This document shows, piece after piece, positions 1-39,955 of a stretch of DNA of 39,955 nt. Both the position numbers and the translations under genes were made by a program. Each line of letters begins with the position of its first letter. Within the stretch, counting starts at the first letter, position 1. This stretch comes from Acidobacteriota bacterium (lineage in GTDB: Bacteria > Acidobacteriota > Thermoanaerobaculia > Multivoradales > J023), in NCBI GenBank assembly GCA_029263395.1, contig JAJCXO010000116.1, positions 1 through 39,955 on the forward strand, read 5' to 3'. Under the pieces are notes generated by a model. It made no database searches. It saw only the letters and a program-made list of their open reading frames with translations, and was not told the DNA's origin.

Positions 1-1
1 G

Positions 2-370
2 GCACATCCACTACCTGCCGAGCAGATGTTACCCGCCCCGGGTCAGGGTATTCTGGCCATCGAGGTCAAACGCGGCAGCCGCGCCGAGACCTTGTGCCGG
101 GCCCTCGACCATGCCCCCACCGCCGTCGTCGCAGACACCGAACGACGGATCGTCACAGCTTTCGGGGGGGATTGTACGCTGCCACTGGCCGCCTGGGCGC
201 GCCAAGACGGTGAGCAGTTGCGCCTGACAGCATTGTTGGCGACGCCCGACGGACAGTACCTGTGCCGAGCCGAAGGCGTGGGCGCAGATGCCGAGACCGC
301 TGCTCAAACCTGTCTCGAAGCCATGTTGCAGCAAGGAGCCAACGACATTCTCGCTCGCTTGCGGTCATGA
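2..370 (+). CDS. hemC: Hydroxymethylbilane synthase (porphobilinogen deaminase), C-terminal part
   Basis: Only the last ~122 residues lie in the window; the gene starts before base 1 and the reading frame is open from base 2. The enzyme joins four porphobilinogen units into hydroxymethylbilane in cytosolic tetrapyrrole synthesis. Visible are the conserved LPAPGQGILAIE segment (bases ~29-64) and the cofactor-attachment region GGDCTLPLAA, in which the Cys codon at 173-175 should carry the dipyrromethane cofactor. The family usually has GGC; GGDC is a variant that keeps the Cys. The stop codon overlaps the hemD start by 4 bases (ATGA), the usual hemC-hemD coupling. Identification is confident; the N-terminal catalytic Asp region is not visible. 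Confidence 0.95.
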   Translation, partial: AHPLPAEQMLPAPGQGILAIEVKRGSRAETLCRALDHAPTAVVADTERRIVTAFGGDCTLPLAAWARQDGEQLRLTALLATPDGQYLCRAEGVGADAETAAQTCLEAMLQQGANDILARLRS

Positions 371-1146
371 GCGGTTCTGAGCTTCACGGGCAGCGGGTTG
401 TCGTCACGCGGGCGGCTCATCAAGCGGACGCCTTGGTGGAGGCGCTAAAGGACCGTGGCGCCCGGGTTGAACGGTTACCGTTGATCGAGCTCACCCCGCC
501 CCCCTACCCTGACGACCTGCGAATCGCAGCCACCATGGTTCCGACCATCGACTGGCTCGTCTTCACCTCGGCCAACGCGGTGACGGCCTTTCTGCCCCAC
601 GTTCGACGACCGCTAGTGGCTCGCTGTGCCGTAGTGGGTCCTGCGAGCGCGAGCGCCCTCAAGTCTTATGGCATCGAACCTGCTCTCGAGGCTACCCAAT
701 CACGCGCTACTGGGCTGCTTGCTGAGCTGAAGCCATTGTTGCCGACACCGTCGTTGTCGCCACCAGTGCGGGTACTGATCCCGCAAGCCGAAGACGCCCG
801 GCCTGATCTAGTGGATGGCCTACGGGACATTGGAGTCGAGGTGACGGCCTTCGCCGCCTACAGCAAACGCCAACCGCCCGAAGCAGCAGGCAAGGCGGAA
901 AATCTCTTCGCACATAGCCCCATCGGTTGGGTCACTTGCACCAGCCCCCGGATTGCCAGACACTTCGCGGAGCTCTTCGGCGCAGCTTGGCCTCGACGTC
1001 GTGACGAAATGAAAGCGCTGTCGATCGGCCCGGTGACGTCCGAGGCACTGCGAGAGTTCGGCGTGGAGACTGTGGGCGAAGCGGCACAGCCGTCGGACTC
1101 AGGACTTGTCGAGGCGATGTTGAAGGCGGTTGCTGACGCCGCGTAG
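367..1146 (+). CDS. hemD: Uroporphyrinogen-III synthase
   Basis: 259 residues, the usual size for the family. It cyclises hydroxymethylbilane with inversion of ring D to give uroporphyrinogen III. Family features seen are the N-terminal VVVTRAAHQADAL strand, WLVFTSANAV in the first lobe, the second-lobe motif WVTCTSPRIARHF, and SIGPVTSEALREFG near the C-terminus. The start is ATG at 367, overlapping the hemC stop; an in-frame upstream start at 262 would lie inside hemC and is not credible. HemD is poorly conserved in sequence, so the hemC-overlap context is a large part of the evidence. No hemB or hemE follows within the window. Confidence 0.93.
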   Translation: MSGSELHGQRVVVTRAAHQADALVEALKDRGARVERLPLIELTPPPYPDDLRIAATMVPTIDWLVFTSANAVTAFLPHVRRPLVARCAVVGPASASALKSYGIEPALEATQSRATGLLAELKPLLPTPSLSPPVRVLIPQAEDARPDLVDGLRDIGVEVTAFAAYSKRQPPEAAGKAENLFAHSPIGWVTCTSPRIARHFAELFGAAWPRRRDEMKALSIGPVTSEALREFGVETVGEAAQPSDSGLVEAMLKAVADAA

Positions 1147-1345
1147 GCAAGAAGACTTCTAGATCGCCTCGGTGCACGCTGTTGCTCACAGCAGCAGCCC
1201 GCGAGCGAACCTTGTCGCTGTTGGTATGTCAGAATGTGCCAACCGATCTGATCTCTTCCGTCGACGGAGGCGACAGCGTACCCGGCACGCCTGTCGGCAG
1301 CCTGCCGTGCCATGGGATTGACCCAACTACTGATTAGGAGAGCCT

Positions 1346-1780
1346 ATGTCTGGACAAACGAGCAAACCACCTACCTGGTTCTGGATCGTCGGTGGCGTCA
1401 GCTTGGTGTGGAACCTGTTAGGGGTGATGGCCTACATCATGCAGGTCTCGATGAGCCCGGAGGCCTTGGCGGCGTTACCCGAAACGGATCGCAACATGAT
1501 CGAAACGATGCCAGCGTGGGCAACCGGTGCGTTTGCTATCGCCGTCTTCGCCGGTGCAGTGGGTTGTGTCGCCTTGCTGCTGAGAAAGGGTTGGTCCGAG
1601 AGCCTCTTCATCCTCTCCTTGGTCGGTGTCCTGGTTCAGAATACGTACTCTTTTTTGATGACTGATCTGCTCGCGGTGTATGGCCCGACCAAGGCCATTA
1701 TGCCGGCCTTTGTGCTCATTGTCGGGGTCTTTCTGATCTGGTTGTCGCGCATGTCGAAGGTCCGCGGCTGGATCGCCTAG
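1346..1780 (+). CDS. Small four-helix membrane protein of unknown function
   Basis: 144 residues with four predicted membrane segments (about residues 8-30, 57-78, 85-107 and 116-135), short loops and a short basic C-terminus. ATG at 1346 is preceded by a strong AGGAG about 7 bases upstream. Similar small proteins are common in proteobacteria and acidobacteria, sometimes loosely labelled sugar transporter, but I see no substrate-binding motif and assign no function. It stands alone on the plus strand, 200 bases after hemD, and is followed by a hairpin that separates it from the convergent minus-strand pair. A competing ORF in another frame across the same bases has no ribosome-binding site and looks like a shadow. 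Confidence 0.8.
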   Translation: MSGQTSKPPTWFWIVGGVSLVWNLLGVMAYIMQVSMSPEALAALPETDRNMIETMPAWATGAFAIAVFAGAVGCVALLLRKGWSESLFILSLVGVLVQNTYSFLMTDLLAVYGPTKAIMPAFVLIVGVFLIWLSRMSKVRGWIA

Positions 1781-1821
1781 TGGAGCATTGATCCCGTCCA
1801 GCGGTTCCCGTTGGCGCTCCA
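1781..1821. terminator. Candidate bidirectional hairpin terminator
   Basis: An inner stem CCAGCGG (1798-1804) / CCGTTGG (1808-1814), with one G-U pair and a 3-base loop, is enclosed by an outer stem TGGAGC (1781-1786) / GCTCCA (1816-1821). It lies exactly between two convergent stop codons (1780 on plus, 1842 on minus). There is no T-run on either side, so it may act as a Rho-independent-like or protective hairpin. Confidence 0.5.
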
Positions 1822-1841
1822 AGAAACAGCCGGCTCTTGGG

Positions 1842-2666
1842 TCAACCGTCGTCGAGCTGGATCGTGATGTCGAGCGCTTCGGGTTCGCGGACTTCCTCAT
1901 CCGGGAAGACCACCTTGATGGCGAAGACACGGTCGTCGCGCCATTGATCTTCGCGCAGCAACCAGGCGCGGACAAACTCGGCAACGGTACGCCGACTCTG
2001 CTCGCGTACCAAGTCCAGATGGCGCGGATCGCGGGCCCGGCTGATCAACCTAGGAGTGATCGAACGCTGGAGGTCGTCGAGTTGCTCCTCGGCGTCGAAG
2101 CGTAACCAACTCTCTTCGGAGCGCTTCTCCATCCGGTCGGTGTGGATCGCTGGCGGCTGAGTCGGCCGGATCTGCGGCGCGTAGACCACACAGGTCTGAC
2201 CGGTGACTTCGAGCCGCCAGGGATCTGCAAGCTCGAGGTGATACCGATACGTCACCGGAACTTTGATCTCGCTTGCCGTGGTGCCAAGTGACACGATATC
2301 CCACAACACCCGCCGCTCGTCCGAGCGGGTAAAGGTCTCGGTGACGTCGGCAGAAGCCAACTCGAGGAGGCCGCTACCGGAGGTATTGACCTCCGGGATC
2401 GAGGCTAGAAATGTCTCGGTGACATTGCCGGTCAGGAAGCTCTTAGCGATCGTCTCGGCGCGATCCGCCGCGCCGCCGACCATCGAGCCCACCGAGTCCA
2501 CAGCCTGCCCTGCCTGGCGTAGCGTCACGACATAAAACGCCAGCGCGATCAAAGCTAGAGCAATCAAGACCATCGGCCAGCGAAGGCTGACGATGACCTC
2601 CGACCAACCGGCATTCCCATTTGGATTGGCTTGCTGACCTTGTTCGGGTTCTGGAGCTTGGCTCAT
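1842..2666 (-). CDS. Single-pass membrane protein, possibly DUF4230-like
   Basis: 274 residues: a short Gln/Asn/Pro-rich cytoplasmic N-terminus, one membrane helix (about residues 29-48) and a ~220-residue extracytoplasmic domain. The domain pattern (LLELASADVTETF, then a beta-rich VPVTYRYHLEL stretch, WRLEV and VVYAPQI, then a long amphipathic helix with many Arg/Glu) recalls DUF4230-type proteins, but I could not confirm this. Its start codon overlaps the stop of the upstream minus-strand MshEN-domain gene by 4 bases (ATGA), so the two are translationally coupled and probably work together. No catalytic motif is seen. Confidence 0.75.
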   Translation of the reverse strand: MSQAPEPEQGQQANPNGNAGWSEVIVSLRWPMVLIALALIALAFYVVTLRQAGQAVDSVGSMVGGAADRAETIAKSFLTGNVTETFLASIPEVNTSGSGLLELASADVTETFTRSDERRVLWDIVSLGTTASEIKVPVTYRYHLELADPWRLEVTGQTCVVYAPQIRPTQPPAIHTDRMEKRSEESWLRFDAEEQLDDLQRSITPRLISRARDPRHLDLVREQSRRTVAEFVRAWLLREDQWRDDRVFAIKVVFPDEEVREPEALDITIQLDDG

Positions 2667-4261
2667 ATCAGCCGCATCTTATGCTTCAGGATGTAAACCT
2701 CAAAAGCCAGTGCCGCCATGGCGGTGAGTCTACGGAACTCCGCTAGCGGTGAACCGCCGACGCCAGCGTCGAGATTGTCGCCGTAGAAGTAGCACACGAC
2801 CCGCGATCGCAGGGTGACCGGCAGCACGAGACAATCCTTAGGAAACGTGCCCCCCAACCCTTCAGCCAACTGCTGATTGGCGGGTAGCGCCGGCAAGGCA
2901 CCCAGCCAAAAGCTGTCGGCGCTGCGTAAACCGAGAAACACTGAGGGTTTGTTGAGCTCGATGTTGATCGACCGCACCGCATCGCGCTCGATTTCCGGAC
3001 CTTCCCCCCGCCAGCCGACAATAGAGTCTCCCCGAGCCACCAATAACAGCCGACGTTTGAAGTATGGCTCCGAAAAGGCCAAGAGCACATCCGCAATGTC
3101 GTCCCGTATCTCCGCATGTTTGAGCTCGTCGGCTGCAGCCTGCAATCGTTCCTCGAGGTTGCTCTCAGCTCGTAGTCTAGACAAAGCAGGAGACCCCAGC
3201 TCGACAGGCAGGACGGTGGCAGTGACTGGCGTCGCTGAGACTGGCGATGCTGGAGCTGGCGTTGTTGGAACTGGCGCGGTGGTGACGGTAACGCGCGCCA
3301 TTGGAGCCGTCGCCGCCTCGGCCGGCGCTGAATCTGCTGAGACCGGTTGGTTCGAGACAAGTTGGTTGGAGACAGGTTCGAAGGGGGCAGGTTTGAACGG
3401 GACGGGTTCATTGGAGACAGCAGCGTCGACCTGCCCCATCTTCGCCGCCTCGACATCCTTTACCTCACGAGTGAGCCACGGAAGCGGCGTTGGTCTTAGC
3501 AGCATCGGCTCGTCGACCGTGCTGGCAGGAGTGGGCTCATAGTCCGATGAGCGACCGAGCAATGCTGCGTCTTCTTCGTCGAGCTCGATGAAAAGAGTTG
3601 GGGGTGGCGGGCTGGTCCGGGGTGGCAAGGTCGTTGTGGTTGCCTGTTGGTTGAGACGCCGTAAAGCTGACGAAGAGCCTGCCGCTGACTGCGCTGATTC
3701 TGGACCCGGAGAGGAAAGCCCTCGCAACGACTCCGGGATGGGTGTCATCGAGCCTGCTTGCCGCGCTCGGGGTGCTGCGCTCGACGGTGAACGCGGGATC
3801 ACCACGCCCTTGGCCAGAGTCTGGTAACGCTCGGGAATCTTCACGCCATAGTGGCGATTGAGCGCCTCGAAGATCCTCAACTCCACACCGATGCAAGTGC
3901 GCACCATGCAGGAGGTCAGAAAGCCAATCTCATCTTCCTTCAAGGCATCGCCGACGTTGCCTGACGCGACGAAGAGCGTTTTGCCTTTGAGCTCGAAGGG
4001 TACCATGGCGTAACGTAGCGCAAGTTTCGGCGGGATCATCCGAATCACCGCCGCTGGAACATTGGCGAGTTCTGAATTGGACACCGTCTTGGTCGCCCTT
4101 TGCCGGCCGAGGGTCGCCAACAACACATCCTCGGCGACCAAGCCGAGTTCCAGTAACGACGTGCCCAATCGACCTCGCCGCTGTTGTTGATTCCGCACTG
4201 CCTCGTCGAGACGATGCTGCGTTAGCCTGCCGTCAGCGACGAGCATTTCACCGATTCTCAC
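2663..4261 (-). CDS. MshEN (GspE N-terminal)-domain protein with Pro/Thr/Ala linker and C-terminal GAF-like domain
   Basis: 532 residues. Residues 1-140 match the MshEN/T2SSE_N fold, with repeated RIGEMLVADGRLT and RLGTSLLELGLV motifs in the RLGxxL...LG pattern that in some relatives binds cyclic di-GMP. Residues ~150-365 are a low-complexity Pro/Ser/Thr/Ala/Val linker with degenerate repeats, and residues ~370-532 look like a sensory GAF-like domain. There is no GspE ATPase (no Walker A), so it is a regulator or adaptor rather than a secretion ATPase. The start is GTG at 4261, chosen because GGAGGG lies 6 bases upstream; a nearby ATG is immediately followed by a stop. It is coupled by ATGA overlap to the downstream membrane protein. 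Domain 1 is confident and the C-terminal assignment is tentative. Confidence 0.8.
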   Translation of the reverse strand: MRIGEMLVADGRLTQHRLDEAVRNQQQRRGRLGTSLLELGLVAEDVLLATLGRQRATKTVSNSELANVPAAVIRMIPPKLALRYAMVPFELKGKTLFVASGNVGDALKEDEIGFLTSCMVRTCIGVELRIFEALNRHYGVKIPERYQTLAKGVVIPRSPSSAAPRARQAGSMTPIPESLRGLSSPGPESAQSAAGSSSALRRLNQQATTTTLPPRTSPPPPTLFIELDEEDAALLGRSSDYEPTPASTVDEPMLLRPTPLPWLTREVKDVEAAKMGQVDAAVSNEPVPFKPAPFEPVSNQLVSNQPVSADSAPAEAATAPMARVTVTTAPVPTTPAPASPVSATPVTATVLPVELGSPALSRLRAESNLEERLQAAADELKHAEIRDDIADVLLAFSEPYFKRRLLLVARGDSIVGWRGEGPEIERDAVRSINIELNKPSVFLGLRSADSFWLGALPALPANQQLAEGLGGTFPKDCLVLPVTLRSRVVCYFYGDNLDAGVGGSPLAEFRRLTAMAALAFEVYILKHKMRLI

Positions 4262-4493
4262 ATCGAACCCTCCACCTTCTGCGGTCGCAGCCGCCCCTCG
4301 ACCGACGCCCCAGACAGGCTATCTTCACATTCCAGCAGAAATCACGACCAGGCTCAATGTCTCTATACTACTCACCCAGAAATCTGCCAGTTGGCGACCC
4401 AGCCGACAACGCCTTCTAGACCGGTTAAACTCGGCTTATCGCTGCACGGCGACTCGATTCTATCGTTCTCAATCACTTTGGAGTTCCGACACG

Positions 4494-6086
4494 TTGTCCA
4501 CCGAAGCCACTGCTTCTGGCCGTGAGCCGACACGCCCTTTGGAAGCGTTGCGGGAAACGGTGCGAACCGACCGGTTGGTCCAAGGAACACTGGCAGTCCT
4601 GGGCTGTCTCACCTTGCATCATGGGTGGATCGCGGTCGTGCAGTCAACGCCCGCCACCGGAGCTTCTGGCCATCTGGATCATACCCTTGGGCCATTCGTC
4701 GTTCTGCTGTTGACGGTGGTCTCTCTGTGGCGTGGTCTCGATCGGCTTCAACCGGAAGAACGAAGATTCTGGCGCGATGTGTCCGCGGGCATGAGCGGAT
4801 GGCTGGCAGTGGCCGGTATTTACCTCGTAGTTCCGAGCGACCAGCGTTCTCTGGCCATTCAGCTGCTGATCGAGGCTTGCTTCGCAGCCTTCTATATTGC
4901 CTTGGTTTTGGCCGTCGAGCGGCAACCCCACCGCGCCGATCGCTGGCGCCCTACGGACTTGGAAAGACTACTGGCGTGGCCCGCCGTGGTTGGTCTGATC
5001 ATCGGGCTCTTTGGCTACTTCGTCGTCGTTCCGAGACTCGGTCAATCACAAGAGCATGAAATCGTTGGTTCGACCTTCTTGCTCTACACGACCCTCGACG
5101 CCTATCTCGCTGGCCGTTTCCTGGTGCTGTCACGGACGGCACGTCCCATCCGGTGGAAGACGCTCTACTTTCTGCTCGGCTTGGCGATGGCCTTGATCTT
5201 CGTCAACGACCTGCTCGAGTGGCAAGTCCTTTCAGGCCAGCTGAGTGGGCTGGCTCCGCTGCTCGACTATATCTACTACTTCCCGTTTGTTTTAATGGTG
5301 TTGGCACGCTGCCGGCATACTCCGTTTCGTGATCGACGAGCCGATCCCGAAAGCGCTGAACGACCGGAGCTCTACTTCACTCGCCCAAGTGGGCGCACCA
5401 TGACCCACGCAGTGGGCTTCGCCCTACTCCACCTGGCTTGTTACCAGGTCGACTTCTTCCCTGTGGTGCTCAAGCCGGCGCATGAAAGCCTGACCTTCTG
5501 GTTTGTTCTGGGGCTCGGTACCGTCGCCGTGATTCAACATCGGCTGTTGGAGCGCAAGGCCCAGGAACTGTGGCGGACGCGAGAAAAGTTCGAGCTATCG
5601 ATGCGCCACAACGAGCAAGACCTACGATTGATGATCGAGCGTTACCATGCTGAGGAGCAGTTGCGCCTGTCGGAGCAGAAGTTTGCCAAGGCCTTCCACG
5701 TCTGCCCCGACGGTATGGCGATTACGTCCGTGGCCGAAGGGCGCTTTCTTGAAGTCAACGAAGGCTTCGAGCGTCAAAGTGGCTATTCTCGGGACGAGCT
5801 GATTGGGCAAAATGCTCCGTCTTTCGGCTTGTGGGGTATGCCAGGCGAGCGCGATGCGATGTTCGAGATACTGACTAACAAGGGTTCGGTGCGCAATTTT
5901 GAAGGGGCGATGCGTAATCGCTCTGGGGAGCTACGCCAAGTCCTGTTTTCCGCTGAGCAGCTGACCATTGACGGTGAGCGGTACCTGTTGTCGGTCACCC
6001 GTGAAATCACCGAGCCACGGCCAGCTGCTAGACGGCCACCGCCGCAGGCTGAATCACCGTCGCCTCACGAAATATCCTCGCCATGA
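4494..6086 (+). CDS. Multi-pass membrane protein with C-terminal PAS domain and no output domain
   Basis: 530 residues. About ten hydrophobic segments occupy residues ~28-370, followed by a charged helical stretch (370-390) and one PAS domain (about 393-505; FAKAFHVCPDGMAIT, LEVNEGFERQSGYSRDELIG, YLLSVTREITE). A histidine kinase, GGDEF or other output domain would normally follow such a PAS, but the protein ends in a short Pro-rich tail. TTG at 4494 is the only reasonable start; GGAG lies 10 bases upstream (4480-4483). The stop overlaps the start of the HupE/UreJ-like gene (ATGA), so the two membrane proteins are probably made together. A bound ligand cannot be deduced. It could be a truncated sensor kinase, but codon use and the intact overlap argue for a complete gene. 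Confidence 0.82.
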   Translation: MSTEATASGREPTRPLEALRETVRTDRLVQGTLAVLGCLTLHHGWIAVVQSTPATGASGHLDHTLGPFVVLLLTVVSLWRGLDRLQPEERRFWRDVSAGMSGWLAVAGIYLVVPSDQRSLAIQLLIEACFAAFYIALVLAVERQPHRADRWRPTDLERLLAWPAVVGLIIGLFGYFVVVPRLGQSQEHEIVGSTFLLYTTLDAYLAGRFLVLSRTARPIRWKTLYFLLGLAMALIFVNDLLEWQVLSGQLSGLAPLLDYIYYFPFVLMVLARCRHTPFRDRRADPESAERPELYFTRPSGRTMTHAVGFALLHLACYQVDFFPVVLKPAHESLTFWFVLGLGTVAVIQHRLLERKAQELWRTREKFELSMRHNEQDLRLMIERYHAEEQLRLSEQKFAKAFHVCPDGMAITSVAEGRFLEVNEGFERQSGYSRDELIGQNAPSFGLWGMPGERDAMFEILTNKGSVRNFEGAMRNRSGELRQVLFSAEQLTIDGERYLLSVTREITEPRPAARRPPPQAESPSPHEISSP

Positions 6087-7312
6087 ACCGGCTGGCCTGG
6101 AAGCTGCTCTCGCCAGGAACCCCTTGGGCAAGATGCCTGATGGTGTGTTTGCTGTTGGCCTGTTGTGTCTGCCCCACCGTTTTTGGCCACACCTTCGAGC
6201 TTACCCGGACCCTCGTTTTGTTGCGAACAGACGGCACCTTTCAGGTCGACATGACCTGTGATCTTGATGCCCTGGCCCTCGGTGTGGGACCCAACGTGGA
6301 CTCGGCGGTGCTGGCCGCCGAATTGCGCGCCCTCTCTACTGAGGAGCTGGCGGCGAGAACGGACCACCTAAGGAGTTACTTTCAGCGTCGTATTCGCGTA
6401 CGGTTTGACGGCCAGCCCGAACGATTTGTGGTCAGCTTCCCTGAGTTCGGAACCTTCCTGGCCTCCGAACCGCGTGCCGGTACCGATGATGCCGCCCAGC
6501 CGCTCGCAGCCAGTGTTTTGGGATTGACCGCCCGGCTCGAAGGACACATACCGGCGGGAGCCCGCGAGGTCAGCTTTCGAGCCTCACGCTCGTTTGCGCC
6601 AGTGCGTTTGACAGTGCTCGAAGAAGGGCGCCTCGGCGGCATCCGCGAGCTCTTGGGCTCGGGCACGCCTAGCCGTCCCTACCCTCTAACCCTCGACAAC
6701 GCAGACGCCGAGAGCAGCGCCGTAAACAACTCCACGCCGACCATCCCTGATCGTCTCAACGTCGCTGGTCGTTATCTTGCCCTCGGCTTCTGGCACATCT
6801 TGCCAGCCGGTCTCGACCACATCCTGTTCGTGTTAGGGCTTTTCCTGCTCAGCACCCGCTGGCGTCCCCTCTTGTGGCAAGTCAGTGCCTTCACCTTGGC
6901 CCATACGCTGACGTTGGCGCTCTCGACCTACGGTGTGCTGCAACTACCTTCGAACATCGTCGAACCATTGATCGCCTTGTCTATCGCGTACGTGGCGATC
7001 GAGAACTTGCTGACTACTCGTTTGCATCCCTGGCGGCCGGCGATCGTGTTCGCGTTCGGCCTGCTGCACGGCTTGGGTTTTGCGGGTGTGCTCGGGGAAC
7101 TGGGGCTGCCTGACAATGAACGGCTGACTGCCCTACTGGCGTTCAACGGCGGTGTCGAACTGGGGCAGCTCACCGTGCTGGTTGCGGCTTTCGCCGCGGT
7201 TGGCTGGTTGAGGCATCACAAGCGGTATCGACGATGGGTGGTTGTGCCAGCATCGCTGATGATCGCCGTGATCGGTTTGTATTGGGCAATCGAGCGAACG
7301 TTTTGGGGTTGA
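6083..7312 (+). CDS. HupE/UreJ-type membrane protein
   Basis: 409 residues. A signal-like N-terminus (about 1-38, Cys-rich hydrophobic core) is followed by a ~180-residue extracytoplasmic domain and then a six-to-seven-helix HupE/UreJ_2-type domain (about residues 225-405). Diagnostic motifs are GFWHILPAGLDHILFVLGL, FTLAHTLTLAL, EPLIALSIAYVAIENL and FGLLHGLGFAGVL, with many conserved His and Asp residues typical of this putative metal (Ni/Cu/Co) permease family. The ATG overlaps the stop of the preceding PAS membrane gene. No hydrogenase or urease gene is nearby, so the cargo is unknown. Confidence 0.87.
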   Translation: MNRLAWKLLSPGTPWARCLMVCLLLACCVCPTVFGHTFELTRTLVLLRTDGTFQVDMTCDLDALALGVGPNVDSAVLAAELRALSTEELAARTDHLRSYFQRRIRVRFDGQPERFVVSFPEFGTFLASEPRAGTDDAAQPLAASVLGLTARLEGHIPAGAREVSFRASRSFAPVRLTVLEEGRLGGIRELLGSGTPSRPYPLTLDNADAESSAVNNSTPTIPDRLNVAGRYLALGFWHILPAGLDHILFVLGLFLLSTRWRPLLWQVSAFTLAHTLTLALSTYGVLQLPSNIVEPLIALSIAYVAIENLLTTRLHPWRPAIVFAFGLLHGLGFAGVLGELGLPDNERLTALLAFNGGVELGQLTVLVAAFAAVGWLRHHKRYRRWVVVPASLMIAVIGLYWAIERTFWG

Positions 7313-7331
7313 GGAGGCGACAACGCGAAAC

Positions 7332-7595
7332 CTATTCGATCAAAGCCTGCTCGGTCGCTGCGCTGAAGTCGGCAACCGTCTTCTCGAGAGCGCGATGGAT
7401 GGCCGGAGACTGGTTGTCAGCTGCTGCCAAGGCCCGTCGCGCTGTAGTGAGAGCACGTTCCCAGTCGCCATTGTGGCTATAGGCGTGTGCCAGGGTGTCG
7501 AGAATGATTGGGTTCTCGAAATTGCTCATTTCGCAGGCCTCGAGAGCAACTCTCAGAGCAACGCCAGGATCACGCAAGGTGATGGGCTCGACCAC
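7332..7595 (-). pseudogene. TPR-repeat fragment, 5'-truncated
   Basis: 87 codons matching the extreme C-terminus of TPR proteins (LRDPGVALRVALEAC, NPIILDTLAHAYSHNGDWERALTTARRALAAA). In this phylum such tails are typical of serine/threonine kinase-TPR or sulfatase-TPR proteins. The apparent GTG start at 7595 has no ribosome-binding site and begins mid-repeat. Just upstream, in another frame, a 17-codon piece (ATG on the minus strand near 7650) runs into a stop. It sits in a decayed stretch beside tandem repeats and a sigma-factor fragment. It could instead be a real very small TPR protein, but a remnant is more likely. Confidence 0.5.
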
Positions 7596-7705
7596 TAGGA
7601 GGCCGCTTCGAAGATCTTACGTTCGTTGCCGTCGAATGCCTGGCTCATGACGACCAAGGTTATCGCTAATGGTGTGCATGGGTGGCTCGAAAGAACAACA
7701 CTTCC

Positions 7706-7873
7706 GCACCGGGTGTGAAGGAGTTGCTCAAACGAGTATCGGCTTTGCACCGCGTGTAAACGAGTTGCTCAAACGAGCAACGGCTTCGCACCGCGTGTAA
7801 ACGAGTTGCTCAAACGAGCAACGGCTTTGCACCGCGTGTAAACGAGTTGCTCAAACGAGCAACGGCTTCGCAC
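7706..7873. repeat. Four 41-bp tandem repeats, each with a perfect hairpin
   Basis: Units are 7706-7746, 7747-7787, 7788-7828 and 7829-7869, followed by 4 bases of a fifth. Units 2-4 differ only at the last base (C/T); unit 1 is diverged. Each unit contains GTTGCTC-AAAC-GAGCAAC, a 7-bp stem with a 4-base loop (broken in unit 1, where GCAAC is GTATC). All frames carry stops across the array on the plus strand except a chance 100-codon frame starting inside unit 4, so this is non-coding. There are no unique spacers, so it is not a CRISPR array. Confidence 0.9.
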
Positions 7874-7998
7874 GCAGATTTAGAGGAATGGTTCAAACTT
7901 GCAAAACTTCCCCGCCCGGGTGTTGATGAGGCGAGGCGAAAGGCCGCAGATGGCTCTAATGGGTCAACAACCAATGGTACTTTGCCAGCATTTCCTCG

Positions 7999-8154
7999 AG
8001 CGACTGGTGGAAAGATGAAGACTTGTCCACATTCAACTCGATCGTCGGCCTCAGTATCCCGGCGACTGCCGAGGCCATGGGCACGTCGTCAGCCACCGTC
8101 AAACGCGACTGGGTCTACGCTCGGGCGTGGCTTTACGAACGCATGATGGATTGA
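7999..8154 (+). pseudogene. Remnant of an ECF sigma factor (region 4 / helix-turn-helix tail)
   Basis: In the frame ending at the TGA at 8152-8154 the translation contains GLSIPATAEAMGTSSATV followed by KRDWVYARAWLYERMMD. This matches the C-terminal sigma-4 helix-turn-helix and tail of the ECF sigma factors abundant in Acidobacteria and Planctomycetes (pattern GLSxxETAEALGVSxxTVKRDWxxARAWLxxEL). Only ~35 residues are recognisable; upstream the frame degrades and no start or sigma-2 region exists. It lies directly after the tandem repeats, near a TPR remnant; sigma factors of this kind are often paired with TPR kinases. Confidence 0.65.
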
Positions 8155-8196
8155 AGCCAGCCGAGACCGACAACGCCAAGCCCAGGACATCCGTAT

Positions 8197-8211
8197 ACCT
8201 GGTATCCAGGT
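8197..8211. promoter_or_regulatory. Palindrome upstream of the Asp-box protein gene
   Basis: ACCTGG-TAT-CCAGGT, a perfect 6+3+6 inverted repeat, lies 40 bases before the GTG start at 8252. It is suited to an operator, or to a short hairpin in the leader. No regulator gene is adjacent. Confidence 0.35.
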
Positions 8212-8251
8212 CTTGCGATTATCTAATGATGACAGGGTGAGGGAGGTACCT

Positions 8252-11200
8252 GTGAATTCTGGCTCGATGTCCCACGTCAGGGCCCTATGGGTGTTCTGGC
8301 AATCCGTCCTGCTGTCGCCCGTCTGCTTTCCAGGAATCGCTCAGGCCACTGAACCTCAGGCCATTGAACCTCAGGCCTTCCAACTGGTTATCCATGCGAC
8401 CAACCCGACGGTAACATTGAGTCGTAGCGCCGTCGGCAAAATGTTTCTCGGAAACATCGAACGCTGGCCCGATGGTCGTGAAGTCTCGCCGATTGATTGC
8501 AGTGCCAGCAGCCAGACCAGGATCCAATTCTCACGCACCATCCATGGCAGATCAGTGACGTCGATCACCAGCTATTGGCAACGACGACTCTTCAGTGGTA
8601 CCGGAACCCCGCCGCCACTGGCTGCTAGCGACCGGGAGGTTCTGGCTTTTGTACGCAGCCGACCCGGAGCCATCGGGTACGTCTCGGGCACTGTCCGACT
8701 GGGCCAAGGTGTCAAAGCGCTCGAAATCGATGAGGCAGGGCGTGCAGCGCTCGCCGAGCGGGATGATGCTGCCCCACAGGCAACGTTCCCAACCCGAGAA
8801 CTATCTGGTCCTACCCTATTGAGGGTCCACCCACGGGATTCCGAGACCCTGTTTGCAGCGTTGCCTGGAGTGCAGTTGTCGAAAAGCACAGACCGCGGCC
8901 AAAGCTGGAACCCGATCATCGAAGGGCTCGGCTCCTTCAATATCCTCGACCTGGCGGTCCATCCGAAACAGTCGTTACTTTTTGCGGTGGACGGCGAAGA
9001 GGTTTATCGCAGTGTCGATGGCGGAAACTTTTGGGAGCAGATCTGGTCTTTGCAAGCGGTCAAAGTCGAGATCGACCGTCGTGACCCAAACATCCTTTAC
9101 GTGCTGACTCGCACTGGTTTTGCGCGCAGCGTCGACCAGGGGACAAACTTCTCAGCGCTACAGCTTCCGGTACCAGGGGGCTTCTCGACGGTCACCGCCA
9201 ACACCCTCGGCGGTGGACTTCTGGCCGCTACTGATACAGCACTGTGGCTCAGTGACGAGCGCGGCGAAGCCTGGCAAGAACTTTCGGTGTTGCCGATGGA
9301 TGGCATCATCAAGGATATCGCCATGCAACGGGCAACAATTTACTTAGCAACAAGTCAAGGCGTTTTCGTCACGACCTTTGGCACAAGAATCTTGACCAGA
9401 CTCAACCTCGAACAACCGGTCTCCGCGATCGTGGTGACTCCGACTACCTTGGTCGCCAGTAACTCAGACTCGATCTTTACGAGTTATGACGGGGGTGCGT
9501 CTTGGGATCGTGTTGTTATTAGAGACGCTACGGTGGCGGCGGATCCCAATGATCCTGATGGGCTTTTTGCGGTTACCCCCAGCGGTCGTGTTTCGGCGTT
9601 CAACGATGGAACCGGAGTTTGGCGTCAGATCTTCTACTTCTTTCGCCCGCCGCCTCTTGCTGACATTGCAGCGCTCCGCGACTCGCCGCCCGCCAAGAAG
9701 CGAACGGTCCGCCAGGTACCGTTGGTCTTGGCCTGCTCCGCCGACGATGAACACATTGCGGCTCTTGCCTTTGACCCTTTACGCCCGAGTGTCGTTTATG
9801 CGGCGGGTTGGCAAGGGGTCTTCAAGAGCGTCGACTACGGAGTCTCATGGGTATACGCCAGCCAGGGGCTAGAGATCTCGGACGTTCATGCCTTGGCCGT
9901 CGATCCGGTACAAAGCTCGACTGTCTACGCTGGAACCCATGGCGCAGGCGTCTTCAAGAGCCTTGACGGCGGAAAGACTTGGGTTCCTTCGCGGTCAGGG
10001 TTGCGGGATCCAGTGGTCCACAGCCTGCTAGTGGACCCAACCTTGCCCTCAGTGGTCTTTGCTGGCACAGCCTCAGGCTTTTTCGTGAGCTCTGATTCCG
10101 GCCGGTCGTGGCGACGGCAAGGTGAGGGCGATTCGGAGTCGCCCGATCTGTCCCGAGCTGTCTCGGGTTTAACCACAGATCCATCGGATCGGCTGCGTCG
10201 AGTTGCCGTGTCCTCTCTGGGAGAGCTTTGGGTTGGAGACACACCCAACCTTGACTGGATGCCGACAGACCGCAAGATCGCGCTGAGCCAAGCACATTTC
10301 GAGGGAGCAGTTCCAGCCTGTACTCCAAAATGCCCGGAACCAGACTTGGCCTTGGACTATGGAATCGACCTCGGACGCCTGCCTCTGAGATCTGTGCTGC
10401 TCCATCCGGAAAACTCCGAGTCGGCTTTCGCTGCCACCCCTTTCGGAGTGTGGCGAACCGGCGATCTCGGCGCTTCGTGGTCGAGGTTGAACCTCGATGC
10501 CAATGTTGCCACCCTGGTCGACTCGGGTCGCAGTCCGTTGAAGATCCTGGCTGGAGCAGCGAATGGTCTGTGGAAAAGCCCCGCCAAGGGCAACGAGTGG
10601 CAGCCTATGTCACTGAGTGATCCGGTGTACTCCCTAGCGATCGATCGCGCCCTACCCTCCACTCTCTATGCAGGTCTCGACTCCAACCAGTTGGGGCAAT
10701 CCAAGGACGATGGAGAGAGCTGGGACATACGTTCGATCGAAGCCCGGCCTCATCATACTGACCGGCGCCAGGCGATCCGAGCCCGAGAGCGGCCCACACC
10801 GGGAGCGAAGCGGGTCACGGAAGCCGCGCTCAAGATGTGGGAAGGCTTGCAAGCGACGCCAACCACCGATCCTCACCTGCGGGCCCTGATCACGACCGAG
10901 CTTTTGGCCCGATCCCCCAACGTCCACGAGGACATGTTGCGGCGACGCTTAGTGGAGTCACTAAAATTTATTCAACGTGCTGAGTCGCGACGTGTTCCCG
11001 ACGACGCACTCGGTCTGCGCTTCAGTCCTCGCCAGCGCTGGTTGATGGGTCACTACGGATTCGATTCCTGTCACCAGTGCAACCATCAAATTCGTCTCTT
11101 CGATCTGGACCAGGCTATGCTGCAAGCGGTGGCCCCTGATTCTGGAGCCCTGAACTGGCGGAATCTGCACGACCTGACCTTGGAGCCGCCGCACCTTCTA

Positions 11201-12586
11201 CCCCGGTGGCTTCTCTCCGAGCCTGGGCGCTACCTCGCTTGGAGCCACAACGACCAGTTTGTTGCGACCGGCGATTCTGGCAGAGTGTCCGTGTGGAATC
11301 TCGGCGGGCGCTCGACCACCGCCGGGGGCGATCTAGCCTCCCCAGTAGCCGCCGAGCCTACACATTGGAAGATGGACGCGACGTGGAGCCACTGCCTCTC
11401 TGTAGATCTTGACAATAGCGACGACAAGGACAACAACGCTGCGGAAGATAAACCTACCGGAGACGACCCAGCTGCAGAGCCCCCGCTCTACTCGGTGCCG
11501 GAGGGTTGTGAGGTTGCTCTGAGTGGCGACGGCGAGTGGTTTGCCTACGCTGCGATCGAACGAGTGCCTAACTTGGATCCTGAGGCTGAGGATCAACAGG
11601 TTGCTGTCGTTCGGATCGCTCAACGCCGAGCCTCAGCGACCGAGGTTGAGGTGTTGTGGAGCCTGCCAGTAGAAGATCCAGAGGATCCCGTCGGTTGGAC
11701 TCATCTTGTATTCACACCTGATCATCGGTACCTACTAGCCTTTGCTTCGGATGGCAGCCTGTGGACATTCCTAGTCGGTTCCACTCCACCTGAAGCACCG
11801 ATGGTCGACGTTGAAGAACCTTGGATCAACGTCGAGCTAGATCCAACCGGTCAATTGTTGGCGGCGACCACCCAACGGGATTTTTGGGTATGGCCATTGT
11901 CAGCAACGGGTTGGCCACTAGTGGCTTCAGCTTGGCAATCGATCGAGCTGCCGGTAGCCGGCGAGAAGCCAGAGGTGGTCTTCAGCGACGACGGACGCTG
12001 GATCGCCGTCGAATCGAGCAGTGGTGAAACGCAGTTGTTCGATCTCGAAGACCCTCTACCCGCAAGCTCCAAGCGAAGTTTGCCACTTCGCGACGATCTC
12101 GGCGTCTTTAGTCGCGACAGTCGACAATGGATCGCCCACAGTCACGGCATGGCTCGGGTGATGGAGTTGGGGCCTGCCCGCCAGCGCATTGCGGGATCCA
12201 GCAGTTTTTCACCGAACCTCTATCGGCGTTCGGTGTGGCCCGAGGCGCTCGAAACACAGCGGCACAAGGAGTACTCGCGTGAGCTCCTGAGCCAAGGGCG
12301 AAGGTGGTTGGTTGAAACCCAGCATCAGCAGCACCGCTTGTGGGACCTCTCGGGCCACCCCGCTCGTGGGCTGGCGGTGCAGATCGAGCGGCGTGGGCCG
12401 GTCGGTCCAGAAACCGAGCCGATCGACGGCCCGTCAGCGGTCAGCTGGCCGATCGAACCGCTCGACGAGCTGAGTACCCGGGCGCTACGAGACTTGGCCT
12501 GCCAGGCGGTCAAGCGAAACCTCAATCCTAGGGAGTGGCGCAACCTGCTGGGTGACGAACCTTGGCAGCCAACCTGTCAGCTGTGA
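8252..12586 (+). CDS. Giant secreted protein: PstS-like domain, Asp-box beta-propellers and WD-like propeller
   Basis: 1444 residues from GTG at 8252, chosen over the upstream TTG at 8213 because GGGAGG (8241-8246) lies 5 bases before it and a signal peptide follows (hydrophobic ~10-28). Residues ~40-165 resemble a short phosphate-type periplasmic binding domain (FLGNIERWPDGREV, SRPGAIGYVSG). Residues ~180-850 carry eleven Asp-box (BNR/sortilin-like) signatures of type S-x-D-x-G-x-x-W, for example RSVDGGNFWEQI, KSVDYGVSWVYA and KSLDGGKTWVPS. A helical linker (about 855-990) containing a CHQC motif follows, then a WD40/TolB-like propeller region (about 1000-1400; YLAWSHNDQFVATGDSGRVSVW). Likely function is extracytoplasmic binding or scaffolding; no catalytic residues are evident. 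A TEPQAIEPQA duplication after the signal peptide reflects a 15-base direct repeat. Confidence 0.85.
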   Translation: MNSGSMSHVRALWVFWQSVLLSPVCFPGIAQATEPQAIEPQAFQLVIHATNPTVTLSRSAVGKMFLGNIERWPDGREVSPIDCSASSQTRIQFSRTIHGRSVTSITSYWQRRLFSGTGTPPPLAASDREVLAFVRSRPGAIGYVSGTVRLGQGVKALEIDEAGRAALAERDDAAPQATFPTRELSGPTLLRVHPRDSETLFAALPGVQLSKSTDRGQSWNPIIEGLGSFNILDLAVHPKQSLLFAVDGEEVYRSVDGGNFWEQIWSLQAVKVEIDRRDPNILYVLTRTGFARSVDQGTNFSALQLPVPGGFSTVTANTLGGGLLAATDTALWLSDERGEAWQELSVLPMDGIIKDIAMQRATIYLATSQGVFVTTFGTRILTRLNLEQPVSAIVVTPTTLVASNSDSIFTSYDGGASWDRVVIRDATVAADPNDPDGLFAVTPSGRVSAFNDGTGVWRQIFYFFRPPPLADIAALRDSPPAKKRTVRQVPLVLACSADDEHIAALAFDPLRPSVVYAAGWQGVFKSVDYGVSWVYASQGLEISDVHALAVDPVQSSTVYAGTHGAGVFKSLDGGKTWVPSRSGLRDPVVHSLLVDPTLPSVVFAGTASGFFVSSDSGRSWRRQGEGDSESPDLSRAVSGLTTDPSDRLRRVAVSSLGELWVGDTPNLDWMPTDRKIALSQAHFEGAVPACTPKCPEPDLALDYGIDLGRLPLRSVLLHPENSESAFAATPFGVWRTGDLGASWSRLNLDANVATLVDSGRSPLKILAGAANGLWKSPAKGNEWQPMSLSDPVYSLAIDRALPSTLYAGLDSNQLGQSKDDGESWDIRSIEARPHHTDRRQAIRARERPTPGAKRVTEAALKMWEGLQATPTTDPHLRALITTELLARSPNVHEDMLRRRLVESLKFIQRAESRRVPDDALGLRFSPRQRWLMGHYGFDSCHQCNHQIRLFDLDQAMLQAVAPDSGALNWRNLHDLTLEPPHLLPRWLLSEPGRYLAWSHNDQFVATGDSGRVSVWNLGGRSTTAGGDLASPVAAEPTHWKMDATWSHCLSVDLDNSDDKDNNAAEDKPTGDDPAAEPPLYSVPEGCEVALSGDGEWFAYAAIERVPNLDPEAEDQQVAVVRIAQRRASATEVEVLWSLPVEDPEDPVGWTHLVFTPDHRYLLAFASDGSLWTFLVGSTPPEAPMVDVEEPWINVELDPTGQLLAATTQRDFWVWPLSATGWPLVASAWQSIELPVAGEKPEVVFSDDGRWIAVESSSGETQLFDLEDPLPASSKRSLPLRDDLGVFSRDSRQWIAHSHGMARVMELGPARQRIAGSSSFSPNLYRRSVWPEALETQRHKEYSRELLSQGRRWLVETQHQQHRLWDLSGHPARGLAVQIERRGPVGPETEPIDGPSAVSWPIEPLDELSTRALRDLACQAVKRNLNPREWRNLLGDEPWQPTCQL

Positions 12587-12668
12587 GTCTGCGTCGAATC
12601 GGCACGCCACAATCTTGGTGTACTCCAAGTCCTTCAGCTTGCCATGAGGGCCGTGATAATCTTGGTGG

Positions 12669-13037
12669 ATGGCAACCGAACAATTCAGGAATGAAGTTAT
12701 CCTGGGGCTGCGCTCTCGGGCGCTAGCTTTCCCCGAAGTTGTCGAGGGCGACTCCTGCGTCAAACGTAGTTTCAAGGTCCGTAAGAAGGGGTTCTTATAC
12801 CTGGGTGAGAAGGCCGACGAATACAACGTCATGGTCAAGCTCGGCCCCTCGATCGACGAAGCGTGCTCGTTGGCGAGTAACCGTCCCGACACCTGGAGCG
12901 TCGGCAAAGCTGGCTGGGCGATCCTCAAATTCGATCCGGCTGAGCAGCCGCCCGAGGGTCTGCTCGAGCGCTGGATGGAAGAGAGTTACCGGCTGCAAGC
13001 GCCCAAGAAGCTGCTTGCAGCTTTGGACGCTGGATAG
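12669..13037 (+). CDS. MmcQ/YjbR-family protein
   Basis: 122 residues, typical length. The family is a small cytosolic alpha/beta fold with a CyaY-like topology and unclear biochemical function, often proposed to bind DNA. Family features seen are ALAFPEVVEGDSCVKRSFKVR near the N-terminus, the central VKLGPSIDEA, SVGKAGWAILKFD, and the C-terminal LLERWMEESYRLQAPKKL. ATG at 12669 has a weak GGTGG just before it. It sits alone between the giant propeller gene and the convergent NTR-domain gene, whose stop lies 12 bases away. No functional link to its neighbours is apparent. Confidence 0.88.
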   Translation: MATEQFRNEVILGLRSRALAFPEVVEGDSCVKRSFKVRKKGFLYLGEKADEYNVMVKLGPSIDEACSLASNRPDTWSVGKAGWAILKFDPAEQPPEGLLERWMEESYRLQAPKKLLAALDAG

Positions 13038-13049
13038 CAGGCCAACCCT

Positions 13050-14135
13050 TCAGCAACCGCGGGAATAGAACCAGACCGCAGGCTCACCGGTGACGCCATA
13101 AGCTGGCACCCACCCACTCAGGACAACCCGAGCTTGCTCGCTTTCGCACTCACTCGCGCTCAGGACATCTACCCGAAACCAAAGGCTCGAACCGATGCGG
13201 GTGCTCTCGAGGATGCGGGCAGCTGATTCGGCACGCCCGGTCTTGGCACCAGCATGTTGGGTGCTACGAACTGGCAAACCCGCTCCCGGGCTAGGCCAAA
13301 CGAAGCCGGTCCAATGCTCGTTGAGGTAGGAAAGTCGGTTGACTGGCAGCTCGTCGAACGAGCTGTACGTCCCAGCCTGTTCCTTCGCTAGCCAGCCAAA
13401 GACACCTCTAGCGAGCCGCAGCTTGAACCAGCCGTCAACCACGGCGTACACCACGCCAGCGTCGACCTCGTAGTCGGATTCGCGACGGATGAGATCTTCC
13501 ATCGTCACCGCAGTAGCGACGACTTCTGTCGCCTGATTTGGTCCGGCATGCAGTTGGACTTTGCCACCTTCCAAGGCAGCCACGTCGAGTAGGCCCACAA
13601 GGCGCTCGCTCGCGAGGTCGTCGGGTTGTGGCTCGTGCTTCGCGATCGCCCTGAGCAAGTCGAGACCTGCCAACGCATTGAGCTGGGATGGGACAAAACG
13701 AGCCGGAACGTCCTCGAAACCACGTGGCTCGCGCCCCTGCGCCATCAATATGCGGGATCCATTACAGCTTGAAAGCCATGCCACCCCTTCCGCAGCATCG
13801 TAATCGGCAAATACGGCATAAATAGCCCCGGGTACGGCTTCAACCGCGCAAGCTGCTGACGATCGATAGCTTACGTAGGGTAAGCGCTCCCCCACCACTG
13901 CTTTTAGCCGAGGTGCATCGGTGGTAAAACTGAAGATCTGTCGCTCGCCACCAACGGCTGCAGTTTCGTCGAGGACCGTCGCTTCGAGGGTGGCAATAAA
14001 AACCTCATCTGCGGCCGCGAAGTAGTCACCTAGCGTCCGTTGAGGACAGCGGCACGCGTGGGCTGCCGGCGCCATCGCCAAGACGCCAGTCACCGCCAAG
14101 GCGAATATCAAATGCTGTTTCGAGAGATCAACCAT
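13050..14135 (-). CDS. Secreted NTR (TIMP-like)-domain protein with SH3-like C-terminal region
   Basis: 361 residues from ATG at 14135. A longer in-frame reading (to 14354) adds an Arg-rich shadow of the upstream gene and would bury the signal peptide. Residues 1-27 form a signal peptide ending AHA|CRC, so mature Cys28-x-Cys30 begins the netrin/TIMP-like fold, followed by ADEVFIATLEA, SSAACAVEAVPGAIYAVFADY and WLSSCNGSRIL in the expected NTR order. The C-terminal half (about 190-360) includes a short SH3-like stretch (VVYAVVDGWFKLRLA, GVFGWLAKEQ). The start overlaps the end of the upstream 4-TM gene by 28 bases. A secreted binding or inhibitor-like role is inferred from the fold only. Confidence 0.78.
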   Translation of the reverse strand: MVDLSKQHLIFALAVTGVLAMAPAAHACRCPQRTLGDYFAAADEVFIATLEATVLDETAAVGGERQIFSFTTDAPRLKAVVGERLPYVSYRSSAACAVEAVPGAIYAVFADYDAAEGVAWLSSCNGSRILMAQGREPRGFEDVPARFVPSQLNALAGLDLLRAIAKHEPQPDDLASERLVGLLDVAALEGGKVQLHAGPNQATEVVATAVTMEDLIRRESDYEVDAGVVYAVVDGWFKLRLARGVFGWLAKEQAGTYSSFDELPVNRLSYLNEHWTGFVWPSPGAGLPVRSTQHAGAKTGRAESAARILESTRIGSSLWFRVDVLSASECESEQARVVLSGWVPAYGVTGEPAVWFYSRGC

Positions 14136-14566
14136 GCGATCACCATGCCTCCGATCATCCCGATGGGTGCGAAGATCCCTGGACCGATGACGAAGCCGAG
14201 TCCGTGCGGGAATCCGGGATAGGTCTGCGAGGGCAGAAAATGTGGCCAGAAGTCGAAATTCACCCACACCAACACCACGAGAATCGGCAACACGCCGCCC
14301 AGAGCCAGCATTGATCGGTAGCGGATCTTCGGAGCGAAACGCCGGAGCGCCCACAGGATGAGGCCGAGCAGGGTCAAAGGAAACAACCCTAGCGCTCCGC
14401 AGACCAACAAGTTCTGTCGCGGGGCAACAAACTGCTCAACCATCGCCGCGAAGGCGTCATTCAAGGACAGCTCGGCACCGAATGCCGCGATCAAGAAGAC
14501 CAGTGGTGGTATCGCTAAGCATGCCGCGCCACTAAAGAGAAGAATTGACCGGACGGAATTCTGCAT
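14108..14566 (-). CDS. Four-helix membrane protein, unknown
   Basis: 152 residues with four hydrophobic segments (about 7-29, 52-74, 85-103 and 122-146). The N-terminus is short and basic and the tail is IAWLISRNSI. No motif places it in a known family. ATG at 14566 shares its first base with the stop of the truncated transposase-nuclease gene (TGATG). It overlaps the NTR-domain gene downstream by 28 bases, so the pair is probably co-translated. The ribosome-binding site is weak (GAGG about 11 bases upstream). Confidence 0.7.
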   Translation of the reverse strand: MQNSVRSILLFSGAACLAIPPLVFLIAAFGAELSLNDAFAAMVEQFVAPRQNLLVCGALGLFPLTLLGLILWALRRFAPKIRYRSMLALGGVLPILVVLVWVNFDFWPHFLPSQTYPGFPHGLGFVIGPGIFAPIGMIGGMVIAWLISRNSI

Positions 14567-14982
14567 CAGGCGGTAAGAGCCTCAATCTCCGAAGACATCT
14601 TCAATCCGCTCGGCGATCGGATTCGATCACCCCACTCGAGCAAACGTTCCGCGTCGGCTTCCTCGATTCGACGCCAGACTGGCTCATCCAGAGCCCGGAA
14701 TCGTTGTTCCAACTGGCGTGACAGCATTGTCGCTTTGCCCTGGCGTCGACCTTCACGTCGACCCTCGCGCAGGCCTGCCTTTCGCCCTTCGTTGATCCCC
14801 GTGGCTTTCCAACGGTCGGCCCATGTGGGGGCTCGCTCTGTCAACATGATCTCAATCTCCTCTAGATCTCGCAACTCTGGTAACTCTACATCTACAGTGC
14901 GGCGACGCACAACGCCCATGTACCAAACAACACATGCGCGACGAAGATCACGATGCCGAAATCCCTTCAAGCTCTCTCGCAA
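14566..14982 (-). pseudogene. 5'-truncated Rpn/PDDEXK-type transposase-nuclease (C-terminal part)
   Basis: 138 codons from a TTG with no ribosome-binding site; an in-frame TAG lies a few codons upstream (near 15005), so the N-terminal nuclease domain is missing. Recognisable parts are the mid-region WADRWKATGINEGRKAGLREG, the Arg/Gly-rich helix GRREGRRQGKATMLSRQL and a DUF4351-like tail (LLEWGDRI). These are the usual C-terminal features of recombination-promoting nuclease (RpnA/YhgA-like) proteins. It ends exactly at the start of the next gene, suggesting an old insertion or deletion scar. Confidence 0.65.
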
Positions 14983-15415
14983 CAGTTTGGTGGCGACGGC
15001 TCCTACCTAGGATAGTGAGCAGGCCTAATGTCTTTGCCATAGACAATGCAGAGTCGTCCTTCCGAGGCTACACGCGAAATCTCTGGCCCGGCCAATGGAC
15101 CCTCGAGATACACCTCTCCGGCGGCCATACCTGGAACGCCACCTTCACCGCAATGGCAGGTGAAGCTAACCAGCTCGAGTTGCCTAGAGACCTGGTGCAA
15201 TAAACAGGCTGGGGTCGTTAAGCTGCGTGATCTCGCCGGCTCAACGAACTGAAACTGTGCCGGTGGTCGAGAAGCGATGGCGAGGTCCTGGTTGAATCCG
15301 CACTCGATTGCAAACTCTAGACGGTTGGAGCCGTATCAGTCGAGGAGATTCACGAGGTACATAACCGATAGTAGACCTACTGGCTTGCGACTAGCTGGCC
15401 GGGTGGAGGTTCAGC
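14983..15415. other. Intergenic stretch with a possible coding scrap
   Basis: No intact gene is seen. On the plus strand, about 15072-15203 reads NLWPGQWTLEIHLSGGHTW followed by NATFTAMAGEANQLELP and a stop. This resembles the end of a carboxypeptidase-regulatory-like beta-sandwich and has normal codon usage, but it has no start or ribosome-binding site. The remainder to 15415 holds only the ribosome-binding site (GGAGG) of the next gene. Confidence 0.25.
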
Positions 15416-17875
15416 TTGAAGAAGACACGCGAGACCAGGTTTGTTTTGCCGCTGACTCTAGTCATTCTTTTCCTGCTGTCGCCGGTCAGGCTGGCTGCCG
15501 ATTGGTTGCAATGGGGAGGCCCCGCCGGTGACTATACGGTCGAAACAGACGGTCTTGCCGATTGGTGGCCGGCGGATGGCCCCAAGAGGCTGTGGCAACG
15601 TCCGCTGGGCGAAGGTTACGCCGGGGTTCTCTACCAAGGTGGTCGGTTGTTCACGATGTATCGTGACGGCGAGCACCAGGTTGTGGTCTCACTGAATGCT
15701 AGAACAGGGGCAACGCTTTGGGAACATCGGTACAAGCCTAATCTGTGGCCCGATATGACTCCCGCCTTTGGTCTCGGCCCCAACGCAACGCCGGTGATCG
15801 TAGACGACCGCATTGTCGCCATCGGCATTGACGGCCTCATGTTATGTCTCGATCTGGCTACCGGGGAGTTACTCTGGAAGCATGACCTGCCGACCGAATT
15901 CGGACGCCGGGAACGGGTCGAAGAGTATGGCTATTCAGGTAGTCCGATGCACCACGAGGGCAAAATCATTGTGCTGATCGGGGGCACCGATCACGCGGTG
16001 GTCGCCTTCGATCCGGCGGACGGCTCGGCGGTGTGGAAAAGCCAGCCCGGTGGTGTGAGTTATGCGCCGGCAACCATCACAACCCTGGGTGGGCAAGAAC
16101 AGTTTGTCTATTTTTCACCGCAAGGGGTCGTCGCGCTCGATCCGGCAACGGGCCTCACCTTGTGGGATTCAGAGATCGAATTCAACAATGGCAACCACCT
16201 CACTCCGATGGTCAAATGTGACGACCACCATCTCTGGATCGCTAGCCAGTTCCCTTCGGGAGGAGGGCGGTTGCTCGAGATTCGGCACCAGGACAACGCA
16301 TGGACCGCAAATACCGTTTGGTTCGAAACCTACCTCCGAGCATCACATTGGAACTCCATCCGTATCGGGGACTTCATTTATGGCTCAATCGGCGGCAACT
16401 CGACGTCGATTTTCACGGCTTTCAACTGGAAAACCGGTGACGTTGCATGGCGAAAACGCGGTTACCACAAGGCTCAGTCCCTCTACGCTGACGGTAAGCT
16501 GATTTTCCTCGACGAATCGGGCGAGCTTGTTCTCGCGAGAGTCTCTCCGGAGGCCCTCGAAGTGCTCGACAGTGCTCAAGTGACTGAATCGGTATCCTGG
16601 ACACTGCCGACCCTCGAGGGAACAACGCTCTATGTACGAGACCAGAAGCATATCCTTGCGCTAGATCTCGCCGAGAACGGTGGGGAGCGTCCGGTTGAGA
16701 GCCCGGCAGAACCGTCTCTTGCTGAATCTGGCTTGCTGCTCGGTGAGTTCGGAGAGTTCATCAAGCGGGTTGAAGGATCCGAAGACAAGAAGGGATTGAT
16801 TGACGAGTTCATCGCCAAACAGAAGACATTTCCAATTGTCGAAGACGACTCGCTGGTGCATTTTGTCTACCTGGGTGATGTTCCCGACGTTGGGGTCTCG
16901 GGCAATTTCTTGGGGCGAGGTCACCGCGAGTCGCTCCATCTCGTCCCAGGCACCAATTTGTTTTTTCGCAGCTTACGCCTCCCTGCCGCAGCGTTGTTCG
17001 AGTACAGCTTCGAGATCTTTGACGATACGCTGGCTGATCCTCGAAACCCACGCCGAGTCCACGAATCCGATGAAAACTCGTCACTCCTGACGACCCAAGG
17101 TTGGACCGAGCCGCGACACTTGCTCGAGCCGACAGGCCCCCGCGGACGACTCGAGACGTTCACTTGGAAGAGTGAGATTCTGGAGAACGAACGAGAAATC
17201 AAGGTCTACTTGCCGCCAGGCTATGACGCCAGCCAGGAACGGTACCCGGTGGCTATCGTCAACTACGGTGATCAGGCTCTGGAACGGGGCATGTGGGTCA
17301 ACTCACTCGATAACCTGATTGGAACCAGCGTCGCGCCGTTGATGGTCGTGTTCTTGCCGCGGGTAGATTTTGACGAATACGGTCCCCGGTTGACCCAATT
17401 TACCAACGCCATGGAGCGGGAGCTTTTTCCCTATGTTGATGCCCACTTCCGGTCCCTGCCCGGGGCAGACAACCGCGCCATGACAGGTATTGCCAGCGGC
17501 GGTTTTGCGTCGGTTTTTCTAGCTCTGGAGAAACCTGAGCTTGTCGGCAAGGTTGCGGTGCAGAGTTTCTATTTCCGAGGCGAAGCCGAAGCAGAACTGA
17601 GGTCATTGATTACGAAAGGCCCCGCTTCGCCAATGCTCTTTTATGTTGAATGGAGCCTCCACGACATCAAGATCGAGCAAGCTGGAATTGATAGTGAACG
17701 AGACAGCCGCGCGCTGGCGGCTTTGCTCGAAGAGAACGGCTTCAACAAGGTCATCAACGAGGTGTCGGACGGCTCTGGTTGGGGCAGTTGGCGTGCCCGG
17801 ACAGATCAGATTCTCCAGAACCTGTTTCCACTCGAGAATCAATCTGCGACGGCGGCCAACTCCGGTTCCCATTGA
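15416..17875 (+). CDS. Secreted PQQ-like beta-propeller fused to an esterase-fold domain lacking catalytic residues
   Basis: 819 residues. TTG at 15416 is supported by GGAGG about 7 bases upstream and an immediate signal peptide (1-28, ending RLAA|DW). Residues ~30-420 form a BamB/PQQ-like propeller (repeated ALDPATGLTLW-type blades). A linker and early-set-type domain (about 450-560; HFVYLGDVPDVGVSGNFLG) leads into a putative-esterase alpha/beta hydrolase (about 580-810; EREIKVYLPPGYD, YPVAIVNYGDQ). In active relatives the nucleophile elbow is G-x-S-x-G-G; here residues 691-696 read GIASGG, with Ala at the Ser position. Where G-H-x-W carries the catalytic His, residues 786-789 read GSGW. The hydrolase is therefore probably inactive and used for binding. 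It is monocistronic. Confidence 0.87.
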   Translation: MKKTRETRFVLPLTLVILFLLSPVRLAADWLQWGGPAGDYTVETDGLADWWPADGPKRLWQRPLGEGYAGVLYQGGRLFTMYRDGEHQVVVSLNARTGATLWEHRYKPNLWPDMTPAFGLGPNATPVIVDDRIVAIGIDGLMLCLDLATGELLWKHDLPTEFGRRERVEEYGYSGSPMHHEGKIIVLIGGTDHAVVAFDPADGSAVWKSQPGGVSYAPATITTLGGQEQFVYFSPQGVVALDPATGLTLWDSEIEFNNGNHLTPMVKCDDHHLWIASQFPSGGGRLLEIRHQDNAWTANTVWFETYLRASHWNSIRIGDFIYGSIGGNSTSIFTAFNWKTGDVAWRKRGYHKAQSLYADGKLIFLDESGELVLARVSPEALEVLDSAQVTESVSWTLPTLEGTTLYVRDQKHILALDLAENGGERPVESPAEPSLAESGLLLGEFGEFIKRVEGSEDKKGLIDEFIAKQKTFPIVEDDSLVHFVYLGDVPDVGVSGNFLGRGHRESLHLVPGTNLFFRSLRLPAAALFEYSFEIFDDTLADPRNPRRVHESDENSSLLTTQGWTEPRHLLEPTGPRGRLETFTWKSEILENEREIKVYLPPGYDASQERYPVAIVNYGDQALERGMWVNSLDNLIGTSVAPLMVVFLPRVDFDEYGPRLTQFTNAMERELFPYVDAHFRSLPGADNRAMTGIASGGFASVFLALEKPELVGKVAVQSFYFRGEAEAELRSLITKGPASPMLFYVEWSLHDIKIEQAGIDSERDSRALAALLEENGFNKVINEVSDGSGWGSWRARTDQILQNLFPLENQSATAANSGSH

Positions 17876-17925
17876 GGGCAGCGCTGCGGTCAAGCTGCCG
17901 TCGTAAGGTCTTGCATCAGTGACGA

Positions 17926-17981
17926 AAACCGTTTCAGTTGGCATTGCACGAGCGGGCACCGGTGACTGAAACGGTTTCAGT
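17926..17981. promoter_or_regulatory. Paired inverted repeats, operator-like or terminator hairpin
   Basis: AAACCGTTTCAGT (17926-17938) pairs perfectly with ACTGAAACGGTTT (17965-17977) across a 26-base loop. The right arm is itself an odd-centred palindrome, ACTGAAAC-G-GTTTCAGT (17965-17981), resembling LacI/GalR-family operators. Lying 50 bases after the propeller-esterase stop with no T-run, it could be a terminator hairpin or a double operator for the patatin gene. Confidence 0.45.
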
Positions 17982-18045
17982 GAACACTGTCCAAGACGAG
18001 CTACCTGTATCCGTTCCCGAGCCCGTGGTAGCGTCATCCGCAGAC

Positions 18046-18210
18046 CTAGTGCCCTGTTTGAGTATTCCCTTCCGCTATTTTCGGTCTTTCTTGCGCCTGA
18101 CAGCGTTACGCCTCCTCTAAAGAGCCCCACTATTCCTGCGTCGGCAAGCCTTGTCAGTCACAAGAGATCCTCGAGAATATTCGGAAGGTTCTAATCAAAC
18201 AGGGCACTAG
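18046..18210. mobile_element. MITE-like element, 165 bp, with perfect 16-bp terminal inverted repeats
   Basis: The left end CTAGTGCCCTGTTTGA (18046-18061) is the exact reverse complement of the right end TCAAACAGGGCACTAG (18195-18210). Similarity continues inward (both ends have CCTTCCG and then an AT-rich stretch), giving imperfect repeats of ~36 bp. The outermost TA dinucleotides fit an IS630/Tc1-type TA target duplication. There is no transposase inside, so it would need one in trans. It sits just before the patatin gene and may supply or disrupt its promoter. Confidence 0.75.
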
Positions 18211-18268
18211 CGTTGACTTGTCATCCCCCTCGGCTGGTGGAACCAGCGCCCTGCCATCAGGAGAACCC

Positions 18269-19456
18269 GTGACTTCAACTCAGGATCAAGCCGTCGTACT
18301 GTCCGGTGGCGGTGCCAACGGCGCTTATGAAATCGGCGTCCTCGAGGCGCTGTTCGAACGCCACGAGTCCGTTGAGGGTGACTTTAGCCCTGGCATCTAC
18401 ACCGGCACTTCGGTGGGTACCTTCAACGCTGCTTTCATGGCTTCGCCACGAGACGGTGAGAGCCCAACGGCGACTCTCGAACGGCTCCGGAATGTGTGGA
18501 CGCAGAACATCGCAGCCCACCCCGAGAACGGTGGCAACGGAGTCTTCCGTATCAAGGCGGATCCCCTCCCCCTGCTGAATCCGTCGTATCTAGCCAAACA
18601 TCCCACACAGTCGCTGGGAGAGTTCTTTCGTGGCGGGCTGTCACTGGCTACGGACACGGTTTCCCGCGCCGCATACTTCAGTCGCCAACTGACCCGTTCC
18701 CCACTACATGACCTAGGCGAACTGCTGCGCCTACCCGATCTGTCCTCGTTCATTTCGGTGGCGCCACTCGAGCAACTGGTCAAGGCGAATATCGATTTGG
18801 CACGACTGCGAAACTCGCAGATCGACTTTCGTTGTGTGGCCACCGACTGGACCCATGCCAAGCCCGAGATGTTCACGCGAGACGAGATGAGCGATGCGGA
18901 GGGGCACGCCATCATCCGCGCCTCAGCAGCCATTCCTGCAATTTTCCCCGAGGTTGTCATCGGTGGCACTCACTACGTCGACGGTGGCGTTACGATGAAC
19001 ACACCGCTGCAACCCGCCATCGACGCCTGGCGCGCCAACCCTGACCGCAGCGCGGAGCTGACCTTGTACGTAATTTACCTCGATCCAGCCCTGGCCGCGA
19101 TCCCTTTGCCAGAGGTCTCGAGCACCCTCGACGTCAGCGCACGGATGTTGCTCACGTTGATGGCCTACAACGCCAACACCAACATCGAAAGCGCGGCGGT
19201 CGAGAATCCGAAAATCCGAGCCCAATTGGAAGCCGCTGGTATCGACAAGACGGCCACCAGCCAGCCGGGCTCAGGTCAAGATCAGGAACAGCCGATCTTG
19301 ACGATCCATCGCTACCGGCCAACCGCCGCGGCCGCGGGAGGGCTACTCGGTTTACTCGAGTTCACCACTGAGCACATTGGGCAGCTGATCGCGCAGGGGC
19401 TTCAAGATGGCCGTGGCCACAACTGCCAGCAAGCCGGCTGTGTGGTTCCTTCCTGA
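18269..19456 (+). CDS. Patatin-like phospholipase
   Basis: 395 residues from GTG at 18269, preferred over TTG at 18218 because AGGAG (18259-18263) lies 5 bases before it. It is a serine acyl hydrolase with a Ser-Asp dyad acting on lipid esters. Visible are the oxyanion loop GGGANG (13-18), the nucleophile motif GTSVG with Ser48, and the catalytic Asp in DGG at residue 238. It has no signal peptide, so it is likely cytosolic or membrane-associated. A C-terminal region (~330-395) with Gly/Ala-rich helix AAAAGGLLGLLEF is outside the core. It stands alone, downstream of the MITE and convergent with endonuclease V. A weak GAGATC/GATCTC hairpin (19468-19493) lies between them. Confidence 0.92.
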   Translation: MTSTQDQAVVLSGGGANGAYEIGVLEALFERHESVEGDFSPGIYTGTSVGTFNAAFMASPRDGESPTATLERLRNVWTQNIAAHPENGGNGVFRIKADPLPLLNPSYLAKHPTQSLGEFFRGGLSLATDTVSRAAYFSRQLTRSPLHDLGELLRLPDLSSFISVAPLEQLVKANIDLARLRNSQIDFRCVATDWTHAKPEMFTRDEMSDAEGHAIIRASAAIPAIFPEVVIGGTHYVDGGVTMNTPLQPAIDAWRANPDRSAELTLYVIYLDPALAAIPLPEVSSTLDVSARMLLTLMAYNANTNIESAAVENPKIRAQLEAAGIDKTATSQPGSGQDQEQPILTIHRYRPTAAAAGGLLGLLEFTTEHIGQLIAQGLQDGRGHNCQQAGCVVPS

Positions 19457-19491
19457 GTGCTTGACAGGAGATCTTCGACAGCAACCGGATC

Positions 19492-20028
19492 TCAGAATTC
19501 GAGTCGAGCGTCGGATCGAGCCTCGTCTTCCAACCACTTTCGGCACAGCTGATCGGCCCGCTTGAGCAGTGTTGGCAAACGAAACTCCCCATACATGGAG
19601 GCGACCGCAGCGGCAGCGTCTTCGATCATCATCCCCTCAGCGGTCACCAACAAGGGGCGAGCGCTGCTCCCCCGCAGCACATGCGCTGCATGAGCCGCGC
19701 CCTGGAAGATGTGTTTGGCGACGCCGACTATTGCCGTTCTGCCATCAAGTGCCTCGAAGAGGTGGGCGCCGAGCCCCTTCCGCCCATTGCCATCAAGCCA
19801 GACATAACCATCCACGACGATGATCGAAGGCGGTTCGTCGAGAAGCTCCAAGACCGCTAAAACGCAAGGCAGCTCTCGTCGCCAGAACTCGCCGGGCTTG
19901 TAGGGTGCGATGTCATGAACCAACGTTGCCACCTCATTCATAGGCTCGACGTCGGTCCAATTGTCGAAGCTCACGCAAGCAACGGCAGCAACTTCGTCTC
20001 GGTAGTGTGCGTCTATGGCTGTGATCAT
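19492..20028 (-). CDS. nfi: Endonuclease V (deoxyinosine 3' endonuclease), short form
   Basis: 178 residues against ~220 for E. coli Nfi; the missing part is the N-terminus. It cuts DNA near deoxyinosine and so repairs deaminated adenine. All three metal-binding acidic residues are present: Asp6 in AIDAHY, Glu52 in RELP and Asp73 in VVDGYVWLDGNGRKGLGAHL. Also present are the GVAKHIF and RGSSARPLLVTAEG motifs and the C-terminal MYGEFRLPTLLKRADQL. ATG at 20028 has no clear ribosome-binding site. The frame stays open upstream (ending DRRRIDSHAT) but without a good start codon, so the true start may be non-canonical. The nearest gene on either side is unrelated. Confidence 0.85.
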   Translation of the reverse strand: MITAIDAHYRDEVAAVACVSFDNWTDVEPMNEVATLVHDIAPYKPGEFWRRELPCVLAVLELLDEPPSIIVVDGYVWLDGNGRKGLGAHLFEALDGRTAIVGVAKHIFQGAAHAAHVLRGSSARPLLVTAEGMMIEDAAAAVASMYGEFRLPTLLKRADQLCRKWLEDEARSDARLEF

Positions 20029-20266
20029 GGTGGCGTGCGAGTCTATCCGCCGCCGATCAGGACGGCACGGCGCAAGCAGGACCTGAACTGCAGCTTGCAG
20101 GAGTCCCGGCTGAACTATGGCAACAGCCGCCTTTTACTCCCTTTTTACCTCCGCACCGCACCCTCTGCCTACGCGACACCGTAAGTTAAGCACATGCACC
20201 CTTCAAACATGCCGACGCCCCGATTTCCCAAGTCGGCGGTTAAGGATTCAGCGGCACTGAGCTCGG

Positions 20267-20329
20267 TGAGACCGCCCGCCACGGTACCAGCGTCGCTTGC
20301 GCCCGGAGTTGGCGGGACGTAGGATCTCA
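20267..20329 (+). promoter_or_regulatory. Structured leader candidate upstream of the propeller pair
   Basis: Nested complementarity: TGAGA (20267-20271) with TCTCA (20325-20329), enclosing CCCGCCA (20275-20281) with TGGCGGG (20310-20316). A second GGCGGG at 20330-20335 could compete for the same CCCGCC, an arrangement that would allow alternative folding. It lies 60 bases before the start at 20390. It does not match a riboswitch class I recognise. The rest of 20029-20389 holds no gene. Confidence 0.35.
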
Positions 20330-20389
20330 GGCGGGTGCACGTCACCCGAATTCCCCAAACAAATTTCAAGTGACGAAAGAGAGCCCAGG

Positions 20390-22630
20390 ATGCGTACGCA
20401 AGCAGTCATGAACGACCTTCGCCTTCGAGCTTTGGCCCTCGCCTTGCTGATGGCCGTAGCGACGATCTCCCCTGCCGGGGCCGAGGAATGGACCCATTGG
20501 CGTGGTCCACACCAGAACGGTGTGTCGCCGGAAACCGACCTGATCTCTTCGTGGTCGGTGGATGGAGAGAATCTGATCTGGAAGGCTGACTTCACCGGCC
20601 GGTCGACGGCGGCGGTGTTCGATGGCCGAGCTTGCGCCATCGGCCGCGACGGTGAAGGCATCCTGCGCCAGGAAGTCATCGTGTGCTGGAACGCCGAAAC
20701 CGGCGCCAAGATGTGGGAATACCGCTCGACGGCACACAACACCTTCGTACCGTGGCAGCGCCTGGGTTGGGCATCGGTGGCCGGTGACGCCGAAACCGGC
20801 TATCTGTTCGCCAACACCTCAGATGGTTTGATGATTGCACTCGACCGCGAGGGTAAGCCAGTGTGGCAATGGCGGATGGCGGAAGATGTCGGGCGCTACT
20901 CGGGTTACGGCGGGCGCACCCACACCCCGATCGTCGACGAAGATCGCGTCATTGTGGCCGCCATCAACACCAGTTGGGGCACTCACGGTGGTCGGCCGAG
21001 CATGCGCTACTGGGCCTTCGACAAACGGACAGGTGATGTGCGTTTCGCTGCTAAACCATCGCCGTTCTCGAAGGATGCGAACACCATGTCGACTCCGGTG
21101 ATTGCAGTGGTCGACGGTGAACGCCTCTTGATTGGCGCCAGCTCGGACGGTTTCGTTTACGCCATCAACGCCCGCACTGGCGAGTCGCGCTGGTCTTTCC
21201 AGCTCAGCCAGATTTCACTCAACGCCGGGGTGGCGGTGGCGGATGGTCGAGTATTTGCGTCACACAGTGAAGAGAATGTCGACACCGGTACCATGGGCCG
21301 GATCGTCGCGATCGATGCCACGGGCAGAGGTGAGGCGGGTGAAGTGTGGCGTATCCCTGACGTCAAGGCCGGCTTCGGTACACCATTGGTCCACAACGGT
21401 CGGGTTTACCAAATGGACAACTCAGCCAACCTGCACGCGATTGACGCAGCAACCGGCGAGATCCATTGGACGCACAACATTGGGACCGTCGGCAAGAGCG
21501 GTCCGGTGTGGGCGGACGGCAAGATTTACGTCACCGAAGTCAATGGCAAGTTTCACATCTTGAAAGATGCGGGGGATCACGCGGAAGTCCTCGACAGCGA
21601 AGAGATCAAGATGTCGGACGGCTCCCGTGCCGCTGAGATCTACGCTTCGCCGGCGATCGCGTACGGCCGGATCTATTTTGCCACCGAAGACGGTTTCTTC
21701 TGCTTGGGTGACAAGTCCAAGCCATTCAAACAAACTCCGAGTGCACCGGTCGACCTGGGCGAAAAGCCTGTAGCTGCCGATGCCAAGCCGGCCGTGATCC
21801 ATGTCGTTCCGGCGGAGGTTGTAACGTTGATCGATGGGCCGATCGACTTCAAGGTCCGAGCGTATGATGCTGCTGGGCACTTCCTTGGCGAAAAGCCAGC
21901 CACTAGCTGGAGCCTGAAGGGCCTGGACGGCAAAGTCACCAACAACGGCAAACTGACCCTCAACGACGTCCACGGCATGCAGGTGGGTTATGTGGTGGCC
22001 AAACTCGGGGATGTCGAAGGCGAAGCACGGGTTCGCGCTGCCGGCTCTCTACCATGGACCGAAGACTTCGAAAGCTTGGAGCCTGGACCAGCTCCCAAGG
22101 GTGGCTTCCCCGCCGGCTGGTTGGGTCGTGGAAAGAAAGCCAACGTCCAAGTCATCGACGGCAACAAAGTGTTGGTACAACCCAACCCCAAAAGCTTCGC
22201 TCCGCGAGCGGTGATGTACACCGGTATCTCGGCGATGAAGGACTACACCATTCAGGCAGACATCTTCGCGACCGCAAAAGGCAAGCGGAAGCCGGAGCTT
22301 GGATTGATCAACAGTGGCTACACGTTTCTCGCCGCCGGCATCCAACAGCGACTCGAGATCCGTTCCTGGGGATCCGAGTTGCGGATGATGAAACGTCAAG
22401 ACTTCGCTTTTGACGTCGAGACCTGGTACACCATGAAGGTGCGTGTCGACCAGGAAGACAACCAAGCCGTGGTCCGTGGCAAGATCTGGAAGCGCGACGA
22501 AGCTGAGCCCGCGGACTGGACGTTCACGGTTACCGATCCCCTACCGATCCGTCAGGGTGCGCCTGGGCTTTACGGTTTTACTCCGGTAGATGGCTACTTC
22601 GACAACGTCAAAATCACCGCTAGCAAATAG
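20390..22630 (+). CDS. Secreted PQQ-like beta-propeller protein with C-terminal lectin-like domain
   Basis: 746 residues from ATG at 20390, chosen because a signal peptide follows (hydrophobic ~14-30, ending GA|EEW); the open frame extends to 20297 but would bury it. Residues ~34-470 form an eight-bladed BamB/quinoprotein-like propeller starting with WTHWRGPHQNGVSPE and repeating AIDAATGEIHW-type blades. Residues ~490-570 look like an Ig-like domain (VIHVVPAEVVTLIDGPIDFKV), and ~570-746 a concanavalin/3-keto-disaccharide-hydrolase-like jelly roll (WTEDFESLEPG, GLYGFTPVDGYFDNVKI). Without the helical dehydrogenase signatures it is more likely a binding protein than a PQQ-dependent dehydrogenase. 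It pairs with the next propeller gene 46 bases downstream. Confidence 0.85.
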   Translation: MRTQAVMNDLRLRALALALLMAVATISPAGAEEWTHWRGPHQNGVSPETDLISSWSVDGENLIWKADFTGRSTAAVFDGRACAIGRDGEGILRQEVIVCWNAETGAKMWEYRSTAHNTFVPWQRLGWASVAGDAETGYLFANTSDGLMIALDREGKPVWQWRMAEDVGRYSGYGGRTHTPIVDEDRVIVAAINTSWGTHGGRPSMRYWAFDKRTGDVRFAAKPSPFSKDANTMSTPVIAVVDGERLLIGASSDGFVYAINARTGESRWSFQLSQISLNAGVAVADGRVFASHSEENVDTGTMGRIVAIDATGRGEAGEVWRIPDVKAGFGTPLVHNGRVYQMDNSANLHAIDAATGEIHWTHNIGTVGKSGPVWADGKIYVTEVNGKFHILKDAGDHAEVLDSEEIKMSDGSRAAEIYASPAIAYGRIYFATEDGFFCLGDKSKPFKQTPSAPVDLGEKPVAADAKPAVIHVVPAEVVTLIDGPIDFKVRAYDAAGHFLGEKPATSWSLKGLDGKVTNNGKLTLNDVHGMQVGYVVAKLGDVEGEARVRAAGSLPWTEDFESLEPGPAPKGGFPAGWLGRGKKANVQVIDGNKVLVQPNPKSFAPRAVMYTGISAMKDYTIQADIFATAKGKRKPELGLINSGYTFLAAGIQQRLEIRSWGSELRMMKRQDFAFDVETWYTMKVRVDQEDNQAVVRGKIWKRDEAEPADWTFTVTDPLPIRQGAPGLYGFTPVDGYFDNVKITASK

Positions 22631-22676
22631 CAGTTCTGGACTGCATAGCGTTCAAGACTAGACAAAGGAACCCGAT

Positions 22677-24179
22677 ATGAAGAAATTTTCAACCCCTGCC
22701 CTGCTCCTGCTGTTGATGGGCCTGGCCGCCACTCTGCCAGTCTTCGCCAGCGACAAGAACGTTGTGATGTTCGGCGATGGCCCCAACCGCAACATGGTCG
22801 ATCGGTCGGCCAAGGGTCTGCCCACTGAGTGGGACATCAAGACCGGTAAGAATGTCAAATGGTCCCAGCCGGTAGGCTCACAGTCCTACGCAGGGCCGGT
22901 GATCTCGGGCGGTAAAGTTTTTGTCGGCACCAACAACGAGGGCCTGCGTGATCCCAAGCTGACCAAGGACCGCGGCGTCATCATGGCTTTCGACGAGAAA
23001 ACCGGGGAGTTCTTGTGGCAGATCACCCACACCAAGCTGCCCGAGTCCAAGCTCCATGATTGGCCGCTACAGGGAGTGTGTTCGACACCGGTAATCGAAG
23101 GCGATCGGCTCTACTACGTATCGAATCGCGCTGAGTTCGTAGCACTCGACACCGAGGGCTTCCGTGACGGTGAGAATGATGGGCCCTACAAGGACGAGAC
23201 CGAGACCGGCGAGTTCGCGGGCGACATCATCTGGAAGTACGACCTGATCGGCGAGCTCGACGTTTTCCCCCACAACTTGGCTGCGGGATCGCCGTTGCTG
23301 GTGGGTGACATTGTCTACGCCTCCACGGGTACTGGCGTCGACGAAGCCCACGTCAACGTACCGGTGCCCTATGCCCCGTCGCTGGTAGCGCTCAACAAGA
23401 AGACCGGCGAACTGGTGTGGGAAGACGCTACACCGGACGAGAACGTCCTGCACGGCACCTGGTCGAACCCGAGCTACGGCAACATCAAAGGTCGTGAGCA
23501 GGTGATCTTCCCCGCTGGAGATGGCTGGGTTTATTCCTTTGAGCCCAAAACCGGCAAGATTCTGTGGAAGTTCGACGCCAATCCCAAAGACTCAGTGTGG
23601 CGCCTCGGTGGTTCTGGTACCCGCAACAACATCATCTCGATGGCAGTGGTCTACGACGACAAAGCCTATGTCGGCGTCGGCCAGGACCCCGAACATGGTG
23701 AAGCGCCGGGTCACTTCTACGCCATTGATGCAACCTTGTCCGGGGACATCACCGACAAGGGCAAAATCTGGACCCGTGACGGCGAGGACTTCAATCGCAC
23801 GATCTCGAGTGCAGCGATCAAAGACGACATCATCTACATCTCGGATCTTTCTGGTTTCCTCTACGCTCTCGACGCGCAGACCGGCAAGCACTACTGGACT
23901 TACGACGTGTTTGCAGCGGTGTGGGGCTCGGCGTTTGTCGCCGACGGCAAGGTCTACATCGGTGACGAAGATGGCGACGTTGCAGTGCTGAAGGAAGGCA
24001 AAGGCAAAAATGGCGAGCCGGAGTTGCTCAGTGAAATGAACCTTGGTGCCGCCGCTTACACCACGCCGGTCGCGAATGGCAAAACCTTGTATGTGCTGGC
24101 CCGCAACCGATTGTTCGCCTTCGAAGAGGGTGCGATGACCAAGCCCGAAGAGAAGAAGGCATCCAAGCCTGGTAAGTAG
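22677..24179 (+). CDS. Secreted PQQ-like beta-propeller protein
   Basis: 500 residues; ATG at 22677 with AAAGGA 8 bases upstream and a classic signal peptide (MKKFSTPALLLLLMG to the VFA|SD cleavage site, about residue 25). The rest is one propeller with blades such as IMAFDEKTGEFLWQI, LVALNKKTGELVWED, SFEPKTGKILWKFD and YALDAQTGKHYWTYD. The C-terminus is short and Lys-rich. It has no membrane helix or cytochrome CxxCH motif. It lies 46 bases after the other propeller gene and is followed by a strong hairpin, so the two probably form one transcript. Similar proteins in Planctomycetes and Acidobacteria are usually annotated only as PQQ-binding-like. Whether PQQ is bound cannot be read from sequence. 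Confidence 0.88.
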   Translation: MKKFSTPALLLLLMGLAATLPVFASDKNVVMFGDGPNRNMVDRSAKGLPTEWDIKTGKNVKWSQPVGSQSYAGPVISGGKVFVGTNNEGLRDPKLTKDRGVIMAFDEKTGEFLWQITHTKLPESKLHDWPLQGVCSTPVIEGDRLYYVSNRAEFVALDTEGFRDGENDGPYKDETETGEFAGDIIWKYDLIGELDVFPHNLAAGSPLLVGDIVYASTGTGVDEAHVNVPVPYAPSLVALNKKTGELVWEDATPDENVLHGTWSNPSYGNIKGREQVIFPAGDGWVYSFEPKTGKILWKFDANPKDSVWRLGGSGTRNNIISMAVVYDDKAYVGVGQDPEHGEAPGHFYAIDATLSGDITDKGKIWTRDGEDFNRTISSAAIKDDIIYISDLSGFLYALDAQTGKHYWTYDVFAAVWGSAFVADGKVYIGDEDGDVAVLKEGKGKNGEPELLSEMNLGAAAYTTPVANGKTLYVLARNRLFAFEEGAMTKPEEKKASKPGK

Positions 24180-24205
24180 ACGAAGACTCGATAGGTAGGC
24201 GCTGA

Positions 24206-24228
24206 CGCGAGGGGGTATCCCCCTCGCG
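24206..24228 (+). terminator. Strong hairpin after the propeller pair
   Basis: CGCGAGGGGG-TAT-CCCCCTCGCG is a perfect 10-bp G/C stem with a 3-base loop, 26 bases after the stop at 24179. No T-run follows. It is probably a terminator or 3' stabiliser separating the propeller pair from the ligase gene. Confidence 0.65.
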
Positions 24229-24267
24229 ATGAGTTTCCGACCTTGCGGGACTGCTCAACCGTCATCC

Positions 24268-24309
24268 CGGTTCAGGTGCCGTTCTTGCCGGTTCAGGCGC
24301 TGTTCTTGG
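24268..24309. repeat. Two 21-bp direct repeats before the ligase gene
   Basis: Unit 24268-24288 is repeated at 24289-24309 with 3 changes (core CGGTTCAGG, then GTTCTTG). It lies 38 bases before the GTG start of the ligase and could be a tandem binding site in its promoter or leader. Confidence 0.55.
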
Positions 24310-24347
24310 ATGGGATCTAGCCTTAGGAAATACGAAGAGGAACCACG

Positions 24348-25430
24348 GTGAACGACACTTCTCTTTCTACTCTTGTCGCCGCGACGCGGGAACGCCTCGA
24401 CGCCCACGTCCGGGATATTGTCGAGTGGCATTTCAATCCCGCCACGGGATGTCCGTTCTGGCTCGAGAAAGCGGCAGAGTTCGACTTTGATCCGCGCGTT
24501 GATGTCAAAGGTTACGACGACCTCAAGCTTTTCGGTCACTTTGAGGATGAATGGCTGCGCGGCGGCCCAGTGCGGCGCTGGGTACCCAAGGGGCTTGCCG
24601 GACAGCCACTCTACGTCTTTGAGACTGGGGGCTCGACCGGCATTCCCAAGAGTCGGATCAACATTCATGACTTCGAGACCGATTACGAAGTTTTTGGGGA
24701 TTCGTTGTCGGACGACACGTTCCCCCCCGGCAGCGATTGGCTGATGCTCGGCCCCACCGGCCCGAGACGACTGCGACTGGCGATCGAACATTTGGCGCAG
24801 CATCGCGACGGAATCTCATTCCATGTTGATCTTGATCCACGCTGGGTCTCGAAACTGGTCAAGAAGTCCCGTTGGGACGAGCTTGATGCCTACAAAGAAC
24901 ATGTCAGCGATCAAGCGCTCAAGATCATCCGAGCGCACGAGATCAGCTGTCTGTTCACCACCCCTAAGCTGCTCGAACATCTCTGTGGCAAGCTGGACAT
25001 CGTCAAAGCGGGCATTACCGGAATCTTCTGTGGTGGCACTGAGATGAACGCTGAGTTCCATCGGTTCGCCCGCGAAGAGCTGGTGCCGGGAGCCGACTTC
25101 ATCCCGGTCTACGGCAATACGTTGATGGGCCTGGCCCGCGGCGGCCCTTTTGATCCGGTTGCCAAGGACTACACCATTACGTATTACCCGCCACTACCTC
25201 GGGCAACCTTCGAGATCGTCGACCCAGACGACCTCGATCAGTCGGTGCCCTATGGCGAGACCGGGCGGGTCCTGCTGACGACTCTGACCAAGGAGTTCTT
25301 CATGCCGCGTTTCGCTGAACGCGACGAAGGCGAGCGTGCTGCGCCGACGGAACTCTATCCGTGGGACGGAGTGAGCAATTTGCGTCTGTTCTCGCGCTTT
25401 GCCAAGTCGGTTGCGGTCGGAGTCTACTGA
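24348..25430 (+). CDS. Adenylate-forming enzyme lacking the C-terminal lid (EhpF/PaaK-like)
   Basis: 360 residues; GTG at 24348 with AGAGG 8 bases upstream. ANL-superfamily motifs are ordered as in phenylacetate-CoA ligases: the P-loop TGGSTGIPKS (93-102), FCGGTEM (227-233), VYGNTLMG (254-261) and GETGRVLLTT (303-312). The protein ends at LRLFSRFAKSVAVGVY, so the ~110-residue C-terminal lid that normally closes for the second half-reaction is missing. EphF-type naming aside, a ~41-kDa lid-less homologue, EhpF of Pantoea griseoluteic-acid (phenazine) synthesis, is the closest precedent I know; it works with EhpG in reducing a ring carboxylate. Here the next plus-strand gene is an aldehyde dehydrogenase-fold reductase. 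Likely role is activation of an aromatic or other carboxylic acid as acyl-AMP; the substrate is unknown. Confidence 0.82.
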   Translation: MNDTSLSTLVAATRERLDAHVRDIVEWHFNPATGCPFWLEKAAEFDFDPRVDVKGYDDLKLFGHFEDEWLRGGPVRRWVPKGLAGQPLYVFETGGSTGIPKSRINIHDFETDYEVFGDSLSDDTFPPGSDWLMLGPTGPRRLRLAIEHLAQHRDGISFHVDLDPRWVSKLVKKSRWDELDAYKEHVSDQALKIIRAHEISCLFTTPKLLEHLCGKLDIVKAGITGIFCGGTEMNAEFHRFAREELVPGADFIPVYGNTLMGLARGGPFDPVAKDYTITYYPPLPRATFEIVDPDDLDQSVPYGETGRVLLTTLTKEFFMPRFAERDEGERAAPTELYPWDGVSNLRLFSRFAKSVAVGVY

Positions 25431-25481
25431 GGAGCTGGCGAAACGCTGAGCGGATCGCCGAAGAATCGAGCGAGTTTTAGT

Positions 25482-25527
25482 CGAGCCCGGAACACCGACT
25501 TCTACTCGAAGTCGATCTCCGGGCTCG
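25482..25527. terminator. Shared bidirectional terminator hairpin
   Basis: The outer stem CGAGCCCGGA (25482-25491) / TCCGGGCTCG (25518-25527) is perfect over 10 bp; the inner stem CGACTTC (25496-25502) / GAAGTCG (25508-25514) is perfect over 7 bp with loop TACTC. It lies between the ligase stop (25430, plus) and the tiny-gene stop (25537, minus), as expected of a terminator serving two convergent transcripts. T-runs are absent on both sides. Confidence 0.7.
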
Positions 25528-25536
25528 TTGACTCGC

Positions 25537-25602
25537 TTATGTGAGCGGTCCTCCGGAATCACCATTGTTGGCACCGGAACGGACCTGAGTTTGAATCTTC
25601 AT
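25537..25602 (-). CDS. 21-residue peptide gene, unknown; possible modified-peptide precursor
   Basis: ATG at 25602 to TAA at 25537. The peptide begins MKIQTQVRSG, continues ANN and ends GDSGGPLT; it has no Cys, Trp or Tyr and is Gly/Ser/Asn-rich at the C-terminus. AGAAGGAG (plus-strand 25610-25617) is a near-perfect Shine-Dalgarno 7 bases before the ATG; the in-frame upstream ATG is too close to use it. The stop is 10 bases from a strong hairpin. Its neighbours are an adenylating enzyme (convergent) and an operon with a radical SAM enzyme (divergent). The GDSGGP string matches the serine-protease active-site consensus, but in 21 residues that is coincidence. A ribosomally made, modified peptide (RiPP) precursor, a leader peptide or a signalling peptide are all possible. 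No function is assigned. Confidence 0.6.
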   Translation of the reverse strand: MKIQTQVRSGANNGDSGGPLT

Positions 25603-25664
25603 GAGCATGCTCCTTCTGTCGCAGGTTGCTAAATCGTCGACTCAGCCCTCGTCGGTGGTCGACA

Positions 25665-25727
25665 CAGTAGGCGCTTCGAAACAGTAGATGCTTCAAAACA
25701 GCAGATGCTTCAGTTATTTGCTGAAGC
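25665..25727. repeat. Three 17-bp direct repeats plus a hairpin in the divergent control region
   Basis: Units 25665-25681, 25682-25698 and 25699-25715 share CAGYAGRYGCTTCRAAA-type sequence (for example CAGTAGATGCTTCAAAA). The last unit runs into a perfect inverted repeat GCTTCAG (25707-25713)-7 bases-CTGAAGC (25721-25727). They lie 63 bases upstream of the tiny minus-strand gene and 220 bases upstream of the aldehyde dehydrogenase gene, an AT-richer zone suited to shared regulation. The rest of 25603-25945 shows no gene I can support. Confidence 0.7.
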
Positions 25728-25945
25728 TAAAACTAGGTTACAAAGAATCATACGGAATTGGCAATGATGGTGTTTGCGTTTTTGCGTAAAGATAGTGGTC
25801 TTTGCAGGAATGCACTGACAAGCAGTTGCGAATGTTCCTCTTTTCTGAACCCAATGTAGGCATGATCTGATAGACCAGGAAGCAGATCACGCTGACGGTT
25901 GATCGACTGAACACGACCCGCGTTCAAGACGACGGAGGTTTCGAG

Positions 25946-27370
25946 ATGATCCACATACCTGTTCTTCGCGCCGGCAAGGCGTATCGCAGTCTGCAAGTCG
26001 AGACATTGACCGATGTGCGTGACGGCTCCCCCGTCGCCGAGGTGAGTCAGGCTCTACCTGGAATCATCGCCCGGGATTTACGGGATGTTGCGGCGTTACA
26101 ACACAGTCTCGAAGAGCGCACCACGGGTGAGTTGATCGAGATCTGTCAACGGGCAGCGAAGATCTTCGCTGAAGACGAGTTGCCCCTTGGCGACAGCCTG
26201 CAGTCGCCTGAAGATTACCTGCGTTGCCTGGCCGCGACGACCGGTATGCCGATCGTCATGGGCCGCGCCAATATGGGCAAAATCACCGGTATGTTGAGCG
26301 GTATCCAAGAAGTGCTCGACGGCCTGACTCGCGGTCTCGACTTGGCAGTGCTCGATGGCGGTTTCGGCAGCCAGCACGGCCGCCGCCTCTCCTATCTCCG
26401 CCAAACAGACGCTTTGGGCGCAGTGTTACCCAACAACTCTCCTGGCGTTCACAACTTGTGGATTCCAGCAATTCCGCTCAAGGTACCGCTGGTGCTCAAG
26501 CCCGGCAGCGCCGAGCCCTGGACGCCGTACCGGATCGCCCAGGCATTGATCGCGGCCGGCTGCCCGCCGCAAGCTTTCAGCCTCTACCCCGCTAGCCATG
26601 CGGGTGCCTCCGAGCTCTTGTTGCGCACCGGACGTTCGTTGTTCTTCGGTGATGCGTCGACGGTCGCGAGTTGGAAGGGGCAAGGCAAAGTCCAAGTCCA
26701 TGGGCCGGGTTGGTCGAAAGTGCTGTTGGGAGCTGATGCCGCCGCTGACTGGCAGCAACACATCGAGCTGATGGCGACGTCGGTGGCCGCCAACGGTGGT
26801 CGTTCTTGCATCAACGCGTCTGGCGTGTGGACAGCCGCCAAGGGTCGTCAGATTGCTGAAGGGCTGGCTGCCGAGCTCGGTAAGGTGACCGCCCGCCCGC
26901 TGGACGATCCCGACGCACAACTCGCTGCGTTCGCTGATCCATCGATTGCCGAGCGAGTGTCAGAGATGATCGACCAGCAACTCGATATCGATGGTGCCGA
27001 GGATCTCACTGCGCCCTATCATCCCGATGGCCGTGTGGCGCGGGTCGGAGGCTGTACCTTCTTGTTGCCGACCGTGGTTTACTGCGAAGACGCCAATCAT
27101 CCGCTGGCCTCGGCGGAGTTCATGTTTCCCTTTGTGTCGGTGGTCGAAGCGCCGCAAGAGGAGATACTCGGCAGCATCGGCGAAACCTTGATTGGTTCGA
27201 TCCTTTCAGAGGACGCGACGTTCCGTGCCCAGGCGCTGGCCAGCCGATCGATCGACCGGCTCAATCTAGGCCCGATCCCAACCTACAAGATCTCCTGGGA
27301 TCAGCCACACGAGGGAAATCTCTTTGATCACCTTTACCAGCAGCGGGCATTCCAAGCCATCGCGTCGTAG
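25946..27370 (+). CDS. Aldehyde dehydrogenase-fold acyl reductase (LuxC/EhpG-like)
   Basis: 474 residues; ATG at 25946 with GGAGG (25934-25938) 7 bases upstream. The fold is NAD(P)-dependent aldehyde dehydrogenase: a nucleotide-binding segment LPNNSPGVHNLWIPAIPLKV (161-180), VVLKPGSAE-type loop (PLVLKPGSAEPWTPY, 181-195), and the catalytic Cys288 in AANGGRSCINASG. The usual general-base Glu motif is not obvious, as in LuxC-type acyl reductases that run the reaction backwards (activated acyl to aldehyde). Standing between a lid-less adenylating enzyme and an iron-type alcohol dehydrogenase, it probably takes the activated acyl group and reduces it to the aldehyde. Oxidation of an aldehyde to acid is the alternative. 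The divergent tiny gene shares its upstream region. Confidence 0.82.
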   Translation: MIHIPVLRAGKAYRSLQVETLTDVRDGSPVAEVSQALPGIIARDLRDVAALQHSLEERTTGELIEICQRAAKIFAEDELPLGDSLQSPEDYLRCLAATTGMPIVMGRANMGKITGMLSGIQEVLDGLTRGLDLAVLDGGFGSQHGRRLSYLRQTDALGAVLPNNSPGVHNLWIPAIPLKVPLVLKPGSAEPWTPYRIAQALIAAGCPPQAFSLYPASHAGASELLLRTGRSLFFGDASTVASWKGQGKVQVHGPGWSKVLLGADAAADWQQHIELMATSVAANGGRSCINASGVWTAAKGRQIAEGLAAELGKVTARPLDDPDAQLAAFADPSIAERVSEMIDQQLDIDGAEDLTAPYHPDGRVARVGGCTFLLPTVVYCEDANHPLASAEFMFPFVSVVEAPQEEILGSIGETLIGSILSEDATFRAQALASRSIDRLNLGPIPTYKISWDQPHEGNLFDHLYQQRAFQAIAS

Positions 27371-27379
27371 CGTCTCGTC

Positions 27380-27414
27380 GTGAGGTAAAGGTCTGGTAAA
27401 CCTTCCCGCCTCAC
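27380..27414 (+). terminator. Hairpin after the aldehyde dehydrogenase gene
   Basis: The outer stem GTGAGG (27380-27385) / CCTCAC (27409-27414) encloses AAGGT (27388-27392) / ACCTT (27400-27404). It lies 9 bases after the stop and has no T-run. It may attenuate rather than end transcription, because the alcohol dehydrogenase gene follows in the same direction at 27526. Confidence 0.45.
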
Positions 27415-27525
27415 TACAACTGTGCCCCTAGAGATAGCGTAGAAAACAACGCCGGGGCCTGTGCTCAGCTTGTGATTTGTGTACCTGGATTAACCCCCGC
27501 AGTAACCTCCGGAGAACGCCCTAAC

Positions 27526-28698
27526 GTGAGCCACGCCTCCCCTTTCGTCAATGACGGTTCTTGGTCTGCTGATGTCGGTGGTATTCAAGTTGTCTTCGGC
27601 GAAGGCACATTGGAGCGTCTCGGCGGACTGGCGGTCGAGCTTGCTGGTAAGCGAGCGTTGGTGGTCACTGATCCGGGACTCGAGCGCGCCGGGCATGCCA
27701 GGCGTGCTGTCGACTCTTTGAGAGCGTCTGGCGTTGACGCCCACGTCTTCGATGGTGTCGCCGAAAACCCGACCGATCAGCAGGTTCAAGCCGGTACTGA
27801 GGTTGCCCACGAGGTCCAGCCGGATCTGTTGATCGGCCTCGGCGGCGGCAGCTCGATGGATTGCGCCAAAGGCATCAACTTTCTGTACTCGAATGGTGGC
27901 CAGATGGCCGATTATTGGGGGGAAGGCAAGGCGAAGCAGCCGATGTTGCCGTCGATCGGAATCCCCACCACCACTGGCACCGGTAGCGAAGGCCAACGGT
28001 ACGCGCTGATCTCCAACGCCGAGACCCATCAGAAGATGGCGTGTGGCGACAAGAAGGCCCGTTTTCGTGCAGTGATACTCGATCCCGAGTTGGTTACCAG
28101 CATGCCGCACGAGGTGGCGGCAGTAACCGGCATGGACGCTCTCTCCCATGCCCTCGAAAGCTACGTGACCCGTCGCCGCAACCCGATCTCACAACTGTTT
28201 GCTCGCGAAGCCTGGCGTTTGATCGAAACGAGCTTCGAACGGTTTCTCGCCGATACAAGCGACTCGGAAGCTCGGGCGCAGATGCTCCTCGGCGCACACC
28301 TAGGAGGTGCTGCGATCGAGGCTTCGATGTTGGGTGCGGCCCATTCCTGCGCCAACCCGTTGACCGCTCACTACGGCATCACTCACGGCGCCGCGGTTGG
28401 ACTGATGCTCCCCCACGTGATCCGCTTCAATGACTCCGTCGTGTCCGAACTTTACGGTGACTTGGCCCGCACAGCGGCACTCAACGGCAACGGCGCCTCA
28501 CCCACCACCCGTGTCTGCACCCGGGTGGCCGAGTTGCGGCGAGCAGCCAGGTTGCCTGAACAGCTCCATGAGTGCGGTGTCGAGGCAGCCTTCCTCGAGA
28601 CCCTAGCCGAAGAAGCAGCCCAACAGTGGACCGCCCAATTCAATCCGCGAGAGGTCGTCAAGCGCGACCTGCAACGACTGTACGAAGAGGCTTATTAG
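27526..28698 (+). CDS. Iron-type (group III) alcohol dehydrogenase
   Basis: 390 residues from GTG at 27526 (GGAG at 27511-27514); the longer frame from 27472 adds a non-homologous N-terminus. NAD(P)-dependent, metal-containing alcohol/aldehyde oxidoreductase in the cytosol. Visible are the nucleotide-binding loop GLGGGSSMDCAKG (104-116), PTTTGTGSEG (147-156), and the four metal ligands Asp204 and His208 (GMDALSHALESY), His273 (GAAHSCA) and His287 (GITHGAAVG), with the 14-residue His-His spacing of the family. The usual AHxxG motif reads NPLTAHYG, still with a His. Following the acyl reductase, it would convert the aldehyde to an alcohol. It is followed after 6 bases by a propeller gene. Confidence 0.92.
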   Translation: MSHASPFVNDGSWSADVGGIQVVFGEGTLERLGGLAVELAGKRALVVTDPGLERAGHARRAVDSLRASGVDAHVFDGVAENPTDQQVQAGTEVAHEVQPDLLIGLGGGSSMDCAKGINFLYSNGGQMADYWGEGKAKQPMLPSIGIPTTTGTGSEGQRYALISNAETHQKMACGDKKARFRAVILDPELVTSMPHEVAAVTGMDALSHALESYVTRRRNPISQLFAREAWRLIETSFERFLADTSDSEARAQMLLGAHLGGAAIEASMLGAAHSCANPLTAHYGITHGAAVGLMLPHVIRFNDSVVSELYGDLARTAALNGNGASPTTRVCTRVAELRRAARLPEQLHECGVEAAFLETLAEEAAQQWTAQFNPREVVKRDLQRLYEEAY

Positions 28699-28704
28699 TC
28701 GATC

Positions 28705-29841
28705 ATGAGACAGAGATCTAACCAAGGATCAAGTGTTGTCGCTGGTCTACTGCTTGCCACGCTGCTTGCCGCCAGTCCCCGGGTAGCCGTTGCTGCCGAG
28801 GGCTGGACACAATTTCGCGGTGGCGGTGAACAGCGAGGTGTCGCCACCAGCGTGTTGCCAGAAGATCTAAAACCGGTTTGGATCTTCGAGATTGCCGATG
28901 GCGTCGAGGCAACTGCTGCCATCGCCGACGGGTTGGTGTATATCGCGGGCCTCGACGGCGTGCTTTACGCACTTGGATTCGACGACGGCAAATTGCGCTG
29001 GAAGTACGAGGGTGGCGAAGAGATCAAGTCGTCGCCGTTGGTGGCAGACGGCGGAGTCTACTTCGGCGATGAGTACGGCAAGTTCCACGCCGTCGACGCC
29101 GCCACCGGCAAGGGCCGGTGGATCATCGAGACGGACGCTGCCATCAGTGGGTCCGCTAACCTTGTCGGCGACCGTATCGTCTTCGGCTCCTATGACAACT
29201 CACTCTACAGTGTGTCCCCGAAGGATGGCAGCAAGATCTGGTCTGTCGAAACCCAGGGTTATGTCCATGGCGCGCCAGCGATTGCTGGCGGGCGAGTGAT
29301 CTCCAGTGGCTGTGACGGTTTCTTACGATTCCTCGACGTCGACACTGGAGAAACCCTGGAAAGTGTCGAACTCGGTAGCTACGTTGCTGCCAGTGCCGCG
29401 GTCCTCGACGGCCGAGTATTCGTCGGCACATTTGATGGCCAGGTCCTGGCGGTAGATATGGCAGAGGCCAAGCTGGCTTGGGAGTACAAACCGCAGGATC
29501 GCGAGTTTCCGTTTTACGCCTCCGCAGCGGTGACGGCAGACCGGGTGATTGCAGCTGGACGAGACAAACGGGTCCATGCTCTCGACCCGAAGACCGGCAA
29601 AGAACTCTGGAAGCTCGCCCTGCCGGCCCGTATCGATGCGTCTCCAGTAATTTCCGGTGACCGGGTCTTCATTGCCGACAAAGCCGGGCAATTGCTGTCA
29701 TTGGCCCTTGAAGACGGCAAGGAGCGTTGGCGCTTTGAAACCGGTGACGCGTTTTCGGCTTCGCCGGCAATCGCGAACGGCAGACTGGTGATCAGCACAG
29801 AAGGTGGCACCGTTTACAGCTTTGCAGGAGCAGCCCAATGA
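28705..29841 (+). CDS. Secreted BamB/PQQ-like beta-propeller protein
   Basis: 378 residues. Signal peptide ~1-30 (hydrophobic core VVAGLLLATLLAA, cleavage near AVA|AEGW). The remainder is a compact eight-bladed propeller with very regular blades, such as LYALGFDDGKLRWKYEG, HAVDAATGKGRWIIET, HALDPKTGKELWKLAL and LSLALEDGKERWRFET. It is the smallest of the five propellers and closest in size to BamB, but lacks the BamB lipoprotein Cys. The ATG at 28705 follows the alcohol dehydrogenase stop by 6 bases. Its own stop overlaps the radical SAM gene start (ATGA), tying a periplasmic protein to a cytosolic enzyme in one translation unit. Confidence 0.88.
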   Translation: MRQRSNQGSSVVAGLLLATLLAASPRVAVAAEGWTQFRGGGEQRGVATSVLPEDLKPVWIFEIADGVEATAAIADGLVYIAGLDGVLYALGFDDGKLRWKYEGGEEIKSSPLVADGGVYFGDEYGKFHAVDAATGKGRWIIETDAAISGSANLVGDRIVFGSYDNSLYSVSPKDGSKIWSVETQGYVHGAPAIAGGRVISSGCDGFLRFLDVDTGETLESVELGSYVAASAAVLDGRVFVGTFDGQVLAVDMAEAKLAWEYKPQDREFPFYASAAVTADRVIAAGRDKRVHALDPKTGKELWKLALPARIDASPVISGDRVFIADKAGQLLSLALEDGKERWRFETGDAFSASPAIANGRLVISTEGGTVYSFAGAAQ

Positions 29842-31196
29842 GTACCGAAACAGGTCTCGAGACCCCAGCAGCTAACGACGATCAAATAACTGAGAAGAAG
29901 ACGGAAGTCGGTAGTGTCTTCGTCTCCAACTACCCGCCCTTCTCGTTCTGGCAGAAGGATTCCCTCAGCGAGGCACAACAAGCGCTGGCCTCGCCAGCCG
30001 CCGAGGAAACGCCTCTGGGTCTCTACCTGCACATCCCGTTCTGTCGCAAACGCTGCAAATTTTGCTACTTCCGGGTCTACGTCGACAAGAACGCAGACCA
30101 GATCCAGGCCTACCTCGATGCCTTGGGCCGTGAAGTCGAGCTCTACAGCCAACAGCCGGCCGTCGCCAAGCGACCACTGAAATTTGTCTACTTTGGTGGC
30201 GGCACTCCGTCGTACGTCGCAGTCAAACACCTTCACGGCTTGATCGACCGGATCAAGGCAGCGATGCCGTGGGACAACGTCGAAGAGGTGACGTTCGAAT
30301 GCGAACCCGGCACCTTGACCCAATCGAAGGTTGCGGCCTACCGCGAGATCGGAGTCACTCGCCTGTCGTTGGGTATCGAGAACTGGAACGACGAAATCCT
30401 CAAAGAAAACGGCCGTGCTCACCTCACCGGTGAGATCCACCGCTGCCTGCCATGGATCCGGGCGCAAGGATTCGATCAGCTCAATGTCGACTTGATCGCC
30501 GGTATGGTTGGTGAGAGTTGGGACACCTGGCGTGATTCGGTGCAGAAGACCATCGACATCGATCCAGACAGTGTCACCATCTACCAAATGGAGTTGCCGT
30601 ACAACACCGTCTATTCACAAGGCATTCTCGGTGGTAATGAGTCGCCGGTGGCAGATTGGGAAACCAAACGGGCTTGGAATCAGTATGCGATCGAAGAGCT
30701 GCAGGGAGCCGGTTACGATGTGTCGAGCGCCTATACGATGCTCAAACGTGCCAGTGGCTCCTCAAAACCTCGCTTCGCCTATCGCGATTCGCTTTGGCAC
30801 GGCGCCGATATGCTCGGTACCGGCATCGCGTCGTTTGGCCATCTCAGCGGCTTCCACCTGCAGAATGTTGCGTCATGGAACGACTATCTAGAGCGGATTG
30901 CAGAGGATCAACTACCTCTCGGTCGTGCGTTTAAAACTAACGACAGTGAACGGTTGACCCGCGAATTGATTCTGCAGATGAAGCTCGGCCGACTCGACCT
31001 CGGTTACTTCAGGCGTAAGTTCGACATCGATCCGCTGGAAGCCTGGAAAGACACTTTTCAGGGTTTGGTCGAGCGCGAGATGCTCGAGATTTCGAACGCC
31101 GATGAAGTGCTGCTGACCACCCGCGGCCTGTTGCAGGTTGATGCGCTATTACCCGAGTTTTACGATCCCAAATACAGCAATGCTCGCTACACCTGA
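29838..31196 (+). CDS. HemW/HemN-type radical SAM enzyme
   Basis: 452 residues; ATG overlaps the preceding stop, with AGGAG 8 bases upstream. Radical SAM cluster motif LYLHIPFCRKRCKFCYF has Cys69, Cys73 and Cys76; GGGTPS (120-125) binds SAM. The C-terminal half keeps the HemW pattern (DMLGTGIASFGHLSG, NDYLERI, then a winged-helix-like tail with LTTRGLLQVDALL). Members range from heme chaperone HemW to natural-product C-methyltransferases (two-SAM, HemN-like) and the anaerobic heme-opening ChuW/HutW, which is of similar length and also sits by TonB-dependent receptors. After the first 60 residues, which are an unusual Asp/Glu/Pro-rich extension, it follows the family well. In this locus a tailoring methyltransfer or heme-opening role is likelier than housekeeping HemW. 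Confidence 0.85.
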   Translation: MSTETGLETPAANDDQITEKKTEVGSVFVSNYPPFSFWQKDSLSEAQQALASPAAEETPLGLYLHIPFCRKRCKFCYFRVYVDKNADQIQAYLDALGREVELYSQQPAVAKRPLKFVYFGGGTPSYVAVKHLHGLIDRIKAAMPWDNVEEVTFECEPGTLTQSKVAAYREIGVTRLSLGIENWNDEILKENGRAHLTGEIHRCLPWIRAQGFDQLNVDLIAGMVGESWDTWRDSVQKTIDIDPDSVTIYQMELPYNTVYSQGILGGNESPVADWETKRAWNQYAIEELQGAGYDVSSAYTMLKRASGSSKPRFAYRDSLWHGADMLGTGIASFGHLSGFHLQNVASWNDYLERIAEDQLPLGRAFKTNDSERLTRELILQMKLGRLDLGYFRRKFDIDPLEAWKDTFQGLVEREMLEISNADEVLLTTRGLLQVDALLPEFYDPKYSNARYT

Positions 31197-31221
31197 GCCT
31201 GCGCTCTCCCGGAGGTTCCAG

Positions 31222-32475
31222 ATGCTGAATCGCCCTCGTTTGTCGGCCCCTGCAATGGCCGTTGTTTTTTTCGCCACGGTCTTCTTCATCGGCACCGTCA
31301 CTGTCTCGGCTGAGCCTGAACCGGTCGATTGGCCAGGCTTTCGAGGCCCCAATGGCGATGGACGATCGGCCGAAACCGGTTTGCTGAAAGAATGGCCCGA
31401 TAGTGGTCCCAAACAGCTCTGGAAGGTGCCGATCGGCGGCGGCTTCTCTGGGCTCACCGCGGTTGACGGTCGCCTTTTTACACTTTACAGCCAAAGCGGT
31501 CGCGAACTGGTCGCGAGTTTCGACACTGCAACCGGTAAAGAGCTGTGGAGCCACGATCTCGACGAGGAACGTCGCGATCGTTTCGGCAACGGCCCAAGAT
31601 CAACACCCTTGGTCCACGACGGCTTGGTTTACGCGGTCAGTGCCCTCGGTCAGCTTGCGGCGTTGAAGGCGTCAACGGGTGAGGTGGTCTGGCACCATGA
31701 TTTGCCTCGAGCCTTTGGTGCTCGCGTCCCTGAATGGGGAGTCTCCGCGGCCCCGATCGTCGAAGGTGAGCTGTTGCTGTTCAACGTCGGTGGCAAACCT
31801 GGCCACGCTGTGATGGCGTTTGATCGCAAAACTGGCAAGGTCGCTTGGAAAGCTGAGACCGATATCCCGGGTTACGCCCTGCCGATTACCTTAACGGTTG
31901 GTGGCGTGCGACAAACGGTCTTCTTCACCGGCTCGAACGTCATTGCCGTGGACCCGGCAACCGGTACGTCGCTCTGGAAGCGCCCTTGGAAGACGGCTTA
32001 TGACGTCAATGCCGCAACACCGATCTTCATCGCCCCCGACAAGCTCTTCGTCTCGTCGGGCTACGACACCGGGGCGACGCTGTTCAAGTTGTCGACCAAG
32101 CAAGGCAAAGTCGACGTTGCGGAAGTTTGGAAAACCCGCGGCATGAAGAACCAGTTCAGCTCGTCGATTTACCACGATGGTTACATTTATGGCTTCGACA
32201 ACAAGAACCTGAAGTGTATTGATGCTGCGACCGGCGAGGACACCTGGCGCAAGGGAGGCCTCGGTCACGGTTCTCTGCTCTACGCAGATGGGCACTTGGT
32301 GATTCTGAGTGAGAGCGGCCAACTAGTGCTGGCGGAAGCTCATCCCAAAGCCTACCGTGAAAAGGCGAGCTTTCAGGTTGCCGATGCAAAACATTGGACT
32401 GTGCCGACGTTGTACGACGGCAAGCTCTACGTGCGTAACGAACAAGACCTCGTCTGTCTCGATCTCAAATCCTGA
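31222..32475 (+). CDS. Secreted PQQ-like beta-propeller protein
   Basis: 417 residues from ATG at 31222 (GGAGG at 31211-31215, 6 bases upstream); the frame is open from 31138 but that would overlap the radical SAM gene and bury the signal peptide. Signal peptide/anchor ~12-34 (MAVVFFATVFFIGTV, ending VSA|EPE). It then opens with DWPGFRGPNGDGRSAETGL, a signature shared with the propellers at 15416 and 20390 (W-x-x-x-x-GP-x-x-x-G). Blades follow such as FDTATGKELWSHDLD, MAFDRKTGKVAWKAE and KCIDAATGEDTWRKG. It is the fifth propeller in 17 kb. A periplasmic binding or assembly role for the neighbouring TonB-dependent receptor is plausible but unproved. Confidence 0.88.
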   Translation: MLNRPRLSAPAMAVVFFATVFFIGTVTVSAEPEPVDWPGFRGPNGDGRSAETGLLKEWPDSGPKQLWKVPIGGGFSGLTAVDGRLFTLYSQSGRELVASFDTATGKELWSHDLDEERRDRFGNGPRSTPLVHDGLVYAVSALGQLAALKASTGEVVWHHDLPRAFGARVPEWGVSAAPIVEGELLLFNVGGKPGHAVMAFDRKTGKVAWKAETDIPGYALPITLTVGGVRQTVFFTGSNVIAVDPATGTSLWKRPWKTAYDVNAATPIFIAPDKLFVSSGYDTGATLFKLSTKQGKVDVAEVWKTRGMKNQFSSSIYHDGYIYGFDNKNLKCIDAATGEDTWRKGGLGHGSLLYADGHLVILSESGQLVLAEAHPKAYREKASFQVADAKHWTVPTLYDGKLYVRNEQDLVCLDLKS

Positions 32476-32564
32476 GGGGTGTTGCCGGGTCTTGATGGAC
32501 CGTCAGGTCTAATCCCAAGGCGCCCCTTCGTCTCCACGACCATTTCATTCGGAGCCCGAACTAT

Positions 32565-34706
32565 ATGTCCGATCGCTGGATAGCCAACGTTTCGTTGGCC
32601 AGTATTCTCTTGGTGTCTGTAGTCTTGTTCACTGTTGCACAGCCAGCTTCCGCATCTCCACCGGAGAGCAATGAGCCGGCTTCCACTTCCAGCTCCGATG
32701 AGAGCGATCCTCAGCTTACGATCGAAGACGAGCTGTTGGTGGAAGATACTGCCCCTTACCTCCCCGATACGCAAAGCACCGCGACCAAAACGTCGACGCC
32801 GCTGCGGCTCCTGCCCGCCAGCGTGTCGGCTCTCTCTCATGCGTTGTTACGCGATCGCAACGCGCTGGTGCTCGGCGATGCCCTCACCAACGTTCCCGGC
32901 GTCAACGCGCAGTCGAACTCGGGGGTCCACGATCTGTTTTTTCTGCGGGGTTTCGAGTCGTTGTCCTCGAGTCTGGTGATGGTGGACGGTGCCCCCGAGC
33001 CCGAAGCAACCTTTTATCAGCTCTACAACGTTGAACGGGTCGAGGTAGTGCGGGGTCCAGCCGGCTTCCTCTACGGCGGCAACCCGCTAGCCGGCGCGGT
33101 CAACATGGTCCGCAAGCGGCCGGTTGGTGGTTTGGAAGGTCGCCTCAGCATCCTCGGTGGCTCCCACTCCACCACCCAGACCACCCTCGACTTCAACTAT
33201 GGCCGCCCGGACGGTCACGCTGGGTTTCGACTCAACGGGCTCTGGCAGTCTTCCGACGGTTATCGCGACGACAAAGCGAGTACGGTGGCTGCCGCCAACC
33301 CGGTCTTTACGTTCCTGGCCGGCGACAACACCGCCGTCACCGTCAGCGCTGGCGTGTTGCGCAGTGACTTCGAGCCTGACGCCGGTATTCCGTTGTTGTT
33401 CGGAGCCGTTCCGGATGTCCCTCGGGAAAGGTCTTATCAAACACCTTTCGATTTCTCGGATCAGGATTTGATGCGATTCCGGGTCGATATCGAATCACGG
33501 TTGAACTCGCGCCTGACGTTGCGTAACAAGACGTATTACACGGTGCTCGATTGGGACTCGAAGGGCACTCTGATCAACGGTGCTTTCCCCAACCGTCAAG
33601 GCGGCACCGACGTCTTCCGCACCCGCACAGTGCTCGACGATCGCCAGGAGTTCCTGGGTAATCAGCTCGATCTGCTGTTTTCCTGGGAGACCGGCTCGGT
33701 GACCCACAACTTCGTCACCGGCTTCGAGCTAGTACAACAAACCGACGACCTGCGGCTCGACGTTGGGTTTCTTCCTTCGATCGATTTGTTTGCTCCGGTG
33801 GAAACTGCCCCCGAAACCGATTTCCTGATCCCCGCGTTCGGCATTACCGCCGACGCCACAACCACCATCGTTGCGCCTTACATTTTGGATGAGATCAACA
33901 TCTCAGACCGTTGGCGGATTTTCCTTGGTGGCCGGTTTGACTCGATCGACTTCGAAGACGACGCCAGCGGTACCAGCTCGAGTGACAGTCAGCTGAGCCC
34001 TTTTGTGGGGGCGTTATTCTCCCCCACCGCCTCGGTGTCCCTGTATGCCAACTACTCGGAAGCCTTCTCGCCGCAATCGAGCACCGTTTCCGGCAGTGGC
34101 CGGGAACCCGAGGAAGGCTCGCAGATCGAGGTTGGTGTCAAAACCGAACATCTGGACGGCAAACTGCGCGCCGCTTTGGCCTTCTACCATCTCGAGAAGG
34201 ACAAGATTGCCATTGTGGACGCAACCGGCGTCACGGCACAAATCGGCGACCAGGAATCTGAGGGTTTCGAGTTGGAAATTGCCTCGAGCCCGAGGGAACG
34301 TCTGCATTGGACCTTCACTTATGCCTACACCGATGCCGAACTGACGCGGTTCACCGAGTTGGATCCGTTCTTCTTCACCATCGTCGACTTCAGCGGCAAC
34401 ACACCGGCCTACGCTCCGGAACATCTGGCCAGCTTGTGGCTAAGTCAACGCTTCCAGAGTGGCTTCGGCATCTCTGGTGGCGTACGCTACGTCAGCGAGC
34501 AGTTCATCGACGAAGACAACACCTTCGAAATTGATGCTTACACTACCCTCGACGCTCTGTTCTCCTACGAGCAGCCACGGTGGGGCGCTCGGATCCATTT
34601 GCGCAACTTGACCGACGAAGACTATGCCGGTCGCGGTTTCGGCAGTGTCTCCATCTTGCCGGCTGATGGCTTCAATATTATGGGAGGTTTTCACCTCAAC
34701 CTGTGA
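32565..34706 (+). CDS. TonB-dependent siderophore-type outer-membrane receptor
   Basis: 713 residues; ATG at 32565 with GGAG 10 bases upstream. Signal peptide ~1-30, a Ser/Glu/Asp-rich mature N-terminus, plug domain about 75-185 (NVPGVNAQSNSGVHDLFFLRGF, VMVDGAPEPEATFYQLYNVERVEVVRGPAGFLYGGNPLAGAVNMVRKRP) and a 22-strand barrel to the C-terminus (EIGVKTE-type strand, YTTLDALFSYE, LRNLTDEDYAGRGFG, ending GGFHLNL). The plug is of the ferric-siderophore class, so the natural ligand could be a metal chelate, heme or the locus product itself. No ExbB/ExbD/TonB is in the window. It separates the reductive/radical SAM genes from the FAD enzyme and transporters, all on the same strand. Confidence 0.92.
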   Translation: MSDRWIANVSLASILLVSVVLFTVAQPASASPPESNEPASTSSSDESDPQLTIEDELLVEDTAPYLPDTQSTATKTSTPLRLLPASVSALSHALLRDRNALVLGDALTNVPGVNAQSNSGVHDLFFLRGFESLSSSLVMVDGAPEPEATFYQLYNVERVEVVRGPAGFLYGGNPLAGAVNMVRKRPVGGLEGRLSILGGSHSTTQTTLDFNYGRPDGHAGFRLNGLWQSSDGYRDDKASTVAAANPVFTFLAGDNTAVTVSAGVLRSDFEPDAGIPLLFGAVPDVPRERSYQTPFDFSDQDLMRFRVDIESRLNSRLTLRNKTYYTVLDWDSKGTLINGAFPNRQGGTDVFRTRTVLDDRQEFLGNQLDLLFSWETGSVTHNFVTGFELVQQTDDLRLDVGFLPSIDLFAPVETAPETDFLIPAFGITADATTTIVAPYILDEINISDRWRIFLGGRFDSIDFEDDASGTSSSDSQLSPFVGALFSPTASVSLYANYSEAFSPQSSTVSGSGREPEEGSQIEVGVKTEHLDGKLRAALAFYHLEKDKIAIVDATGVTAQIGDQESEGFELEIASSPRERLHWTFTYAYTDAELTRFTELDPFFFTIVDFSGNTPAYAPEHLASLWLSQRFQSGFGISGGVRYVSEQFIDEDNTFEIDAYTTLDALFSYEQPRWGARIHLRNLTDEDYAGRGFGSVSILPADGFNIMGGFHLNL

Positions 34707-34709
34707 TCA

Positions 34710-34789
34710 CAGTCTCCGGTGATTGCGGTCTCCCGTGATTACAGTCTCCGGTGATTACGGTCTCCGGTGATTGCAGTCTCCGGTGATTA
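34710..34789. repeat. Five 16-bp tandem repeats between receptor and FAD enzyme genes
   Basis: Units CAGTCTCCGGTGATTG (34710-34725), then four near-copies through 34789, differing at 1-2 positions (CRGTCTCCSGTGATTR). They begin at a 12-bp palindrome CTGTGATCACAG (34701-34712) that overlaps the receptor stop codon. The array is 65 bases before the start of the FAD enzyme. It contains no good ribosome-binding site and could hold repeated regulator-binding sites, or be a slippage minisatellite. Confidence 0.85.
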
Positions 34790-34854
34790 CAGCCTGGGAC
34801 ATCCAGGACCGGAGAAAGGGCGAAGACCAGGAAAACCACCCGGGAGTGACGACG

Positions 34855-36198
34855 ATGAGCTCTGCGAACAACACCCTAGCTGACAGCGATGTGATGGATG
34901 CCTATGACGTCATCGTGATCGGAGGTGGCCCAGCCGGTTGTGCTTCCGCCACTCTCGTCGCCCAAGCCGGTCACAGTGTGCTTTTGCTCGAGCGCCAAGC
35001 CAAACCGCAGTTCAAGGTTGGCGAGTCGTTGATTCCGGCCAGCTTCGAGACCTTGGAGCGGATGGGGATGATCGACCAGCTGCGCGCCAGTCGATTCCCC
35101 AAGAAGTACAGCGTCCAGTTTTTCTCCGGCAGCGGGAAAGCCTCGAGTCCGTTCTACTTCCACGAGACCGATCCTGGCGACCGCTCGCAGACCTGGCAGG
35201 TGCTGCGCAGTGAGTTCGACGGCATGTTGCTCGACAACGCTAGGCGCCAAGGAGTGGACGTACGGCAAGGTGCAGCAGTCAAGGAGCTCCTCTTCGACGG
35301 CCCCGCGGAGAGCAGTCGGGCGGTGGGTGTGCGGGCGAGCTTCGATGGCGATGAGGCCCGGGAGATCTCCTCCAAAGTCCTCATGGACGCCACGGGTCAG
35401 CGAGCGATGATCGCCCGTCAGCTGGGGATTCGGCAACACGACGCGTGTCTACGAATGGCCGCGATCTACACGCATTTTGAAGGTGCCCAGCGCGATCCAG
35501 GGATCGACGAGGGCGCCACCCTGATCTTGCAGACCGAAGACAACCGCTGCTGGTTCTGGTACATACCGCTGCCCGATGACCGGGTCAGTGTCGGTGTGGT
35601 GGGTCCCATCGACTACCTGATCCGCGATCGTCAGGGTAGTCCGCAGACCACCTTCGACCAAGAGGTGCAACGTTGTCCCGGGCTGGCGCCGCGGCTCACC
35701 GAGGCTCGCCAGTCGATGGACATCAAGGTGATCAACGACTTCTCCTACACCGCTGAACGCGCCGCGGGAGACGGTTGGGCCTTGGTGGGAGACGCCTTTG
35801 GTTTCCTCGATCCCATCTATTCGTCCGGCATGTTGTTAGCGCTCAAATCCGGCGAGTTGGCAGCCGACGCCACCATCGCCGCGCTGGCCGCGGATGATCC
35901 TTCCGCAAAACGCCTGGGGGCCTACGAACCCGCCCTACGTGCCGGGATGGCCTCGTTTCGCCAGCTCATTTATGCGTTTTATACTCCAGACTTCAATTTT
36001 GCGCGCTTCCTGAAGCGTTTCCCTCAGCATCGACTGGCGATTGTCGACATTCTGATCGGGGATGTGTTCGATCGCGACTTTACAACTCTCTTCGAGGATC
36101 TTCGGCAGATGATCAGCACTCCGTCTCCTACCTCCGTTGCGGGCGTTGAAGGTACCGTCAGCGGCAAGGCGATGACCGCTGCAGAAGGAGCGGCGTGA
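34855..36198 (+). CDS. FAD-dependent oxidoreductase of the flavin halogenase class
   Basis: 447 residues from ATG at 34855 (GGGAG 8 bases upstream); an open frame from 34771 runs through the tandem repeats and is not used. All three motifs of flavin-dependent halogenases are present: GGGPAG (23-28), W-F-W-Y-I-P (233-238; family WxWxIP) and FLDPIYSSG (317-325; family FxxPxxSxG). Lys54 in FKVGES is at the position conserved in CmlS/PltA-type enzymes and many related monooxygenases. WxWxIP is also found in some non-halogenating relatives, so dehydrogenation or hydroxylation remains possible. No flavin reductase gene is near. It is coupled to the following DUF3311 gene by overlapping stop/start, which suggests that its product or substrate is moved by the adjacent transporter. 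Confidence 0.87.
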   Translation: MSSANNTLADSDVMDAYDVIVIGGGPAGCASATLVAQAGHSVLLLERQAKPQFKVGESLIPASFETLERMGMIDQLRASRFPKKYSVQFFSGSGKASSPFYFHETDPGDRSQTWQVLRSEFDGMLLDNARRQGVDVRQGAAVKELLFDGPAESSRAVGVRASFDGDEAREISSKVLMDATGQRAMIARQLGIRQHDACLRMAAIYTHFEGAQRDPGIDEGATLILQTEDNRCWFWYIPLPDDRVSVGVVGPIDYLIRDRQGSPQTTFDQEVQRCPGLAPRLTEARQSMDIKVINDFSYTAERAAGDGWALVGDAFGFLDPIYSSGMLLALKSGELAADATIAALAADDPSAKRLGAYEPALRAGMASFRQLIYAFYTPDFNFARFLKRFPQHRLAIVDILIGDVFDRDFTTLFEDLRQMISTPSPTSVAGVEGTVSGKAMTAAEGAA

Positions 36199-36437
36199 GC
36201 GGCGGCGGCCTGCGGAGCGTCCTCTATCTAGTGCTGGTGGCGTTTTTCGTCCTGCACAACGATCTTTGGTTGTGGAACAACGGCCAGTTGTTGCTCGGCT
36301 TTCCCATTGGGCTGACGTATCACGCCCTATTCTGTCTGGCGACTGCAATCTTGATGGCGCTGCTGGTGCGGTATGCCTGGCCGTCCCATTTGAGTGAAGA
36401 CGACGGCGAAGCGCAAACCGCAGGTGATCGATCATGA
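36195..36437 (+). CDS. DUF3311 small membrane subunit
   Basis: 80 residues, two membrane helices (about 8-24 and 34-60). Short DUF3311 proteins of this type accompany sodium:solute symporters. GTG at 36195 has an excellent ribosome-binding site (AGAAGGAG, 36183-36190). Both ends overlap neighbours by 4 bases: the FAD enzyme stop and the symporter start. Probably an accessory or stabilising subunit of the symporter. Confidence 0.85.
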   Translation: MSGGGLRSVLYLVLVAFFVLHNDLWLWNNGQLLLGFPIGLTYHALFCLATAILMALLVRYAWPSHLSEDDGEAQTAGDRS

Positions 36438-37918
36438 CCCTGTTGGTCATCGGCCTCTATTTGGTTGGCGTGTTGACCGTCGGCTTGCTAAGCCATCGAC
36501 TGTTTCGCGGGACCGGCGAAGACTACTTCGTCGCTACCCGTAGCATCGGACCGTTCGTGCTGTTGATGTCACTCTTCGGCACCAACATGACCGCGTTTTC
36601 GATCCTAGGTGCGTCCGGGGAGGCCCACCGCATAGGCATTGGCGTCTTCTCACTGATGGCGTCAGCCTCTGCCCTGGTGATCCCAACCATCTTCTTTTTT
36701 GTCGGGACTCGCTTGTGGTCGGCCGGCAAACGCATGGGATTTTTAACCCAGGTGCAGTATTTTCGCGCCCGCTTTCAGTCCGATGCCCTCGGCATGTTGC
36801 TGTTTGTGGTGCTGGTTGCGCTCACCATCCCCTACCTGCTGATCGGAGTGTTGGGGGGTGGCCTGACCCTGACCCAGATAACCGGGGGCGACGTCCCGAG
36901 TTGGGTCGGTGGCTTGGTGATCTCGGTGGTGGTGGTGTCCTACGTCACCTACGGTGGCCTGCGTGGCACCGCCTGGGCCAACACCTTCCAAACCTTGGTT
37001 TTCATGACGCTGGGCGCGGTGGCCTTCGTCTACTTGGTCAACCAGCTCGGGGGGCTCAGCAGCGCCCTCAGCCGAGTGGCAGACGCCCGGCCGGATCTGA
37101 TGGTGCGCGGCGACAATATTCAGCCCCTCAAGCTGCTGACTTACCTGCTGATTCCCTGCTCAGCGGGGATGTTCCCCCACCTCTTCATGCATTGGCTATC
37201 GGCCCGACGGGTGGAGACCTTCCGCTTCCCGATCATCGCTTATCCAATATGTATGGTGATCGTGTGGATCCCGAGTGTCATGTTGGGGGTCCTCGGGCAT
37301 ATCGATTTTCCGGATCTGCAAGGACCGGCGGCCAGCGGCGTGCTGGTCAAGATGATTCACCTCCATGCGCCCGACCTACTTGCCGGACTGCTCGGTGCCG
37401 GTGTCTTCGCCGCGGTGATGTCGTCCCTCGACTCGCAAGTGCTGGCGCTGAGTACGATGTTTACTCAAGATATCGTGCGTCACCGGGGGTGGCTCGGCGG
37501 TGGCAACCGTGAAGAGGTGGATCGGCGACAGATTCTCGCCGGGCGTTTGTTCGTGATCTCGGTGGTCGCAATCACCTACGGGCTGTCGTTGTTCGCCAAT
37601 ACCAGTATTTTTGGACTGGCGATTTGGTCGTTCACCGGCTTCGCCTCCCTCTTCCCGATTGTGGTGGCCGCCGTCTTCTGGCGACGCTCAACTCGGCACG
37701 GCGTCATGGCGGCGATTGTCACCGTGGTCGCCTTGTGGATCTACTTCTTTGTGGATGGCTGGCAGGTGCCAGGTTACACCGTCGGCGGCAGTGGCGTGAT
37801 GCCGGTGGCAGTCATCTTCCTGGCCTGCAGCGCCGCAATCGTGTTGGTTTCGCTGCTCACTGCCCCACCCGACGCCAAAGCTGTTGCACGATTCTTTCCT
37901 GACGGAGCGCGTAGATGA
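36434..37918 (+). CDS. Sodium:solute symporter (SSS family)
   Basis: 494 residues, about 13 membrane helices. Family features are the N-terminal DYFVATRSIGPFVLLMSLFGTNMTAFSILGASGEAH segment (bearing the Na-site region), YVTYGGLRGTAWANTFQTLVFM in the middle, and LLGAGVFAAVMSSLDSQVLALSTMFTQDIVRH near helix 8-9. It moves an organic solute inward with Na+; the substrate is not deducible, and the family spans acetate, proline, pantothenate, sugars and nucleobases. ATG overlaps the DUF3311 stop. The stop overlaps the glycosyltransferase start (ATGA). Confidence 0.92.
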   Translation: MTLLVIGLYLVGVLTVGLLSHRLFRGTGEDYFVATRSIGPFVLLMSLFGTNMTAFSILGASGEAHRIGIGVFSLMASASALVIPTIFFFVGTRLWSAGKRMGFLTQVQYFRARFQSDALGMLLFVVLVALTIPYLLIGVLGGGLTLTQITGGDVPSWVGGLVISVVVVSYVTYGGLRGTAWANTFQTLVFMTLGAVAFVYLVNQLGGLSSALSRVADARPDLMVRGDNIQPLKLLTYLLIPCSAGMFPHLFMHWLSARRVETFRFPIIAYPICMVIVWIPSVMLGVLGHIDFPDLQGPAASGVLVKMIHLHAPDLLAGLLGAGVFAAVMSSLDSQVLALSTMFTQDIVRHRGWLGGGNREEVDRRQILAGRLFVISVVAITYGLSLFANTSIFGLAIWSFTGFASLFPIVVAAVFWRRSTRHGVMAAIVTVVALWIYFFVDGWQVPGYTVGGSGVMPVAVIFLACSAAIVLVSLLTAPPDAKAVARFFPDGARR

Positions 37919-39264
37919 AAATCGCCTACATCACTGCCGGCGCAGCAGGCATGTACTGCGGTACCTGCCTACACGACAACACGCTAGCCGCTGCGTTGAT
38001 GTCCAAAGGCCACGACGTGTCGCTGACGCCAACCTACACGCTGCCGCGAACGGACGATCCCAGCGTTGCCATTGACCATGTCTTCTTCGGAGCGATCAAC
38101 GTCTATCTGCAACAGAAGGTGCCGTTGTTCCGCAAGACGCCGCGTTTCTTGGATGCGCTACTGGACAACAAATGGCTGCTCGGGTTGGTGTCGAAGTTTG
38201 CGTCTGGCGCTAACGACCCCAAGATGTTGGGCGAAATGACGTTGTCGATGCTCGAAGGTGAGAGCGGGCAACAAGCCAAGGAACTCGACAAACTGGCGGA
38301 ATGGCTCGAGGACATCTTGCAGCCGGACATTGTCCACCTGTCGTTTTCGCTGTTTGCGGGTTTTGCCCGCCGCATCAAAGAGCAGCTGAACGTGCCGGTG
38401 GTTTGTTCCCTCCAGGGTGAAGATCTTTTCTTGAGCGAGCTCGAAGAGCCCTACTATTCAAAGGTTGTGCGTACCCTGCGAGAGCGTGACCGCGACATTG
38501 ACGCGTTCACTGTGCCTTGCCGCTACTACGCCGACTTCATGAGTCACGACTTCGGGATCCCACGCAGCAGCATTCGGGTGGCGCCTCTCGGGATCAATCC
38601 CCACGGTTATGCCGACATCCCGCCTCGCCAGACCGAAGACGAGACGGCGCCCATTGTGCTCGGCAACCTGGCTCGCTTCTGTCCCGAGAAAGGGACCGCA
38701 CAGCTGATCGAGGCGTTCAAAATCCTCTGCGAGAAACCCGGCAGCGAACGGCTGCGGCTGCGGATCGCCGGTTACCTGGCGGAGCGTGATCGTAAGTTCT
38801 ACGACCAGCAGACGCAGCGCCTCACCGACTGGGGCCTGATGGATCGTGTTGACCTGGTGGGTGAAGTCGATTTCCAGGGCAAGCTGGACTTCTTCTCGAG
38901 CATCGACATCTTCACCATGCCAACGATCTACCACGAGCCCAAGGGCCTTTCGGTGCTCGAGTCGCTAGCCTCCGGCGTACCCGTCGTGCAACCTCGCCAC
39001 GGCGCCTTCCCGGAGTGGGTCGAAAACACCGGGGGTGGCTTGTTGGTTGATCCGGAATCGCCGCAAGCTCTGGCGGACGGTATCTGGCAGCTCTACCAAA
39101 ACGCCGAGTTACGGCAACAATTGGGGCGTCAAGGCCGTGCCGCGGCACTCGAGAAGTTCGATCATCACGTTGTCGCCGACCAGATGTTGGCGATCTACCA
39201 AGACGTGCTCGACGCCCACCACGGCCGCACCCGCGAGCGCTCCGAGCTACGGCATACGGGTTAG
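37915..39264 (+). CDS. GT4-type glycosyltransferase
   Basis: 449 residues. GT-B fold: N-terminal Rossmann lobe with IAYITAGAAGMYCGTCLHDNTLAAALMSKGHDV, and C-terminal lobe with LGNLARFCPEKGTAQLIEAF and the catalytic E-x7-E (Glu341 and Glu349 in EPKGLSVLE) that binds the donor nucleotide-sugar. The GMYCGTCLHDN stretch has two Cys and is characteristic of a GT4 subset. ATG overlaps the symporter stop, GGAG about 8 bases upstream. It ends 14 bases before a convergent gene. Acceptor and donor are unknown; glycosylation of the locus product is possible, but a cell-envelope job is just as likely. Confidence 0.87.
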   Translation: MKIAYITAGAAGMYCGTCLHDNTLAAALMSKGHDVSLTPTYTLPRTDDPSVAIDHVFFGAINVYLQQKVPLFRKTPRFLDALLDNKWLLGLVSKFASGANDPKMLGEMTLSMLEGESGQQAKELDKLAEWLEDILQPDIVHLSFSLFAGFARRIKEQLNVPVVCSLQGEDLFLSELEEPYYSKVVRTLRERDRDIDAFTVPCRYYADFMSHDFGIPRSSIRVAPLGINPHGYADIPPRQTEDETAPIVLGNLARFCPEKGTAQLIEAFKILCEKPGSERLRLRIAGYLAERDRKFYDQQTQRLTDWGLMDRVDLVGEVDFQGKLDFFSSIDIFTMPTIYHEPKGLSVLESLASGVPVVQPRHGAFPEWVENTGGGLLVDPESPQALADGIWQLYQNAELRQQLGRQGRAAALEKFDHHVVADQMLAIYQDVLDAHHGRTRERSELRHTG

Positions 39265-39278
39265 CAGCTCCTAAGCCA

Positions 39279-39955
39279 TCAGGGCCTCCACCACCTCGAT
39301 GACCTCGCGGGAACCGGAATCGCGAACAGGTACCGCCGCTGCGCGATGCTCATCGCCGCCGTTGGCTCGGACAGCGGCCCAGCGGGAATATGGCGCAACC
39401 TCTCGGCCGCCTCCTGCGGCCGCACCAGGACCAGGAAGCCAGAAGGTCCGAAGCGCGCGGTCTCGGCCAGCGTCGGCATCTCTTGCAGCCAGGCGAGATA
39501 GCTTTCGCGGCTGGCAATGGCGGTTGGCGGTTGGGTGGCCTGATTGCGGACGATTTGGACGTAGACGTCTGGCCGGCCCAGCGCCAGTCTGGCGAGCGAC
39601 CCCTTCGTGGTGGCTGTCATTCGGTAGTAGCCCCGCAGATCCGAGGACAGCAAGATCGTGGAACGCGGGCATCGCCTTGATCTCCTCGCGAAAGGCTCGC
39701 CAGGGGTAGAGGAGGAGCTTACTGGTCTGCACCGCCCGCTTCTCCGCCAGGCTGGTGCGTGAGGTCTCGAAGCCGACTCCGAAGACGACGAGGTAGACGA
39801 CCAGAAGCGCCGCCAACGGCAACGATCGGCGACCGGCGGCCAGGGCCGCGGCGCCACCGGCGATCAAGACGGCGGTCGGCAGCAGCACACCCGCCACGAA
39901 CTGCTCCGGCTGCCAGCCGTAGCGCTGCAAGTAATCCACCGGCAACAGGGTGGCG
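39279..39955 (-). pseudogene. Membrane protein, partial (5' end beyond window), with apparent frameshift
   Basis: Coding continues off the right edge. Upstream of about base 39645 the frame ending ...REEIKAMPAFHDLAVL is open and has two membrane helices (LLPTAVLIAGGAAALAAG, LPLAALLVVYLVVFGVGF). From there the sensible protein continues in another frame (DLRGYYRMTATTKGSLARLAL, then QATQPPTAIASRESYLAWLQ and the end RSSRWWRP, stop 39279-39281). Deleting one base in the GG near 39640-39645 would join them. The domain looks like the C-terminal part of a polytopic glycosyltransferase-like (PMT/ArnT-type) protein, which I cannot prove. Sequencing error versus real mutation cannot be told apart. Confidence 0.55.

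Follow-up and report, generated by a model that had tools for sequence, protein, structure and literature searches.

The intergenic region and its 21-codon gene

The window, i.e., the whole 39,955 nt stretch of DNA that was analysed, includes an uncharacterised cluster (positions 20297-39261) that is conserved in several genera of the order, and encodes PQQ-like propellers, an AMP-ligase, an acyl reductase, an Fe-ADH, a HemN-like radical SAM protein, a FAD enzyme and a glycosyltransferase. The ligase and aldehyde dehydrogenase genes are separated by a gap of 515 bases, and on its minus strand, convergent with the ligase gene, lies a 21-codon ORF (Table 1). Gene callers usually pass over ORFs of this size (15-35 codons). 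The positions of the ORF and its ribosome-binding site, the length of the gap and the strong hairpin 10 bases from the stop codon were all found on re-reading to be as described in the first-pass annotation. Counting every ATG, nested ones included, the two strands of the window together contain 366 ORFs of 15-60 codons, and AAGGAG or AGGAGG is found in range of two: the tiny ORF and an internal ATG of the ligase frame. There is an alternative in-frame ATG two codons upstream (25608), but it is absent from G001, the same-genus genome that served as the single close relative of the window's own genome (G000), and relatives start at the position corresponding to 25602. A search of all six reading frames of the window gave a single match to the ten-residue leader motif.

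Table 1. Features of the tiny gene and its flanks, in window coordinates.
Feature	Position	Strand	Basis
21-codon gene, stop included, MKIQTQVRSGANNGDSGGPLT	25537..25602	-	Reading frame; G001 ortholog; third-position bias 9/12
Conserved leader MKIQTQVRSG, ten residues	25573..25602	-	Family start MKxx[TS]x[VIL][KRQ][AS]G
Predicted mature peptide ANNGDSGGPLT (putative Ser-Gly cleavage)	25540..25572	-	Family-wide conservation ends here; GDSGGP subfamily
Shine-Dalgarno AGAAGGAG, 7 bases 5' of ATG	25610..25617	-	Conserved in G001
Hairpin between convergent ends of the tiny gene and the ligase gene	25482..25527		No T-run; G001 hairpin of other sequence
Upstream block containing GTCGACGATTTAGC, conserved in part with G001; may be regulatory	25618..25667	-	G001 comparison

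The hairpin has a predicted folding energy of -35.5 kcal/mol (z -6.95), and in G001 a hairpin of different sequence is found at the same place. It had been read as terminating the ligase gene as well, a role that is at most putative, since a consensus scan of positions 25400-25950 gave no intrinsic terminator (hairpin plus T-run). No sigma-70-like promoter was found by consensus scan of the same interval, and an Rfam search returned nothing. Upstream of the ORF, at 25665-25712, a unit of about 17 bases (GAAGCATCTACTGTTTC type) is repeated in degenerate form, and these repeats are largely absent from G001.

Coding constraint

G001 carries an ortholog, MKIQSQIRSGAHNGDSGGPLT, at the same place, with 18 of 21 residues identical to the window peptide. 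The two ORFs differ at 12 bases, nine of which are at third codon positions (p = 0.004), and seven of the ten changed codons are synonymous. In two more presumed ortholog pairs, five of eight changes are at third positions (p = 0.09 each), and pooling the three pairs gives 19 of 28 (p = 2e-4). Since the ORF is retained in G001 with these identities and this third-position bias, it is coding; codon constraint between close relatives had been suggested as a check of the ORF, and was found.

The small size of the ORF, its strong ribosome-binding site and the hairpin 10 bases past its stop would fit a regulatory leader peptide or attenuator, in which translation rather than the product matters. 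However, what lies downstream is the convergent ligase gene, no plausible large same-strand gene was seen there, the amino-acid sequence of the tail is conserved, with base changes that are synonymous, and paralogs (see below) have different neighbours, all of which make this role very unlikely.

The neighbouring enzyme locus

The gene for a HemN/HutW-like radical SAM protein lies 4.2 kb from the tiny ORF, and cofactors like PQQ have precursors of comparable length, so that a RiPP precursor modified by this enzyme could be envisaged. The gene content of relatives argues otherwise. Five genomes (G002, G004, G006, G010 and G016) carry a radical SAM gene beside the same dehydrogenase cluster, with the reductase gene followed by those for Fe-ADH, propeller, radical SAM, FAD enzyme and glycosyltransferase, and none has an ORF with the leader motif within the 18 kb fetched around the cluster. 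In G043, ligase, reductase and Fe-ADH genes are followed by 5.2 kb that lacks a radical SAM match, and this stretch is likewise devoid of a motif ORF. In the 18 loci fetched from other genera, ligase and reductase are separated by only -1 to 66 bases wherever a ligase match exists (16 loci; L003 and L014 have no such match), and the gap of 432-515 bases that holds the tiny ORF was seen in G000 and G001 only. Relatives of the peptide are found beside unrelated genes, and track a C39 exporter (see later). A partnership with the ligase, reductase or radical SAM enzyme was rejected on the gene order of relatives; the tiny ORF is not part of the enzyme locus, and its modification by the radical SAM enzyme is very improbable indeed. 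Of the earlier proposal, the part that stands is the precursor-like gene, which is real and constrained and has a conserved start and a variable tail, while the link to the radical SAM locus fails.

A family of tiny genes with a common start and varied tails

A search with the 21-residue peptide led to 14 places, nine of them in long open frames. Besides these there were short ORFs, namely MKVQTKVRAGNGDSGGPMTGG (G001), MKVQTMVQAGDGDSGGPMTGG (G000) and an ORF of G006 ending NGDSGGPLN, and the resulting GDSGGP subfamily comprises five loci in three genomes. From the start that they have in common, the pattern MKxx[TS]x[VIL][KRQ][AS]G was derived. A start of MKxxTxVRxG type with a variable tail had been anticipated in the first-pass annotation, and the family found, MKxx[T/S]x[V/I/L][K/R]AG, comes close to it.

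The GDSGGP motif raises the alternative that the ORF arose by chance or is what remains of a decayed gene for a trypsin-like protease, and the window peptide has a Pfam Trypsin match at E = 0.014, which is below the cut-off. Set against this are the coding constraint, the ORF's own ribosome-binding site, start and stop, its ortholog, the same-start paralogs with other tails, and the absence of a PDB sequence match at E <= 1, so that this explanation deserves almost no weight. A trypsin-fragment origin was rejected after the peptide search, in which the one long frame that was read (L034) encodes a protease-like protein. Family S1 is defined by a whole protease domain, and the window peptide has 21 residues and the sub-cut-off Pfam match.

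Seven motif ORFs were found by the pattern in G000 and eight in G001, scattered over contigs, while in other genomes they are often in tandem. The tails in G000 are diverse, and include VRIHIIGLG, AMPHMIHQG, AVDGVVITDM, PLVHTGSDGGNQG and IVGGSEATPNEYPWQG. Across the 72 genomes of the order, the pattern combined with a ribosome-binding site was matched 30 times, at 29 sites in 12 genomes, compared to one match with the reversed pattern. A stricter form of the pattern, applied to genome_contigs (84,980 species), retrieved 33 stretches from 26 distinct genomes, and a short ORF with a ribosome-binding site could be read in 32 of them. One locus (L123) has 13 motif ORFs within 8 kb, in two groups of eight and five; 10 of the 13 are among the short ORFs read from the 33 stretches. 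The record titles of the carriers name Acidobacteria, Terriglobia, Minicystis rosea (a myxobacterium), Chloroflexaceae, Anaerolineae, and Delta- and Gammaproteobacteria; nearly all of these records are MAGs, and single cases may therefore be binning errors.

Outside the order the leader pattern is not specific. A scan of the phylum produced 29 matches, against seven with the reversed pattern, in 22 of 396 genomes, and credible tiny ORFs preceded by a ribosome-binding site were retained for six (G000, G006, G010, G012, G133 and G194). The matches in the other 16 genomes were dropped: six come from proteins of about 330 residues that begin MKLVTFLQAG (one of these proteins runs off the end of the locus), and the remaining ten are false or doubtful, G336 and G173 being among the doubtful. 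Also judged to be chance matches were MKPATGMKSG in six genomes, those at L063, L069 and L081, and MRSASGLQSG in G046. Profile-HMM matches above E = 0.01 were set aside. One of the models was trained largely on copies that it went on to retrieve. Among the 92 reads collected, conservation at the pattern positions is by construction.

None of the tiny ORFs tested has an accepted Pfam or NCBIfam family, the matches being weak and below cut-off. No description of the family was found among the open-licence PubMed Central papers that could be searched, where the letters of the motif were matched only as VKAGG, under unrelated titles. These tiny peptides, with a ten-residue start and divergent tails, apparently form a large and undescribed family.

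A three-gene exporter accompanies the tiny genes

The exporter consists of an HlyD adaptor, an ABC transporter with an N-terminal C39 cysteine peptidase, and a second ABC transporter. In G000 it is encoded at about 17.3-23.4 kb of contig G000:C4, a different contig from that of the window ORF, and its C39 and HlyD domains score above the Pfam cut-offs. The catalytic Gln, Cys, His and Asp residues of the C39 domain are invariant in all six exporters aligned.

Within the order the exporter is present in 16 of 72 genomes, including 11 of the 12 that match the pattern (Fisher 1.6e-8); the twelfth is G046, with its chance-like match. Conversely, 13 of the 16 exporter genomes have a tiny ORF, when pattern matches without the ribosome-binding site condition and exporter neighbourhoods are also counted. 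In the phylum sample, all six genomes with a credible tiny ORF preceded by a ribosome-binding site are among the 11 exporter carriers. Exporters with no tiny ORF detected occur in G022, G029 and G031 of the order and in G076, G222 and G316 of the phylum sample.

The association extends to the named genomes selected by the pattern, 25 of 26 of which were tested (L141 was omitted, since G026 was known beforehand). The exporter was found in 22 of these 25, with best E values no higher than 1.3e-84, compared with 11 of 396 in the phylum sample (Fisher 1.5e-25). In this comparison the background comes from a single phylum, genomes that are related do not count as independent cases (L128 and L152 are closely related), and search depth is unequal, at two candidates per genome in the phylum sample and up to 38 in the pattern-selected genomes. 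Thresholds were 1e-60 and 1e-40, respectively, and all 22 pattern-selected matches are below 1e-80. Removing five genomes in which the exporter was known to adjoin the ORF leaves 17 of 20 (Fisher 3.3e-20). The exporter was not found in G446, G459 and G465, and in one of these (locus L140) no short ORF could be read.

Clustering of the ORFs around 58 loci (57 fetched, plus a 15-kb piece of the window) gave TPR/kinase proteins, which are common in these genomes, most often, at 17 loci, followed by C39/ABC transporters at nine and HlyD proteins at eight (one doubtful). A tiny ORF lies beside the exporter at 11 loci, comprising five of the 33 stretches (L128, L131, L133, L145 and L152), five of the 16 exporter loci of the order (G060, G020, G012, G015 and G034) and G194. 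At nine of the 11 it is upstream of the HlyD gene on the same strand; the arrangement in G194 is similar but with a distance of 1.3 kb, and in G015 the ORF is convergent, behind the last gene. No tiny ORF was detected within the 16-18 kb fetched around the exporters of G000, G001 and G006. In G034 the tail QSTTGILE is encoded beside the exporter and again, in two copies, on another contig, which supports service in trans.

Ser/Thr kinase signatures were seen near C39 exporters seven times in 303 kb (six of 25 loci: L177, L243, L244, L245, L246 and L152) and once in 330 kb of control sequence (one of 69 loci), with taxa unmatched between the two sets.

Comparison with known peptide export systems

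Precursors of the NHLP and Nif11-derived (N11P) types resemble the tiny family in having a conserved leader, a variable tail, paralogous expansion and a tie to a three-gene exporter, and in PMC2887384 NHLP precursors are connected to an HlyD / C39-ABC / ABC exporter by phylogenetic argument. A similar argument applies to the tiny genes: the leader is conserved up to the presumed cut, what comes after it is variable, and from genome to genome the exporter goes with the leader. The leaders, however, are about 70-90 residues in NHLP/N11P precursors and ten in the tiny family, and neither the window peptide, its ortholog nor ten relatives gave an NCBIfam or Pfam match (E <= 10) to a nitrile hydratase- or Nif11-like leader domain. 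The NHLM export cassette has the same trio of genes as G000, but the G000 proteins score well under its cut-offs: 52 of 156 bits for HlyD (TIGR03794), 202 of 853 for C39-ABC (TIGR03796) and 84 of 709 for the second ABC protein (TIGR03797). Judged by its sequence, the tiny peptide is not of the NHLP or N11P type, and would function like such systems while lacking the features that define them.

The double-glycine leaders of PCAT exporters (ComC, class II bacteriocins, lanthipeptides) share with the tiny family a Gly at -1, a hydrophobic residue at -4 and a genomic C39-ABC gene; the tiny-family leader differs in having Ser or Ala at -2, no hydrophobic residue at -7 and no position -12. According to PMC10885120, GG, GA or GS precedes the cut, whereas the window peptide has SG, and the 92 reads have AG (88) or SG (4), the only two forms the pattern permits. 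Among the hydrophobic positions -4, -7 and -12, the first is present (and required by the pattern), the second is polar in 91 of 92 reads, and the third does not exist. The leader remnants tested with LahT150, as given in PMC10885120 and PMC6363468, were 13-14 residues, so that at ten residues the tiny-family leader is shorter than these, and appears to be shorter than the C39-type leaders found described. It breaks most of the known C39 rules. The C39 peptidase of G000, which has the catalytic residues, would be its partner.

The scheme of one exporter and many precursors is also that of LahT-type clusters, which, according to PMC10885120, combine one exporter with several precursors that have one leader and diverse cores. 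In contrast, the copies of the tiny family are scattered over the genome, and no linked synthetase was recognised in the window. The family does have the conserved leader and variable core of RiPP precursors, and its members might, before being cut by C39 and exported, be modified by an unlinked enzyme, e.g., a lanthipeptide synthetase. LanM-type enzymes are encoded at L106:584-4234, about 3 kb from the short ORF of that locus, and at L126:3-2921, where a pair of short ORFs lies about 0.5 kb away; 15 of 20 relatives, G000 included, have LANC-like proteins, and 17 of 92 tails contain Cys. On the other hand, LanM, at two of 58 loci, was the sole modification enzyme recognised among the 25 neighbour clusters examined, and none was recognised next to either the window ORF or the exporter of G000 (a minority of neighbours was scanned against Pfam). 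Cys is absent from 75 of 92 tails and from that of the window, and 23 of 92 have neither Ser nor Thr. Modification of this kind is possible but rather unlikely.

Proposed function

The preferred reading, with a probability of roughly three in four, takes the window ORF to be a precursor gene for a short secreted peptide, with a leader that is recognised in trans by the C39 exporter and a tail that is exported. MKIQTQVRSG would be an export leader common to tiny genes scattered in G000 and many other genomes, recognised by the three-gene exporter encoded elsewhere in the genome; the C39 domain would cut behind Ala/Ser-Gly, in the window peptide after Ser-Gly, and the tail ANNGDSGGPLT would then leave the cell. 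That most carrier genomes encode a peptide-cutting export pump suggests that tails are cut off and secreted. As to a role outside the cell, the number and divergence of the copies favour a signal over a toxin, although this is a guess.

On balance, the tiny genes seem to represent an undescribed class of secreted micro-peptides, distributed over several phyla, with a ten-residue leader and one exporter serving many scattered genes, giving a varied repertoire outside the cell. As gene callers usually skip genes of this length, soil and sediment bacteria may have an entire secreted-peptide system that has escaped listing. With the leader motif and the exporter it can be searched for, its mature peptides can be predicted, and there is a cleavage site to test in members that are in culture, such as Minicystis rosea. 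The system also raises the question of how a C39 peptidase could recognise a leader of ten residues.

Some tails copy elements of serine proteases (an IVGG start, GDSGGP), hinting at protease-directed roles. In a G000 paralog (L098:2019-2099, contig G000:C189), the tail IVGGSEATPNEYPWQG resembles the mature N-terminus of a trypsin-like protease, the best PDB match being a tryptase at a non-significant E of 0.09; cleavage after AG would release an IVGG end there, while the window tail has GDSGGP. In other cases (L135:1066-1334, L154:67-171 and L137:2048-2164) the tail echoes the leader itself (e.g., LKVRTSVK, LRVQTSLKAG), which suggests a duplicated strand-like element.
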